Shown here: positions 1 to 41,753 of the stretch, in pieces | How the letters are laid out: each line of letters begins with the position of its first letter | Position numbering within the stretch: the stretch's first letter is position 1 | Source: a virus | Length of the DNA: 41,753 bases | Direction: 5' to 3' (one strand) | Virus record (IMG/VR): IMGVR_UViG_3300037427_001053 | Coordinates: 1-41,753 of that record | Position numbers and translations under genes: made by a program | The notes under the pieces: model-generated | The model's input: the letters and a program-made list of their open reading frames with translations, nothing else | Told to the model about the DNA's origin: nothing | The model's database searches: none

Positions 1-260
1 TCTACGCCAACAACTGCTGTTGCGCGTATAGCATCAGTACCATCGGTAATGGTTGCTGTGGATTGTATAATCGGAAACTCTGCGTTATCGATTAATGATT
101 CCTCAACTCTCACTGTTACTCCCATCTCTAAGAGATAAGGTTTAATTGCTTCAAGAATGTCTTCGGCTGATCTGAAGTTGTATTTGCCGAATGAATTAAA
201 TCTAGATTTTTTAGATTTAAATTGCGTCTGAATCGACGCGAGTTTATCATTTAATTTCAT
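1..260 (-). CDS. erf: ERF-family single-strand annealing recombinase (3' end cut by window)
   Basis: An open reading frame begins with ATG at 260 and runs off the left edge, so only the N-terminal 86 residues are visible. They include FGKYNFRSAEDILEAIKPYL, which matches the hallmark N-terminal signature of ERF single-strand annealing proteins (Y-N-[YF]-R-[SA]-x-[DE]-[IV]-[LM]). It is followed by a region (STATITDGTDAIRATAVVGV) like the beta strands after that signature. ERF proteins bind single-stranded DNA and anneal complementary strands during phage recombination and replication. The gene is the leftmost of the leftward arm and lies 40 nt beyond the sigma-like gene. The recognition rests on the N-terminal signature only. 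The C-terminal part, which varies in this family, is outside the window. Confidence 0.8.
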   Translation of the reverse strand, partial: MKLNDKLASIQTQFKSKKSRFNSFGKYNFRSAEDILEAIKPYLLEMGVTVRVEESLIDNAEFPIIQSTATITDGTDAIRATAVVGV

Positions 261-300
261 AAGGTATTAGGTTTTGGTCTATATATATTATTACGTGTTT

Positions 301-1077
301 TTATAAATAATCAATTACTTGGTTAGCATCTACATTAGCTATCAAGCAATCAATTGCTTCCTTTTTTATTTGCGATACAATTACCGTAGCTGTTGGTACT
401 GAGAGCTTTATATAATCCGCAATTTGTTTAGCGGAATGTTTATCACAGTCTAAACCATAGAATAATCGTAGCACGTCATATTGTTTTTGCGTTAAGTGTT
501 CTTTCATTAAACTTAACAAATAAGCATTAAGTAAATTAATGTTATAAGGTTCCGACTTGTCTGGCATTTGATATGCAAAGTTTTCGTCATTGTTAGGCTG
601 ACTATCATAACTAACAAAGATACTATTAAAGAACATAGAGACAAGCTTTTCATCTTTAGGGGACTTGCGGATCTCATTTAATTTATGTTCAGGTATTTTT
701 ATATTACCTCGATTAATATCTATTGCGCGTCTTATAGCGCCTTTAATTCTTTTAGCAAAGAAAGATTTCAATGTCTTCTCTATATCTTCTTGATTTTTAT
801 ACTCGCCTTCATCATTACGCATTAAAATCCAGTCTAGCTTATCAACCGCAAGCGTCAAACCTTTGCTGCCTTCTTGTATCAGATCATTGATACTAAGTAC
901 ACCAGAAGCTTGATCGCTGGTTGAAAATTTTCTTGCAAGATTTTCTACAAGTGGTAAGAACGTAGTGATAAGTTCATTACGTGTGTAGTCTTGAAATAAT
1001 TTATTAGGTATAAGTTTTAATACAACCTTTAAATCTTCTTTGTACCTAATATAGTTTTGTATATTATATTTTTTCAT
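301..1077 (-). CDS. Sigma-70-like RNA polymerase sigma factor
   Basis: The protein has 258 residues and the layout of a group 3 or 4 sigma factor. Residues 40-80 resemble region 2 (LPLVENLARKF, then INDLIQEGSKGL, matching the classic DLxQEGxxGL core-binding signature). Residues 105-122 (FFAKRIKGAIRRAIDI) look like the region 2.3/2.4 DNA-melting helix. IKIPEH near 127-132 resembles region 3. Residues 195-245 (LTQKQYDVLRLFYGLD to IKKEAIDCL) form a region 4 helix-turn-helix. It would bind host core RNA polymerase and redirect it to phage promoters. Its start codon overlaps the stop of the upstream HTH gene by 4 nt (ATGA), so the two are probably translationally coupled. Its target promoters are unknown. 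Candidates are the AT-rich leaders of the rightward virion genes. Confidence 0.85.
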   Translation of the reverse strand: MKKYNIQNYIRYKEDLKVVLKLIPNKLFQDYTRNELITTFLPLVENLARKFSTSDQASGVLSINDLIQEGSKGLTLAVDKLDWILMRNDEGEYKNQEDIEKTLKSFFAKRIKGAIRRAIDINRGNIKIPEHKLNEIRKSPKDEKLVSMFFNSIFVSYDSQPNNDENFAYQMPDKSEPYNINLLNAYLLSLMKEHLTQKQYDVLRLFYGLDCDKHSAKQIADYIKLSVPTATVIVSQIKKEAIDCLIANVDANQVIDYL

Positions 1078-1697
1078 AGTTGTTGATTCAGTAATTGTTT
1101 CTCACGTTTTAATTCTTCGTCCATGTTTCTATGTATCGTACGGGTGGAACACTTTAAATACTTTGCTAACTTATCTATTGTAATCTTATTTTTAGTGTCG
1201 TTAAGTATTAACATTGCATCATAAATTTCTGTACTCGATAATTTTTTACGGCCCACCATTTGTCCTACTATAGATAGCTTTTGTCTCATATCTAAACCAG
1301 TATATTCTTTAAATATAATCTTACGTAGTTTGTTAGGTGGTGGTTTTTCTAAATCCATAAGTGATACATCATAAATCATGCTCTGTTGTAATTGCTCTGA
1401 TATATTAAATGTAACATAACCGTATATTTTATCGCATATCATTCGTGTTACCTCTGTAAAATCTTGTGCATCGAATTGTGGGTTTAAATACCATAATACA
1501 TACAAATGCCATTTTAATGATTTATATGTAGTGATCTTTGCTCTTGATGCAAACAGGTGATAACACTGGTGCGTACCTTGTTCGTAAAACCATCCCCATT
1601 CATACTCTATCGCTTTTGGTTTATCGGTTGTAGGGTTTCTTCTATATATTATCCGCCTGTCATTTAAGAACTTTAAATTTCTTTCGTATTGTGACAT
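1074..1697 (-). CDS. Putative DNA-binding protein with C-terminal helix-turn-helix
   Basis: This is a 207-residue basic protein of no family I can name. The C-terminal part, about residues 172-192 (ITIDKLAKYLKCSTRTIHRN), reads as a helix-turn-helix: a helix, a short turn after the Cys, and a recognition helix with STRTIHR. The N-terminal half is rich in Trp, Tyr and His (EWGWFYEQG, WHLYVLWYLNP) and may be a folded ligand- or protein-binding domain. It is the first gene of a two-gene unit with the sigma-like factor and overlaps it by 4 nt, which suggests that the two act together, for example in controlling late transcription. A transcriptional activator, an anti-sigma-type partner or a replication protein would all fit. 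Confidence 0.6.
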   Translation of the reverse strand: MSQYERNLKFLNDRRIIYRRNPTTDKPKAIEYEWGWFYEQGTHQCYHLFASRAKITTYKSLKWHLYVLWYLNPQFDAQDFTEVTRMICDKIYGYVTFNISEQLQQSMIYDVSLMDLEKPPPNKLRKIIFKEYTGLDMRQKLSIVGQMVGRKKLSSTEIYDAMLILNDTKNKITIDKLAKYLKCSTRTIHRNMDEELKREKQLLNQQL

Positions 1698-1734
1698 TAG
1701 CTTCTTACTATTATATTATTATTATCTATCGTCG

Positions 1735-1926
1735 CTATGCTGAGATATATTTTAATCTTCTGTTATATTTAAGAAAAAGCCTAGCTTTTAGTTGGGCCTT
1801 GTCTTGATTTCCTTCTAACACATGTTTAACAATATCACCATGAGTTGCGGCTATTGCCTTTTCCAGTTGATTTATGTGTACGTTTTTTCGCTTTTTGAAA
1901 AGCTTTAATCTTATCTTTAATTCCAT
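1735..1926 (-). CDS. Small basic protein of unknown function
   Basis: This 63-residue lysine- and arginine-rich protein begins inside the last codons of the upstream gene: its ATG lies 10 nt before that gene's TAA. Overlap of this kind is the rule in the leftward arm and supports it being real. Residues 20-58 are predicted-helix-like (LEKAIAATHGDIVKHVLEG, then KAQLKARLFLKYNRRLKYI). No known motif is visible. A second leftward reading frame over 1835-2050 competes for part of the same DNA, but it is less well placed. Confidence 0.5.
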   Translation of the reverse strand: MELKIRLKLFKKRKNVHINQLEKAIAATHGDIVKHVLEGNQDKAQLKARLFLKYNRRLKYISA

Positions 1927-2408
1927 TGTAATTGGTTTTGATTAAGTGGTCTACTAATTTTTTGCTCATTTTTATTTTTAATTTTAACTTTGTCCTGTTC
2001 GTAATAATTCCAGTATGCTGACAAACTGTCGCCTTCAACTTTATACTCATCAGGCATACACTGAGGAGGTTGTGTAAATTTACCCTCTGGTATACCGGGA
2101 GGATAGTGGCCTAGAGGCTCTTTACATTTGGTAATAGTTAAATGTTTTCTACCGTATCTAGCCGTGTATTCTTCACCTAAAGCTAGCATGTGATTGTATA
2201 GCCACCTGTAACTATTTTTATTTAATCTACACCATATACTTGACGGGTGATTGAGGTGTGCAGTTTTGTATGGAACATCTTCATTGCCATAATATCTGTG
2301 TGCCGTACAAAGCATTTGGGCTGACTCTAAGATCATTTTAACCTTATGTTTATCATACATATAAGAAGCCGCTTTATAAGGGTCCTTATCTAAATAAAAT
2401 ATATTCAT
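1917..2408 (-). CDS. Conserved phage protein, pyrimidine-dimer glycosylase-like N-terminus
   Basis: The protein has 163 residues and starts MNIFYLDKDPYKAASYMYDK, followed by HKVKMILESAQMLCTAHRYYG. This start (MNIF.LD.DP..AA...DKH.VKM..E.AQ.L.TA.R) is shared by a conserved family in cyanophages and other marine phages. The family is usually left as hypothetical and has sometimes been linked to pyrimidine-dimer or base-excision glycosylases. The conserved DKH and AHR residues and later N-S-Y-R-W (NKNSYRWLYNHMLAL) could be active-site or binding residues. The last 25 residues are Lys/Asn/Gln-rich and probably disordered. The start ATG overlaps the TGA of the short upstream gene (ATGA). I am confident that the gene is real and unsure of its function. 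Confidence 0.7.
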   Translation of the reverse strand: MNIFYLDKDPYKAASYMYDKHKVKMILESAQMLCTAHRYYGNEDVPYKTAHLNHPSSIWCRLNKNSYRWLYNHMLALGEEYTARYGRKHLTITKCKEPLGHYPPGIPEGKFTQPPQCMPDEYKVEGDSLSAYWNYYEQDKVKIKNKNEQKISRPLNQNQLQWN

Positions 2409-2515
2409 CTGTATCTTTTGTGTTGTAGTCTATTATAGTGTTTGTCTAATAATAGGTTTGCTACTTCTTCGCTTATTAAGTTGTCGTTGTATAGTTGCCA
2501 TATTAGTTTACTCAT
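2405..2515 (-). CDS. Very small protein (36 aa) between ligase and 1917-2408
   Basis: The frame is open further upstream, but a start there would lie deep inside the ligase gene. The ATG at 2515 gives a 36-residue protein (MSKLIWQLYNDNLISEEVAN followed by a basic tail). It overlaps the ligase stop by 8 nt and the next start by 4 nt (ATGA), which is the packing seen throughout this operon. Function is unknown; it looks like a single amphipathic helix with a basic C-terminus. Confidence 0.55.
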   Translation of the reverse strand: MSKLIWQLYNDNLISEEVANLLLDKHYNRLQHKRYR

Positions 2516-3356
2516 AGTTTCTAAGTGTTTTGAATAGCGGATGTCTGTATGAACCCGCATTAGTTCTTTGAAAATAAGTAAAGGTAGCACGCTGACCGAT
2601 ATAGTCATGAACGTTAAGTAGCATATTTGCCAAATCCTTGTAGGTATAGCCTTTGCCCGGCGGACAACCGAACTTTATACCTTCGTCATCTTGCATCAGA
2701 AACTTTCCGATCGTGCCTTGTCTCTTACCTTTACCCTCTTCATAACCTACAATTGTAGCTTCAGTATCGCTAAAGTCTTTGAACTTCATTAACCCGTAAG
2801 ATCGGCCGTGCTTATATAGTGCGCTACCGTCACGTAGTATTGAGCCCTCGTAACCGTTAGCAAGAAATTCATCATGGTGCATATTCAGTGCTTCTTCATG
2901 TTTGTGTACTTTGTATGTTGGTACATATTGAACACAAGGTTCATATAGGTCCGATACATCTAGATTATTCATTCTGGTTTTGTACTTATCATACATTACA
3001 CCATCGAAATAATCGTACACGTGAAATTGAACGAGACGTTGTGCGTCTATTCTGTCTGCTTCGGTTGGCTTTTGCTTTCTAACTAATGAAATAATTTTCT
3101 CAAAGTTATCTTTAAGCCTGTGGTTATATAATTCGCCGTCGAGTACAACATCTGGTTGTTGATCGAAAAACGGTTTAAGTGCCAATTCAATATGCTTGAC
3201 ATTCATAAATTGTTTATCGTTTCTAGAGTATGCACCGTTGGCAGTGAATAAGCATCGAACGCCGTCGAGCTTAGGTTGTATGTAATACCCATCAGCTTGA
3301 TTATAGTTTACTCGATCTATATCAAATTTGTGGGCAAGCATTGCTTTTTTCATCAT
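2508..3356 (-). CDS. ATP-dependent DNA ligase, minimal phage type
   Basis: The protein has 282 residues. The adenylation site is KLDGVR, with Lys29 as the nucleotide-binding residue (motif I, KxDG). Motif III is VLDGELY with Glu75, motif IV is YEGSILRDG at about 169-177, and motif V is LMKFKDF at about 189-195. The remaining 85 residues form an OB-fold domain ending in HPLFKTLRN, a tail often seen in small phage ligases. There is no N-terminal DNA-binding domain, so this is a minimal nick-sealing enzyme of the T7/Chlorella-virus size class. It would seal nicks in replication or repair intermediates with ATP. Its start overlaps the previous stop (ATGA), placing it in the operon that begins at 3586. 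Confidence 0.93.
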   Translation of the reverse strand: MMKKAMLAHKFDIDRVNYNQADGYYIQPKLDGVRCLFTANGAYSRNDKQFMNVKHIELALKPFFDQQPDVVLDGELYNHRLKDNFEKIISLVRKQKPTEADRIDAQRLVQFHVYDYFDGVMYDKYKTRMNNLDVSDLYEPCVQYVPTYKVHKHEEALNMHHDEFLANGYEGSILRDGSALYKHGRSYGLMKFKDFSDTEATIVGYEEGKGKRQGTIGKFLMQDDEGIKFGCPPGKGYTYKDLANMLLNVHDYIGQRATFTYFQRTNAGSYRHPLFKTLRNYE

Positions 3357-3586
3357 TTATTTAATTTTCTGTTTATTCTATCAATTTTATTTTGGATTAT
3401 CGCACATTTTTCGTATTGTCCTTTTTCTTCGTATGCTGACAATAGCGTCATAAGTCGTGCCATTTCCGCTAGTAATTCTTCTTCAGCTTCTAGTTTGTTC
3501 ATAGAGAACCAGTCTAGACTTTCTAAGTATCTTATTATATTAAGAGATACCATATCAGCTAAGTAATCTAAATCTTCACGTTTCAT
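3353..3586 (-). CDS. Small acidic/helical hypothetical protein; start reassigned downstream of a promoter-like element
   Basis: The frame has an earlier ATG at 3607, but that codon lies inside the conserved 35-nt element at 3590-3624. The first seven residues from that start would simply be the translated element, so the ATG at 3586 (MKREDLDYLADMVSLN) is the better start. It gives 77 residues, mostly helical, with two likely helices (about 5-40 and 40-70, the second rich in Glu, Ala and Lys). It is the first gene of an operon that continues through the ligase, with a 4-nt overlap. No family was recognised. Confidence 0.6.
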   Translation of the reverse strand: MKREDLDYLADMVSLNIIRYLESLDWFSMNKLEAEEELLAEMARLMTLLSAYEEKGQYEKCAIIQNKIDRINRKLNK

Positions 3587-3589
3587 ATA

Positions 3590-3624
3590 ATTATTATCGT
3601 AATCCATTCGTGTTTGTTATGTAA
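3590..3624 (-). promoter_or_regulatory. Three-block 35-nt element, copy G
   Basis: On the minus strand the copy reads TTACATA-N3-AACACGAA-N4-ATTACGATAATA within a fixed 35-nt frame shared with seven other copies. It lies 4 nt upstream of the ATG at 3586 and 4 nt from the 3' end of the tRNA-Met. It probably starts transcription of the ligase operon. Confidence 0.7.
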
Positions 3625-3628
3625 TTAG

Positions 3629-3702
3629 GTGCGCCAGCAGGATTCGAACCTGCGACCTCTAGGTTATGAGCCTAGCGAGCTGACCAACTGCTCCACAGCG
3701 CA
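3629..3702 (-). tRNA. tRNA-Met (anticodon CAT)
   Basis: A full cloverleaf can be folded on the minus strand. The acceptor stem TGCGCTG pairs with TGGCGCA, including two G-T pairs. Position 8 is T, the D stem is GAGC/GCTC, and the anticodon stem CTAGG/CCTAG holds the loop CTCATAA. The T stem GCAGG/CCTGC has the loop TTCGAAT. The first base pair is T1-A72 rather than the C1xA72 mismatch of initiator tRNAs, so an elongator Met (or a lysidine-modified Ile) tRNA is more likely than an initiator. No CCA is encoded: the discriminator is C, followed by CT. It lies between the structured RNA at 3708-3893 and the promoter-like element of the ligase operon and is probably co-transcribed with the RNA. 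Confidence 0.93.
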
Positions 3703-3707
3703 ATATT

Positions 3708-3893
3708 TTGAGAGGCGGACAGGACTGGAATGTTAGAGATGCTTGCGACTTACTCACAAGGGGACTTATACTCTTTTCTCTGTTTATCCTGTCTTTCTGC
3801 CGGGTAATAACTATTGAGTGTTTTTAGTACTTGTGTACTTGCATTCTCACTCGCATTACTACTCGATACGGCTTCCAACCTTAAACCTCTCAA
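3708..3893 (-). ncRNA. Candidate structured non-coding RNA (~186 nt)
   Basis: The gap between the tRNA-Met and the next gene has no reading frame but folds into nested helices. A closing helix TTGAGAGG/CCTCTCAA joins 3708-3715 to 3886-3893. One arm is 3869-3872 with 3799-3802, then 3855-3859 with 3804-3808, then 3848-3852 with 3816-3820, then a 5-bp hairpin at 3826-3839 with a 4-nt loop. A second arm is the 7-bp helix 3718-3724 with 3787-3793, enclosing a 7-bp hairpin 3742-3748/3754-3760. That hairpin contains a G-U pair on the minus strand but an A-C mismatch on the plus strand, which favours the minus strand as the transcript. The 5' helix includes the TGA stop of the gene at 3890-4180. No match to tmRNA, RNase P or a known riboswitch was recognised. 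Confidence 0.6.
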
Positions 3894-4180
3894 TCTAGTA
3901 AAACCATATAAGCTTCACTATTATTCTTTCTAAACCAAGTAAGTGCTTTATGAAAATCTTTTAATTGTTGTTCACTTACATTTCTTGGGGTTTTAGCGAA
4001 TACCCAGTTCATACCTTGTATAAAATCGTATATACTTAGTTCTGGTCCGGTTAGTTCGTAAGACTCTCCGCTAAACGGGTTTGTAACTGTATCACCTTCG
4101 GTATACCAGCTACCTAAAAACCACTTAGGCTTCTGTTGTTTCTTTTTCTGGGAATTCATATCCGTCATTTTGTAGTTCAT
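3890..4180 (-). CDS. Conserved small phage protein (KWFLGSWY..NPFSGE family)
   Basis: This is a 96-residue protein with the core KPKWFLGSWYTEGDTVTNPF, SGESYELTGPELSIYDFIQG and FRKNNSEAYMVLLD. Proteins with this core occur next to small nucleotide and DNA genes in cyanophages and other marine phages, without a known function. The start at 4180 overlaps the upstream gene by 56 nt. Met8 at 4159 gives a shorter overlap and may be the true start, since the conserved part begins after residue 15. The stop codon lies within the 5' helix of the structured RNA just downstream. Confidence 0.7.
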   Translation of the reverse strand: MNYKMTDMNSQKKKQQKPKWFLGSWYTEGDTVTNPFSGESYELTGPELSIYDFIQGMNWVFAKTPRNVSEQQLKDFHKALTWFRKNNSEAYMVLLD

Positions 4181-4574
4181 CTATTAGTTCATTTTTTTTC
4201 TCGTCGTATACTTCTTCGTATAGTTCATCTATTACGTCTGTGATCCAATACTCATCATTATCCCAGCCTTCGCATTGGATAAGTTCAACACTGTAGTCTT
4301 GAATTGCTTCTTTAAGGCTGTCGCCTAGATCGTTTTCGTAGTAATGTACGTTTTCATTTACATTTATATTTCTGTCGTCATCAGTAGTTACCCACACTTC
4401 ATAGCCGTCAGCTGTAGTTTCAGAGTATATAAAGTAATCAGCATTACCTTTCCACTCAGAAGTTAATTCAACTTCGTAATGGCCGAGCACAATATCACAT
4501 TTCTCTGTGTATTCTGCATCATCGTTCCAGTCTAATCTTTCGTCGATTAGCTCGTCGGTTATTAGCTTACTCAT
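4125..4574 (-). CDS. Acidic hypothetical protein
   Basis: The protein has 149 residues with a very high Asp/Glu content (ELIDERLDWNDDAEYTEKCD, ending EKETTEA). Two stretches look like a beta-rich fold in the middle (DIVLGHYEVELTSEW, ADGYEVWVTTDDD). Small acidic phage proteins of this kind often mimic DNA or bind host proteins, but nothing here proves that. It overlaps the previous gene by 8 nt and is the second gene of the operon starting at 4800. Confidence 0.6.
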   Translation of the reverse strand: MSKLITDELIDERLDWNDDAEYTEKCDIVLGHYEVELTSEWKGNADYFIYSETTADGYEVWVTTDDDRNINVNENVHYYENDLGDSLKEAIQDYSVELIQCEGWDNDEYWITDVIDELYEEVYDEKKNELIDELQNDGYEFPEKETTEA

Positions 4575-4800
4575 CTTTGATTAAGAATTTATCACCGTAC
4601 ATAAAATCATATGCTGATAGCGAATAGCTACTTTCTTCGGTATAGGTTATTAAATCTCTTAATTGGTCGATTGTTAATTCATACCATATGGTCTTAGATA
4701 GTAAGACATATTTAAGTCTGGATGCGGTACTGTACTTCACGCTTGACTCTTCGAGCTTGTCTTTGTACTCAGGTTTTAGTCTATTATATATATTTATCAT
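4567..4800 (-). CDS. Hypothetical protein, first gene of a leftward operon
   Basis: This 77-residue mixed-charge protein (MINIYNRLKPEYKDKLEESS) is of no recognised family. It is probably helical, with a Tyr/Ser-rich C-terminal third. Its ATG lies 6 nt downstream of copy F of the 35-nt element, which makes it the first gene of the unit that includes the acidic protein, the 3890-4180 gene, the structured RNA and the tRNA-Met. Confidence 0.55.
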   Translation of the reverse strand: MINIYNRLKPEYKDKLEESSVKYSTASRLKYVLLSKTIWYELTIDQLRDLITYTEESSYSLSAYDFMYGDKFLIKDE

Positions 4801-4805
4801 TTGTT

Positions 4806-4840
4806 TATATTATCGTTTACAAATCGTGTTGTGTTTGTAA
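4806..4840 (-). promoter_or_regulatory. Three-block 35-nt element, copy F
   Basis: On the minus strand the blocks are TTACAAA, AACACGAT and AAACGATAATA at the standard spacing of 3 and 4 nt. It overlaps the last codons and the TAA of the gene at 4817-5008 and stands 6 nt upstream of the next start at 4800. Confidence 0.75.
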
Positions 4841-5008
4841 ATACATTTTCTCGATCGCTTTAGCCACCACATACTTATGTAATTCCATGTATTCGTCTCC
4901 ATCTTGCTCATAATCAGATAGTTGCCAGTGCGTACTATCGTCCATTAGCTCTAACGAAACATCAGCAATTCCGTCTGCTATCTCGTCTAATTGTTTCATT
5001 TTACTCAT
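4817..5008 (-). CDS. Small acidic hypothetical protein
   Basis: This 63-residue acidic protein (MSKMKQLDEIADGIADVSLE) has no recognised family. Its last seven residues, LQTQHDL, and the stop codon are encoded by copy F of the 35-nt element. The C-terminus is therefore shaped by the regulatory DNA. The gene at 5811-6014 ends LQNQYDS for the same reason. The start shares one base with the previous stop (TAATG). Confidence 0.55.
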   Translation of the reverse strand: MSKMKQLDEIADGIADVSLELMDDSTHWQLSDYEQDGDEYMELHKYVVAKAIEKMYLQTQHDL

Positions 5009-5277
5009 TAGTTTCCGTATTCTATTGTTTTTTTACTTGTTACCATCCATTCTATATTGCTAACACTGTGACCAGCGCCAGTTAAGAACGCTTCACAGCT
5101 TTCACTATTAGGATTCCATTTGTTTTTATCGTTACATAGTGCGCTAATGTCATACCTATATACATTGCCATCATTAAAATCTAGTACAAATATAAACCTA
5201 GGTATATGTTCATTTAATTCTTTTGCTATTACTTTTTCTTCTTGCATTTCGTGCCATGCTTTTATTGTATCACTCAT
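5008..5277 (-). CDS. Hypothetical protein
   Basis: The protein has 89 residues with an N-terminal helix (KAWHEMQEEKVIAKELNEHI). A likely beta hairpin follows (RFIFVLDFNDGNVYRYDIS), then a C-terminal part with SNIEWMVTSKKTIEYG. No family was recognised. It begins 4 nt inside the previous gene (ATGA) and ends one base before the next start, so it is embedded in the operon starting at 5796. Confidence 0.55.
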   Translation of the reverse strand: MSDTIKAWHEMQEEKVIAKELNEHIPRFIFVLDFNDGNVYRYDISALCNDKNKWNPNSESCEAFLTGAGHSVSNIEWMVTSKKTIEYGN

Positions 5278-5612
5278 AATTGATAGTCTCTTACGTATTC
5301 TAGTTGTTTTCTTAATTCTTTTAAACCTACTCTTGTGGCTTTCTCAGTGTTGCCACCAATATGCCATCTTAATAGTTCGTGTACATCAAATTCTCTGTAC
5401 TCTTTCCAGTCATACACAGTGAACACTACACCTTCAGGCGTTTCAAAGTCAAAATCATATTGTGATTTTTCATTTACATCACCTGAATTGTCAGCGTACT
5501 CACATCCGTTGTTCTCTGCTAATATCATTAATTCATTAGCGCTGGCTTTAATAGTTATACCGTGATAACTAGTGCCATTAGTTTTTTTACCTGCATTTTT
5601 AAGCTTGAACAT
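5274..5612 (-). CDS. Conserved phage hypothetical protein with FTVYDWKEYR motif
   Basis: The protein has 112 residues. It contains YHGITIKASANELMILAE near residue 16, then a beta-rich part with VVFTVYDWKEYREFD and WHIGGNTEKATRVGLKELRKQL. The combination of YHG-T-I at the front, a (V/F)TVYDWKEYR strand and a WHIG motif is a recurring small protein in phages of Bacteroidetes and other hosts; its function is unknown to me. It overlaps its neighbours by 14 and 4 nt. Confidence 0.65.
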   Translation of the reverse strand: MFKLKNAGKKTNGTSYHGITIKASANELMILAENNGCEYADNSGDVNEKSQYDFDFETPEGVVFTVYDWKEYREFDVHELLRWHIGGNTEKATRVGLKELRKQLEYVRDYQL

Positions 5613-5796
5613 AAGTAAATCCTTTAAAGTTAAACCATTTGCTAATTCCCGGCCTCAACACAATGTCATTGTTTTCATCATGGTCGATGAAATGTTTTTG
5701 ACCAAATGTTGGTGGTAAGTTACCTACAACATATGGTTTGTATTCAACACCGTTGAGTAGGATTTTGTTTTCGTTTTTAAATTTTATTGTATTCAT
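5599..5796 (-). CDS. Small hypothetical protein, first gene of operon E
   Basis: This 65-residue protein (MNTIKFKNENKILLNGVEYK) reads as a small beta-rich fold. It lies 3 nt downstream of copy E of the 35-nt element. If that element is a promoter with its last block near -10, the transcript would start at or next to the ATG, giving a leaderless or nearly leaderless mRNA. Confidence 0.55.
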   Translation of the reverse strand: MNTIKFKNENKILLNGVEYKPYVVGNLPPTFGQKHFIDHDENNDIVLRPGISKWFNFKGFTYVQA

Positions 5797-5799
5797 ACT

Positions 5800-5834
5800 A
5801 TTATTATCGTTTAGGAATCGTATTGATTTTGTAA
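5800..5834 (-). promoter_or_regulatory. Three-block 35-nt element, copy E
   Basis: The minus-strand blocks TTACAAA, AATACGAT and AAACGATAATA are close to the consensus. The element encodes the C-terminal LQNQYDS and stop of the gene at 5811-6014 and lies 3 nt before the next ATG at 5796. Confidence 0.75.
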
Positions 5835-6014
5835 GATATTTTCTATCTTATCTTCCATCGCCGTTATTTCGTGTGCTAGTTCTAGTATTTTCTCTAGTCC
5901 TCTAGTTTCGAATTGGCTTAAAGCTTCGCCGCAATCGCTATCATATAGTTGATCGACCACGTCTTGCATGTCTAGTGAGGTATTTTCATACCTACAGTAA
6001 CTCATATTTGGCAT
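5811..6014 (-). CDS. MSYCRYENT-type small phage protein
   Basis: This 67-residue protein contains MSYCRYENTSLDMQDVVDQL. Small proteins opening MSYCRFENT with a following D-L-x-D helix are widespread in phages and plasmids and have no assigned function. The family start corresponds to Met4 (6005), so the first three residues may not be translated. The rest is helical (LEKILELAHEITAMEDKIE). The final residues and stop are encoded within copy E of the 35-nt element. Confidence 0.7.
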   Translation of the reverse strand: MPNMSYCRYENTSLDMQDVVDQLYDSDCGEALSQFETRGLEKILELAHEITAMEDKIENILQNQYDS

Positions 6015-6025
6015 AATTTATTGTT

Positions 6026-6319
6026 TTAGTCGCCGGTAAAGTTATCCCAGCGGGTTTTTGAATCATAGTAAGCTTGACAACCTGCATCATGAAGTCTTTG
6101 CATCTCTTTATGGTGCTCTATATTATCTAGATAGTCATCAATTTTATTGTGCATTTCGATTTCAGTCATAGTACCGAAGCTAACCACATTAACGTGTTGC
6201 AGTAAAGTTTCATCATCACAATGAAAACCTTTTGCTGGTTTCCCGTCAAACGTGGTCCACTCGTGGTACTCATACGGTGTATCTCTATACGTTATGATAT
6301 CGTCATTTTTATAGTTCAT
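6026..6319 (-). CDS. Hypothetical protein
   Basis: The protein has 97 residues. The N-terminal half looks beta-rich (DIITYRDTPYEYHEWTTFDG), and the C-terminal half is helical with His-rich stretches (NIEHHKEMQRLHDAG). Its start lies 16 nt downstream of the tRNA-like element, so it is probably translated from a processed transcript. No family was recognised. Confidence 0.55.
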   Translation of the reverse strand: MNYKNDDIITYRDTPYEYHEWTTFDGKPAKGFHCDDETLLQHVNVVSFGTMTEIEMHNKIDDYLDNIEHHKEMQRLHDAGCQAYYDSKTRWDNFTGD

Positions 6320-6334
6320 ATTATTTAGTTTTAG

Positions 6335-6423
6335 TGGACGTGGCAGGAATCGAACCTGCGTTAAGCGTCTCAGCCAACCTCCGCGTCTGGGGTCTGTACT
6401 TAGCTTCTAACCATTTCACGCCC
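6335..6423 (-). tRNA. tRNA-like element with intact acceptor and T arms, no normal anticodon arm
   Basis: On the minus strand a 7-bp acceptor stem GGGCGTG/CACGTCC (one G-T pair) and discriminator A enclose a perfect T arm (GCAGG, loop TTCGATT, CCTGC). The 57 nt between them cannot be folded by hand into a D arm plus a 5-bp anticodon stem with T33. Base 8 is A instead of T. The best internal pairing is a long hairpin starting AAGC/GCTT. The total length of 89 nt would suit a long-variable-arm tRNA (Ser, Leu, Tyr), but no anticodon can be read. It may be a degenerate tRNA, one with an insertion, or a tRNA mimic. Confidence 0.5.
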
Positions 6424-6425
6424 TA

Positions 6426-6641
6426 TTATCTTAAGCAAGTGCCATAACCGCGACGTCTACTCGATTTACGGATGACTTCCGCTTGAGCTTGAGACATAAT
6501 TTGAATGTTATTACCTGTTTTATGATTTGTGATAGGTGCACAACCATAAGCCTCGGTCGTAGAACACGACACACAGGTTTTGTAATTCAACTTAATTCGC
6601 ACTGGGTGTATTGCGTTGCCGCAGTTACATATACTTGCCAT
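6426..6641 (-). CDS. Small zinc-ribbon-like protein with HKTGN motif
   Basis: This 71-residue protein contains CNCGNAIHPVRI and CVSCS, two Cys pairs typical of a small zinc-binding fold. They are followed by ITNHKTGNNIQIM and a basic C-terminal helix ending KSSRRRGYG. The combination of a C4-type metal knuckle, an HKTGN segment and a basic R-R-G-[FY]-G tail is a recurring small phage protein, probably a nucleic-acid or protein binder. It starts 9 nt downstream of copy D of the 35-nt element and is followed by the tRNA-like element. Confidence 0.65.
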   Translation of the reverse strand: MASICNCGNAIHPVRIKLNYKTCVSCSTTEAYGCAPITNHKTGNNIQIMSQAQAEVIRKSSRRRGYGTCLR

Positions 6642-6649
6642 AGTTTTAT

Positions 6650-6684
6650 TTTATTATCGTTTTTAGTTCGTATTAACATTGTAA
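6650..6684 (-). promoter_or_regulatory. Three-block 35-nt element, copy D
   Basis: The minus-strand blocks are TTACAAT, AATACGAA and AAACGATAATA. It overlaps the 3' end of the gene at 6663-6875 and precedes the start at 6641. Confidence 0.7.
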
Positions 6685-6875
6685 TCATTCCACCTGCCAT
6701 TGTAAGCAAATGATTTGCCTTTACGATAGTTCGATCGTTGCGGTATTTTGTACCGCCTGTTACCCATACCACTACAAGGACCGTGTATTTTAGCCATTTC
6801 GTAGTGTTGGTGAGCACGTTTTTTCTTTTTGTCCGCTACATATTGTAGCAACTCTCTCATATTACTTACTTTCAT
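6663..6875 (-). CDS. Small basic hypothetical protein
   Basis: This 70-residue, very basic protein (ADKKKKRAHQHYEMAKIHG, then RRYKIPQRSNYRKGKSF) is probably a nucleic-acid binder or a disordered basic peptide. It starts 14 nt before the end of the previous small gene and ends inside copy D of the 35-nt element. A competing leftward frame at 6587-6817 covers the same DNA but fits the operon spacing less well. Confidence 0.5.
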   Translation of the reverse strand: MKVSNMRELLQYVADKKKKRAHQHYEMAKIHGPCSGMGNRRYKIPQRSNYRKGKSFAYNGRWNDYNVNTN

Positions 6876-7002
6876 TTGTTTGCTTATAAAAAGTTATTCT
6901 TTCTTCAACTTGTTCTCTAGTTAGCTCACCTTCCATTTGTTTACCAATGTAGTGAGTCATATCGATTTGTTTGCCGTTAGGACAGGTTAGTATAAATTGC
7001 AT
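6862..7002 (-). CDS. Small hypothetical protein (46 aa)
   Basis: The ATG at 7002 opens a 46-codon frame (MQFILTCPNGKQIDMTHYIG, then a helical half with EGELTREQVEERITFYK) that ends at TAA 6862-6864, overlapping the next start by 14 nt. The amphipathic composition, the tight overlap and the placement 10 nt after the preceding small gene support it. Function is unknown. Confidence 0.5.
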   Translation of the reverse strand: MQFILTCPNGKQIDMTHYIGKQMEGELTREQVEERITFYKQTNESK

Positions 7003-7012
7003 AGTTTAAATT

Positions 7013-7132
7013 TTAATAGAAATCATAGTATATATCCCACACATTACTTTTTTCTTCCTTAGTTAATAAGTTGAAATGTTTTTTGTATACTCTGAAAGAG
7101 ATTTTTAATAGGTATGTATTTTGATGTCCCAT
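7013..7132 (-). CDS. Small hypothetical protein (39 aa), first gene after element C
   Basis: The ATG at 7132 opens a 39-codon frame (MGHQNTYLLKISFRVYKKHF) ending at 7013. It lies 16 nt downstream of copy C of the 35-nt element and 10 nt before the next small gene. Function is unknown; the peptide is basic and aromatic. Confidence 0.45.
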   Translation of the reverse strand: MGHQNTYLLKISFRVYKKHFNLLTKEEKSNVWDIYYDFY

Positions 7133-7148
7133 GATTATTAGTATTTAT

Positions 7149-7183
7149 ATTGTTATCGTTATTATTTCGTATTAGTTTTGTAT
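7149..7183 (-). promoter_or_regulatory. Three-block 35-nt element, copy C
   Basis: The minus-strand blocks are ATACAAA, AATACGAA and ATAACGATAACA. It overlaps the last codons of the gene at 7172-7357 and precedes the small gene at 7013-7132. Confidence 0.65.
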
Positions 7184-7357
7184 TTGATTTATTAAATCGT
7201 TTGCTAACATTTCATATGTTTCGCCATCTTCTAAGTCACATTCGTATTTAACAAAGTTCCATAGTTCTCGGTAATTGTTTTCGTCTTTGGAATATAATTC
7301 CTTAAAGTACTCGATCGTTTCGTCGTTCCAGTAAAATTGGTTTTTAGTATTCTCCAT
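7172..7357 (-). CDS. Small acidic hypothetical protein
   Basis: This 61-residue acidic, aromatic protein (NQFYWNDETIEYFKELYSKD) has no recognised family. It overlaps the upstream gene by 14 nt, and its C-terminus runs into copy C of the 35-nt element. Confidence 0.5.
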   Translation of the reverse strand: MENTKNQFYWNDETIEYFKELYSKDENNYRELWNFVKYECDLEDGETYEMLANDLINQIQN

Positions 7358-7697
7358 ATTTATTTGTTAAGTATTTAAGTTGATTTGTTTTATTTCTTAA
7401 TATTCTTACAGTAGAATAATCTAATACATTTCCGTAACTTCCGTAGAATGTATTTCTTTTTACCCAATCTTTAATGAATTGAAATCTTTCTGAAGGGCAT
7501 GGTATAAGTATTCTTTTATACATTTCAAAATAGTTTCCGTCAGTATTAGGTGGAAGTTTTACTACTTTGTTAAGTTGGTATAGTCTATCTAAACCACTGT
7601 CAATTCTTACATAGCCAGAAGTATAAGAGTATATAACTCTACCGTCTTCTAGTTGGAATTTTTGAGTTCCGTTTTTGTTAATGTTTACTAATTTCAT
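7344..7697 (-). CDS. Hypothetical protein
   Basis: This 117-residue basic protein has an N-terminal beta-rich half (KFQLEDGRVIYSYTSGYVRI), an aromatic middle (RFQFIKDWVKRNTFYG) and a C-terminal basic helix. No family was recognised. It is the first gene after copy B of the 35-nt element, with its ATG 18 nt downstream. Confidence 0.55.
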   Translation of the reverse strand: MKLVNINKNGTQKFQLEDGRVIYSYTSGYVRIDSGLDRLYQLNKVVKLPPNTDGNYFEMYKRILIPCPSERFQFIKDWVKRNTFYGSYGNVLDYSTVRILRNKTNQLKYLTNKYGEY

Positions 7698-7714
7698 ATT
7701 ATTTATTTTACATT

Positions 7715-7749
7715 TATATTATCGTTTACCCTTCGTATCTAGTTTGTAA
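7715..7749 (-). promoter_or_regulatory. Three-block 35-nt element, copy B
   Basis: The minus-strand blocks TTACAAA, GATACGAA and AAACGATAATA nearly equal the consensus. This copy lies in true intergenic DNA rather than in the end of a gene, which shows that the element is conserved without coding constraint. Confidence 0.8.
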
Positions 7750-7882
7750 AAAGTATATTGTTTGTTTATTAGTTAAAATAGTTTATGTGGTATAATGCAC
7801 TATGTATACTTATGCAATTAGTAAAATATGACAATAGGTAGTTATAGTTATTATAATAAGTAGCTAATGTCACATTATTGTA
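7750..7882. other. AT-rich non-coding stretch
   Basis: I see no plausible gene in these 133 bases. They are AT-rich with scattered short inverted repeats and connect the structured region at 7883-8005 to element B. Confidence 0.5.
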
Positions 7883-8005
7883 GGACGGAGTATACTCTTC
7901 CGATCTACCGAAGTAGCCAGGCCACTGGTCCCGCAAGGGATTGCTCATTCAACGTTATTTATACCGGTGATGCTACAAGCGAAACGCGCCGGTTGTAATC
8001 AGGGT
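7883..8005 (-). ncRNA. Hairpin-rich intergenic region, possible structured RNA
   Basis: Directly after the stop of the gene at 8006-8311 the DNA can form four consecutive hairpins: 7888-7897 (perfect palindrome GAGTATACTC), 7905-7916 (CTAC/GTAG), 7917-7928 (CCAG/CTGG) and 7929-7940 (TCCC/GGGA). A more distant helix pairs ACCGG at 7963-7967 with CCGGT at 7989-7993, competing with TACAA 7974-7978 / TTGTA 7993-7997. On the minus strand the 7905-7916 loop is C(UUCG)G, a very stable tetraloop. No reading frame covers the region, and its GC content stands out from the AT-rich flank. It may be a processed RNA, a transcription terminator array or a protein-binding site. Confidence 0.45.
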
Positions 8006-8311
8006 CTACTGTACTTCAACCCTGTCGATTACGATATCTCTTACATTAGAAGGCATGTCAGTCGATTGTGACCAGTAACCTCTCTTAATCCAACATGGCA
8101 TGATGTTGAGTTTAGGTAACATTACTTTTAGAACCTCGTCGTGGTTATAAGTTATCTTTTGTTTTTTATTGTTTACAAAAGTTATAACTTGGTTTCTACC
8201 GTACCATGACTTTCTGACTACGAAATTCTTTCTTTCGATTGGAGGGAAGATTTCGTTTAGTTCTTCTTTACTTAGCTTAGAGATAGTCTCTGTTAATTTA
8301 GATTTATTCAT
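8006..8311 (-). CDS. Hypothetical protein
   Basis: The protein has 101 residues, with an N-terminal helical part (LTETISKLSKEELNEIFPPI) and a basic, beta-rich centre (RNQVITFVNNKKQKITYNHD). The C-terminal part contains MPCWIKRGYWSQSTDMPSNV. No family was recognised. It is expressed from element A and followed by the hairpin-rich region. Confidence 0.55.
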   Translation of the reverse strand: MNKSKLTETISKLSKEELNEIFPPIERKNFVVRKSWYGRNQVITFVNNKKQKITYNHDEVLKVMLPKLNIMPCWIKRGYWSQSTDMPSNVRDIVIDRVEVQ

Positions 8312-8335
8312 ATTTACTTATTAATTATTATTTAT

Positions 8336-8370
8336 ATTATTATCTTTATTGTTTCGTATTAGTTTAGTAA
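8336..8370 (-). promoter_or_regulatory. Three-block 35-nt element, copy A
   Basis: The minus-strand blocks are TTACTAA, AATACGAA and TAAAGATAATA. It overlaps the TAA stop of the small membrane-protein gene at 8364-8516 and lies about 24 nt upstream of the start at 8311. Confidence 0.65.
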
Positions 8371-8516
8371 CATATGTCACATGGTATGTGAGGTGCACCG
8401 TTAACTATTACATTGACCAGTATCATAACGCAACAGGTTACGATGAAGGTTACTGTGCCGTATACTATTATTCCTTCGGCTACCTTAAGGATTTTCTTGT
8501 GATTAAACTTTGTCAT
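8364..8516 (-). CDS. Small single-pass membrane protein (50 aa)
   Basis: The ATG at 8516 opens a 50-codon frame with a basic N-terminus (MTKFNHKKILKV). A single hydrophobic segment of about 23 residues follows (GIIVYGTVTFIVTCCVMILV), then a short tail ending PHIPCDICY. The layout is that of a small inner-membrane protein with the tail outside or in the periplasm; the CDIC pair could bind metal or form a disulfide. A mini-frame of four codons starts just upstream and could act as a leader. It is the first gene of the leftward arm, downstream of element H, so it may be made very early in infection, as is common for host-takeover or superinfection-exclusion proteins. That role is inference. Confidence 0.5.
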   Translation of the reverse strand: MTKFNHKKILKVAEGIIVYGTVTFIVTCCVMILVNVIVNGAPHIPCDICY

Positions 8517-8537
8517 ATATCTTATTTAGTATTCATA

Positions 8538-8572
8538 TATATTATCGTTGAGGTGCCGTGCTAGTGCTGTAT
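8538..8572 (-). promoter_or_regulatory. Three-block 35-nt element, copy H (most divergent)
   Basis: The minus-strand copy keeps block 3 (CAACGATAATATA) exactly in register, with degenerate blocks ATACAGC and AGCACGGC. It heads the leftward arm next to the divergent switch region. Confidence 0.6.
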
Positions 8573-8911
8573 GTGTAAATAAAAAAGTCAAAAGATCTGG
8601 TCAGAATCAGATGAGCTAGGTCTCGCGATGAGGTCCGGTCTAGGCGTTGTACTCATATATGCAAACGCTAAACAAAACAGGGGTGGGGGCTGGGTAAATA
8701 TATCGGACTTCCCAATTGAAAAGAAAAAAATGAAAATAAGGTGCAACCCTTTACTTCCCTATATCTTATAATTTTTTTTTACGCTTACGCGCATTAAATA
8801 ATATAATTATTAGTATAATTATATTTATATGACATTAGGTATATTAATATAATAGTAGCACCCTATCGTCACTTTTTTAAACTTTTATTTTTATACGTGA
8901 TCATACACAGT
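8573..8911. promoter_or_regulatory. Divergent non-coding switch region
   Basis: This stretch of about 340 nt separates the two transcription directions and holds no convincing gene. It contains a hairpin with ATCTG/CAGAT (8595-8612) and a second with GCGTT/AACGC near 8643-8670. A G-rich run GGGGTGGGGGCTGGG follows at about 8680-8694, then an A-rich tract. There is a 70-nt AT-only-like tract at about 8790-8860, preceded by TTACGCTTACGCGC. Such a mix of hairpins, G-run and AT tract fits a regulatory switch, a rightward promoter region or a replication origin, but none is proved. No copy of the 35-nt element was found on the plus strand here. Confidence 0.5.
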
Positions 8912-9157
8912 ATGACACAGAAGCTTTCACCCACAGCACGTAGAGACAAAGCCGCAAGAGACAAGGCATTTGCAATGACACCTGCGAGGAGAGCTAAAAA
9001 AGCACACGCTGAAAGATTAAAAAGACAAAATCCTAAGCAATCAGAAAACAAGGATTACGATCATAAAGACCAACGTTATGAATCTGTAACACAAAACAGA
9101 GGTAATGACGGGGAAGGCACCAAAAGTGAATCCAACAACAACTACAAAACAAACTAA
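8912..9157 (+). CDS. Small basic conserved protein (LSPTARRDKAARDKAFA type)
   Basis: The ATG at 8912 gives 81 residues; a GTG at 8897 would add five. The N-terminal half LSPTARRDKAARDKAFAMTP followed by ARRAKKAHAERLKRQ is strongly basic and helical. It resembles a short 'SPTxRRxxKxRDxxxAxTPxRRxxKAxxQR' protein of marine phages whose function I do not know. The second half is polar and probably disordered (Asn/Gly/Ser-rich). It is the first gene of the rightward arm and is spaced 2 nt from the fibre gene, so it could be a DNA- or RNA-binding protein or a small virion protein. Confidence 0.6.
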   Translation: MTQKLSPTARRDKAARDKAFAMTPARRAKKAHAERLKRQNPKQSENKDYDHKDQRYESVTQNRGNDGEGTKSESNNNYKTN

Positions 9158-9159
9158 AC

Positions 9160-11820
9160 ATGGCAAGAATATCCACATATGCTAATGATACGTCTATTCA
9201 ACTTACAGACAAATTATTAGGTACTGATAATATAGACTTATCCACTAAAAACTTCCAAATAGCGGATATTTTAGCGTTTATACTTGGACCAGGTACAGAA
9301 AATTACCTGCCAGTATACAACAATGAAGGCCGACTGGTCGATTCTGTTCTATATCAAGACAGCTATAGCTCACCAACACTAATTTCCACATCGACAAACT
9401 TCCAAACCGACGGCACATTTACAACACAAGACATCGCGCGCTTTAATGGTGCCATATATCTTACCGGTTCAGTCTACGATACCGACGACAATGCTGGAAG
9501 CCTTGAGCAAGTACTAGTTTCGGATGCAAATGGGAACGTGCGCTGGGAAGATTACCAAGGTTCTGGCTTAGAATATCAAGCGGGATGGAACGCAACGCTC
9601 GATCAACCTGATTTATCGATTATAGTACCTCAAGCTGGTAATACAGGACATTATTGGGTAGTAAGCGTAGCTGGTGGTACCCCATTAGTTGGCGCCGGAA
9701 ACGTTCCTATAACCGATTGGCAGCCTGGTGACTGGGCGATTATCTCTCAAGATAGCACAGGAAACTGTTTTTGGGACAAAATTGACAATACATCAGTATT
9801 AGCTGGCGGCGGAATTGCCAACAGACTAGCATTATGGACAAATACTAACGTTTTAGGCGAAAGTGAGATAACATGGAACAATGCCCAGACCAAATTTGTA
9901 ACAACTGCAGGTTTTGACTTCAATGAGATTACTATTTTTGGCGCATTATACGATACTAACGAAGAAGCTGGAGATACAAATCAAGTATTAACATCACAAG
10001 GCGGCTCCGGTGGCCCAAATTCTGTAGAATGGAAAGATGTTAGCTCAATAGTAACACCAATACCGGCAAATAATGTTACAGGAACAGGTGCACAAAACGC
10101 GATTGCTAAATTTACTGCAGCTGGCAGTATAATTGGTAGCAGCTCTATATATGATAACGGCACCAACATAGGATTAGGCAGAAGTGCTAACACAAATTTC
10201 GCAGTAGACATGGGAACTCCAACAGGGCTTCCAATTGCTATAAGAAATGGTATTGTAGTGTCTAATAATCCTAGTTTACCCCAAGTAGATAACACATCGG
10301 TTATTATTGGGGCCGGTAGTAACGACATTATAGCCGGATCGGATCACTCGTTAACAGTGGGTAACGGTAACCAAATTCAATTAAATTCAGATTGCACAAT
10401 TTTAACTGGAACAAACAATACCGTTCAGAGCTCTAACAATTCAATTATAGGTGGTTCGGTCAACACTGTTGTAAGTTCTAACAATGCAGTAGTTGAAGGT
10501 ATCAATAACAATTTAACAGGATTAAATAATAGTATAGTGCTAGGTAATTCGAACACTATACAAAGTGATGTCGGCGGTGGATCACATTTTGTCTACGGTA
10601 TAGATAATGACATTAAAGCAATAGGTACGAGCAACACACCAACAAATTGCTTCACATTAGGTAGTAATATAAACATAACAAGTAACGGTGGAGCTGCGCA
10701 TAGGAATATGTTTAGCGTAGGTTTTGATTTAACACCTGTAACAGAAACAATGACTCTGGGTTATGATAACAACCCCGCTACATATCCAGCAGCGCAATCT
10801 GGAGTTAATAAAAGAGGCCCAGTTAAATTTGCAGTAAATACATATGTAGATAAAGATGTAAATACTAAAAACGCTTTACTAATAACAGAGGGATCAAAAG
10901 TAATTAATTACCACCCAATGGTGGCATTACAAACAGTCCCATCATTTGAATTTAATAATGATGATACGGCAATAACAGGCGGTATACCACACGGCGGTTT
11001 ATATAATAGTGGCGGTTTTCTTAAAATTCAAAGAGGAGACGATATACTATTAAGTGTGACTTCTGCAGGCAGCGGATATAATGAAGGCGATACTTATACT
11101 ACGACATCAACTGGTAACGGATTTGGTTTAACTATAACAGTAGATGAAGTAACTAGTGGCTCAGGTATTGACACTTTCGTTGTTGCAAATCCAGGTCAAG
11201 ATTACGATGCGGGTGATATAGTAAATCTTAATGTTGGTGGTGCAGTTCTTACTGTAATAGAAGGAAACACAGTATCTTCTAACTCTTTATATACTGGAGA
11301 TATTTATTTTAACAAAAATTTCCCAACAAATCCTAACTGGTCTATTAAAGAAACAGCGGCTAACGACTTAGAAATAAAAACCACAGGCGGTATAGCTCTT
11401 TCTTTCATATCCCCACCTGGCAGTAATGGTCGCGGTACTGGATATAACGAAGATGACATTTATAATACTTCAACAAGCGGTAGTGGGTCTGGTCTTCGAA
11501 TAAAGGTTTTAGAAATAGACAGCAATTCAGGAGTAACAGCTTTTAGTATAGACGAAGGGGGTTCAGGTTATGTTGTTGGTGACGCTGTAACTCTTACAGG
11601 AGGCGGCAGCGGAGATAATTGTCTTCTTACAGTAACAGTTGGTTCGGCTTCAGATTTAATAGTAGATACTGGATCAGGTGACCCTTGTAATTTAATAATG
11701 AAAGACGGGGATGTAAAAATAGAACAGCCTAGCGCTGGGATTGTATTAACGGCCCCTAATGGAAATAATTATCGAGTAACAGTTGATAACACTGGAAATC
11801 TTACAACTACCCTAGTGTAA
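9160..11820 (+). CDS. Large fibre-like virion protein with beta-roll and Gly-rich repeats
   Basis: The protein has 886 residues. The N-terminus (MARISTYANDTSIQLTDKLL to TKNFQIADI) is shared with the protein at 12511, so it is probably a virion-attachment domain. Residues about 385-470 carry a repeat of 12-16 residues with Asn-Asn-x-Ile-x-Gly (SNNSIIGGSVNTVVSSNNAV), like the left-handed beta-roll of YadA-type adhesin heads. Residues about 628-700 and 748-832 are two copies of a Gly-rich module (SGYNEGDTYTTTSTGNGFG and TGYNEDDIYNTSTSGSGSG, then a G-x-x-Y-x-x-G-D strand), a module common in marine phage tail proteins. It would act on the outside of the particle in host recognition. The function is inferred from composition and repeats. 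Confidence 0.75.
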   Translation: MARISTYANDTSIQLTDKLLGTDNIDLSTKNFQIADILAFILGPGTENYLPVYNNEGRLVDSVLYQDSYSSPTLISTSTNFQTDGTFTTQDIARFNGAIYLTGSVYDTDDNAGSLEQVLVSDANGNVRWEDYQGSGLEYQAGWNATLDQPDLSIIVPQAGNTGHYWVVSVAGGTPLVGAGNVPITDWQPGDWAIISQDSTGNCFWDKIDNTSVLAGGGIANRLALWTNTNVLGESEITWNNAQTKFVTTAGFDFNEITIFGALYDTNEEAGDTNQVLTSQGGSGGPNSVEWKDVSSIVTPIPANNVTGTGAQNAIAKFTAAGSIIGSSSIYDNGTNIGLGRSANTNFAVDMGTPTGLPIAIRNGIVVSNNPSLPQVDNTSVIIGAGSNDIIAGSDHSLTVGNGNQIQLNSDCTILTGTNNTVQSSNNSIIGGSVNTVVSSNNAVVEGINNNLTGLNNSIVLGNSNTIQSDVGGGSHFVYGIDNDIKAIGTSNTPTNCFTLGSNINITSNGGAAHRNMFSVGFDLTPVTETMTLGYDNNPATYPAAQSGVNKRGPVKFAVNTYVDKDVNTKNALLITEGSKVINYHPMVALQTVPSFEFNNDDTAITGGIPHGGLYNSGGFLKIQRGDDILLSVTSAGSGYNEGDTYTTTSTGNGFGLTITVDEVTSGSGIDTFVVANPGQDYDAGDIVNLNVGGAVLTVIEGNTVSSNSLYTGDIYFNKNFPTNPNWSIKETAANDLEIKTTGGIALSFISPPGSNGRGTGYNEDDIYNTSTSGSGSGLRIKVLEIDSNSGVTAFSIDEGGSGYVVGDAVTLTGGGSGDNCLLTVTVGSASDLIVDTGSGDPCNLIMKDGDVKIEQPSAGIVLTAPNGNNYRVTVDNTGNLTTTLV
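10320..10560 (+). repeat. YadA-like beta-roll repeat region within the fibre gene
   Basis: The encoded protein repeats Asn/Ser-rich units around N-[ST]-[IV]-x-x-[GS] about every 12-16 residues (for example TGTNNTVQSSNNSIIGGSV, then EGINNNLTGLNNSIVLGNS). The DNA itself is not a simple tandem repeat, so the repeat is kept at protein level, as expected for a trimeric beta-roll. Confidence 0.6.
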
Positions 11821-11830
11821 AATATAAAAT

Positions 11831-12283
11831 ATGCCAAAAAAAAAATTTAAAGAAACCAAAGTCGGACAATTCCTATTAGGAAAATCTGGAGTATTAGATT
11901 CGCTAGCAGATGTTTTGCCAGACAAAGGATTACTTGGTGTAGTAAAAGGTTTGATTGATAAAGACGATAACTTACCTCCACCAGATAAAGAGATGGCTCT
12001 AAAGTTATTGGAGCATGATATGATTGAAGCACAAGAAGTAAGTGCTCGCTGGAAAGCAGATATGAAATCGGATTCATGGCTTAGTAAAAATACAAGGCCT
12101 ATGAGTTTAATTTTTCTTACATTTATGACTATATCTTTTATATGGGTAGATAGTCATGGGTATATAGATTTTACAGTAGAACAAGAATGGATTAGCTTAC
12201 TTAAAACATTAACAACAACAGTATACGTTGCCTATTTTGGATCGCGAGGAGCAGAAAAGGTGGGATCAATAATAAAAAAATAA
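11831..12283 (+). CDS. Holin-like membrane protein (3TM phage holin type)
   Basis: The protein has 150 residues. The N-terminal half is soluble and contains a helical part (LKLLEHDMIEAQEVSARWKA). It is followed by DMKSDSWLSKNTRPMSLIFL, the signature that precedes the membrane part of the 3TM phage holin family (WxxDxxSDSWLSKxxRP). Two to three hydrophobic segments follow (MSLIFLTFMTISFIWV and LLKTLTTTVYVAYFGSRG). Holins form lesions in the inner membrane that time lysis. No endolysin is visible beside it, which is unusual; the lysin may lie outside the window. The gene sits between two fibre-type genes with 2 nt to the next one. Confidence 0.75.
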   Translation: MPKKKFKETKVGQFLLGKSGVLDSLADVLPDKGLLGVVKGLIDKDDNLPPPDKEMALKLLEHDMIEAQEVSARWKADMKSDSWLSKNTRPMSLIFLTFMTISFIWVDSHGYIDFTVEQEWISLLKTLTTTVYVAYFGSRGAEKVGSIIKK

Positions 12284-12284
12284 C

Positions 12285-12518
12285 ATGGGTTATACAAAGG
12301 AGCAAATAAACATACTGAATAAATACAAGGTAAAACTAATAGTTGATGTAGAGGGCAGATGGAGAATGCACGTAGGCTGCGCGAAACTTACATGTGAAAC
12401 CTGGGAAGAGGTAGTAGCCCAAGGAACTAAATATCAAGAAGACCCTAAAGCTTATATAGAGTATAATGAACTAATGCTGGGCAATAGAAATCTAAAACCT
12501 GTACAAGAAAATGGCTAG
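12285..12518 (+). CDS. Small hypothetical protein
   Basis: This 77-residue protein (MGYTKEQINILNKYKVKLIV) has a likely N-terminal helix, then VDVEGRWRMHVGCAKLTCET. No family was recognised. It starts 2 nt after the holin-like gene and overlaps the next gene by 8 nt. Confidence 0.55.
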   Translation: MGYTKEQINILNKYKVKLIVDVEGRWRMHVGCAKLTCETWEEVVAQGTKYQEDPKAYIEYNELMLGNRNLKPVQENG

Positions 12519-13242
12519 AGTATCCAGTTATCCAATAGATAATAACCCTCAAAAGGATGATTTATTACTTGGTACCGACATGGATAATGCGGGTGGACCA
12601 ACTAAGAATTTTTTATTGGGAGATATATCAGCCGCAGCAATAAGCCTTTATTTAGCTAACAATAGCTGGAAATTTACAACAGACGCAATCGACGGGGCTA
12701 TGCGTAAGTCTTCTATGTTTTTTGCGGCAGGTGGCGGTGATGGCACAGATTGGAGTAATATTACATCTATTAATGTACAAACATTAATGATGAATAATTC
12801 TAATTCATTACCATATTTAAATTACTTACTTACTGATGATCCATCAGATCCAAAAGTAAAAGTACAAGACAACATTATAACTATATTCGATAGAAACGAT
12901 TTAGGTTCTTTTGGAATATTTGAACTCACAGGTGTTACTGGGGTAAGCAATATAATATATCAATTACAGTTAATACCTTTAGAGAGCAGCGGGACCATAC
13001 AAGATGCGCATCAATATGGTATAACATTAGACCCGTTAAACGCGCAGGACAAAACAATAATATTTGAACAGGTAACACCAAACTCAACATGGACAATAAA
13101 TCATCAGTTAAAGAAATTTCCGTCAGTGACGGTTGTGGATTCTGCCAATACGGTTGTGCAGGGTTCTGTCTTATATAATTCAGAGACACAAGTAACACTA
13201 ACTTTTTCCGCTGCATTTTCAGGGAAAGCATATCTAAACTAA
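12511..13242 (+). CDS. Fibre-like virion protein sharing the anchor of 9160-11820
   Basis: The protein has 243 residues. Its first 40 residues (MARVSSYPIDNNPQKDDLLL, then GTD and TKNFLLGDI) are clearly related to the start of the 9160 protein, which suggests a shared virion-attachment domain. The rest is beta-rich. The last 65 residues (TWTINHQLKKFPSVTVVDSA and VTLTFSAAFSGKAYL) resemble a short C-terminal beta sandwich common at the tips of phage tail proteins. It is probably an accessory fibre or baseplate subunit; host receptor binding is possible but not shown. Confidence 0.65.
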   Translation: MARVSSYPIDNNPQKDDLLLGTDMDNAGGPTKNFLLGDISAAAISLYLANNSWKFTTDAIDGAMRKSSMFFAAGGGDGTDWSNITSINVQTLMMNNSNSLPYLNYLLTDDPSDPKVKVQDNIITIFDRNDLGSFGIFELTGVTGVSNIIYQLQLIPLESSGTIQDAHQYGITLDPLNAQDKTIIFEQVTPNSTWTINHQLKKFPSVTVVDSANTVVQGSVLYNSETQVTLTFSAAFSGKAYLN

Positions 13243-13248
13243 TAAACA

Positions 13249-15264
13249 ATGGCAATAAATTTTTTAAGCAGCATCAATCTTAATGAGAACGAACTATTAG
13301 GAGCGGCAATACAAAACCTCGGAGCTGATCCTGGAGCTGGTGTATTGGGACAACTTTACTATAATGATTCTTCAAATCAACTAAAAGTATGTACAGTAGC
13401 TAGTTCTACTAACCCAACTTGGGAAGCAGTAGGAGGTGGTGTTGAAACCATAGGTAAAGCTACAGGTACTAATCCAATAACATTAAGCGGGACAACAGAT
13501 GTATTAATTGGAATTGATCAATCATCAGCAAGCAAAAATGGTTTTTTAAGTTCTACAGACTGGAGTACATTTAATAACAAAACAAGTAATGTAGGTACGG
13601 TAACAAGCGTAGAACTAACTATAGATGAAGACGAAGCTATTAGTATAGGAGGTACCAACCCTGTAACAAGTTCTGGTACTATAGAATTAGAATGGCAAGG
13701 TGACTCATCCCAAGTTGTTTTAGGTTCTGGTGAACTAGCAGACTATAAATCAGGTACAGTAACTAGCGTGGGGTTAAGTATAGATAACTCAACAGCTTTA
13801 GATGTTTTAAATTCTCCTATAACCACTAATGGCGAGCTTGAACTTGAATGGCAAGGTACATCAAGTGAATACGTAACAGCCGACGGTGGTAAAGTTAGTA
13901 TTCCTTCTTCAGATAATTATAACTACTGGGTTTTATCAGACGGTTCTAATACCACTAATATAACTACACAAGCAACAGCTACATTTAGCGGAACAAACAA
14001 CGAGGTTGACGTGGCTGAGTCTGGAGGAACATTAACAATAGGTTTACCTCAAGACGTTACAATTAGCCGTGACTTAACTGTAACAAAAACAGCAACAGTA
14101 GATTCCTTAAGTATAACAAATAAAGGAACATCAGCTGCAACAACAGGATCTGATGGCTCTACGACACTAACCACTAAAGGTTATGTTGAAGGGTTATTAA
14201 CAGGCCAATTAGTTTATGCTGGCGGTTATGATGCAAGCCAAGATCCTCCATCAGGAGCATCAGTACTACAAGGTTATACATATGTTGTAACAACAGCTGG
14301 TAGCGGTGCAGGTGGAACATACTGGTCTACACCATTAGCTATAGGTGATTTAATTATAGCTTTACAAGATAATCCAACTGCTGAAGCAAACTGGACAGAA
14401 GTTAACAAGAACGTTACAGAAGCTACGCTTACTACGATTGGTGAAGGTAATGTAAATGCTGGAACTGCTACGACAGTTTCATATTCTAGTGGTACAGCAA
14501 CAGTCGGTGTAGATTATACTGCGACTACTGGATTAGTAGCTGCTGCGCCAAGTGGTAGTGGAACTCCTGAGGAAGATGATCAAGTTTTAATTGGTTTAGA
14601 TTCTTCAAGTAGTGGTGAAACAGTAAGTTATGCTTTAGTTGATTTGCCTTTTGTTACAAGTGTAGGATTAGCTATAGATAACACAGGCGCGTTAGACGTA
14701 ACTAATACACCTGTAACAGGTAGCGGAACTATTGATCTTGAATGGCAGGGTGATTCTTCTGAGTATGTTGACGGTTCTGGTGGGTTACAATCTTTTCCAA
14801 CAATACCACAAGGTGATATAACAGAAGTAACGACTACAGCGCCTATAACGGGCGGGGGTTCATCTGGTAGCGTTGATATAGCAATAGATAATGCAACAGC
14901 AACAGATGTAGGCGCGGCACGCGTAACAGCTGGTACTGGTATTAGTGTATCTGTATCAAATGGTATATTTACAGTAACAAACGACGATCCAGGCTCTACA
15001 GCTTCAAATGGTCAGAGATACTCACTTGGGGCAACCTCGGGAGCGGTAACTGCAAATGGAACATCAGGTGGAGCAACTTCATGGTCAATTAACACAAGTA
15101 CAGATTTAGGTAAATCAGACGCGAAAGATGTGCAATGTGAAGTTATTAGCTCTGCCGGCGAAACAGTAATTCCAACAATAACAAGATCTGGAAGCGCTTT
15201 AACAATAACATTTAACGGAACCATCACAAATGGCTCTTACGAAGCAATTTTAATATCAATATAA
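13249..15264 (+). CDS. Large repetitive tail-fibre-like protein
   Basis: The protein has 671 residues, Ser/Thr/Gly-rich, with almost no Cys and long beta-prone stretches. Three degenerate repeats of about 50 residues begin with V-T-S-V-x-L-x-I-D (VTSVELTIDEDEAISIGG, VTSVGLSIDNSTALDVLN, VTSVGLAIDNTGALDV). Each runs through a proline-Gly segment to ELEWQGDSS-like ends. The N-terminus (MAINFLSSINLNENELLGAA) resembles start domains of marine phage fibres that continue GQLYYNDSSNQLKVC. It is likely a trimeric fibre. The block of four fibre-type genes in a row suggests a complex adsorption apparatus or alternate receptors. Confidence 0.75.
   Translation: MAINFLSSINLNENELLGAAIQNLGADPGAGVLGQLYYNDSSNQLKVCTVASSTNPTWEAVGGGVETIGKATGTNPITLSGTTDVLIGIDQSSASKNGFLSSTDWSTFNNKTSNVGTVTSVELTIDEDEAISIGGTNPVTSSGTIELEWQGDSSQVVLGSGELADYKSGTVTSVGLSIDNSTALDVLNSPITTNGELELEWQGTSSEYVTADGGKVSIPSSDNYNYWVLSDGSNTTNITTQATATFSGTNNEVDVAESGGTLTIGLPQDVTISRDLTVTKTATVDSLSITNKGTSAATTGSDGSTTLTTKGYVEGLLTGQLVYAGGYDASQDPPSGASVLQGYTYVVTTAGSGAGGTYWSTPLAIGDLIIALQDNPTAEANWTEVNKNVTEATLTTIGEGNVNAGTATTVSYSSGTATVGVDYTATTGLVAAAPSGSGTPEEDDQVLIGLDSSSSGETVSYALVDLPFVTSVGLAIDNTGALDVTNTPVTGSGTIDLEWQGDSSEYVDGSGGLQSFPTIPQGDITEVTTTAPITGGGSSGSVDIAIDNATATDVGAARVTAGTGISVSVSNGIFTVTNDDPGSTASNGQRYSLGATSGAVTANGTSGGATSWSINTSTDLGKSDAKDVQCEVISSAGETVIPTITRSGSALTITFNGTITNGSYEAILISI
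13594..14790 (+). repeat. Three VTSVGL-type protein repeats in the fibre gene
   Basis: Repeats start near 13600, 13756 and 14653. Each holds VTSVxLxID, a proline-containing turn and [ED]LEWQG[DT]SSEYV or a close variant. The nucleotide sequence of each copy has diverged, so the repeats are old. Confidence 0.65.
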
Positions 15265-15268
15265 TATA

Positions 15269-16915
15269 ATGCCAAAACTTTTAAATTCCACAGCGTTAAC
15301 GGGGGATTTTACGGCTAATACTGATCAATTTTTTATAGACCAAAGTACTGGTCGAATTGGTATTGGCACAACAACCCCAGGTGCTCAAATAGAAATAGAA
15401 GATTCTAGTAATAACACTTCTGGGTTAAGGTTTAGCGCGGTGGGTACTGGTAACCAAGACAATGTAAACATGCATTTTCAAGGCACAGCTGGTAGTGCTC
15501 CATTTTATATATCAAGAGCGCAAACCGGTGGAGCTGAAATACAACTACAAAGAGACGGTGATATTATATTAAATGGTAGTAATGGAGATAATTGTGGTAT
15601 AGGGACAACACAACCATCAGCAAAGTTAGATGTTAATGGCACAAGCAGATTCAGGAGTAATTCAACTTTTAATGCCGATTTATATGTAGGTAATTTGAGC
15701 ATGAGCATTGAAGCACAACCAATATCTATTGGCGCAGGTGGAGATATAAATGCAGCAAGCTGGGCACAAAATACTTCAGTTGCTGGCTTAACATTAAAAG
15801 ATTCTGGGGTAACAGCAAATAGTTATACTAATGCTAATATAACCGTCGATGCAAAAGGTAGAATAACAGCTGCGTCGAGTGGTAGCTCAGGTGGCTCTAT
15901 AGGTGGTTCAGGTACTGCTAATTATGTACCTAGGTTTACTAATGGCACAACACTGGGCAATAGCATAATAAGAGATAATGGTACAAATGTAGGTATTGGG
16001 GCAAGTCCAGATGCTAATAATAAATTAGCTGTAAATGGTAGTTTAAGGGTTGCAGATAATATATATTTAAATACAGGCACATCTAACTCAATAGTAGGAA
16101 CTGGTGGAGGTGTAGAGTTTTATACAGATTCAATAAATAGGTTAGATATAACTTATACAGGAGATACACAAATACATGGAAACCTAGAAGTAGACGATAT
16201 ATTAAAAGTCCATGATCAAATAGATTTGTACCAAGATGGAAACCAAGCCACAGTACATGGAAGCATAAAGATAGATACTTACGGGAGTTATTCGCATGTA
16301 ACTAATTTTACAAATGATGTAGCGTTTTCTTTTAACAATAGGATATTCCAGTCTGCTACGATGCAATCTTCTTATCAAGCGGATTTAACAGGTGGTACGA
16401 ATTCTAAAGAGGTAGCCAATTTTTACATGACAGATTTCACTGGTCAAGGTAATGATTATGCTTGTTTAGCTTTAAAGCAAGCTTCAGCTCCTAATAGTGG
16501 CGGGAACAGAACAAGCAACACCGCAATAAAGTTTGAGTCTAACAATAACACTATTAAAGGAACCATAACATTTGGTGGATCTGGAACACAATATAATACC
16601 ACGTCTGATTATAGATTAAAAGAAGACTTTAAAGATTTTAATGGCTTAGATTTAATTTCGCAAATGAAAGTTTACGATTTTAAATGGATTGATGGCGAGA
16701 GAGATTACGGTGTTAAAGCACATGAACTACAAAATATAAAAGAAGATTGGGCCACAGGTTATAAAGACGAAATAGGCCTTATTAAATCTGAAATAGAAGA
16801 AGACGGGGATATAGAAGGTATAATACCACAACAAGTTGATTACAGTACATTAGTACCCGTTTTAATAAAAGCAATACAAGAATTGCAAGAAGAAATTAAA
16901 TTACTTAAAAATTAG
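15269..16915 (+). CDS. Tail fibre/spike with C-terminal S74 autoproteolytic chaperone
   Basis: The protein has 548 residues. The C-terminal 100 residues form a Peptidase_S74 (intramolecular chaperone) domain: SDYRLKEDFKDFNGLDLISQ with the Ser-Asp-x-Arg-Leu-Lys catalytic dyad. YDFKWIDGERDYGVKAHEL, QVDYSTLVPVLIKAIQEL and a terminal coiled coil follow. In other phages this domain trimerises the fibre and then cleaves itself off at the Ser. Upstream lie two copies of a R-I-G-I-G-T-T-x-P motif (RIGIGTTTPGAQIEI, GIGTTQPSAKLDVNG) typical of fibre shafts. It probably recognises host surface sugars. It ends the fibre block, 42 nt before the next gene. Confidence 0.9.
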   Translation: MPKLLNSTALTGDFTANTDQFFIDQSTGRIGIGTTTPGAQIEIEDSSNNTSGLRFSAVGTGNQDNVNMHFQGTAGSAPFYISRAQTGGAEIQLQRDGDIILNGSNGDNCGIGTTQPSAKLDVNGTSRFRSNSTFNADLYVGNLSMSIEAQPISIGAGGDINAASWAQNTSVAGLTLKDSGVTANSYTNANITVDAKGRITAASSGSSGGSIGGSGTANYVPRFTNGTTLGNSIIRDNGTNVGIGASPDANNKLAVNGSLRVADNIYLNTGTSNSIVGTGGGVEFYTDSINRLDITYTGDTQIHGNLEVDDILKVHDQIDLYQDGNQATVHGSIKIDTYGSYSHVTNFTNDVAFSFNNRIFQSATMQSSYQADLTGGTNSKEVANFYMTDFTGQGNDYACLALKQASAPNSGGNRTSNTAIKFESNNNTIKGTITFGGSGTQYNTTSDYRLKEDFKDFNGLDLISQMKVYDFKWIDGERDYGVKAHELQNIKEDWATGYKDEIGLIKSEIEEDGDIEGIIPQQVDYSTLVPVLIKAIQELQEEIKLLKN

Positions 16916-16957
16916 GTAATTATATAACCATAAATAATAATTAAAACCAAAACCAAA

Positions 16958-17248
16958 ATGACACTATTTTACCAGACTAATTCGTGGACTAGTCAACCAC
17001 AACCAACAGAAAAATCCATAGAAACCTGGAAACACGCAGCAGATAAAAAAAACTGGCGTATTACCCAATTACCAAATGGATATTACCAAACAGAAATAAA
17101 ACATCCTAAAGATGAAAAAACCTGGCAAGATGTTACAAGAAGGGAAACATTAGATGGAGCTGAATCAGCAATCGATGGATCCATTTCACATTATCAGAAA
17201 AAACTTGATTACGTTTCTGGACCGAAAGTTGTAAAAACATTCGAATAA
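16958..17248 (+). CDS. Small hypothetical protein before the chaperonin genes
   Basis: This 96-residue protein (TWKHAADKKNWRITQLPNGY, YQTEIKHPKDEKTWQDV) has a single compact domain and no recognised family. Its leader holds the repeat AAAACCAAAACCAAAATG. It is placed 22 nt before groEL and may be transcribed with it. Confidence 0.5.
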   Translation: MTLFYQTNSWTSQPQPTEKSIETWKHAADKKNWRITQLPNGYYQTEIKHPKDEKTWQDVTRRETLDGAESAIDGSISHYQKKLDYVSGPKVVKTFE

Positions 17249-17270
17249 AAATCAAATAAAATTTAATTAA

Positions 17271-18878
17271 ATGGAATTTAAATTACCAAGTCAGATTGTT
17301 AAAGATCTGAATTTCGGCGATGAAGCGCGAAATAAAATAATGGCTGGCGTTAATAAATTAACGGACGCAGTGAGATCCACTCTTGGAGCTTCTGGAAAAT
17401 GCGTTATATATGAAGACGCAATGGGCCGACCGGTGATAACAAAAGATGGTGTAACCGTTGCGGAAAGCGTAGTCTTGATAGACCCGGTCGAAAACATTGG
17501 AGCTACTTTAATAAAAGAAGCAGCCACAAACACGGTAAGAGAAGCAGGGGACGGTACAACAACAGCTACCGTTCTTGCTCACTCTTTATTACATAATATA
17601 AATTCATACGCAGGTGAAGAAACGATTAGAGACATTAAAGAAGGCATTTCTGAATGCCATAAAGAAATTTTGGTATATCTTGATAACGCCAGTATTCCGG
17701 TTAAGGATGATATGCTTAGGCAAGTGGCTTACATTTCATGTAACAATGACTCTACGCTTGGAGAAAAAATCGGCGAAGCTTTTGAAAAAGTTGGAAAAAA
17801 TGGGATCGTTCTGATGGAAGAGTCAGAAACAAATGAAACTTATGTTGAATTTGTTGATGGCGTACAATTTGATTCAGGAATGAAATCAACCTATCTGATA
17901 ACAGATAAAAGCAAGGGTACTTGCATATTAGATAATCCTTACGTATTAATAGTAAGTTCACCAATTCCAAACATAAGACGTATACAAAATATATTAGAGT
18001 TTGTTATAAAAAACAAAAAACCTTTATTAATAGTTGCAACATTAGAAGCTCAACCCTGGGCTACCTTAGTCGCTAATAATGCTAAAGGTAATATAAAAGT
18101 AAATATAGTTGACCTCCCTGGATTTGCAACAACAAAAGAAGATTCAATAGAGGATTTAGCAATATTAACAGGAGCTAAAGTAATTAACGAAGAGCTTGGG
18201 GATGATTTAGATTTAATTCAACCAGATTGTTTAGGCCAAGTCGCAAAGGCGGTTACTGATCACAAGACTACAACATTACAAGTATCAGAAGCAAATGAAG
18301 AGGTTGCTTTAAGAATAATAGATGTTGAAAAGAAAATAAAAGACGAAAAGAACGGTTATTTAAAAAAGAAATTAGAGCAGCGTTTATCTATGTTAACTGG
18401 TAAGGTTGGGGTAATTTACGTAGGGGCCGATTCTAAAGTGGAGTTAAAAGAAAAGAAAGATAGGGTAGAAGATGCTCTGCATGCTACAAAAGCTGCATTA
18501 CAAGAGGGTATTGTTCCTGGAGGTGGTGTTGCTTTACTCAATGCCGCACAGGAAATTGAAATAAAAAACGACGGGTACGGTCTTCTTTTAAACGCAATAC
18601 AAGAGCCATACCATGCTATATTAGAAAATGCTGGTATATCAAATGTGTTTACTCCTAAAGAAGTCACAGAGGATCCTGAAAATGAAATGGAAGATTCTAA
18701 ATGGCAAGGAATGGGGATAGATGCTACATGTGGTTGTTATAAAGATATGGTAGATGCTGGAATTGTAGACCCTATATCAGTAACAAAAGCTGCATTAAAA
18801 AATGCGATAAGTGTTGCCACAACAATAGTATCTGCTGATTGTATAATCTCAAACGTAAGATCTCTTGAAAGCAATTAA
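17271..18878 (+). CDS. groEL: Phage chaperonin, GroEL/Cpn60 large subunit
   Basis: The protein has 535 residues. Conserved ATPase features are visible: TKDGVTVAES with Asp59 (the GroEL Asp52 position) and AGDGTTTATVLA at 92-103. GIVPGGGVALLNAA and VEDALHATKAALQEG, with Asp near 401 (the Asp398 position), lie in the second equatorial half. The apical domain (about 190-370) is much more divergent from bacterial GroEL, and the Gly-Gly-Met tail is absent. The ring would fold phage proteins with ATP and the GroES cap. The next gene, its probable co-chaperonin, overlaps it by 14 nt. Phage-borne GroEL is rare but known in a few large phages. The key residues are all present, so an active ATPase is likely. 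Confidence 0.97.
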   Translation: MEFKLPSQIVKDLNFGDEARNKIMAGVNKLTDAVRSTLGASGKCVIYEDAMGRPVITKDGVTVAESVVLIDPVENIGATLIKEAATNTVREAGDGTTTATVLAHSLLHNINSYAGEETIRDIKEGISECHKEILVYLDNASIPVKDDMLRQVAYISCNNDSTLGEKIGEAFEKVGKNGIVLMEESETNETYVEFVDGVQFDSGMKSTYLITDKSKGTCILDNPYVLIVSSPIPNIRRIQNILEFVIKNKKPLLIVATLEAQPWATLVANNAKGNIKVNIVDLPGFATTKEDSIEDLAILTGAKVINEELGDDLDLIQPDCLGQVAKAVTDHKTTTLQVSEANEEVALRIIDVEKKIKDEKNGYLKKKLEQRLSMLTGKVGVIYVGADSKVELKEKKDRVEDALHATKAALQEGIVPGGGVALLNAAQEIEIKNDGYGLLLNAIQEPYHAILENAGISNVFTPKEVTEDPENEMEDSKWQGMGIDATCGCYKDMVDAGIVDPISVTKAALKNAISVATTIVSADCIISNVRSLESN

Positions 18879-19122
18879 TTACTTTATTATAATAGATAAA
18901 ATTAAGGAAGCGCCGAAGAAAGTAGGTGGTTTGGAAATTACAGAAAAAAATAATAACGACATTAGGTACTTAAAAGCAAAGGTGGTTAGTGTAGGGGATA
19001 AGGTTGAACATATACAGAACGGCGATATAATTAGATATGACAAGCATGCAGGTCATGGTATCGAATGGAACGGCACACTTTACCAAGTTATTACAATTGG
19101 TGATGTGGTTATTGTAGAATGA
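18865..19122 (+). CDS. groES: Phage co-chaperonin, GroES/Cpn10
   Basis: The protein has 85 residues, starting at TTG 18865 inside the end of groEL (14-nt overlap). The alignment to GroES covers the N-terminal strand (INYFIIIDKIKEAPKKVGGL), the mobile loop GGLEI, and strands AKVVSVGDKV, NGDIIRYD and YQVITIGDVVIVE. It would cap the phage GroEL ring. It is slightly shorter than bacterial GroES (about 97 aa), because the roof loop is reduced. The TTG start is forced, since no ATG gives a full N-terminal strand. Confidence 0.9.
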   Translation: MKAINYFIIIDKIKEAPKKVGGLEITEKNNNDIRYLKAKVVSVGDKVEHIQNGDIIRYDKHAGHGIEWNGTLYQVITIGDVVIVE

Positions 19123-19559
19123 GATTAACTTCATCCGATTTAAGAGAATTAAATTTATTTAAATATTATAGGTTAGTGCGTAAGTGGGCATGTAAAACTT
19201 ACAACTTAAAAGACGCTGATTTAGAATTATTAATATATTTAGATTGTAAAAAGTTTTTTACAAGAAATGATTTTATTAATGGATCTTACACATATTCATG
19301 GGATAAAAACCGATGGGAACGTTTAAGAAAAAACGGATGGATTGATATTTATTCAGCAAGAAATAGAACTACAAATAAATTTAACACTTATACGACTTCA
19401 TATATTTGTAAAAATTTAATTAATAGAGTATATAGAATATTACTGGCAGAAGAAGACATGCCTACATCAGAACGAAGCAAGTTCTACAATAACAAAACAT
19501 ATACGGACAAAGTTTACAATAAAGCTATTGACGATATGATTAATGATAAAAATAGATAA
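19119..19559 (+). CDS. Putative winged-helix DNA-binding protein (marine phage family)
   Basis: The protein has 146 residues and starts inside groES with a 4-nt ATGA overlap. It contains LRELNLFKYYRLVRKWACKT, LKDADLELLIYLDCKKFFTR, then NRWERLRKNGWIDIYSARNR and RSKFYNNKTYTDKVYNKAID. This pattern (helices, then W-x-R-L-x-x-x-G-W-I beta wing and a basic loop) looks like a winged helix of the MarR-like type. I recognise the layout from marine phage genomes near structural genes but not a function. A regulator of late genes or a packaging accessory protein would fit. Confidence 0.6.
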   Translation: MRLTSSDLRELNLFKYYRLVRKWACKTYNLKDADLELLIYLDCKKFFTRNDFINGSYTYSWDKNRWERLRKNGWIDIYSARNRTTNKFNTYTTSYICKNLINRVYRILLAEEDMPTSERSKFYNNKTYTDKVYNKAIDDMINDKNR

Positions 19560-19561
19560 TT

Positions 19562-20098
19562 ATGGCATTTAAAATGAACCCCAAGTCTCCTCTTTTAAAG
19601 AAGACTTTAAATTTTCCAAGTCCTGCGCAAAAAGCATTGAAGGGAGATCAGCACAAATTGCCTGATCATCTAAAAGCTAAAATAGAGGCTGCGCCAGGCA
19701 AAAAAGAATCAGCATCTCAAGAAAGAAAAAATTTGAACAAGTATATGCCCATTGATGACATAGCAGGTTCACCAGCAAAAATTGGACCTAAAAATATTGG
19801 ACCTGAATCCCCGGCTAAAATACTAGGAGCCGTGGCAGGAGCATTAGGCAAAGCTGTTGTTGGGAAAGTTGTAGATAAAGCTATAGGCAAAAAGAAAAGT
19901 AGCCCAGCTAAAAGCTTTAAAGGTTTAGTAAGCAAGCTTGAAAAACAAGGCAAATCAAAAGAGGCAGCTACTAAAATTGCCGGCAAAGTTGCTAATGCAA
20001 AAATGAAAGGTGCCGGATCAGGACCTACAGCAAAGCAAAAAGCAAGAGAAAACAAATCACGTGGCGGCGGATTAGGGTCACAAAAAAAAATAGATTAA
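19562..20098 (+). CDS. Small basic SPAK-motif protein 1
   Basis: This 178-residue, strongly basic Lys/Ala/Gly-rich protein has no membrane segment I would trust. It has three exact Ser-Pro-Ala-Lys motifs (near residues 70, 83 and 114) plus SPLL near residue 9 and SPAQ near residue 20. The region between is Ala/Gly/Lys-rich and resembles a histone-like or DNA-condensing tail. It opens the run of seven consecutive genes with this motif. It may be a DNA-binding or internal virion protein. Confidence 0.6.
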   Translation: MAFKMNPKSPLLKKTLNFPSPAQKALKGDQHKLPDHLKAKIEAAPGKKESASQERKNLNKYMPIDDIAGSPAKIGPKNIGPESPAKILGAVAGALGKAVVGKVVDKAIGKKKSSPAKSFKGLVSKLEKQGKSKEAATKIAGKVANAKMKGAGSGPTAKQKARENKSRGGGLGSQKKID

Positions 20099-20119
20099 CT
20101 AACAAATAAATAATAAACA

Positions 20120-20485
20120 ATGGCATATTCAGGATTTAAAGGTATCGGCCCTAACAAAATAGGATGTGGTGATAAAGGTTCACCAGCTAAAAAATACGGT
20201 GCGATGAAAGGTGATCAATCTGCAAGCAGATCAGATTACAAAAATTACAAAGGTACAGATAAAGGTTATAAAGGCAAAGATGGTTCATCTCATGGCGATC
20301 AATCAGCTTCTAAAGCAGATTATGATTCTCCAGCTAAAAAAATGAACAAAGGAATGTCTTATGATATTAAAGAAGCGTCTAATCAAAGCTTAAGCAAATC
20401 TGCACGTAAACATTATGCAGAAAATGCGCAAGCAGCGAACAAAGGAGGCTACGGTAATAAAGAAGGCGGTAAATACTCTAAGTAA
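20120..20485 (+). CDS. Small basic SPAK-motif protein 2
   Basis: The protein has 121 residues, rich in Lys, Gly, Ser and Tyr. It carries two SPAK motifs (GSPAKKYGAM near 22 and DSPAKKMNKG near 70) and an internal repeat GDQSAS[RK]xDY at two places. It is low-complexity and probably disordered. It is spaced 21 nt after the previous gene and overlaps the next start by one base (TAATG). Confidence 0.6.
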   Translation: MAYSGFKGIGPNKIGCGDKGSPAKKYGAMKGDQSASRSDYKNYKGTDKGYKGKDGSSHGDQSASKADYDSPAKKMNKGMSYDIKEASNQSLSKSARKHYAENAQAANKGGYGNKEGGKYSK

Positions 20486-20967
20486 TGGCATTTAAACTTC
20501 GTCCGTTACATGACGTGTTCGGAATACATAAAGACTCCGAATTTGGAAAACCTATTATTTTAAAAGATGATTTAGAGAAAGGTATAGAAGGCGAAGCAAA
20601 TCGTGATGGTACTATATTTGTTAATTCAAAACTGTCTGACAAAAAAGTTAAAGAAGCGGTTGATCACGAAAAAGTGCATTTAGATCAAATGGCACAAGGA
20701 AGGTTGCAGTATGATAATCAAACCGTAACTTGGAAAAAAGACACTAAATCTCCAGCTAAAGTTTATAATAGGGAAACTATGAATGAAGGGCATCCTGATT
20801 TTGAATGGGAAGATGAAGCATATAAAAATTCTTCACCATTAAAAAAAGATGCATGCTATAAAAAGGTAGTTGCCAGGTATGGTCCAAAAAATTCTGCATA
20901 TAGAAGTGGAGCAATGGCCAAATGTAGAAAAGTTGGAGCTGCTAATTGGGGTAATTCAAAAAAATAA
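20485..20967 (+). CDS. Putative HExxH metallopeptidase with C-terminal Cys-rich module
   Basis: The protein has 160 residues. Residues 59-70 (VDHEKVHLDQMA) contain His61-Glu62-x-x-His65, the zinc motif of gluzincin peptidases. The context LSDKKVKEAVDHEKVHLDQM, with a preceding strand GTIFVN, resembles small zinc peptidases seen in marine phages. A SPAK and a SPLK motif follow. The last 40 residues (DACYKKVVARYGPKNSAYRS and KCRKVGAANWGN) form a separate module often attached to other phage proteins. It might process neighbouring small proteins during assembly. That is inference, and a third zinc ligand cannot be fixed from sequence alone. Confidence 0.7.
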   Translation: MAFKLRPLHDVFGIHKDSEFGKPIILKDDLEKGIEGEANRDGTIFVNSKLSDKKVKEAVDHEKVHLDQMAQGRLQYDNQTVTWKKDTKSPAKVYNRETMNEGHPDFEWEDEAYKNSSPLKKDACYKKVVARYGPKNSAYRSGAMAKCRKVGAANWGNSKK

Positions 20968-21224
20968 TGGCTTTTAAAATGAAAGGTTCACCTCTACAAG
21001 TTAGAAAAACCAAAGAGGGTGCAGCACTTAAACGATGGTTTAAAGAAGATTGGAGAACACCCAGCGGCAAGAAAGGCTATGAGGGTGGTGAAAATACTTT
21101 TAGGCCAACTAAAAGAGTTTCAAGTAAAACACCAGCAACCTGGAGCGAATTATCACCTAGTGAAAAAGCAGCTGCAAAAAGAGAAAAAGATACAAAAGGC
21201 AGAGTAACTAAATATAAAAAATAA
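20967..21224 (+). CDS. Small basic protein with WFKEDW module (DUF5872-like)
   Basis: This 85-residue basic protein begins MAFKMKGSPLQVRKTKEGAA. The core LKRWFKEDWRTPSGKKG followed by RPTKRVSSKTPATWSELSPS is, from memory, close to the DUF5872 family of marine phage proteins. It carries the SPLQ variant of the motif shared by its neighbours. The stop overlaps the next start (TAATG). Confidence 0.6.
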   Translation: MAFKMKGSPLQVRKTKEGAALKRWFKEDWRTPSGKKGYEGGENTFRPTKRVSSKTPATWSELSPSEKAAAKREKDTKGRVTKYKK

Positions 21225-21721
21225 TGGCAATAAATTTTAGAGGAAAAGCTGAGGAGCTTAATAAAATATCAGACAATAGAAACGCCAGCGGCTTTCAAGA
21301 GAAGTCTGCGCCAGGCCCTAGACAAGGGGTTGGTGGTAGAGTACATTTGAAAGAAGCTGAAGCTATGTTTGCTAAAAGACGATCTCCTGCCAAATTAAAT
21401 AAAAATTTTTATGGAGGTGAAGCTTACTTTCAAGATGGCTATAATGGGGACATGGCTAATCCAATAACAACCAAGTCTAAATCTCCAGCAAAAATGAACA
21501 TGGCTTTAATAGAAGGAGAGAAAGATGTATTAGCTAGCAAAAGAGGCATTGATTATGCCGCTGAAGTGAAAAAAGGATTTGGAGATCAAAAGCCACCAGC
21601 GAAAACCGCGAACCTAAGTAACGATGTAAGTAAAGAGGATGACAATCCATTTGCTTCGTTTACAGGAAAAAAATTTGACACAGAACTAGAAATACCGGAT
21701 ATTTCGGAATTTAAATTATAA
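21224..21721 (+). CDS. SPAK-motif protein 5, acidic tail
   Basis: The protein has 165 residues. It has two exact SPAK motifs (RRSPAKLNKN near 54, KSPAKMNMAL near 87) and a PPAK variant near 124. The last 30 residues are acidic (KEDDNPFASFTGKKFDTELE). It has no recognised fold. The TAATG start overlap links it to its neighbour. Confidence 0.55.
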   Translation: MAINFRGKAEELNKISDNRNASGFQEKSAPGPRQGVGGRVHLKEAEAMFAKRRSPAKLNKNFYGGEAYFQDGYNGDMANPITTKSKSPAKMNMALIEGEKDVLASKRGIDYAAEVKKGFGDQKPPAKTANLSNDVSKEDDNPFASFTGKKFDTELEIPDISEFKL

Positions 21722-21735
21722 CATAACAACTAATC

Positions 21736-22722
21736 ATGGGAAAAAATATACCAATAACAGCTAGAGTAAACAAAGGTTTATTCAATCAAAAGAAAGGTGT
21801 TACAGAGCCTATTCTTAATGTTGGGCCAGCCGGCGTATACGGGGACAACACCACTAGCGACGCTGCTACAAAATCGCCAGCTAAAAAAAAAGGGTTTTCT
21901 ATAAACATTAGCCCCTTAAAAGCGCATGAGCCTGGGCACGTAGAGACTTCCCAGAATCAAGAGCTAGGTCCTGATGGCACTATAAAAACTGTTAAAAAAA
22001 GAACAACAGCCGGCGACTTAATTACTAAAAAAGGTGGTTGTGGCAAAGGTTTTACTAAGAATGCGGCGGGTAAGTGTGTACAAGATACACCCGATTCAAC
22101 CGCTGCGCAAGATAAATCCTTTAAAGAAAAATGTTATAATGCAGATGGCTCTCGTAAAAGAGGCGTTAAGGGATGCGTATGGGCAGATGAAAATATTAAA
22201 GATCCAGAACCAGATACAACAACTGGTGAAGACGACAAACTCGAAAAAGGTGAATTAACCTTAAGAACTAACGATTCTGGTACCGCTCAAACTTCTTTGC
22301 AAAGACGTAATAATATAAGAAGTGGAATACATACGAGTCGAAGAGTAGGCAAGTATAGAAGACAAATGGGCAAGTATGGAACATTTGATGCAGAAGGCAA
22401 CTTTAAGGCTAATGACAATTTAAGTCAAAGCGATTTAAATAAACTTTCAAAAGCACAAAGTAGATATGAAATTTCTGACAACGAGTTAACTAATGTAAAA
22501 AATCAAAGCAAGCAAAACCAAACTTCCGGGTATGGGGCTAATTATTTAGGCACTCAAGGGACTGTTAGGGGTGAAGGTAGAGATTTAAAGCAAAATGAAT
22601 TAAGTGTTGAAGAGCAAAAAAATTTAGATATACCTTTAAAAGAAGTGAAAACTGCAGCCCCGAAAAAATCAAAATTCTTTAGAAAAGGTGCGCCTATGAA
22701 ACTTAAATACTTTGGGAAATAA
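21736..22722 (+). CDS. SPAK-motif protein 6, larger, with Cys-containing segment
   Basis: The protein has 328 residues, basic and low-complexity. It contains SPAK (KSPAKKKG, residue about 46), SPLK (about 60) and APMK near the C-terminus (GAPMKLKYFGK). Around residues 98-148 there is a Cys-bearing segment (GGCGKGFTKNAAGKCVQ, then KCYNADGSRKRGVKGCVW) with four Cys, which may form a small metal or disulfide module. It is the largest of the cluster and ends in the TAATG overlap. It may be a virion or DNA-binding protein. Confidence 0.55.
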   Translation: MGKNIPITARVNKGLFNQKKGVTEPILNVGPAGVYGDNTTSDAATKSPAKKKGFSINISPLKAHEPGHVETSQNQELGPDGTIKTVKKRTTAGDLITKKGGCGKGFTKNAAGKCVQDTPDSTAAQDKSFKEKCYNADGSRKRGVKGCVWADENIKDPEPDTTTGEDDKLEKGELTLRTNDSGTAQTSLQRRNNIRSGIHTSRRVGKYRRQMGKYGTFDAEGNFKANDNLSQSDLNKLSKAQSRYEISDNELTNVKNQSKQNQTSGYGANYLGTQGTVRGEGRDLKQNELSVEEQKNLDIPLKEVKTAAPKKSKFFRKGAPMKLKYFGK

Positions 22723-23045
22723 TGGCATATATACAACACAACTCACCATTCAAAAAAGCTAAATCTAAGTCTTATGCGCCAGCAAGAAACAAAAAGTCTG
22801 GCAATTACGCCGAAGTTAAAAAAGGAGGCGGTACTGGAAAAGATGCAGGTGGCGGAATGACCGCTAAAGGTGTAGCGAATTATAATAGAAAAACAGGAGG
22901 TAATTTAAAAACAGCTGTTACAACCCCTCCTTCCAAATTAGATCCAGATAGCAAGGCTGCAAAAAGACGTAAATCATTTTGCGCTAGATCTCGTGGGTGG
23001 ACTGGAGAAAGAGGTAAAGCGGCTAGACGTAAATGGAATTGTTAA
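22722..23045 (+). CDS. Small basic DUF6321-like protein (SPFK variant)
   Basis: This 107-residue protein begins with SPFKKAKSKSYAPARNKKSG. The core is GGGMTAKGVANYNRKTGGNL, TTPPSKLDPDSKAAKRRKSF, then CARSRGWTGERGKAARRKWN, ending in Cys. This combination (LTAKGVAxYxRxTGGNLKTAV, KRRKSFCARxxG, RRKWNC) is a recognisable marine phage family that I associate with DUF6321. Its function is unknown; it is strongly basic and has two conserved Cys. Confidence 0.7.
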   Translation: MAYIQHNSPFKKAKSKSYAPARNKKSGNYAEVKKGGGTGKDAGGGMTAKGVANYNRKTGGNLKTAVTTPPSKLDPDSKAAKRRKSFCARSRGWTGERGKAARRKWNC

Positions 23046-23468
23046 ATGAAATCAAAAGGACTTGGTGATACAATAGAAAAAATCACTAAAGCAACAGGTA
23101 TCAAAAAAGTAGTTGATACCATATCGAAAGCAACCGGAAAAGATTGCGGTTGTAAAACTAGAAAAGAAAAGTTAAATAAAGCTTTTCCTTATAAATCACT
23201 TAAATCAAATAAAATGGCAAAAAAAGTAAACAAAATTAAAGCGGAAGAATTACAAATTATTCAAGCCGCAGTAAATCAAGTTAATCAAATTCAAATGCAA
23301 ATCGGTGGTCTTGAAGCTCATAAAGCTCAATTGTTGACAGCAATAAAAGCCGCCGCCGAAGTTGTTCAAGCTGAACAAAAAAAGTTAGAAGATGTATATG
23401 GTTCTGTTAACATTGATTTAAAAACTGGAGAATATACCGATGTCGCAGCAGATAATAAGAAAGATTAG
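23046..23468 (+). CDS. Two-module small protein (possible fusion of two marine phage families)
   Basis: The protein has 140 residues. The first 56 residues (MKSKGLGDTIEKITKATGIK, then DCGCKTRKEKLNKAFPYK) match a small family with a CGC knuckle that I have seen as a separate marine phage protein. From Met57 (23214) onward the protein is an alanine- and glutamine-rich coiled coil (AEELQIIQAAVNQVNQIQMQ, LEAHKAQLLTAIKAAAEVVQ). The Met57 start has the same AATAAAATGGC context as real starts in this region, so the C-terminal part may also be made alone. No stop separates the two modules. Confidence 0.6.
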   Translation: MKSKGLGDTIEKITKATGIKKVVDTISKATGKDCGCKTRKEKLNKAFPYKSLKSNKMAKKVNKIKAEELQIIQAAVNQVNQIQMQIGGLEAHKAQLLTAIKAAAEVVQAEQKKLEDVYGSVNIDLKTGEYTDVAADNKKD

Positions 23469-23664
23469 TGTCGGTAAAGACTATAAGAATGACGCTATGC
23501 ATTATGCTGTTGGGCAAGAAGTGTATGGCGGGCATACTATAGCTAATATAATAGAGGAAGAAGATAAGTACTCCATCTATATAACAAAAGAGGATATGTT
23601 AATGCCCTGGAAGGACTTTAACAAAAACATGTCGATATCCGTCGAATACGATCTCTCATGGTAA
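23440..23664 (+). CDS. Small conserved protein (GxDYKNAMHYxVG type)
   Basis: This 74-residue protein (ISVGKDYKNDAMHYAVGQEV, IYITKEDMLMPWKDFNKN, then MSISVEYDLSW) resembles small conserved marine phage proteins with the same start and Y-D-L-S-W-like end, of unknown function. It overlaps the previous gene by 29 nt. Confidence 0.6.
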   Translation: MSQQIIRKISVGKDYKNDAMHYAVGQEVYGGHTIANIIEEEDKYSIYITKEDMLMPWKDFNKNMSISVEYDLSW

Positions 23665-23665
23665 A

Positions 23666-24259
23666 ATGCAGAGTGTATTCAATTACCTGGTAAAACCGAA
23701 GGGCAGTAGGACAACAGGAAAAAAAGAGATAGAAGGTAACGAGTTACTATTAAACACTGAATTACAAAATCATCAATATACTCAAAGAATTGGTATTGTT
23801 ATAGGATTGCCTCGCGCAAGAATGTATAACGAAATTAAAGAAGGGTTAGAGGTTATTGTACATCACAATATATTTAGAAGATTTAGAGATATACGTGGTA
23901 AAGAAAAGAATAGTAAAAACTATTTTGAAGAGGATATTTATTTAGTGCAGCCTGATCAAATATATGCTTACAAACAAAATAATGAGTGGAAAGCACTAGA
24001 AGGTTTTGTTTTTGTAATGCCTATAAAAGAAACGGACGAAATTTCCATAGAAAAAGAAAGGCCATTAATCGGCATTGTAAAATACGGCAATGAACAAATT
24101 GAAGTAGAAACGCTTGTTGGTTTTAAACCAAATTCAGAATACGAGTTTATAATAGAAGGGCAAAGGTTATACCGAGTTCCCATGAATGCAATTACAATTA
24201 AATATGAATATCAAGGAGACGAAGAAGAATATAATCCAGGCTGGGCACAAAGCAGTTGA
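23666..24259 (+). CDS. Putative GroES-fold protein (tandem barrels), before small terminase
   Basis: This 197-residue protein can be read as two related barrels. The first half has FNYLVKPKG, then TQRIGIVIGLP, EGLEVIVHHNIFRRFRD and IYLVQPDQIYAYK. The second has RPLIGIVKYGNEQIEVETL, VGFKPNSEYEFIIEGQRLYR, then VPMNAITIKYEY. Both halves follow the GroES order: N-terminal strand, GxVxxxG turn, GDxVxx strand, a gly-rich strand and a final hydrophobic strand. A similar protein lies before the terminase in other marine phages in my memory. It could act as a second co-chaperonin or as a virion connector barrel. The GroES link is inferred from pattern only. Confidence 0.5.
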   Translation: MQSVFNYLVKPKGSRTTGKKEIEGNELLLNTELQNHQYTQRIGIVIGLPRARMYNEIKEGLEVIVHHNIFRRFRDIRGKEKNSKNYFEEDIYLVQPDQIYAYKQNNEWKALEGFVFVMPIKETDEISIEKERPLIGIVKYGNEQIEVETLVGFKPNSEYEFIIEGQRLYRVPMNAITIKYEYQGDEEEYNPGWAQSS

Positions 24260-24479
24260 GGAATTAATTAAAGTAGCAAAAGAAGCTATTGTAGATTCGG
24301 ACGATGATATCTCAGCTGACAGATTAAAAAATGCAGCAGCCACAAAAAAGCTGGCTATATTTGATGCTTTTGAAATATTAAGCAGAATTGATGAGGAGCA
24401 AAGAATAATTGAAAACAAACCAAAAGAAGAAGTCGAACAAACAACTTTTGGTGGGTTTGCTGAAAGAAGATCTAAATAA
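24186..24479 (+). CDS. Putative small terminase subunit
   Basis: The protein has 97 residues with a helical body (ADRLKNAAATKKLAIFDAFE, then ILSRIDEEQRIIENKPKEEV) and the ending TTFGGFAERRSK. It starts at 24186 (Met) or 24204 (Met7), inside the end of the previous gene, and its TAA overlaps the ATG of the large terminase (TAATG). Position and coupling to TerL, together with the helical composition, make a small terminase the leading guess. No HTH is clear in the sequence, so it could also be a different packaging accessory protein. Confidence 0.6.
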   Translation: MQLQLNMNIKETKKNIIQAGHKAVEELIKVAKEAIVDSDDDISADRLKNAAATKKLAIFDAFEILSRIDEEQRIIENKPKEEVEQTTFGGFAERRSK

Positions 24480-26689
24480 TGTACGAACAAAGTTTATATA
24501 GTGTAATAACACCAATTAAACAAACTACTTTATCTAGACTAAATAAGAGTAAGAAATGGAAGTATGGTTATAACAAAGAGCATGATGTAGTTGTTATAAG
24601 TAAGTCGGGCCAAATCGGAGAAATATATAATATACAGAATCTGAAGATAGCTTTGCCAAAAGCACCAGCAAAGTTAGACAAATCAAATGACAAGTGGACG
24701 CCCGCGGAATATCCGAAGGAATTAAAACTAATTAAAAGTATATTTGATTGGAGAGAATATCCCGAAGAGTTTAAATCAAAATGGGGCACATATATCGATG
24801 AACAGTTTAACAAAAGAGAAAAAGGCCATTGGTTCAATAATAAAGGTGTGGCTACTTACATTACTGGTACTCACTTTATGTACTTGCAGTGGTCCAAGAT
24901 TGATGTTGGGAAGCCAGAGTTTCGCGAAGCAAATAGATTATTCTACATTTTCTGGGAAGCTTGCAAGGCAGATTCCAGATCCTATGGGATGTGCTACCTC
25001 AAGAATAGACGGTCTGGCTTTTCATTTATGGCCTCTGGAGAAACCGTTAATCTCGCCACTATTAATTCCGATTCACGATATGGTATACTATCCAAGTCTG
25101 GGGCTGATGCGAAAAAGATGTTTACCGATAAGGTGGTACCGATATCGGTTAATTACCCCTTCTTTTTCAAACCAATACAGGACGGTATGGACCGCCCCAA
25201 AACCGAGCTCGCCTATCGTGTTCCAGCGTCCAAGTTCACAAGACGTAAACTTGACAATAACACCGCCGTTGAAACCTTATCGGGTCTCGACACCACGATC
25301 GATTGGAAGAACACCGGTGACAACGCATACGACGGGGAGAAGCTTAAACTTCTCGTCCATGACGAATCGGGCAAATGGGAAAGGCCGAACAACATCCTCA
25401 ACAACTGGAGGGTTACGAAAACCACGTTAAGACTAGGTAGTAGAGTAATAGGTAAGTGTATGATGGGAAGCACATCAAACGCTTTAGACAAAGGTGGTGA
25501 CAATTTTAAAAGATTATACAATGATTCAGATGTCACAAAAAGAAACGCCAATGGACAGACTCGCAGCGGACTATATTCTTTGTTCATACCTATGGAATGG
25601 AACTACGAAGGATTCATTGATTCTCATGGCATACCTGTATTCAACACACCAGAAGAAGAAAAAGTTGGGCCATACGGGGACATTATAGACGTCGGAGTCA
25701 TAGAGCATTGGAATAACGAAGCTGAAGGTTTAAAAGGTGACCAGGACGCTCTAAACGAGTATTACAGACAGTTTCCACGTACAGAGGAGCATGCGTTTAG
25801 GGATGAAACCAAAAATAGTATATTTAATTTAGTAAAAATATACGAACAAATAGATTACAACGAAGATTTACGGCATAGTAATGTATTAACTCGCGGTAGT
25901 TTTATGTGGGAAAATGGTATTAAAGATTCAAAAGTAATTTTTACGCCAAACCCAAATGGAAGGTTTTTAATAAGCTGGACTCCTTCTTATGAGTTACAAA
26001 ATAGGCAGATAATAAAGAATGGAGTTAGATGGCCGGGATTAGAACACGTGGGTGCTTTTGGTTGTGACAGTTACGATATATCAGGTACAACAGACGGCAA
26101 AGGTTCTAAAGGCGCGTTGCATGGGTTAACTAAATTCAGCATGGAGGATGCACCCCCTAGCACATTTTTTTTAGAATATATAGCAAGACCGCAAACAGCT
26201 GAAATGTTTTTTGAAGATGTTTTAATGGCTATAGTATTTTATGGAATGCCAATATTAGCAGAAAATAATAAACCTAGGTTATTATATTATTTAAAAAGGC
26301 GCGGTTATAGAGGATATTCAATGAATAGGCCTGACAAATTATGGAACAAGTTATCAGTTTCAGAAAGAGAAGTTGGTGGAATACCTAACTCAAGTGAAGA
26401 TATTAAGCAAGCTCACGCAGCTGCTATAGAAATGTATATAGATAAACACGTAGGATTGCAATCCAATGGTAACTACGGTTCTATGTATTTTACAGACACA
26501 TTAAATGATTGGGCTAAATTTGATATAAATAATAGAACAAAATTTGATGCGGCTATAAGTTCGGGATTAGCAGTAATGGCTTGTCATAAAGATCTGTATA
26601 GACCAACAAATAAATTACAAAGATCACCTATTAATTTAAGCTTTGCAAAGTATAAACAAAATGGGGAATTATCAAAAATAATAAAATAG
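24479..26689 (+). CDS. terL: Large terminase subunit (packaging ATPase and nuclease)
   Basis: The protein has 736 residues. Walker A is KNRRSGFS at 175-182, which lacks the usual final lysine and is a deviant form seen in some crAss-like and related terminases. Walker B is KLLVHDES at about 289-297, with Asp-Glu 295-296. The nuclease half has VGAFGCDSYDISGTTDG with Asp530, PILAENNKPRLLYYLKRRGY with Glu595, and NNRTKFDAAISSGL with Asp690, three acidic residues of an RNase H-like nuclease. It would translocate DNA into the prohead and cut it. The DNA from about 24,885 to 25,430, which codes the ATPase core, has much higher GC and C/G-ending codons than the flanks. It overlaps the small terminase and is 4 nt from the portal. 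Confidence 0.93.
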   Translation: MYEQSLYSVITPIKQTTLSRLNKSKKWKYGYNKEHDVVVISKSGQIGEIYNIQNLKIALPKAPAKLDKSNDKWTPAEYPKELKLIKSIFDWREYPEEFKSKWGTYIDEQFNKREKGHWFNNKGVATYITGTHFMYLQWSKIDVGKPEFREANRLFYIFWEACKADSRSYGMCYLKNRRSGFSFMASGETVNLATINSDSRYGILSKSGADAKKMFTDKVVPISVNYPFFFKPIQDGMDRPKTELAYRVPASKFTRRKLDNNTAVETLSGLDTTIDWKNTGDNAYDGEKLKLLVHDESGKWERPNNILNNWRVTKTTLRLGSRVIGKCMMGSTSNALDKGGDNFKRLYNDSDVTKRNANGQTRSGLYSLFIPMEWNYEGFIDSHGIPVFNTPEEEKVGPYGDIIDVGVIEHWNNEAEGLKGDQDALNEYYRQFPRTEEHAFRDETKNSIFNLVKIYEQIDYNEDLRHSNVLTRGSFMWENGIKDSKVIFTPNPNGRFLISWTPSYELQNRQIIKNGVRWPGLEHVGAFGCDSYDISGTTDGKGSKGALHGLTKFSMEDAPPSTFFLEYIARPQTAEMFFEDVLMAIVFYGMPILAENNKPRLLYYLKRRGYRGYSMNRPDKLWNKLSVSEREVGGIPNSSEDIKQAHAAAIEMYIDKHVGLQSNGNYGSMYFTDTLNDWAKFDINNRTKFDAAISSGLAVMACHKDLYRPTNKLQRSPINLSFAKYKQNGELSKIIK

Positions 26690-26693
26690 TAAT

Positions 26694-29126
26694 ATGGCCA
26701 GAGGCGTAGTAAATAGTTTTTTTCCAACCCAAGTCGCAAGTGATGCAGAAAAAATGTCGATGGAGTACGGGCTTCAGGTGGGAAGAGCAATTCAAAACGA
26801 ATGGTTCTCTAGCAATTCCGGTACAACTCGTTTTCAAAGTAATCAAAATACTTTTCACAATTTACGATTGTATGCGCGCGGAGAACAACCTATCCAAAAA
26901 TACAAAGATGAATTATCTATTAATGGCGATTTATCTTATTTAAATTTAGACTGGAAACCAGTTCCTATTTTATCTAAATTTGTAGATATTGTAGTTAATG
27001 GTATTGCTGATAGAGCTTTTGACTTAACAGCATATTCTCAAGATCCTTACGGTGTTGAAAAAAGAACAAAGTATATGGAGGCAATAATTAGAGACTTACA
27101 AACAGAAGAGTTGAATAATTTTGCTGCGCAAGAATTTGGGATTAATTTATTTGAAAATAATCCAGATAAATTACCAGCCTCAGAAGAGGAGTTAGATCTT
27201 CATATGCAATTAAGTTATAAGCAAGGTATTGAAATAGCTGAAGAAGAAGCTATCAATGTTATGCTTGATGACAACAGATATGATTTAACAAAGAAAAGAT
27301 ATTATTACGATTTAGCAACATTAGGAATAGGAGCGGTTAAAAATAATTTCACAGAAACCGAAGGTGTTACTGTTGAATATGTAGACCCAGCTTATATGGT
27401 TTATTCGTATACGGAGGATCCATATTTTCAAGATGTATATTATGTAGGGGAGGTTAAATTCGTTCCTTTAAACGAGCTTAAAAAGCAGTTTCCGAACCTA
27501 ACGCAAGACCAAATGGAAGAGATCCAACAACAAGGTTCTCAGAATTGGGGTGTATGGAATAATAATATAAGTAATATGTACAACAATAATCGCGATCAAA
27601 ATGTTGTGCAAATATTATACTTTAATTTTAAAACTTACATGAACGAAGTTTACAAAGTTAAAGAGACAGCAACTGGCGCTACAAAAATTATAGCAAGAGA
27701 TGATTCTTTTGATCCGCCTAAAGAAATATTTGAAGAGCAATTTGGAAAAATGCAAAGATCTCTTGAAGTATTATATGAAGGTGTTATGGTATTAGGTAGT
27801 AATATTTTACTTAAATGGGAAATGGCACCTAATATGATGAGACCAAAGGCTGATGAAACTAAAGTTAAATTAAACTACGCTATCACAGCGCCTAGAATGT
27901 ATCAAGGCAGAATAGAATCTATTGTAAGTAGATGTACTGCGTTTGCAGATATGATTCAATTAACACATTTAAAATTACAGCAAGTATTACAAAGAATGAT
28001 ACCAGATGGTGTGTATTTAGATGCTGACGGTTTAAATGAAGTTGATTTAGGTAATGGTACTAATTACAATCCGCAAGAAGCATTAAATATGTTTTTCCAA
28101 ACAGGTTCTATTATAGGTAGATCTTTTACGCAAGAGGGCGATATGAACCCAGGCAAAGTACCTATTCAAGAAGTGCAAACTGGTAGTGGTGGTCAAAAAT
28201 TACAAACATTAATATCTACTTACAATTATTATTTGCAAATGATAAGAGATGTTACCGGTTTAAATGAGGCAAGAGACGCTAGTACCCCTGACTCTAGAGC
28301 TTTAGTAGGTGTACAAAAATTAGCGGCCGCAAATAGCAATACAGCAACAAGACATATATTAGATGCTGGCTTATATCTAACAAGAGAAACCGCGGAGTGC
28401 TTATCATTAAGGATATCAGATATATTAGAATACCACCCTGCCAAAGAAGCTTTTATTCAAAAAATAGGTGGCTTTAATGTAGCGACGTTAAATGAAATGA
28501 AAGATTTACATCTTCATGATTTCGGTATTTATTTAGAATTAACTCCGGATGATGAGGAAAAAGCAATGTTAGAAAACAATATACAAACCGCATTAAGTGG
28601 TGGGCTTATTGATTTATCAGATGCAATTGACATCAGAGAAGTACAAAATATAAAGTTAGCAAATCAGCTATTAAAAGTGCGACAGAAAAAACGCCAAGAA
28701 AGACTACAGGAAGAGCAGCAGGCAAATATACAGGCACAAGCAAATGCTAATGCTCAGGCTCAACAAGTAGCTGCACAGGCGGAAGTACAAAAAGATCAAG
28801 CGCTATTCCAAACTAAATCTCAACTAGAGCAATTAAAAAGTCAGCTTGAGAATCAAAGAATAGGCGTGGAAGTTGACGCTAAAAAACAATTGATGGCATT
28901 AGAATTTCAATATAACATGCAGCTTAAAGGCATGGAAGTTCAAAATAATGCTAATCGCGAAAAAGAAATTGAGGATCGTAAAGACAAGCGAGCTAAAATA
29001 ATTGGCACGCAACAATCAGAAATGATTTCTCAAAGAAAAAACGACACTCCACCGAAAGACTTTGAGTCAGGAGGTAATGACATAATGGGTGGCGGTTTTG
29101 GTCTAGGTGGATTTGAACCTAGATAA
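26694..29126 (+). CDS. Portal protein
   Basis: The protein has 810 residues. The N-terminal part (residues about 35-130) holds an aromatic/basic region, and residues about 175-330 contain YYDLATLGIGAVKNNFTE and DPAYMVYSYTEDPYFQDVYY. This order (clip, stem and wing) is as expected for large portal subunits. Residues about 655-760 form a Gln/Ala-rich helix (QEEQQANIQAQANANAQAQQ, then AKKQLMALEFQYNMQLKGME) for a barrel or crown, and the end is Gly-rich (GGGFGLGGFEP). It sits 4 nt after the terminase and before the scaffold, the standard order. Size and position suit a dodecameric portal of the crAss-like class. No single catalytic motif exists to confirm it. Confidence 0.85.
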   Translation: MARGVVNSFFPTQVASDAEKMSMEYGLQVGRAIQNEWFSSNSGTTRFQSNQNTFHNLRLYARGEQPIQKYKDELSINGDLSYLNLDWKPVPILSKFVDIVVNGIADRAFDLTAYSQDPYGVEKRTKYMEAIIRDLQTEELNNFAAQEFGINLFENNPDKLPASEEELDLHMQLSYKQGIEIAEEEAINVMLDDNRYDLTKKRYYYDLATLGIGAVKNNFTETEGVTVEYVDPAYMVYSYTEDPYFQDVYYVGEVKFVPLNELKKQFPNLTQDQMEEIQQQGSQNWGVWNNNISNMYNNNRDQNVVQILYFNFKTYMNEVYKVKETATGATKIIARDDSFDPPKEIFEEQFGKMQRSLEVLYEGVMVLGSNILLKWEMAPNMMRPKADETKVKLNYAITAPRMYQGRIESIVSRCTAFADMIQLTHLKLQQVLQRMIPDGVYLDADGLNEVDLGNGTNYNPQEALNMFFQTGSIIGRSFTQEGDMNPGKVPIQEVQTGSGGQKLQTLISTYNYYLQMIRDVTGLNEARDASTPDSRALVGVQKLAAANSNTATRHILDAGLYLTRETAECLSLRISDILEYHPAKEAFIQKIGGFNVATLNEMKDLHLHDFGIYLELTPDDEEKAMLENNIQTALSGGLIDLSDAIDIREVQNIKLANQLLKVRQKKRQERLQEEQQANIQAQANANAQAQQVAAQAEVQKDQALFQTKSQLEQLKSQLENQRIGVEVDAKKQLMALEFQYNMQLKGMEVQNNANREKEIEDRKDKRAKIIGTQQSEMISQRKNDTPPKDFESGGNDIMGGGFGLGGFEPR

Positions 29127-29156
29127 TTTTAACAATTAATTATATAATATTTTATC

Positions 29157-30410
29157 ATGGCTAAAGCAGCAAAAACAGAAGGTAGTTTTAAAATAAAAAA
29201 CACCAAAAAAACAAAAGAAGCTGAAGTTAAAGAATCTCCAGCTCAAACAGGACCAGCCGTTATTAACGAGGAAACTGGTAATATAAAACTTGATTTAACT
29301 AAAAAACCAGAACAAGATGCCAATACAAAGCAAGAAGCAGCAGACGTGGTTACAGATAAACAAGCCGAACCTGTACAAGAAGTGGAAAAAGAAATACCAC
29401 AACAACCAGAGCCCGTTCAAGCTGAAGAATCCGTACCTGAAAAACCAGTAGAAGAAACTGTACTTGAAGAAATAACGGAAGAAAAGAAAGAGGAAATAAC
29501 GCAAGAAGTTACACAAGAATTAAAAGAAGATGTAGCTGAAGCAATAGCGGAACAAAAAGAATCTGGTATAGAATTGCCTGAAAACATTCAAAAGGTTGTA
29601 GACTTTGTAAATGAAACAGGAGGTAGTTTAGAAGACTACGTAAAGCTAAATACTGATTATGATTCATTAAATGAAAATCAACTATTAGCAGAGTATTATC
29701 AAACATCGAAACCTCATCTTGATAGAGACGAAATTAACTTTATTATGGAAGATAAGTTTTCTTATAATGAAGATGAAGACGATGAAAAAGATATTAGAAA
29801 AAAGAAAATAGCAAGAAAAGAAGAACTTGCTAATGCAAAAAATTATTTAGATGGATTAAAATCTAAATATTATGCAGAAATAAAAGGCGGTAGTAAATTA
29901 TTACCGGAACAACAAAAAGCGGTAGAGTTCTTTAACCGATATAATAAAGAACAAAAAGAGCAATCATCCGTAGCTAAAAAGCAGACTGATGCGTTTTTAA
30001 ATAAAACAAACCAAGTTTTCAATGACGATTTCAAAGGTTTTGAATATAACGTCGGCGATAAAAAATATAGGTTTAATGTTAAAGACGCAAACAAGGTCAA
30101 GGATAGCCAGAGCGACATTAACAATTTTGTCAAGAAGTTCTTGAATGAAAATAATGAAATGTCAGATGCCTCCGGTTATCATAAAAGCTTATTTACAGCT
30201 ATGAATCCAGATCAAGTTGCAAAACACTTTTACGAACAAGGTAAAGCAGATGCAATTAAAGACAGTACAACAAAAGCCAAAAACGTTAAGATGGGGGCGA
30301 GAGGTGTCCATTCAGATGTTAAGACTGCCAATGGTTGGAATGTTAGATCAGTTGGTTCGGGGAATGATAGCAGTAAACTTAAAATTAAAACATTTAAACA
30401 TTTAAAATAG
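29157..30410 (+). CDS. Scaffold-like protein (acidic, coiled coil)
   Basis: The protein has 417 residues. The first 130 residues are acidic and low-complexity with Glu/Lys/Val/Pro repeats (VEKEIPQQPEPVQAEESVPE, EEITEEKKEEITQEVTQELK). A SPAQ sequence occurs near residue 27. The middle is helical with a Lys/Glu-rich core (ELANAKNYLDGLKSKYYAEI). The C-terminus (WNVRSVGSGNDSSKLKIKTF) is basic and may be the capsid-binding end. Lying between portal and capsid, this is the expected place and composition of a scaffolding protein. Its leader (TTAACAATTA, then an AT tract, then ATCATGGCTAAA) is similar to the leader of the gene at 31992. Confidence 0.75.
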   Translation: MAKAAKTEGSFKIKNTKKTKEAEVKESPAQTGPAVINEETGNIKLDLTKKPEQDANTKQEAADVVTDKQAEPVQEVEKEIPQQPEPVQAEESVPEKPVEETVLEEITEEKKEEITQEVTQELKEDVAEAIAEQKESGIELPENIQKVVDFVNETGGSLEDYVKLNTDYDSLNENQLLAEYYQTSKPHLDRDEINFIMEDKFSYNEDEDDEKDIRKKKIARKEELANAKNYLDGLKSKYYAEIKGGSKLLPEQQKAVEFFNRYNKEQKEQSSVAKKQTDAFLNKTNQVFNDDFKGFEYNVGDKKYRFNVKDANKVKDSQSDINNFVKKFLNENNEMSDASGYHKSLFTAMNPDQVAKHFYEQGKADAIKDSTTKAKNVKMGARGVHSDVKTANGWNVRSVGSGNDSSKLKIKTFKHLK

Positions 30411-30416
30411 TAAATT

Positions 30417-31913
30417 ATGGCAGCACCAGGATTTGCGCAAGCGCCACCAACGTTGGCCAACTTAGCGCATTTGACTCCAAGACCCGTACAAGGTTTATTT
30501 GGTGATAACTATTTATCACTAGCCGATATGACTTGGACTCAACAATTTTTACCTGAAGTTTACGAGAAAGAAGTAGAGCGTTATGGAAACAGAACGATTA
30601 CTGGTTTCTTAAGAATGGTAGGGGCAGAGATGCCTATGGCATCAGACCAAGTAGTTTGGTCAGAACAAGGAAGATTACACATTGCATATGATACAGTTAC
30701 ATCAAATGCACCAGGCGCAGGCCCGGGTGGACAAACAATTTCATTACCTTCTCCGGGAGCTGATGGGAATGTACCACTTTTAGGACCTGGTATGACTTGT
30801 GTTATCGCACTTGGAAACGATACAAATAATATTTACATTAATAGTTTAGCAGGACCTGTTGCAGGTGGTTTGCAAACATACAATATTGATGTATATGATG
30901 ACGCTAACAACGTACTAGATGTAGCCCTTCAAGGAGCTGCTGCAGGTGGGGAGTTAAGCTTATTTGTTTTCGGTTCAGAATACAAAAAAGGATCACCAGA
31001 GGGTGGAAATTCTATTGATGCTTCCTTTACAAGTTTTAGTAATCAACCAATTATCATCAGAGATAAGTATGAAGTAAACGGTTCAGACGTTGCTCAAATC
31101 GGATGGGTTGAAGTTACTACTGAAATTGGTACAGGTGGTTATCTATGGTACTTAAAATCTGAGCACGAGTCTAGAATTAGATTCGAAGATTACTTAGAAA
31201 TGAGTATGGTAGAATCAAAGAATGTAGAGCAAGTGGTAGCAGGTGTACCAGGCTTTACAGGATTCCAAGGTGGAAACCTACAAGGTATGCAAGGTTTATT
31301 TGCTACACTAGAAGAAAGAGGATTGGTATATAATGACCCAGCATTTGCAGAACCTGCGGGAGCTGCTGGTGGTTCAGGAATCGATCAGTTCGATACTATT
31401 CTACAAGAGCTTGATAAGCAGGGAGCAATTGAAGAGAACATGTTATTCTTAGACAGACAGACATCTCTTGATATTGATACTATGTTAGCACAGCAAAATT
31501 CTTACGGAGCAGGAGGTACATCTTATGGTGTATTTGATAACTCTGAAGATATGGCGCTTAACTTAGGATTCTCTGGTTTCAGACGTGGAGCATATGACTT
31601 TTACAAAACTGACTGGAAATATCTAAATGACTCTACAACTAGAGGACTTATTGACGATATTAAAGGTGTGTTAGTACCAGCAGGAACTTCTACAGTTTAC
31701 GATCAACAATTAGGACAGAATATTTCAAGACCATTCTTACACATTCGCTACAGAGCTTCTGAAGCTGATGACAGAAGGTTAAAATCTTGGGTAACTGGTT
31801 CAGTTGGTGGTAACTATACAAGTGACGCAGACACAATGACTGTTAACTTCTTATCGGAGAGAACAATGTGTACGCAAGCCGCTAACAACTTTGTATTATT
31901 CAAAGCTACTTAG
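30417..31913 (+). CDS. Major capsid protein
   Basis: The protein has 498 residues. It starts MAAPGFAQAPPTLANLAHL, then PVQGLFGDNYLSLADMTWTQ, FLPEVYEKEVERYGNRTITG and FLRMVGAEMPMASDQVVWSE. This region looks like the N-arm and the E-loop start of the HK97-fold capsid of crAss-like and related marine podoviruses. A central part with LFATLEERGLVYNDPAFAEP and FDTILQELDKQGAIEENMLF suits the P-domain. The sequence lies between the scaffold and a terminator, and has a higher share of C-ending codons (for example AAC, TTC, GAC) than the flanking genes, as expected for a strongly expressed product. The exact family needs a profile search, but position and length fit the main capsid subunit well. Confidence 0.85.
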   Translation: MAAPGFAQAPPTLANLAHLTPRPVQGLFGDNYLSLADMTWTQQFLPEVYEKEVERYGNRTITGFLRMVGAEMPMASDQVVWSEQGRLHIAYDTVTSNAPGAGPGGQTISLPSPGADGNVPLLGPGMTCVIALGNDTNNIYINSLAGPVAGGLQTYNIDVYDDANNVLDVALQGAAAGGELSLFVFGSEYKKGSPEGGNSIDASFTSFSNQPIIIRDKYEVNGSDVAQIGWVEVTTEIGTGGYLWYLKSEHESRIRFEDYLEMSMVESKNVEQVVAGVPGFTGFQGGNLQGMQGLFATLEERGLVYNDPAFAEPAGAAGGSGIDQFDTILQELDKQGAIEENMLFLDRQTSLDIDTMLAQQNSYGAGGTSYGVFDNSEDMALNLGFSGFRRGAYDFYKTDWKYLNDSTTRGLIDDIKGVLVPAGTSTVYDQQLGQNISRPFLHIRYRASEADDRRLKSWVTGSVGGNYTSDADTMTVNFLSERTMCTQAANNFVLFKAT

Positions 31914-31934
31914 TAGTAAACTAATGTAAGGAAC

Positions 31935-31969
31935 GGGTGTCTTCGGGCACCCAATCTTTACTTTTTATT
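31935..31969 (+). terminator. Strong hairpin terminator after the capsid gene
   Basis: GGGTGTC (31935-31941), loop TTCG, GGCACCC (31946-31952) form a 7-bp stem with one T-G pair and a UUCG tetraloop, followed by a T-rich tract ending CTTTTTATT. This is a classical Rho-independent terminator. It should attenuate transcription downstream of the capsid gene. Confidence 0.88.
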
Positions 31970-31991
31970 AACAATTATATTATATTATATC

Positions 31992-32747
31992 ATGGCTAAA
32001 ACAGCAACACAATGGGAAGTTAAAGATAGACTTTATAAACTTACCAAAAATAAAAAACCTTTAATATTTACCATACCAACAGCTCATTCACAAAGAAAAG
32101 CTTTATTATGGTTTGATGAAAATTTAGGTTACCAAAGAGAATTACGATACGCAACAAATCAGCCTTCTGTTTTTGTAGATGAACAAAAAGGGAAAGCAAC
32201 AATGGGTAGAGTAATATTTAGAAACGGGCAATTAAGAGTAAAAAAAGAAGATGTAACTCTTCAAAAGTTTTTATCCTTATATCACCCGTATATGAAAGAG
32301 GGTATTATTGAAGAAATAAAACCAAAAGAGCAAGCAGTAAATGAAGTTGCTTGGATTGAGTTTGAATTGCAAGCTTTAAATCTTGCTAAGCAAGCTACAG
32401 TAGATGAGGCAGAAGCTATATTAAGAGTTGAAGTTGGAGAGAAAGTTAATAGATTATCTTCAGAAGAATTAAAAAGAGATTTATTAGTATTTGCTAGAAA
32501 AAATCCTCAGCTATTTTTACAACTAGCACAAGATGAAAACACTGAGTTGAGAAACTTTGGTGCAAAAGCAATTGAAGCTGGTATATTAAAATTATCACAA
32601 GACCAAAGAACATTTACTTATGGCAAGAGTGGTAAAAAAGTATTGACAGTACCATTTGATGAACATCCTTATTCTGCACTAAGTGCATACTTTAAGACTG
32701 ACGAGGGTATGGAGCTTTACAAGAATATAGAAAAAAGACTTAAATAG
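31992..32747 (+). CDS. Putative virion-assembly protein downstream of capsid
   Basis: This 251-residue protein (MAKTATQWEVKDRLYKLTKN, then a beta-rich half with YQRELRYATNQPSVFVDEQ) has a second half that is helical (DEAEAILRVEVGEKVNRLSS, FGAKAIEAGILKLSQDQRTF). No family is certain. Its place after the capsid fits a decoration, head-completion or connector protein. Its leader and first codons resemble those of the scaffold gene at 29157 (TTAACAATTA, AT tract, ATCATGGCTAAA). Confidence 0.6.
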   Translation: MAKTATQWEVKDRLYKLTKNKKPLIFTIPTAHSQRKALLWFDENLGYQRELRYATNQPSVFVDEQKGKATMGRVIFRNGQLRVKKEDVTLQKFLSLYHPYMKEGIIEEIKPKEQAVNEVAWIEFELQALNLAKQATVDEAEAILRVEVGEKVNRLSSEELKRDLLVFARKNPQLFLQLAQDENTELRNFGAKAIEAGILKLSQDQRTFTYGKSGKKVLTVPFDEHPYSALSAYFKTDEGMELYKNIEKRLK

Positions 32748-32810
32748 TCACCTTTTATAGTAATAGGCTATCTAAGGGTGGCCTATTATTATAATAACAA
32801 AATATAAATT
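32748..32810 (+). terminator. Hairpin TAATAGGC/GCCTATTA between two structural genes
   Basis: TAATAGGC (32761-32768) pairs exactly with GCCTATTA (32781-32788), with a 12-nt loop, followed by an AT tract without a clear T run. A competing helix pairs CACC at 32750-32753 with GGTG at 32777-32780. It may be a weak terminator or RNA-stabilising hairpin between the genes. Confidence 0.55.
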
Positions 32811-33551
32811 ATGGCTGTAAGCGTAGATACTGTATATCAAAGAGTATTAGCAATACTTAATAAAGAACAACGAGGATATGTAACACCTCAGCAATTTAAC
32901 TTGTTTGCTAATCAAGCACAATTGGATATATTCGAACAGTACTTTTATGATATAAATCAATTTGGCCGTATACCAGGAAACGATACAGAGTTTTCTGACA
33001 TGCTAAATATACTTAATGAAAAGATTAGCATATTTGAAGTCAACGATGATATGACTTATGCAAATAACTATTGGAGCCCACCCGCTGATATTTACAGAAT
33101 GGGTACGATAGTTTACAAAAACACCACAGAGGGTTTTACATTAAACCCAAGTGCTACTACAACTATTGAAACATTTGTAGAAGCCGAGCGAATTGAATAC
33201 AATGATTTTCTTTATATCAATCAATCCGCATACACACGTCCAACAAACACAAGACCTATATTTATAGAGAATAGTTCAGGCTACAAAGTATATGGCAATA
33301 CCGAGTTAACATCGGATGTAACGTGTAATTATATTAAAAAGCCCGCTGAAGTAGTTTGGGGCTACCAAATTGTTTATGGTGAAGCACTTTATGATGCAAC
33401 AACAGCGACTAATTTTGAACTGCATGATTCGGAAGAAACAGAGTTAGTTGTTAAAATCTTAGAGTTTGCAGGCTTAAATGTTGAAGACGTGCAGATGTAT
33501 CAAATAGCTAATAGCATGGAACAAGAAACTAACCAACAAGAAAAAGCTTAA
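32811..33551 (+). CDS. Putative head-tail connector protein 1
   Basis: This 246-residue protein (MAVSVDTVYQRVLAILNKEQ, RGYVTPQQFNLFANQAQLDI, FEQYFYDINQFGRIPGNDTE) shows the opening of a conserved marine phage head-tail or ring protein. The middle is beta-rich (YWSPPADIYRMGTIVYKNTT, ETFVEAERIEYNDFLYINQS). It is acidic and ends in a charged tail. Position after capsid and head-completion genes suits a connector or ring protein; the exact role is not established. Confidence 0.65.
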   Translation: MAVSVDTVYQRVLAILNKEQRGYVTPQQFNLFANQAQLDIFEQYFYDINQFGRIPGNDTEFSDMLNILNEKISIFEVNDDMTYANNYWSPPADIYRMGTIVYKNTTEGFTLNPSATTTIETFVEAERIEYNDFLYINQSAYTRPTNTRPIFIENSSGYKVYGNTELTSDVTCNYIKKPAEVVWGYQIVYGEALYDATTATNFELHDSEETELVVKILEFAGLNVEDVQMYQIANSMEQETNQQEKA

Positions 33552-33554
33552 TAT

Positions 33555-34484
33555 ATGCCATTTTTAAATCAAACACCAGAGGAATATTACTTAGGACCCG
33601 ACGGGCTGTGGAACAGCAACGACGAGAATTATGGCGATTATCAATTTACAAGTATTGCTGATGTTATTAATAATTTCATGACTATATATGTAGGCCAAGA
33701 AAAAATTATAACAAAAGTTAAAAGAACAGATGTTTCTTTTTATGCGCAAAGAGCTTTACAGGAATTTAGCTTTGATATACTGCCTCAGGAAAAATCTATA
33801 GAAATAGAAATACCACCTGGGCTATATATGGTTTTGCCACAAGATTATGTAGGGTATACAAAACTTTCCTGGACGGATCAATATGGAATTGAAAGAATAA
33901 TATATAGAACCGATTTAACAAGTAATCCAACTCCATATATACAAGACAGTGAATACGAATATACTTTTGATAGCGATTCACAAATACCTTTAGCGCAAGA
34001 ATCTGAAACTTTAAAAAGATTTAAAAGAGACGACGTTTTTCCTAATGCTTTTAATGCTAATACGGCATTACAAAATTGGTATATGGGTAATCCAGATTTG
34101 CTTTTTATGTATGCTTATGGTGGGAGATATGGATTAAATCCACAACAAGCACAAGCAAACGGGGTATTTTATATTGATAAAATAAAAGGCATGATCAGGT
34201 TTAGCTCTAATCTAAGTGGTAGAATTGTAGTATTAAAATATATTAGTGATGGCTTAGGTACAGAGGAAGATATGCAAGTGCATAAATTTGCAATAGACGC
34301 AATTTATAAATACATTGTACATGCTATATTATCAACAAGAGCAAACACGCAAGAATACCTGGTAGCAAGATGGAAAAAAGAATCCGTAGCCGCAAGACGC
34401 AATGCTAAAATAAGATTATCAGAACTTAAAAATAATCTGTTAGCGCAAGTAATGAGAAACCAATCCAAATGGATTAAAAGTTAA
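33555..34484 (+). CDS. Putative head-tail connector protein 2
   Basis: The protein has 309 residues. It begins MPFLNQTPEEYYLGPDGLWN, then TSIADVINNFMTIYVGQEK, KRTDVSFYAQRALQEFSFDI and LPQEKSIEIEIPPGLYMVLP. Its C-terminal 80 residues (MQVHKFAIDAIYKYIVHAIL, NAKIRLSELKNNLLAQVMRN) are helical. It follows the previous protein after 3 nt and is followed by the large tail protein after 5 nt. Size and order fit the second ring or neck protein of crAss-like and marine podovirus modules. Confidence 0.65.
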   Translation: MPFLNQTPEEYYLGPDGLWNSNDENYGDYQFTSIADVINNFMTIYVGQEKIITKVKRTDVSFYAQRALQEFSFDILPQEKSIEIEIPPGLYMVLPQDYVGYTKLSWTDQYGIERIIYRTDLTSNPTPYIQDSEYEYTFDSDSQIPLAQESETLKRFKRDDVFPNAFNANTALQNWYMGNPDLLFMYAYGGRYGLNPQQAQANGVFYIDKIKGMIRFSSNLSGRIVVLKYISDGLGTEEDMQVHKFAIDAIYKYIVHAILSTRANTQEYLVARWKKESVAARRNAKIRLSELKNNLLAQVMRNQSKWIKS

Positions 34485-34489
34485 ATAAT

Positions 34490-37400
34490 ATGCCAGAAGT
34501 AATACACAACTTTACATCGGGGAAAATGAATAAAGACCTCGATGAAAGATTAGTACCTAATGGCGAATATAGAGATTCTTTAAATTTAGAAATATCAACT
34601 TCTGAAAGTAGCAATGTCGGATCTTTACAAACTGTATTAGGTAACGCTGTTAATAATAACAAGACGCTTAATCCGCAAACAGGTGTTATAACTGAATGGG
34701 GCAATGACTTTATACCCAACATGTATTACCCATGCACTATAGGTAGTATAAGAGATGATATCAACGAAAAAATATATTGGTTTCTTGCGTCAAGTGGTAT
34801 TAGTGCTATTGCTGAGTATGATCAAAAAACAGATACAATAGCTCCTGTTTTAGTAGACACTCAAAATATATTAAAATTTAGTAAAGATTATTTAATTACA
34901 GGTATAAGTATATTGGAAGGCATATTAATGTGGACTGATAATCAAACTGAACCTAAATCTATTACAATTGAAACATTTAAAAATGGTTCAACTAATTTTT
35001 TAACGCACACCACTTATACTAACGGCGTTATAACAAGGGACTTTCAAGAAGAGGATATAACAGTTATTAAAAAATATCCTACTACAGCTCCGATACTAGA
35101 CCTAGCAAATACGAGAGCTACTGATCCTGACGGTAATCCTGTGGTTGTTAATAACACTACATCTGCTAACTTTACCGAGTCTGCTCCAATCGGATTTGAC
35201 CCAGGCAATACTGGATTTGTTCCTTTACCCCCAGGCTCTTTACTTACACTAAATTGGCTTCAATCGCCATATCCTTACTATAGTGTAAATGACGTATTAA
35301 TTCTAACTACCAGTGCCGAAGACGACGACCAAGTCGAAGTAAATTTCGAGGCAAGAGTGCAAGTTGTTAGTGTTCCTCAAGGGCTAACACAAACATTTGC
35401 AGAGGTAAGTGTATTGTCTGTTTCAGAAAATGTTTCAGCAGTAGCATTACCATGGGATGTTACTTTAGAAGAAGACGATCCTTTATTTGAATTTAAATTT
35501 CCCTCATTTGCATATCGATGGAAATATGAAGATAACCAATTTTCTGCATTCTCACCATTTTCTGAGGTAGCCTTTTTACCTGGTGAATTTGAATATAACA
35601 CGTTCCAAGGGTACAACTTAGGAATGAAAAATACATTAAGGCAATGTCTTATAAGTAATTTTATTACAAATGACATACCTGACAACGTAAAAGAAGTTGA
35701 GTTGTTATATAAAGAAACCTCAAACACCAATGTATATAAGGTAGATTCTTTTGAAAGAGATGATGAAATATGGACGGCTAATACTTATGATATACAATCA
35801 GAAATTATTAGCTCTGTGTTACCTTCTAATCAAATATTAAGGCCATATGACAATGTTCCAAGATATGCTAAAAGTTTAGAAATAAGTGCTAACAGGCTAA
35901 TATTTGGTAATTATGTTCAAAATTATACGCTATTAAATGACTTAAATCAAACAATTAAGCCAACAATAGATATTGTAATTGCACCTAATACAACATTAAA
36001 CCCGGATCAAGCGGGATATGCGTTACCACCTACACCAGGTGTATCGCACCCATCTATAAAATCGCAGAGAACATATCAAGTTGGTGTTGTATACTCTGAT
36101 AAATACGGAAGACAATCTCCGGTATTTACATCAGAATCAGCGGCTACTATATTACAAAAGCCAGAAGCTAATCAATATAATAGGATTACCGCTACAATGA
36201 CTAGCTTGCCTCCAGAAGGTTTCGATTATTTTACATGGTACATAAAAGAAGCGTCACAACCGTATTATAATATAGCTATGGATCGTTGGTATGAAGCTGA
36301 TGATCAAAATATATGGATTTCATTTCCGTCTTCCGAAAGAAATAAAATAGACGAAAATACATTTTTAGAATTAAAAAAACAACACGATAACGACGAGTTT
36401 GTTTCTGACCCTGCTAGATATAAAGTAGTTGCGATAGCTAATGAGGCACCAATATTTATTAGAGAAAGAATAAAAACATTTGGTACTTTAGATAACGATC
36501 CCAATAATACTTTTTGTTTTCAAAACGGTAGTGGCGACGGTCAAGGGCAATTTCCTTTGCCGGAGTATGCTTACATGCAAATGAAACTGGGCTCAGACAC
36601 AAATCCAGCTCAAGGTACATGGAATAGAAGCCCTTTAAAAGAAGCTGCCTCAGAGACTTTAAATCCGCAGGTAATGCGTATTGTAGGTAATACAGGCAAA
36701 AGCGATTGGTATGATGTAGCCTCTATTTCTGAAACTGTTAATGGCTTAGGGGCTGATGTTATTCAAATTAATATTGAAGGAAGATTTGGTGATGACATGG
36801 CGTTTACTTCTATTGACGGCACAGGAGATACACAAACTTCTGGCCTACAATTTGAATTAGCCGCAAAAGTATACGAGCAAAAGCCTGAATATGAAGGTAG
36901 ATTTTTTGTAAAATTATATAGAGATTTAGCATTAGAAAAATATATATTGGCTAACGCTAATGAAGATAATTATTCAATTAAAAACGCAACACAAGTAGGC
37001 TATGCTTCTGGATCTTATGGAAAAAGCTATTGGAAAGACCGAGGCGATGGTAATGTATTTATTGATAATGTTACAGCCGCTACGGGTGGTAATGGAACAG
37101 GCTGGGCTTCAACAACGCAAGGGGCAGATGTAATATATAGAATGGATTTATCTTTTTCAGGTGTACCGCCAGATAAAGATAAAGATTTTAACGTTGGGCA
37201 TACTACTTTAAAAAGATATGCAGACTTTGTAGATGGACTAGAAGCGGTAGGACAAAGATTTAGATGGAGGCAAGATCCAGGTATTGGAACAGAAGCAGAG
37301 CCAGAAGAACAAGGTATATATGAAATTACAGCCAGCAATAAAGTAACAAGAATTAGAAATTACGAGGCTGATTCTAAGTCTGGTTCATTTGCGCAATCTT

Positions 37401-39112
37401 CAAATAAAAGAACTCGATATGAAATAGAATATAAATTAGTTTCGGGTACAGGCGGATTTAATCCTACTATAGGGAATAATCAATGGACAAATCAGTCGGA
37501 TTGTTACGTAATGGAGTTACTTGCACCGTTTTTTATTGAAAAAAGCTTTAGCAGTACTAATCCAGGTATATGGGAAACGGAGCCCGCAGAGGCTGTGGAT
37601 TTAGATATCTATTATAAAGCATCAGACTTAATACCAATTAGCAACCACGGCGATATAAACAGCCCCCAGCCTTACGATTTAAACTGGTACAATTGTTATT
37701 CTTTTGGTAATGGTGTAGAGTCAGATAGAATTAGAGATGATTACAATGCATCTACTTTAGGCAATGGCCCAATAGCCTCAGCCCCACTAGATGAGCCATA
37801 CGCAGAAGAAAGAAAAACAACAGGATTTATATATTCTGGATTGTTTAATTCTATATCAGGTATAAATAATTTAAATCAATTTATACAGGCTGAATCTATA
37901 ACATTAGACATAAATCCAAGATTTGGATCTATACAAAAATTATGGGCCAGAGATACAGATTTAATTACTTTTTGTGAAGATAAAGTATTAAGCGTGCCGG
38001 CTAATAAAGATATATTGTTTAGCGCGGCAGGAAATACAGCAGTAACAGCAAGTAATAAAGTTTTGGGTACCCCAAGGCCTTACGCCGGCGAATATGGTAT
38101 AAGTAAAAACCCAGAGTCTTTTGCAAACTATGGCTTTAGAGCATACTTTACCGACAAGGCTCGAGGGGCTGTGCTTAGATTATCAAGCATGCCTGGTGGT
38201 GGTGGAAATGGATTAACGCCTATATCTGAATATGGGATGATTGATTTCTTCGCTGATAACCTTGCATCATCAACATTATGTATTGGTGGTTTTGATGATA
38301 ATAAAAAAGCTTACAATTTATACTTAGACCCTTTAGCCAGCGAATGGCAAAACGAATTTAAATCTAAAAGAGTAAATAGTTCGGGGGATTGGGAAGATTA
38401 TATACCGCAATCTACAGTGTTATCGTTTAAAGAAAAAGTAACTGGATGGGAAACTCGTAAATCTTTTGAAAACATTGAAGGATTAATATCTTTAAATAAC
38501 GTATTTTATACATGGAAAGATGGTATGCTCTGGAGGCATGGTATACAATCTCAACCAAGATTAAATTTTTACGGTATACAATATGATTCATCGATTAACT
38601 TTTTAATTAATGAAATGCCTGACGTAGTTAAATCTTACAAAACACTTAATTACACAGGATCAAAATCAAAACAATATTTATATAGCAACGCACAGTACCA
38701 AGACAAAACGGCCGCTGAAATGATTGCTATAAGCTTTATACCCACAAGTCAAACAGTATATAAAGACGGATGGTATACAGAATATTTAACTACTAATTTA
38801 CAAACAGGTGGTGTAAATGAATACGTAGAAAAAGAAGGAAAGTGGTTTCAATACTTAAAAGGTGATGATACTTTTTTCAATACAAATACAGACAACAATG
38901 TAGATAGTCACGACTTTTCAGTGCAGGGGATAGGTAGAGGAATTGTTACAGGGGATCTTTTAAGCTCGTACAATGTACATATATTTATTAATCCGTCATG
39001 TTATTTAGGAACAGTTGCACCAGTTGCAAACAATATGGTATATACCGTTTCTGAAGATTGTACAACAACCTGTGCCGTATTACAATTAGATGCACTAGAC
39101 TCAAATCCATAA
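34490..39112 (+). CDS. Very large tail protein (crAss-like stabilisation/hub family)
   Basis: The protein has 1540 residues and starts MPEVIHNFTSGKMNKDLDER, then LVPNGEYRDSLNLEISTSES, a start I associate with the large tail 'stabilisation' proteins of crAss-like and related marine phages. Repeated regions of about 150-200 residues are rich in beta strands and aromatic residues (YRWKYEDNQFSAFSPFSEVA, RTYQVGVVYSDKYGRQSPVF, TWYIKEASQPYYNIAMDRWY). The C-terminus ends with TVSEDCTTTCAVLQLDALDS, which looks like the first strands of an Ig-like or cadherin-like repeat whose remaining strands open the next gene. It would form the tail hub, a collar or the main tube of a short tail. The exact role is inferred. 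Confidence 0.75.
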   Translation: MPEVIHNFTSGKMNKDLDERLVPNGEYRDSLNLEISTSESSNVGSLQTVLGNAVNNNKTLNPQTGVITEWGNDFIPNMYYPCTIGSIRDDINEKIYWFLASSGISAIAEYDQKTDTIAPVLVDTQNILKFSKDYLITGISILEGILMWTDNQTEPKSITIETFKNGSTNFLTHTTYTNGVITRDFQEEDITVIKKYPTTAPILDLANTRATDPDGNPVVVNNTTSANFTESAPIGFDPGNTGFVPLPPGSLLTLNWLQSPYPYYSVNDVLILTTSAEDDDQVEVNFEARVQVVSVPQGLTQTFAEVSVLSVSENVSAVALPWDVTLEEDDPLFEFKFPSFAYRWKYEDNQFSAFSPFSEVAFLPGEFEYNTFQGYNLGMKNTLRQCLISNFITNDIPDNVKEVELLYKETSNTNVYKVDSFERDDEIWTANTYDIQSEIISSVLPSNQILRPYDNVPRYAKSLEISANRLIFGNYVQNYTLLNDLNQTIKPTIDIVIAPNTTLNPDQAGYALPPTPGVSHPSIKSQRTYQVGVVYSDKYGRQSPVFTSESAATILQKPEANQYNRITATMTSLPPEGFDYFTWYIKEASQPYYNIAMDRWYEADDQNIWISFPSSERNKIDENTFLELKKQHDNDEFVSDPARYKVVAIANEAPIFIRERIKTFGTLDNDPNNTFCFQNGSGDGQGQFPLPEYAYMQMKLGSDTNPAQGTWNRSPLKEAASETLNPQVMRIVGNTGKSDWYDVASISETVNGLGADVIQINIEGRFGDDMAFTSIDGTGDTQTSGLQFELAAKVYEQKPEYEGRFFVKLYRDLALEKYILANANEDNYSIKNATQVGYASGSYGKSYWKDRGDGNVFIDNVTAATGGNGTGWASTTQGADVIYRMDLSFSGVPPDKDKDFNVGHTTLKRYADFVDGLEAVGQRFRWRQDPGIGTEAEPEEQGIYEITASNKVTRIRNYEADSKSGSFAQSSNKRTRYEIEYKLVSGTGGFNPTIGNNQWTNQSDCYVMELLAPFFIEKSFSSTNPGIWETEPAEAVDLDIYYKASDLIPISNHGDINSPQPYDLNWYNCYSFGNGVESDRIRDDYNASTLGNGPIASAPLDEPYAEERKTTGFIYSGLFNSISGINNLNQFIQAESITLDINPRFGSIQKLWARDTDLITFCEDKVLSVPANKDILFSAAGNTAVTASNKVLGTPRPYAGEYGISKNPESFANYGFRAYFTDKARGAVLRLSSMPGGGGNGLTPISEYGMIDFFADNLASSTLCIGGFDDNKKAYNLYLDPLASEWQNEFKSKRVNSSGDWEDYIPQSTVLSFKEKVTGWETRKSFENIEGLISLNNVFYTWKDGMLWRHGIQSQPRLNFYGIQYDSSINFLINEMPDVVKSYKTLNYTGSKSKQYLYSNAQYQDKTAAEMIAISFIPTSQTVYKDGWYTEYLTTNLQTGGVNEYVEKEGKWFQYLKGDDTFFNTNTDNNVDSHDFSVQGIGRGIVTGDLLSSYNVHIFINPSCYLGTVAPVANNMVYTVSEDCTTTCAVLQLDALDSNP

Positions 39113-39114
39113 TT

Positions 39115-40773
39115 ATGCCATTAACATTAACATATAGCTTAGTAAGTGACAATACGACGAACGGAACGTTAGGAACAATAAACCCAACTACCGGTACTGT
39201 TGTATTTACACCTAACCCTAATTACACGGGTTCAGCGGGTAATTTTACATATAAAGTAAACAATGGCTTTTTTGATAGTAATGTTGCTACGGTAACAGTT
39301 AGTGTTTCAGATGTTAACGACCCACCTAATATAACATCAACACCTCCAAGTGGACCATTCGGAGTTGGAGATAGTTATGAATATCAAGGTTTTGCAACTG
39401 ATCCAGATCACGATGTTGACCTGTTAGTTTGGAGCTCTTCCAATATGCCATCTAATTATAGTATTATTCAACCTGATGCTACTAGAGGATTCTGTACGGT
39501 TCAAGGAACTGTTCAAGGTGGTAGTGTTACGTTTGATTTAACTGTAACAGATCCTGCTGGGGCAAGCGATACACAATCAATAACAATAGGTGGTATTGTA
39601 CCAACAGTAGATTCTTATTTTAAATTCTTTTTTGACAGCAGCGGATCTATGGGTACTACATTAGCAAGACTCCAAAGAGATCTTCAAGGATCCGGGGTTA
39701 CTAATCCCGCGTTAGATAATACTTGTTTGCAATATTATCTACAAGACTTTTTTGCTACAGGCCTTACACAAGCGCAAGGCAATACAGATAACGCGACTAA
39801 CGGTGTTAATGGGTATAATAGTCACGTGAGTTTAGTAAGTGATCCTAGCGAAAGGCCACATTATCAATTAAACAACAGATCAAATTCAAGTACAGCTGGA
39901 TTTAGCACTGTAGCAGGCGGTGATTTTCCTAATGCTACTAGTGTAGTTATAGGTGTATTCATGGATGAATGCGATAATATTGGTGTTCCACTAGCGGCAT
40001 CTTCATACAATCCAACTACATCTTCGCCAGTAACACAAACTGGATTACAAGATATTCAGCGTTTAGGCTCTCAGGTTTCAACATTAAATGCAACTAATAG
40101 CGGTTTTTATAGAGGATTAGTATTCCCAGTTAGTATTAATAATCAAGTCGGTAACTTATCCGGATTTGCGGAATTTTATAATGATTCTATAAGTGGGGCT
40201 GCTGGTACTCAAATGGCAACCGCAACACTTAATTTAACTTATTATGCAGTGCAACAAGCCTTTACTCCACAAGTAAGTCAAACATGGAATGATGGTGACA
40301 CTTGTGATGGCTACTATACTAAAATTGTTGTAGACAACTTATTAGCTTTAGGATATTCAATACCAACATATGCTGGACCTAGTTGTGGCGGCGGCACACC
40401 TGCTCCTTCAAATTTCTCTACAAATCTTTCAAGACCAGTAAATCCTAACTTATGGGAAACTTACGCTGGCGACGAAACTGCTTGTGTAGATGGTGAAAAC
40501 GATTTTAATAATGGTGATACTTTCCCGGTATATTACTTAGAGCGTATACCTGGGGCTACTACGGGAAGTAATTCACAGGGTAATCCGACTATAGGAGATA
40601 GATTATATAGAACAGAGCAAAGCGATGGCAGCCTTCTATCCGAGCTACCAAGCGGTTGGTATTTTAATGGCGATGCCACACAGAGTGAAGGCGTAGCAAT
40701 AGATTATGTATTTGGAGCCGGAATTGCAAATAGCGGTATTTATGTATGTGGAGGTCATGGAGGCACACCTTAA
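39115..40773 (+). CDS. Adhesion-like protein with beta domains and von Willebrand A-type metal site
   Basis: ATG at 39115 is chosen over an upstream start that lies in the preceding gene. The protein has 552 residues. Residues 1-65 are the strands of a cadherin-like/Big_9-type domain (LTLTYSLVSD, GTVVFTPNPNYTGSAGNFTY, NNGFFDSNVATVTVSV). A second beta domain follows (SDVNDPPNITSTPP to TVTDPAGASDTQSITI). Residues 168-179 (YFKFFFDSSGSM) contain Asp174-Ser-Ser-Gly-Ser, the DxSxS metal-binding signature of von Willebrand A domains. A later acidic loop (FMDECD) may complete it. It probably binds surface sugars or proteins of the host. Its position after the hub fits a tail adhesin. Confidence 0.72.
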   Translation: MPLTLTYSLVSDNTTNGTLGTINPTTGTVVFTPNPNYTGSAGNFTYKVNNGFFDSNVATVTVSVSDVNDPPNITSTPPSGPFGVGDSYEYQGFATDPDHDVDLLVWSSSNMPSNYSIIQPDATRGFCTVQGTVQGGSVTFDLTVTDPAGASDTQSITIGGIVPTVDSYFKFFFDSSGSMGTTLARLQRDLQGSGVTNPALDNTCLQYYLQDFFATGLTQAQGNTDNATNGVNGYNSHVSLVSDPSERPHYQLNNRSNSSTAGFSTVAGGDFPNATSVVIGVFMDECDNIGVPLAASSYNPTTSSPVTQTGLQDIQRLGSQVSTLNATNSGFYRGLVFPVSINNQVGNLSGFAEFYNDSISGAAGTQMATATLNLTYYAVQQAFTPQVSQTWNDGDTCDGYYTKIVVDNLLALGYSIPTYAGPSCGGGTPAPSNFSTNLSRPVNPNLWETYAGDETACVDGENDFNNGDTFPVYYLERIPGATTGSNSQGNPTIGDRLYRTEQSDGSLLSELPSGWYFNGDATQSEGVAIDYVFGAGIANSGIYVCGGHGGTP

Positions 40774-40785
40774 AATAAATTAATT

Positions 40786-41753
40786 ATGGCATTAGGAAAT
40801 TTTACAGTAACCGATATTAATTTCGAGGTACCTGAATTTGTAGATATATCTACAGTACAATCCGGGGCTACGATAACTATCACGCCTAATCAAGGTTATG
40901 TTATTGATGCAAGTGATTTTAGTTTAAGATCACCTATACCATCATTAATAGACGCTAACGCCTCTGTGTTTAATCAAGTTGGGGCAAATATAGAATTGGT
41001 ATTAGTATTTAATTCGGAGACAATGCCTAGCAATAATTTAGAAGTTCCTATATGTGTTGCTGGATTTGATCAGCTTATTGCAATTACAGTAGATGGACTA
41101 TGGGTTGCTTCGCTTATAAATGCTACTAGTTCAATTAACGGTGTAGTACAAACCTCTGGTTCATATTCGGGTAATGGTGAATTAGGTACAACAGAAGAAG
41201 TAATTTCGGGTTTAACCCTAACTGCTGATACAGATTATTTCTTTAATACAATTCCTGTTGCCACTGTAAATACAGGTGTTGAAGCTAGCTATAGTATAAT
41301 AAGAACAGATGTATATACAGGTTTAAATATAACAGAATCTAGTTTTGATGTTAGTTATACATTCCCTAATAATAATGTAACAGGCGACTTTATAACCTTT
41401 ACCGGCAACGCTATTGCTGTTCCTTCTACACAAGTATATATTAATGCTTATTCCATGAATACATCAAATGTTAATGCTGGTGGTGAGAGTAGAGCAATAT
41501 CAATTACTGGAAATACAGGTGCAAATTATACATTAAAAATAGAAAACACCGCAGGGACGGGAACTGTTATCGATGTGGCTGGTGTTATTGATGCTTCAGG
41601 TAGCGTTTCTTTTACCGCAGTATTTCCAACCGTTACAGCGGATCAAACATATGAAGTTACTTTTGGTGGAGATTTAAATCCGGCATTAATAGGCCCAACT
41701 GCACCATTAGATGATCAATTCTTATTGACACAAGACTTAGCGATGACGCTTAC
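40786..41753 (+). CDS. Large beta-rich tail/adhesion protein (cut by window edge)
   Basis: ATG at 40786 (12 nt after the previous stop) opens a frame that stays open to the end of the window (about 322 codons). It begins MALGNFTVTDINFEVPEFVD and continues with beta-prone, Thr/Asn/Val-rich sequence (TITITPNQGYVIDASDFSLR, TGNTGANYTLKIENTAGTGT). The pattern suggests a stack of Ig-like or beta-sandwich domains with little Cys. It is probably a tail fibre or adhesin. The 3' part and any receptor-binding tip lie outside the window. Confidence 0.7.
   Translation, partial: MALGNFTVTDINFEVPEFVDISTVQSGATITITPNQGYVIDASDFSLRSPIPSLIDANASVFNQVGANIELVLVFNSETMPSNNLEVPICVAGFDQLIAITVDGLWVASLINATSSINGVVQTSGSYSGNGELGTTEEVISGLTLTADTDYFFNTIPVATVNTGVEASYSIIRTDVYTGLNITESSFDVSYTFPNNNVTGDFITFTGNAIAVPSTQVYINAYSMNTSNVNAGGESRAISITGNTGANYTLKIENTAGTGTVIDVAGVIDASGSVSFTAVFPTVTADQTYEVTFGGDLNPALIGPTAPLDDQFLLTQDLAMTL

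Follow-up and report, generated by a model that had tools for sequence, protein, structure and literature searches.

A repeated three-block element that is almost certainly a promoter heads early-type genes in phages that carry a sigma-70-family factor

The window analysed here is a 41,753-base stretch of DNA from an IMG/VR phage, a fragment of a larger genome. It contains eight copies of a 35-base element, hereafter E1, which is almost certainly a promoter. With slightly better than even confidence, we propose that host core polymerase and a phage-encoded sigma factor read the E1 promoters and thereby drive short early operons. Judged from their position, E1 elements appear to head early genes in dozens of uncultured phages.

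Copies of E1 in the window

The earlier note on this DNA had described eight minus-strand copies with fixed spacing, and all eight were verified at the coordinates below. The start (+1) predicted for each copy is given together with a candidate ninth copy and two neighbouring genes.

3590-3624, minus strand: E1 promoter copy; predicted +1 A3586, coinciding with the first base of the ATG (leaderless)
4806-4840, minus strand: E1 promoter copy; predicted +1 A4802, ATG 4800
5800-5834, minus strand: E1 promoter copy; predicted +1 A5796, coinciding with the first base of the ATG (leaderless)
6650-6684, minus strand: E1 promoter copy; predicted +1 A6646, ATG 6641
7149-7183, minus strand: E1 promoter copy; predicted +1 A7145
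7715-7749, minus strand: E1 promoter copy; predicted +1 G7711, ATG 7697
8336-8370, minus strand: E1 promoter copy; predicted +1 A8332, ATG 8311
8538-8572, minus strand: E1 promoter copy, weakest of the eight; predicted +1 G8534, ATG 8516
1427-1459, minus strand: candidate ninth E1 copy; 24.3 bits, ranking next after the eight
301-1077, minus strand: sigma-70-family factor, 258 aa, regions 2 and 4 (PHROG 351; Pfam Sigma70_r2/r4; AlphaFold model)
1074-1697, minus strand: HTH_11 protein, 207 aa; the gene overlaps the sigma start

A pattern search of the window with up to 3 mismatches recovered 6 of the eight copies, as compared with 0 in 100 shuffles. In leave-one-out scoring with the weight matrix, seven copies reached 28-37 bits and the weakest (8538-8572) reached 14.7, whereas 50 order-1 shuffles of the window gave at most 14.0. 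The weakest copy thus exceeds shuffled sequence marginally, and the other seven are far above it. The eight copies are not due to chance. The copy at 7715-7749 is the nearest to the cross-phage consensus (40.6 bits with the refined matrix, whose training loci are also the loci scanned). The HTH gene contains the candidate ninth copy, which precedes the start of the sigma gene by about 350 nt.

As had been reported, the copies are located just upstream of gene starts (2-24 nt from the end of the copy to the ATG), and five overlap the 3′ end of the preceding ORF (LQTQHDL, LQNQYDS and three others). The ATG at 3607 sits within an element and is probably unused, 3586 being the likely start. The three-block layout holds; the third block, originally given as AAACGATAATA, is shorter and less fixed across relatives, in which GATAATA alone is nearly invariant and the preceding base differs between lineages (C, T, A or G). 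A conserved tmRNA-like mini-RNA was observed about 230 nt downstream of the copy at 6650-6684.

Distribution of E1 among phages

Many phage contigs in IMG/VR, about 60 kb in length, carry the motif TTACAAAnnnAAYACGAn8nGATAATA several times per genome. Viral contigs were scanned exactly for part of the motif, and 102 loci were obtained, many of them fragments and the related phages among them not independent. These loci separate cleanly: carriers have several copies, all on the same strand, and most others have zero. The consensus from 257 distinct sites is TTACARNCTNAAYACGAN8nGATAATA. In 25 genomes (about 59-69 kb), 187 sites run along the early strand and 1 runs opposite; for 180 of the 187, the sigma gene lies no more than 12 kb downstream. 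Few sites are found downstream of the sigma gene, in the region of replication and nucleotide genes. The genes headed by E1 are small and unknown, and they lie in the leftward cluster at its promoter-proximal end.

The terminase of the window is nearest to that of MW202828 (62%) and to those of Flavobacterium Elemovirus and of Cellulophaga, Tenacibaculum and Maribacter phages. The gene order is Elemovirus-like, with small genes leftward and then structural genes rightward, including GroEL, terminase and portal. Therefore, based on the terminase relatives and this gene order, the host of the window phage is probably a flavobacterium. Elemovirus and MW202828 have structural genes in common with the window phage and are without the sigma, the E1 motif and the replication-side genes tested. 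In Elemovirus, HTH_11 is matched marginally at best, no repeated motif in common with Elemovirus was found, and MW202828 possesses a palindrome of another kind. A search of INPHARED for an isolate phage carrying a sigma of the window type found none. The earlier note had proposed looking for the copies in related phages: close relatives have them, and the more distant Elemovirus and MW202828, from which the sigma is absent too, do not.

A start-site signature at a single position

Among 584 sites, the base 7 positions past the T of GATAAT is a purine in 99% (G 67%, A 32%, C or T about 1%), and the base preceding it is T or C in 80%. Because the purine column persists where the two preceding bases are not AT (273/280 sites), it is not a start-codon artefact. 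The column follows the pyrimidine-purine rule for starts and stands where +1 would be expected with GATAAT as a -10 hexamer, and we take it as the predicted start. The sequence after GATAATA is A-rich, and the first good ATG peaks 23-29 nt past GATAATA, that is, a leader of about 18-24 nt; the median leader length in Flavobacterium is 24 (PMC9723704). When positions are assigned from this start, GATAAT occupies -12 to -7, AAYACGA -28 to -22 and TTACAAA -38 to -32. The upstream blocks form a direct repeat: identity at lag 11, the best lag tested, is 0.55 versus 0.16-0.39 at other lags.

Whether E1 is an early promoter or an operator had been left undecided. The start signature, the leader lengths and the strict orientation argue strongly for the promoter, and "early" is a putative label taken from gene position. 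It is extremely improbable that E1 elements are operators for a repressor or co-regulator with promoters located elsewhere. Repeated fixed spacing, half-sites in tandem and the presence in the same genomes of a separate operator-like element (E2, see below) would suit such operators. However, a start signature at a single position and a strict orientation are unexpected for an operator alone, and the flanks are variable around an invariant -10-like core.

Co-occurrence with a phage sigma factor

The Pfam Sigma70_r2/r4 matches of the window sigma are weak and under the curated cut-offs, yet consistent. Its AlphaFold model matches sigma-A chains with E values of about 1e-5; the pTM is 0.50 and therefore the model supports the domains, not their arrangement. 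The sigma is present in 31 of 50 motif-carrying contigs, a figure limited by fragments, and in 0 of 48 non-carriers, which are chance matches to the search pattern (Fisher p = 1e-12). Of the 97 sigma loci with 5 kb or more of upstream sequence, 87 have three or more E1 sites. The motif is seen only alongside phages that carry this sigma, and distant relatives are without both. Counting against the sigma as reader, 14 of 131 sigma loci have an E1-type site in the 150 nt that precede the sigma gene itself, and therefore a bootstrap is needed if the sigma is the reader. The suggestion that a host or phage-modified polymerase reads E1 can be narrowed to host core polymerase with the co-occurring phage sigma as its probable partner, although the upstream blocks may be read otherwise.

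Comparison with known promoters

The bases conserved in Bacteroidetes sigma-A promoters are T-12, A-11, T-8, T-7, T-6 and G-5 (PMC6847099). E1 resembles these promoters (-33 TTTG, -7 TAnnTTTG) in its short A-rich leaders and in a similar start-to-ATG distance. In contrast, the core bases at -12, -8, -6 and -5 differ, and the E1 consensus, with G-12, A-8 and A-6, does not match the -7 TAnnTTTG. As for the sigma-70 arrangement TTGACA-17-TATAAT, GATAAT is a near-match, and the upstream blocks of E1, about 20 and 9 nt off, differ in sequence. The earlier note was therefore right that E1 fits neither the Bacteroidetes consensus nor the 17-nt spacing. It is improbable that E1 promoters are read by host polymerase with a host sigma, a phage factor being unnecessary. 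Early genes of many phages do rely on host sigma, for example those of phage 7-11 (PMC8948821), and GATAAT is one base off the classical TATAAT. However, E1 does not match the bases that a flavobacterial sigma-A needs, including -33 TTTG (PMC6847099), the motif is confined to phages carrying the sigma, and the blocks differ between related phages.

Phage sigma factors related to sigma-70, as here, are known from phiEco32 (gp36) and Salmonella phage 7-11 (gp47) (PMC8948821). In these phages, starts lie 6-9 bp from the downstream element, early genes diverge from late genes, and 7-11 has a two-part promoter class (PMC8948821), all of which we count as likeness to E1. Their sigma factors serve middle and late genes (GTAAtg-16-aCTA or tAATGTAtA) (PMC8948821), whereas E1 heads early-type genes and differs in having three blocks, a conserved -25 block and another sequence.

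E1 has 11-bp direct repeats in the place of the -35 element, as PhoB-type promoters do. In PhoB class II promoters, the repeats stand in for the -35 element just upstream of the -10, and the gap to the -10 in the classical arrangement is about 2 bp longer than the E1 gap. The Pho-box itself consists of two direct repeats of about 7 bp with 11-bp spacing (PMC2648988), as in E1; the sequence is unrelated, and no PhoB-like protein was identified.

The TAATACGA letters of the T7-type promoter (TAATACGACTCACTATAG) appear in block 2 of E1, a likeness that we consider due to chance. E1 is unlike this promoter in its 33-bp span and its sigma-like -10, and we rejected a T7-like polymerase on this layout. 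PF00940 (single-subunit polymerase) was silent in 32 genomes, and the control was silent as well.

Which factor may read the upstream blocks

In the mechanism that we propose, sigma region 2 would contact GATAAT as the -10 element (-12 to -7), with a pyrimidine-purine +1 seven bases on and an A-rich leader of 0-24 nt downstream of +1. The normal -35 element would be replaced by two direct repeats of about 6 bp, TACAAA at about -36 and YACGAA at about -25, 11 bp apart on the same helix face. With host core polymerase, sigma region 4 would contact the -25 block, and the reader of the -36 block would be either region 4 again or an exchangeable second factor. A region 4 contact at -25 would be geometrically unusual.

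A mutual-information scan of the sigma and five control proteins gave the top corrected value to sigma residue 230 versus base -23 (z 7.3, as compared with up to 6.6 for the control proteins). This residue is located at the start of the region 4.2 recognition helix, which reads the -35 element. Where it is N or D, the conserved G-23 is absent in 11 of 11 loci versus 6 of 76 others; the pair was picked by a scan over many column pairs, and the site filter requires some canonical letters, though not those tested. On the tree, about seven such changes are seen and none in the opposite direction; only three are on supported branches, too few for significance. In contrast, the distance between whole sigma proteins did not track the upstream blocks (partial Mantel -0.29), and sigma distance was rejected as proof of the reader because the Mantel tests failed. 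Two outliers, L264 and L266, have other upstream blocks, yet their region 4.2 helix is like that of canonical loci. Because the residue 230 link stands against the failed distance tracking and these ordinary-helix outliers, we place the phage sigma as the reader just above one half. A second factor for block 1 is the chief rival.

De novo alignment around the same sigma gave the following upstream-block variants.

TTTGCAAA: L111, L113 and L249
TTCGAAA: L126, L149 and L158
AAnAAGGTTGACACGA: L259
CACGGACTTAT: L266
CCCCC...TACTA: L264
CTTGCAGATnTATAACGAA...TATAATAAC: L271, on a contig binned as Saprospiraceae

Several variants keep two short blocks at 11-bp spacing, and the distance to the -10 is constant. 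It is plausible, though less likely than the sigma reading, that another phage factor reads the upstream blocks and that the sigma is an early product acting later, for example at E2 and late promoters. The factor might be a PhoB-like activator on the two 11-bp direct repeats or a virion-borne factor. In keeping with this, the upstream blocks differ among related phages while the sigma and HTH_11 helices remain similar, and the lag-11 repeat beats all other lags tested. Motif distance tracks two proteins better than it tracks the sigma, namely fam10, a small late protein (window 19119-19559; partial 0.38, p 0.003 uncorrected), and a mosaic giant virion protein (0.35, p 0.009), but neither p value survives correction because 47 families were tested. 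The close relatives L159 and L259 differ in both block 1 and the giant protein. On the other hand, fam10 also occurs in relatives that lack the motif, no polymerase domain was found in the giant protein in two relatives, and the residue 230 link points to the sigma. By eye, fam10 is winged-helix-like; it is without a Pfam match. The giant protein was rejected as a virion polymerase, since neither Pfam nor PHROG found a polymerase domain in the relatives. The idea that HTH_11 reads the variable blocks was rejected because its helix hardly varies and its distance fails to follow blocks 1 and 2. The difference between late and early genes as trackers of the motif was not significant.

It is also conceivable, although rather unlikely, that E1 is a compact promoter in which region 4 reads the -25 element instead of a -35 element and the exchangeable -36 block is read by another phage factor.

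The HTH_11 protein and the E2 element

HTH_11 was found in 73 of the 74 loci searched for it; a fold search with it gave no significant match. A second element, E2, is an imperfect palindrome (TGACRATAG...GTAA...GCTAATGTCA) that is found at three places in the window.

1692-1733, minus strand: E2 element, imperfect palindrome over the HTH_11 start codon
7829-7872, no strand assigned: E2 element, top of the early cluster
8831-8871, plus strand: E2 element, divergent early/late intergenic region, late direction

In most genomes, one E2 covers the HTH_11 start and one or two more are close to where early and late genes diverge; the pattern used was unmatched in 2 of 25 genomes. Because E2 and the HTH_11 helix are both conserved, E2 is probably the operator of HTH_11, which would be a regulator acting at E2. 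An RNA hairpin was rejected: in some phages one arm varies without its partner, and therefore a DNA operator is more likely. Host-type TAnnTTTG promoters before the HTH_11/sigma pair were also rejected (9 of 87, versus 16 on the reverse strand). If E2 is the HTH_11 operator, expression of HTH_11 and the sigma would be tied to the late switch.

Significance

This description of the putative E1 promoter regulon is at the level of sequence, and we did not find it in the literature searched. It covers a common phage group akin to flavobacterial phages and gives base-exact start predictions. E1 variants may offer a route toward expression tools for Bacteroidetes. With both the -10 and the sigma conserved, the natural variants of the upstream blocks offer a ready-made experiment on the evolution of phage promoter specificity. 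If the compact promoter is true, it would give each lineage its own promoter code over a conserved -10 and start.

Regulatory elements and predicted transcript starts

The predicted transcript start of the repeated 35-nt three-block promoter element (E1) is the +1 purine located seven bases past the T of GATAAT. Many of these predicted starts in related phages are surrounded by the letters ATGTAA (162 of 249 among the sites that have ATG there). If so placed, the 5′ end of the transcript would be GUAA.

At the start of the family 8 structural gene, which follows the portal gene and probably corresponds to the gene at window position 29157 (+), TTATATAATATTTTATCATG or a close variant was found in nearly all genomes. 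TTATATAATATTTTATCATG is likely to be a late promoter, whose leader would be short or absent.

A second element, E2, is an imperfect palindrome with three copies in the window:

1692-1733, E2 copy
7829-7872, E2 copy
8831-8871, E2 copy

E2 is conserved, with up to several copies per genome, and lies at the start of the HTH_11 gene and at the divergence of the early and late genes. In MW202828 (L006), a relative without the E1 motif, the early region contains about 15 copies of another palindrome, GTGTCGTTAACGACAC. This palindrome is a regulatory system other than E1.

Conserved and mosaic proteins

19119-19559 (+), small fam10 protein gene, adjoining GroES
past the right end of the window, giant virion protein gene (for example, G064 29564-38386 and G033 47521-56157 in two related genomes)

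The fam10 protein is conserved in all 25 genomes and, judged by eye, has a winged-helix look; its homolog in MW202828 carries a repressor annotation. The giant virion protein is a mosaic of about 2,000-3,300 amino acids, and only about 35% of it is common by alignment between two phages that are 87% identical elsewhere.

A tmRNA-like RNA in the early region

6332-6423 (-), tmRNA-like RNA
L119:5301-5383, L113:5432-5513 and L111:5911-6062, copies in related phage loci

In total, 40 distinct copies of 68-152 nt were found. The likeness is limited to the tRNA-like ends of tmRNA: the message and pseudoknots are absent. The Rfam tmRNA model (cut-off 47 bits) gave 64 and 57 bits for the copies of two relatives and 36 bits for the window copy. 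Across the 40 copies, acceptor and T-arm pairing is conserved through compensatory changes, as in acceptor pair 4 (CG 30, AU 8, GC 1, UA 1) and T pair 2 (CG 29, GC 11). Because acceptor pairs were required by the finder, cleaner evidence comes from the T arm.

Two early-region stretches are free of genes:

3706-3893 (-), gene-free stretch
7875-8005 (-), gene-free stretch

Part of the former is similar to the tmRNA-like RNA insert in L111, L151 and L168, with CGAGTAGTAATGCGAGTGA in common. Folding of the gene-free early-region stretches showed no clear gain over shuffled sequence.

Of the 40 copies of the tmRNA-like RNA, 30 have an E1 promoter no more than 700 nt upstream, and 39 retain the alanine identity pair G3-U70. 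The tmRNA-like RNA is possibly a decoy, with ribosome rescue or alanyl-tRNA synthetase as the candidate target.
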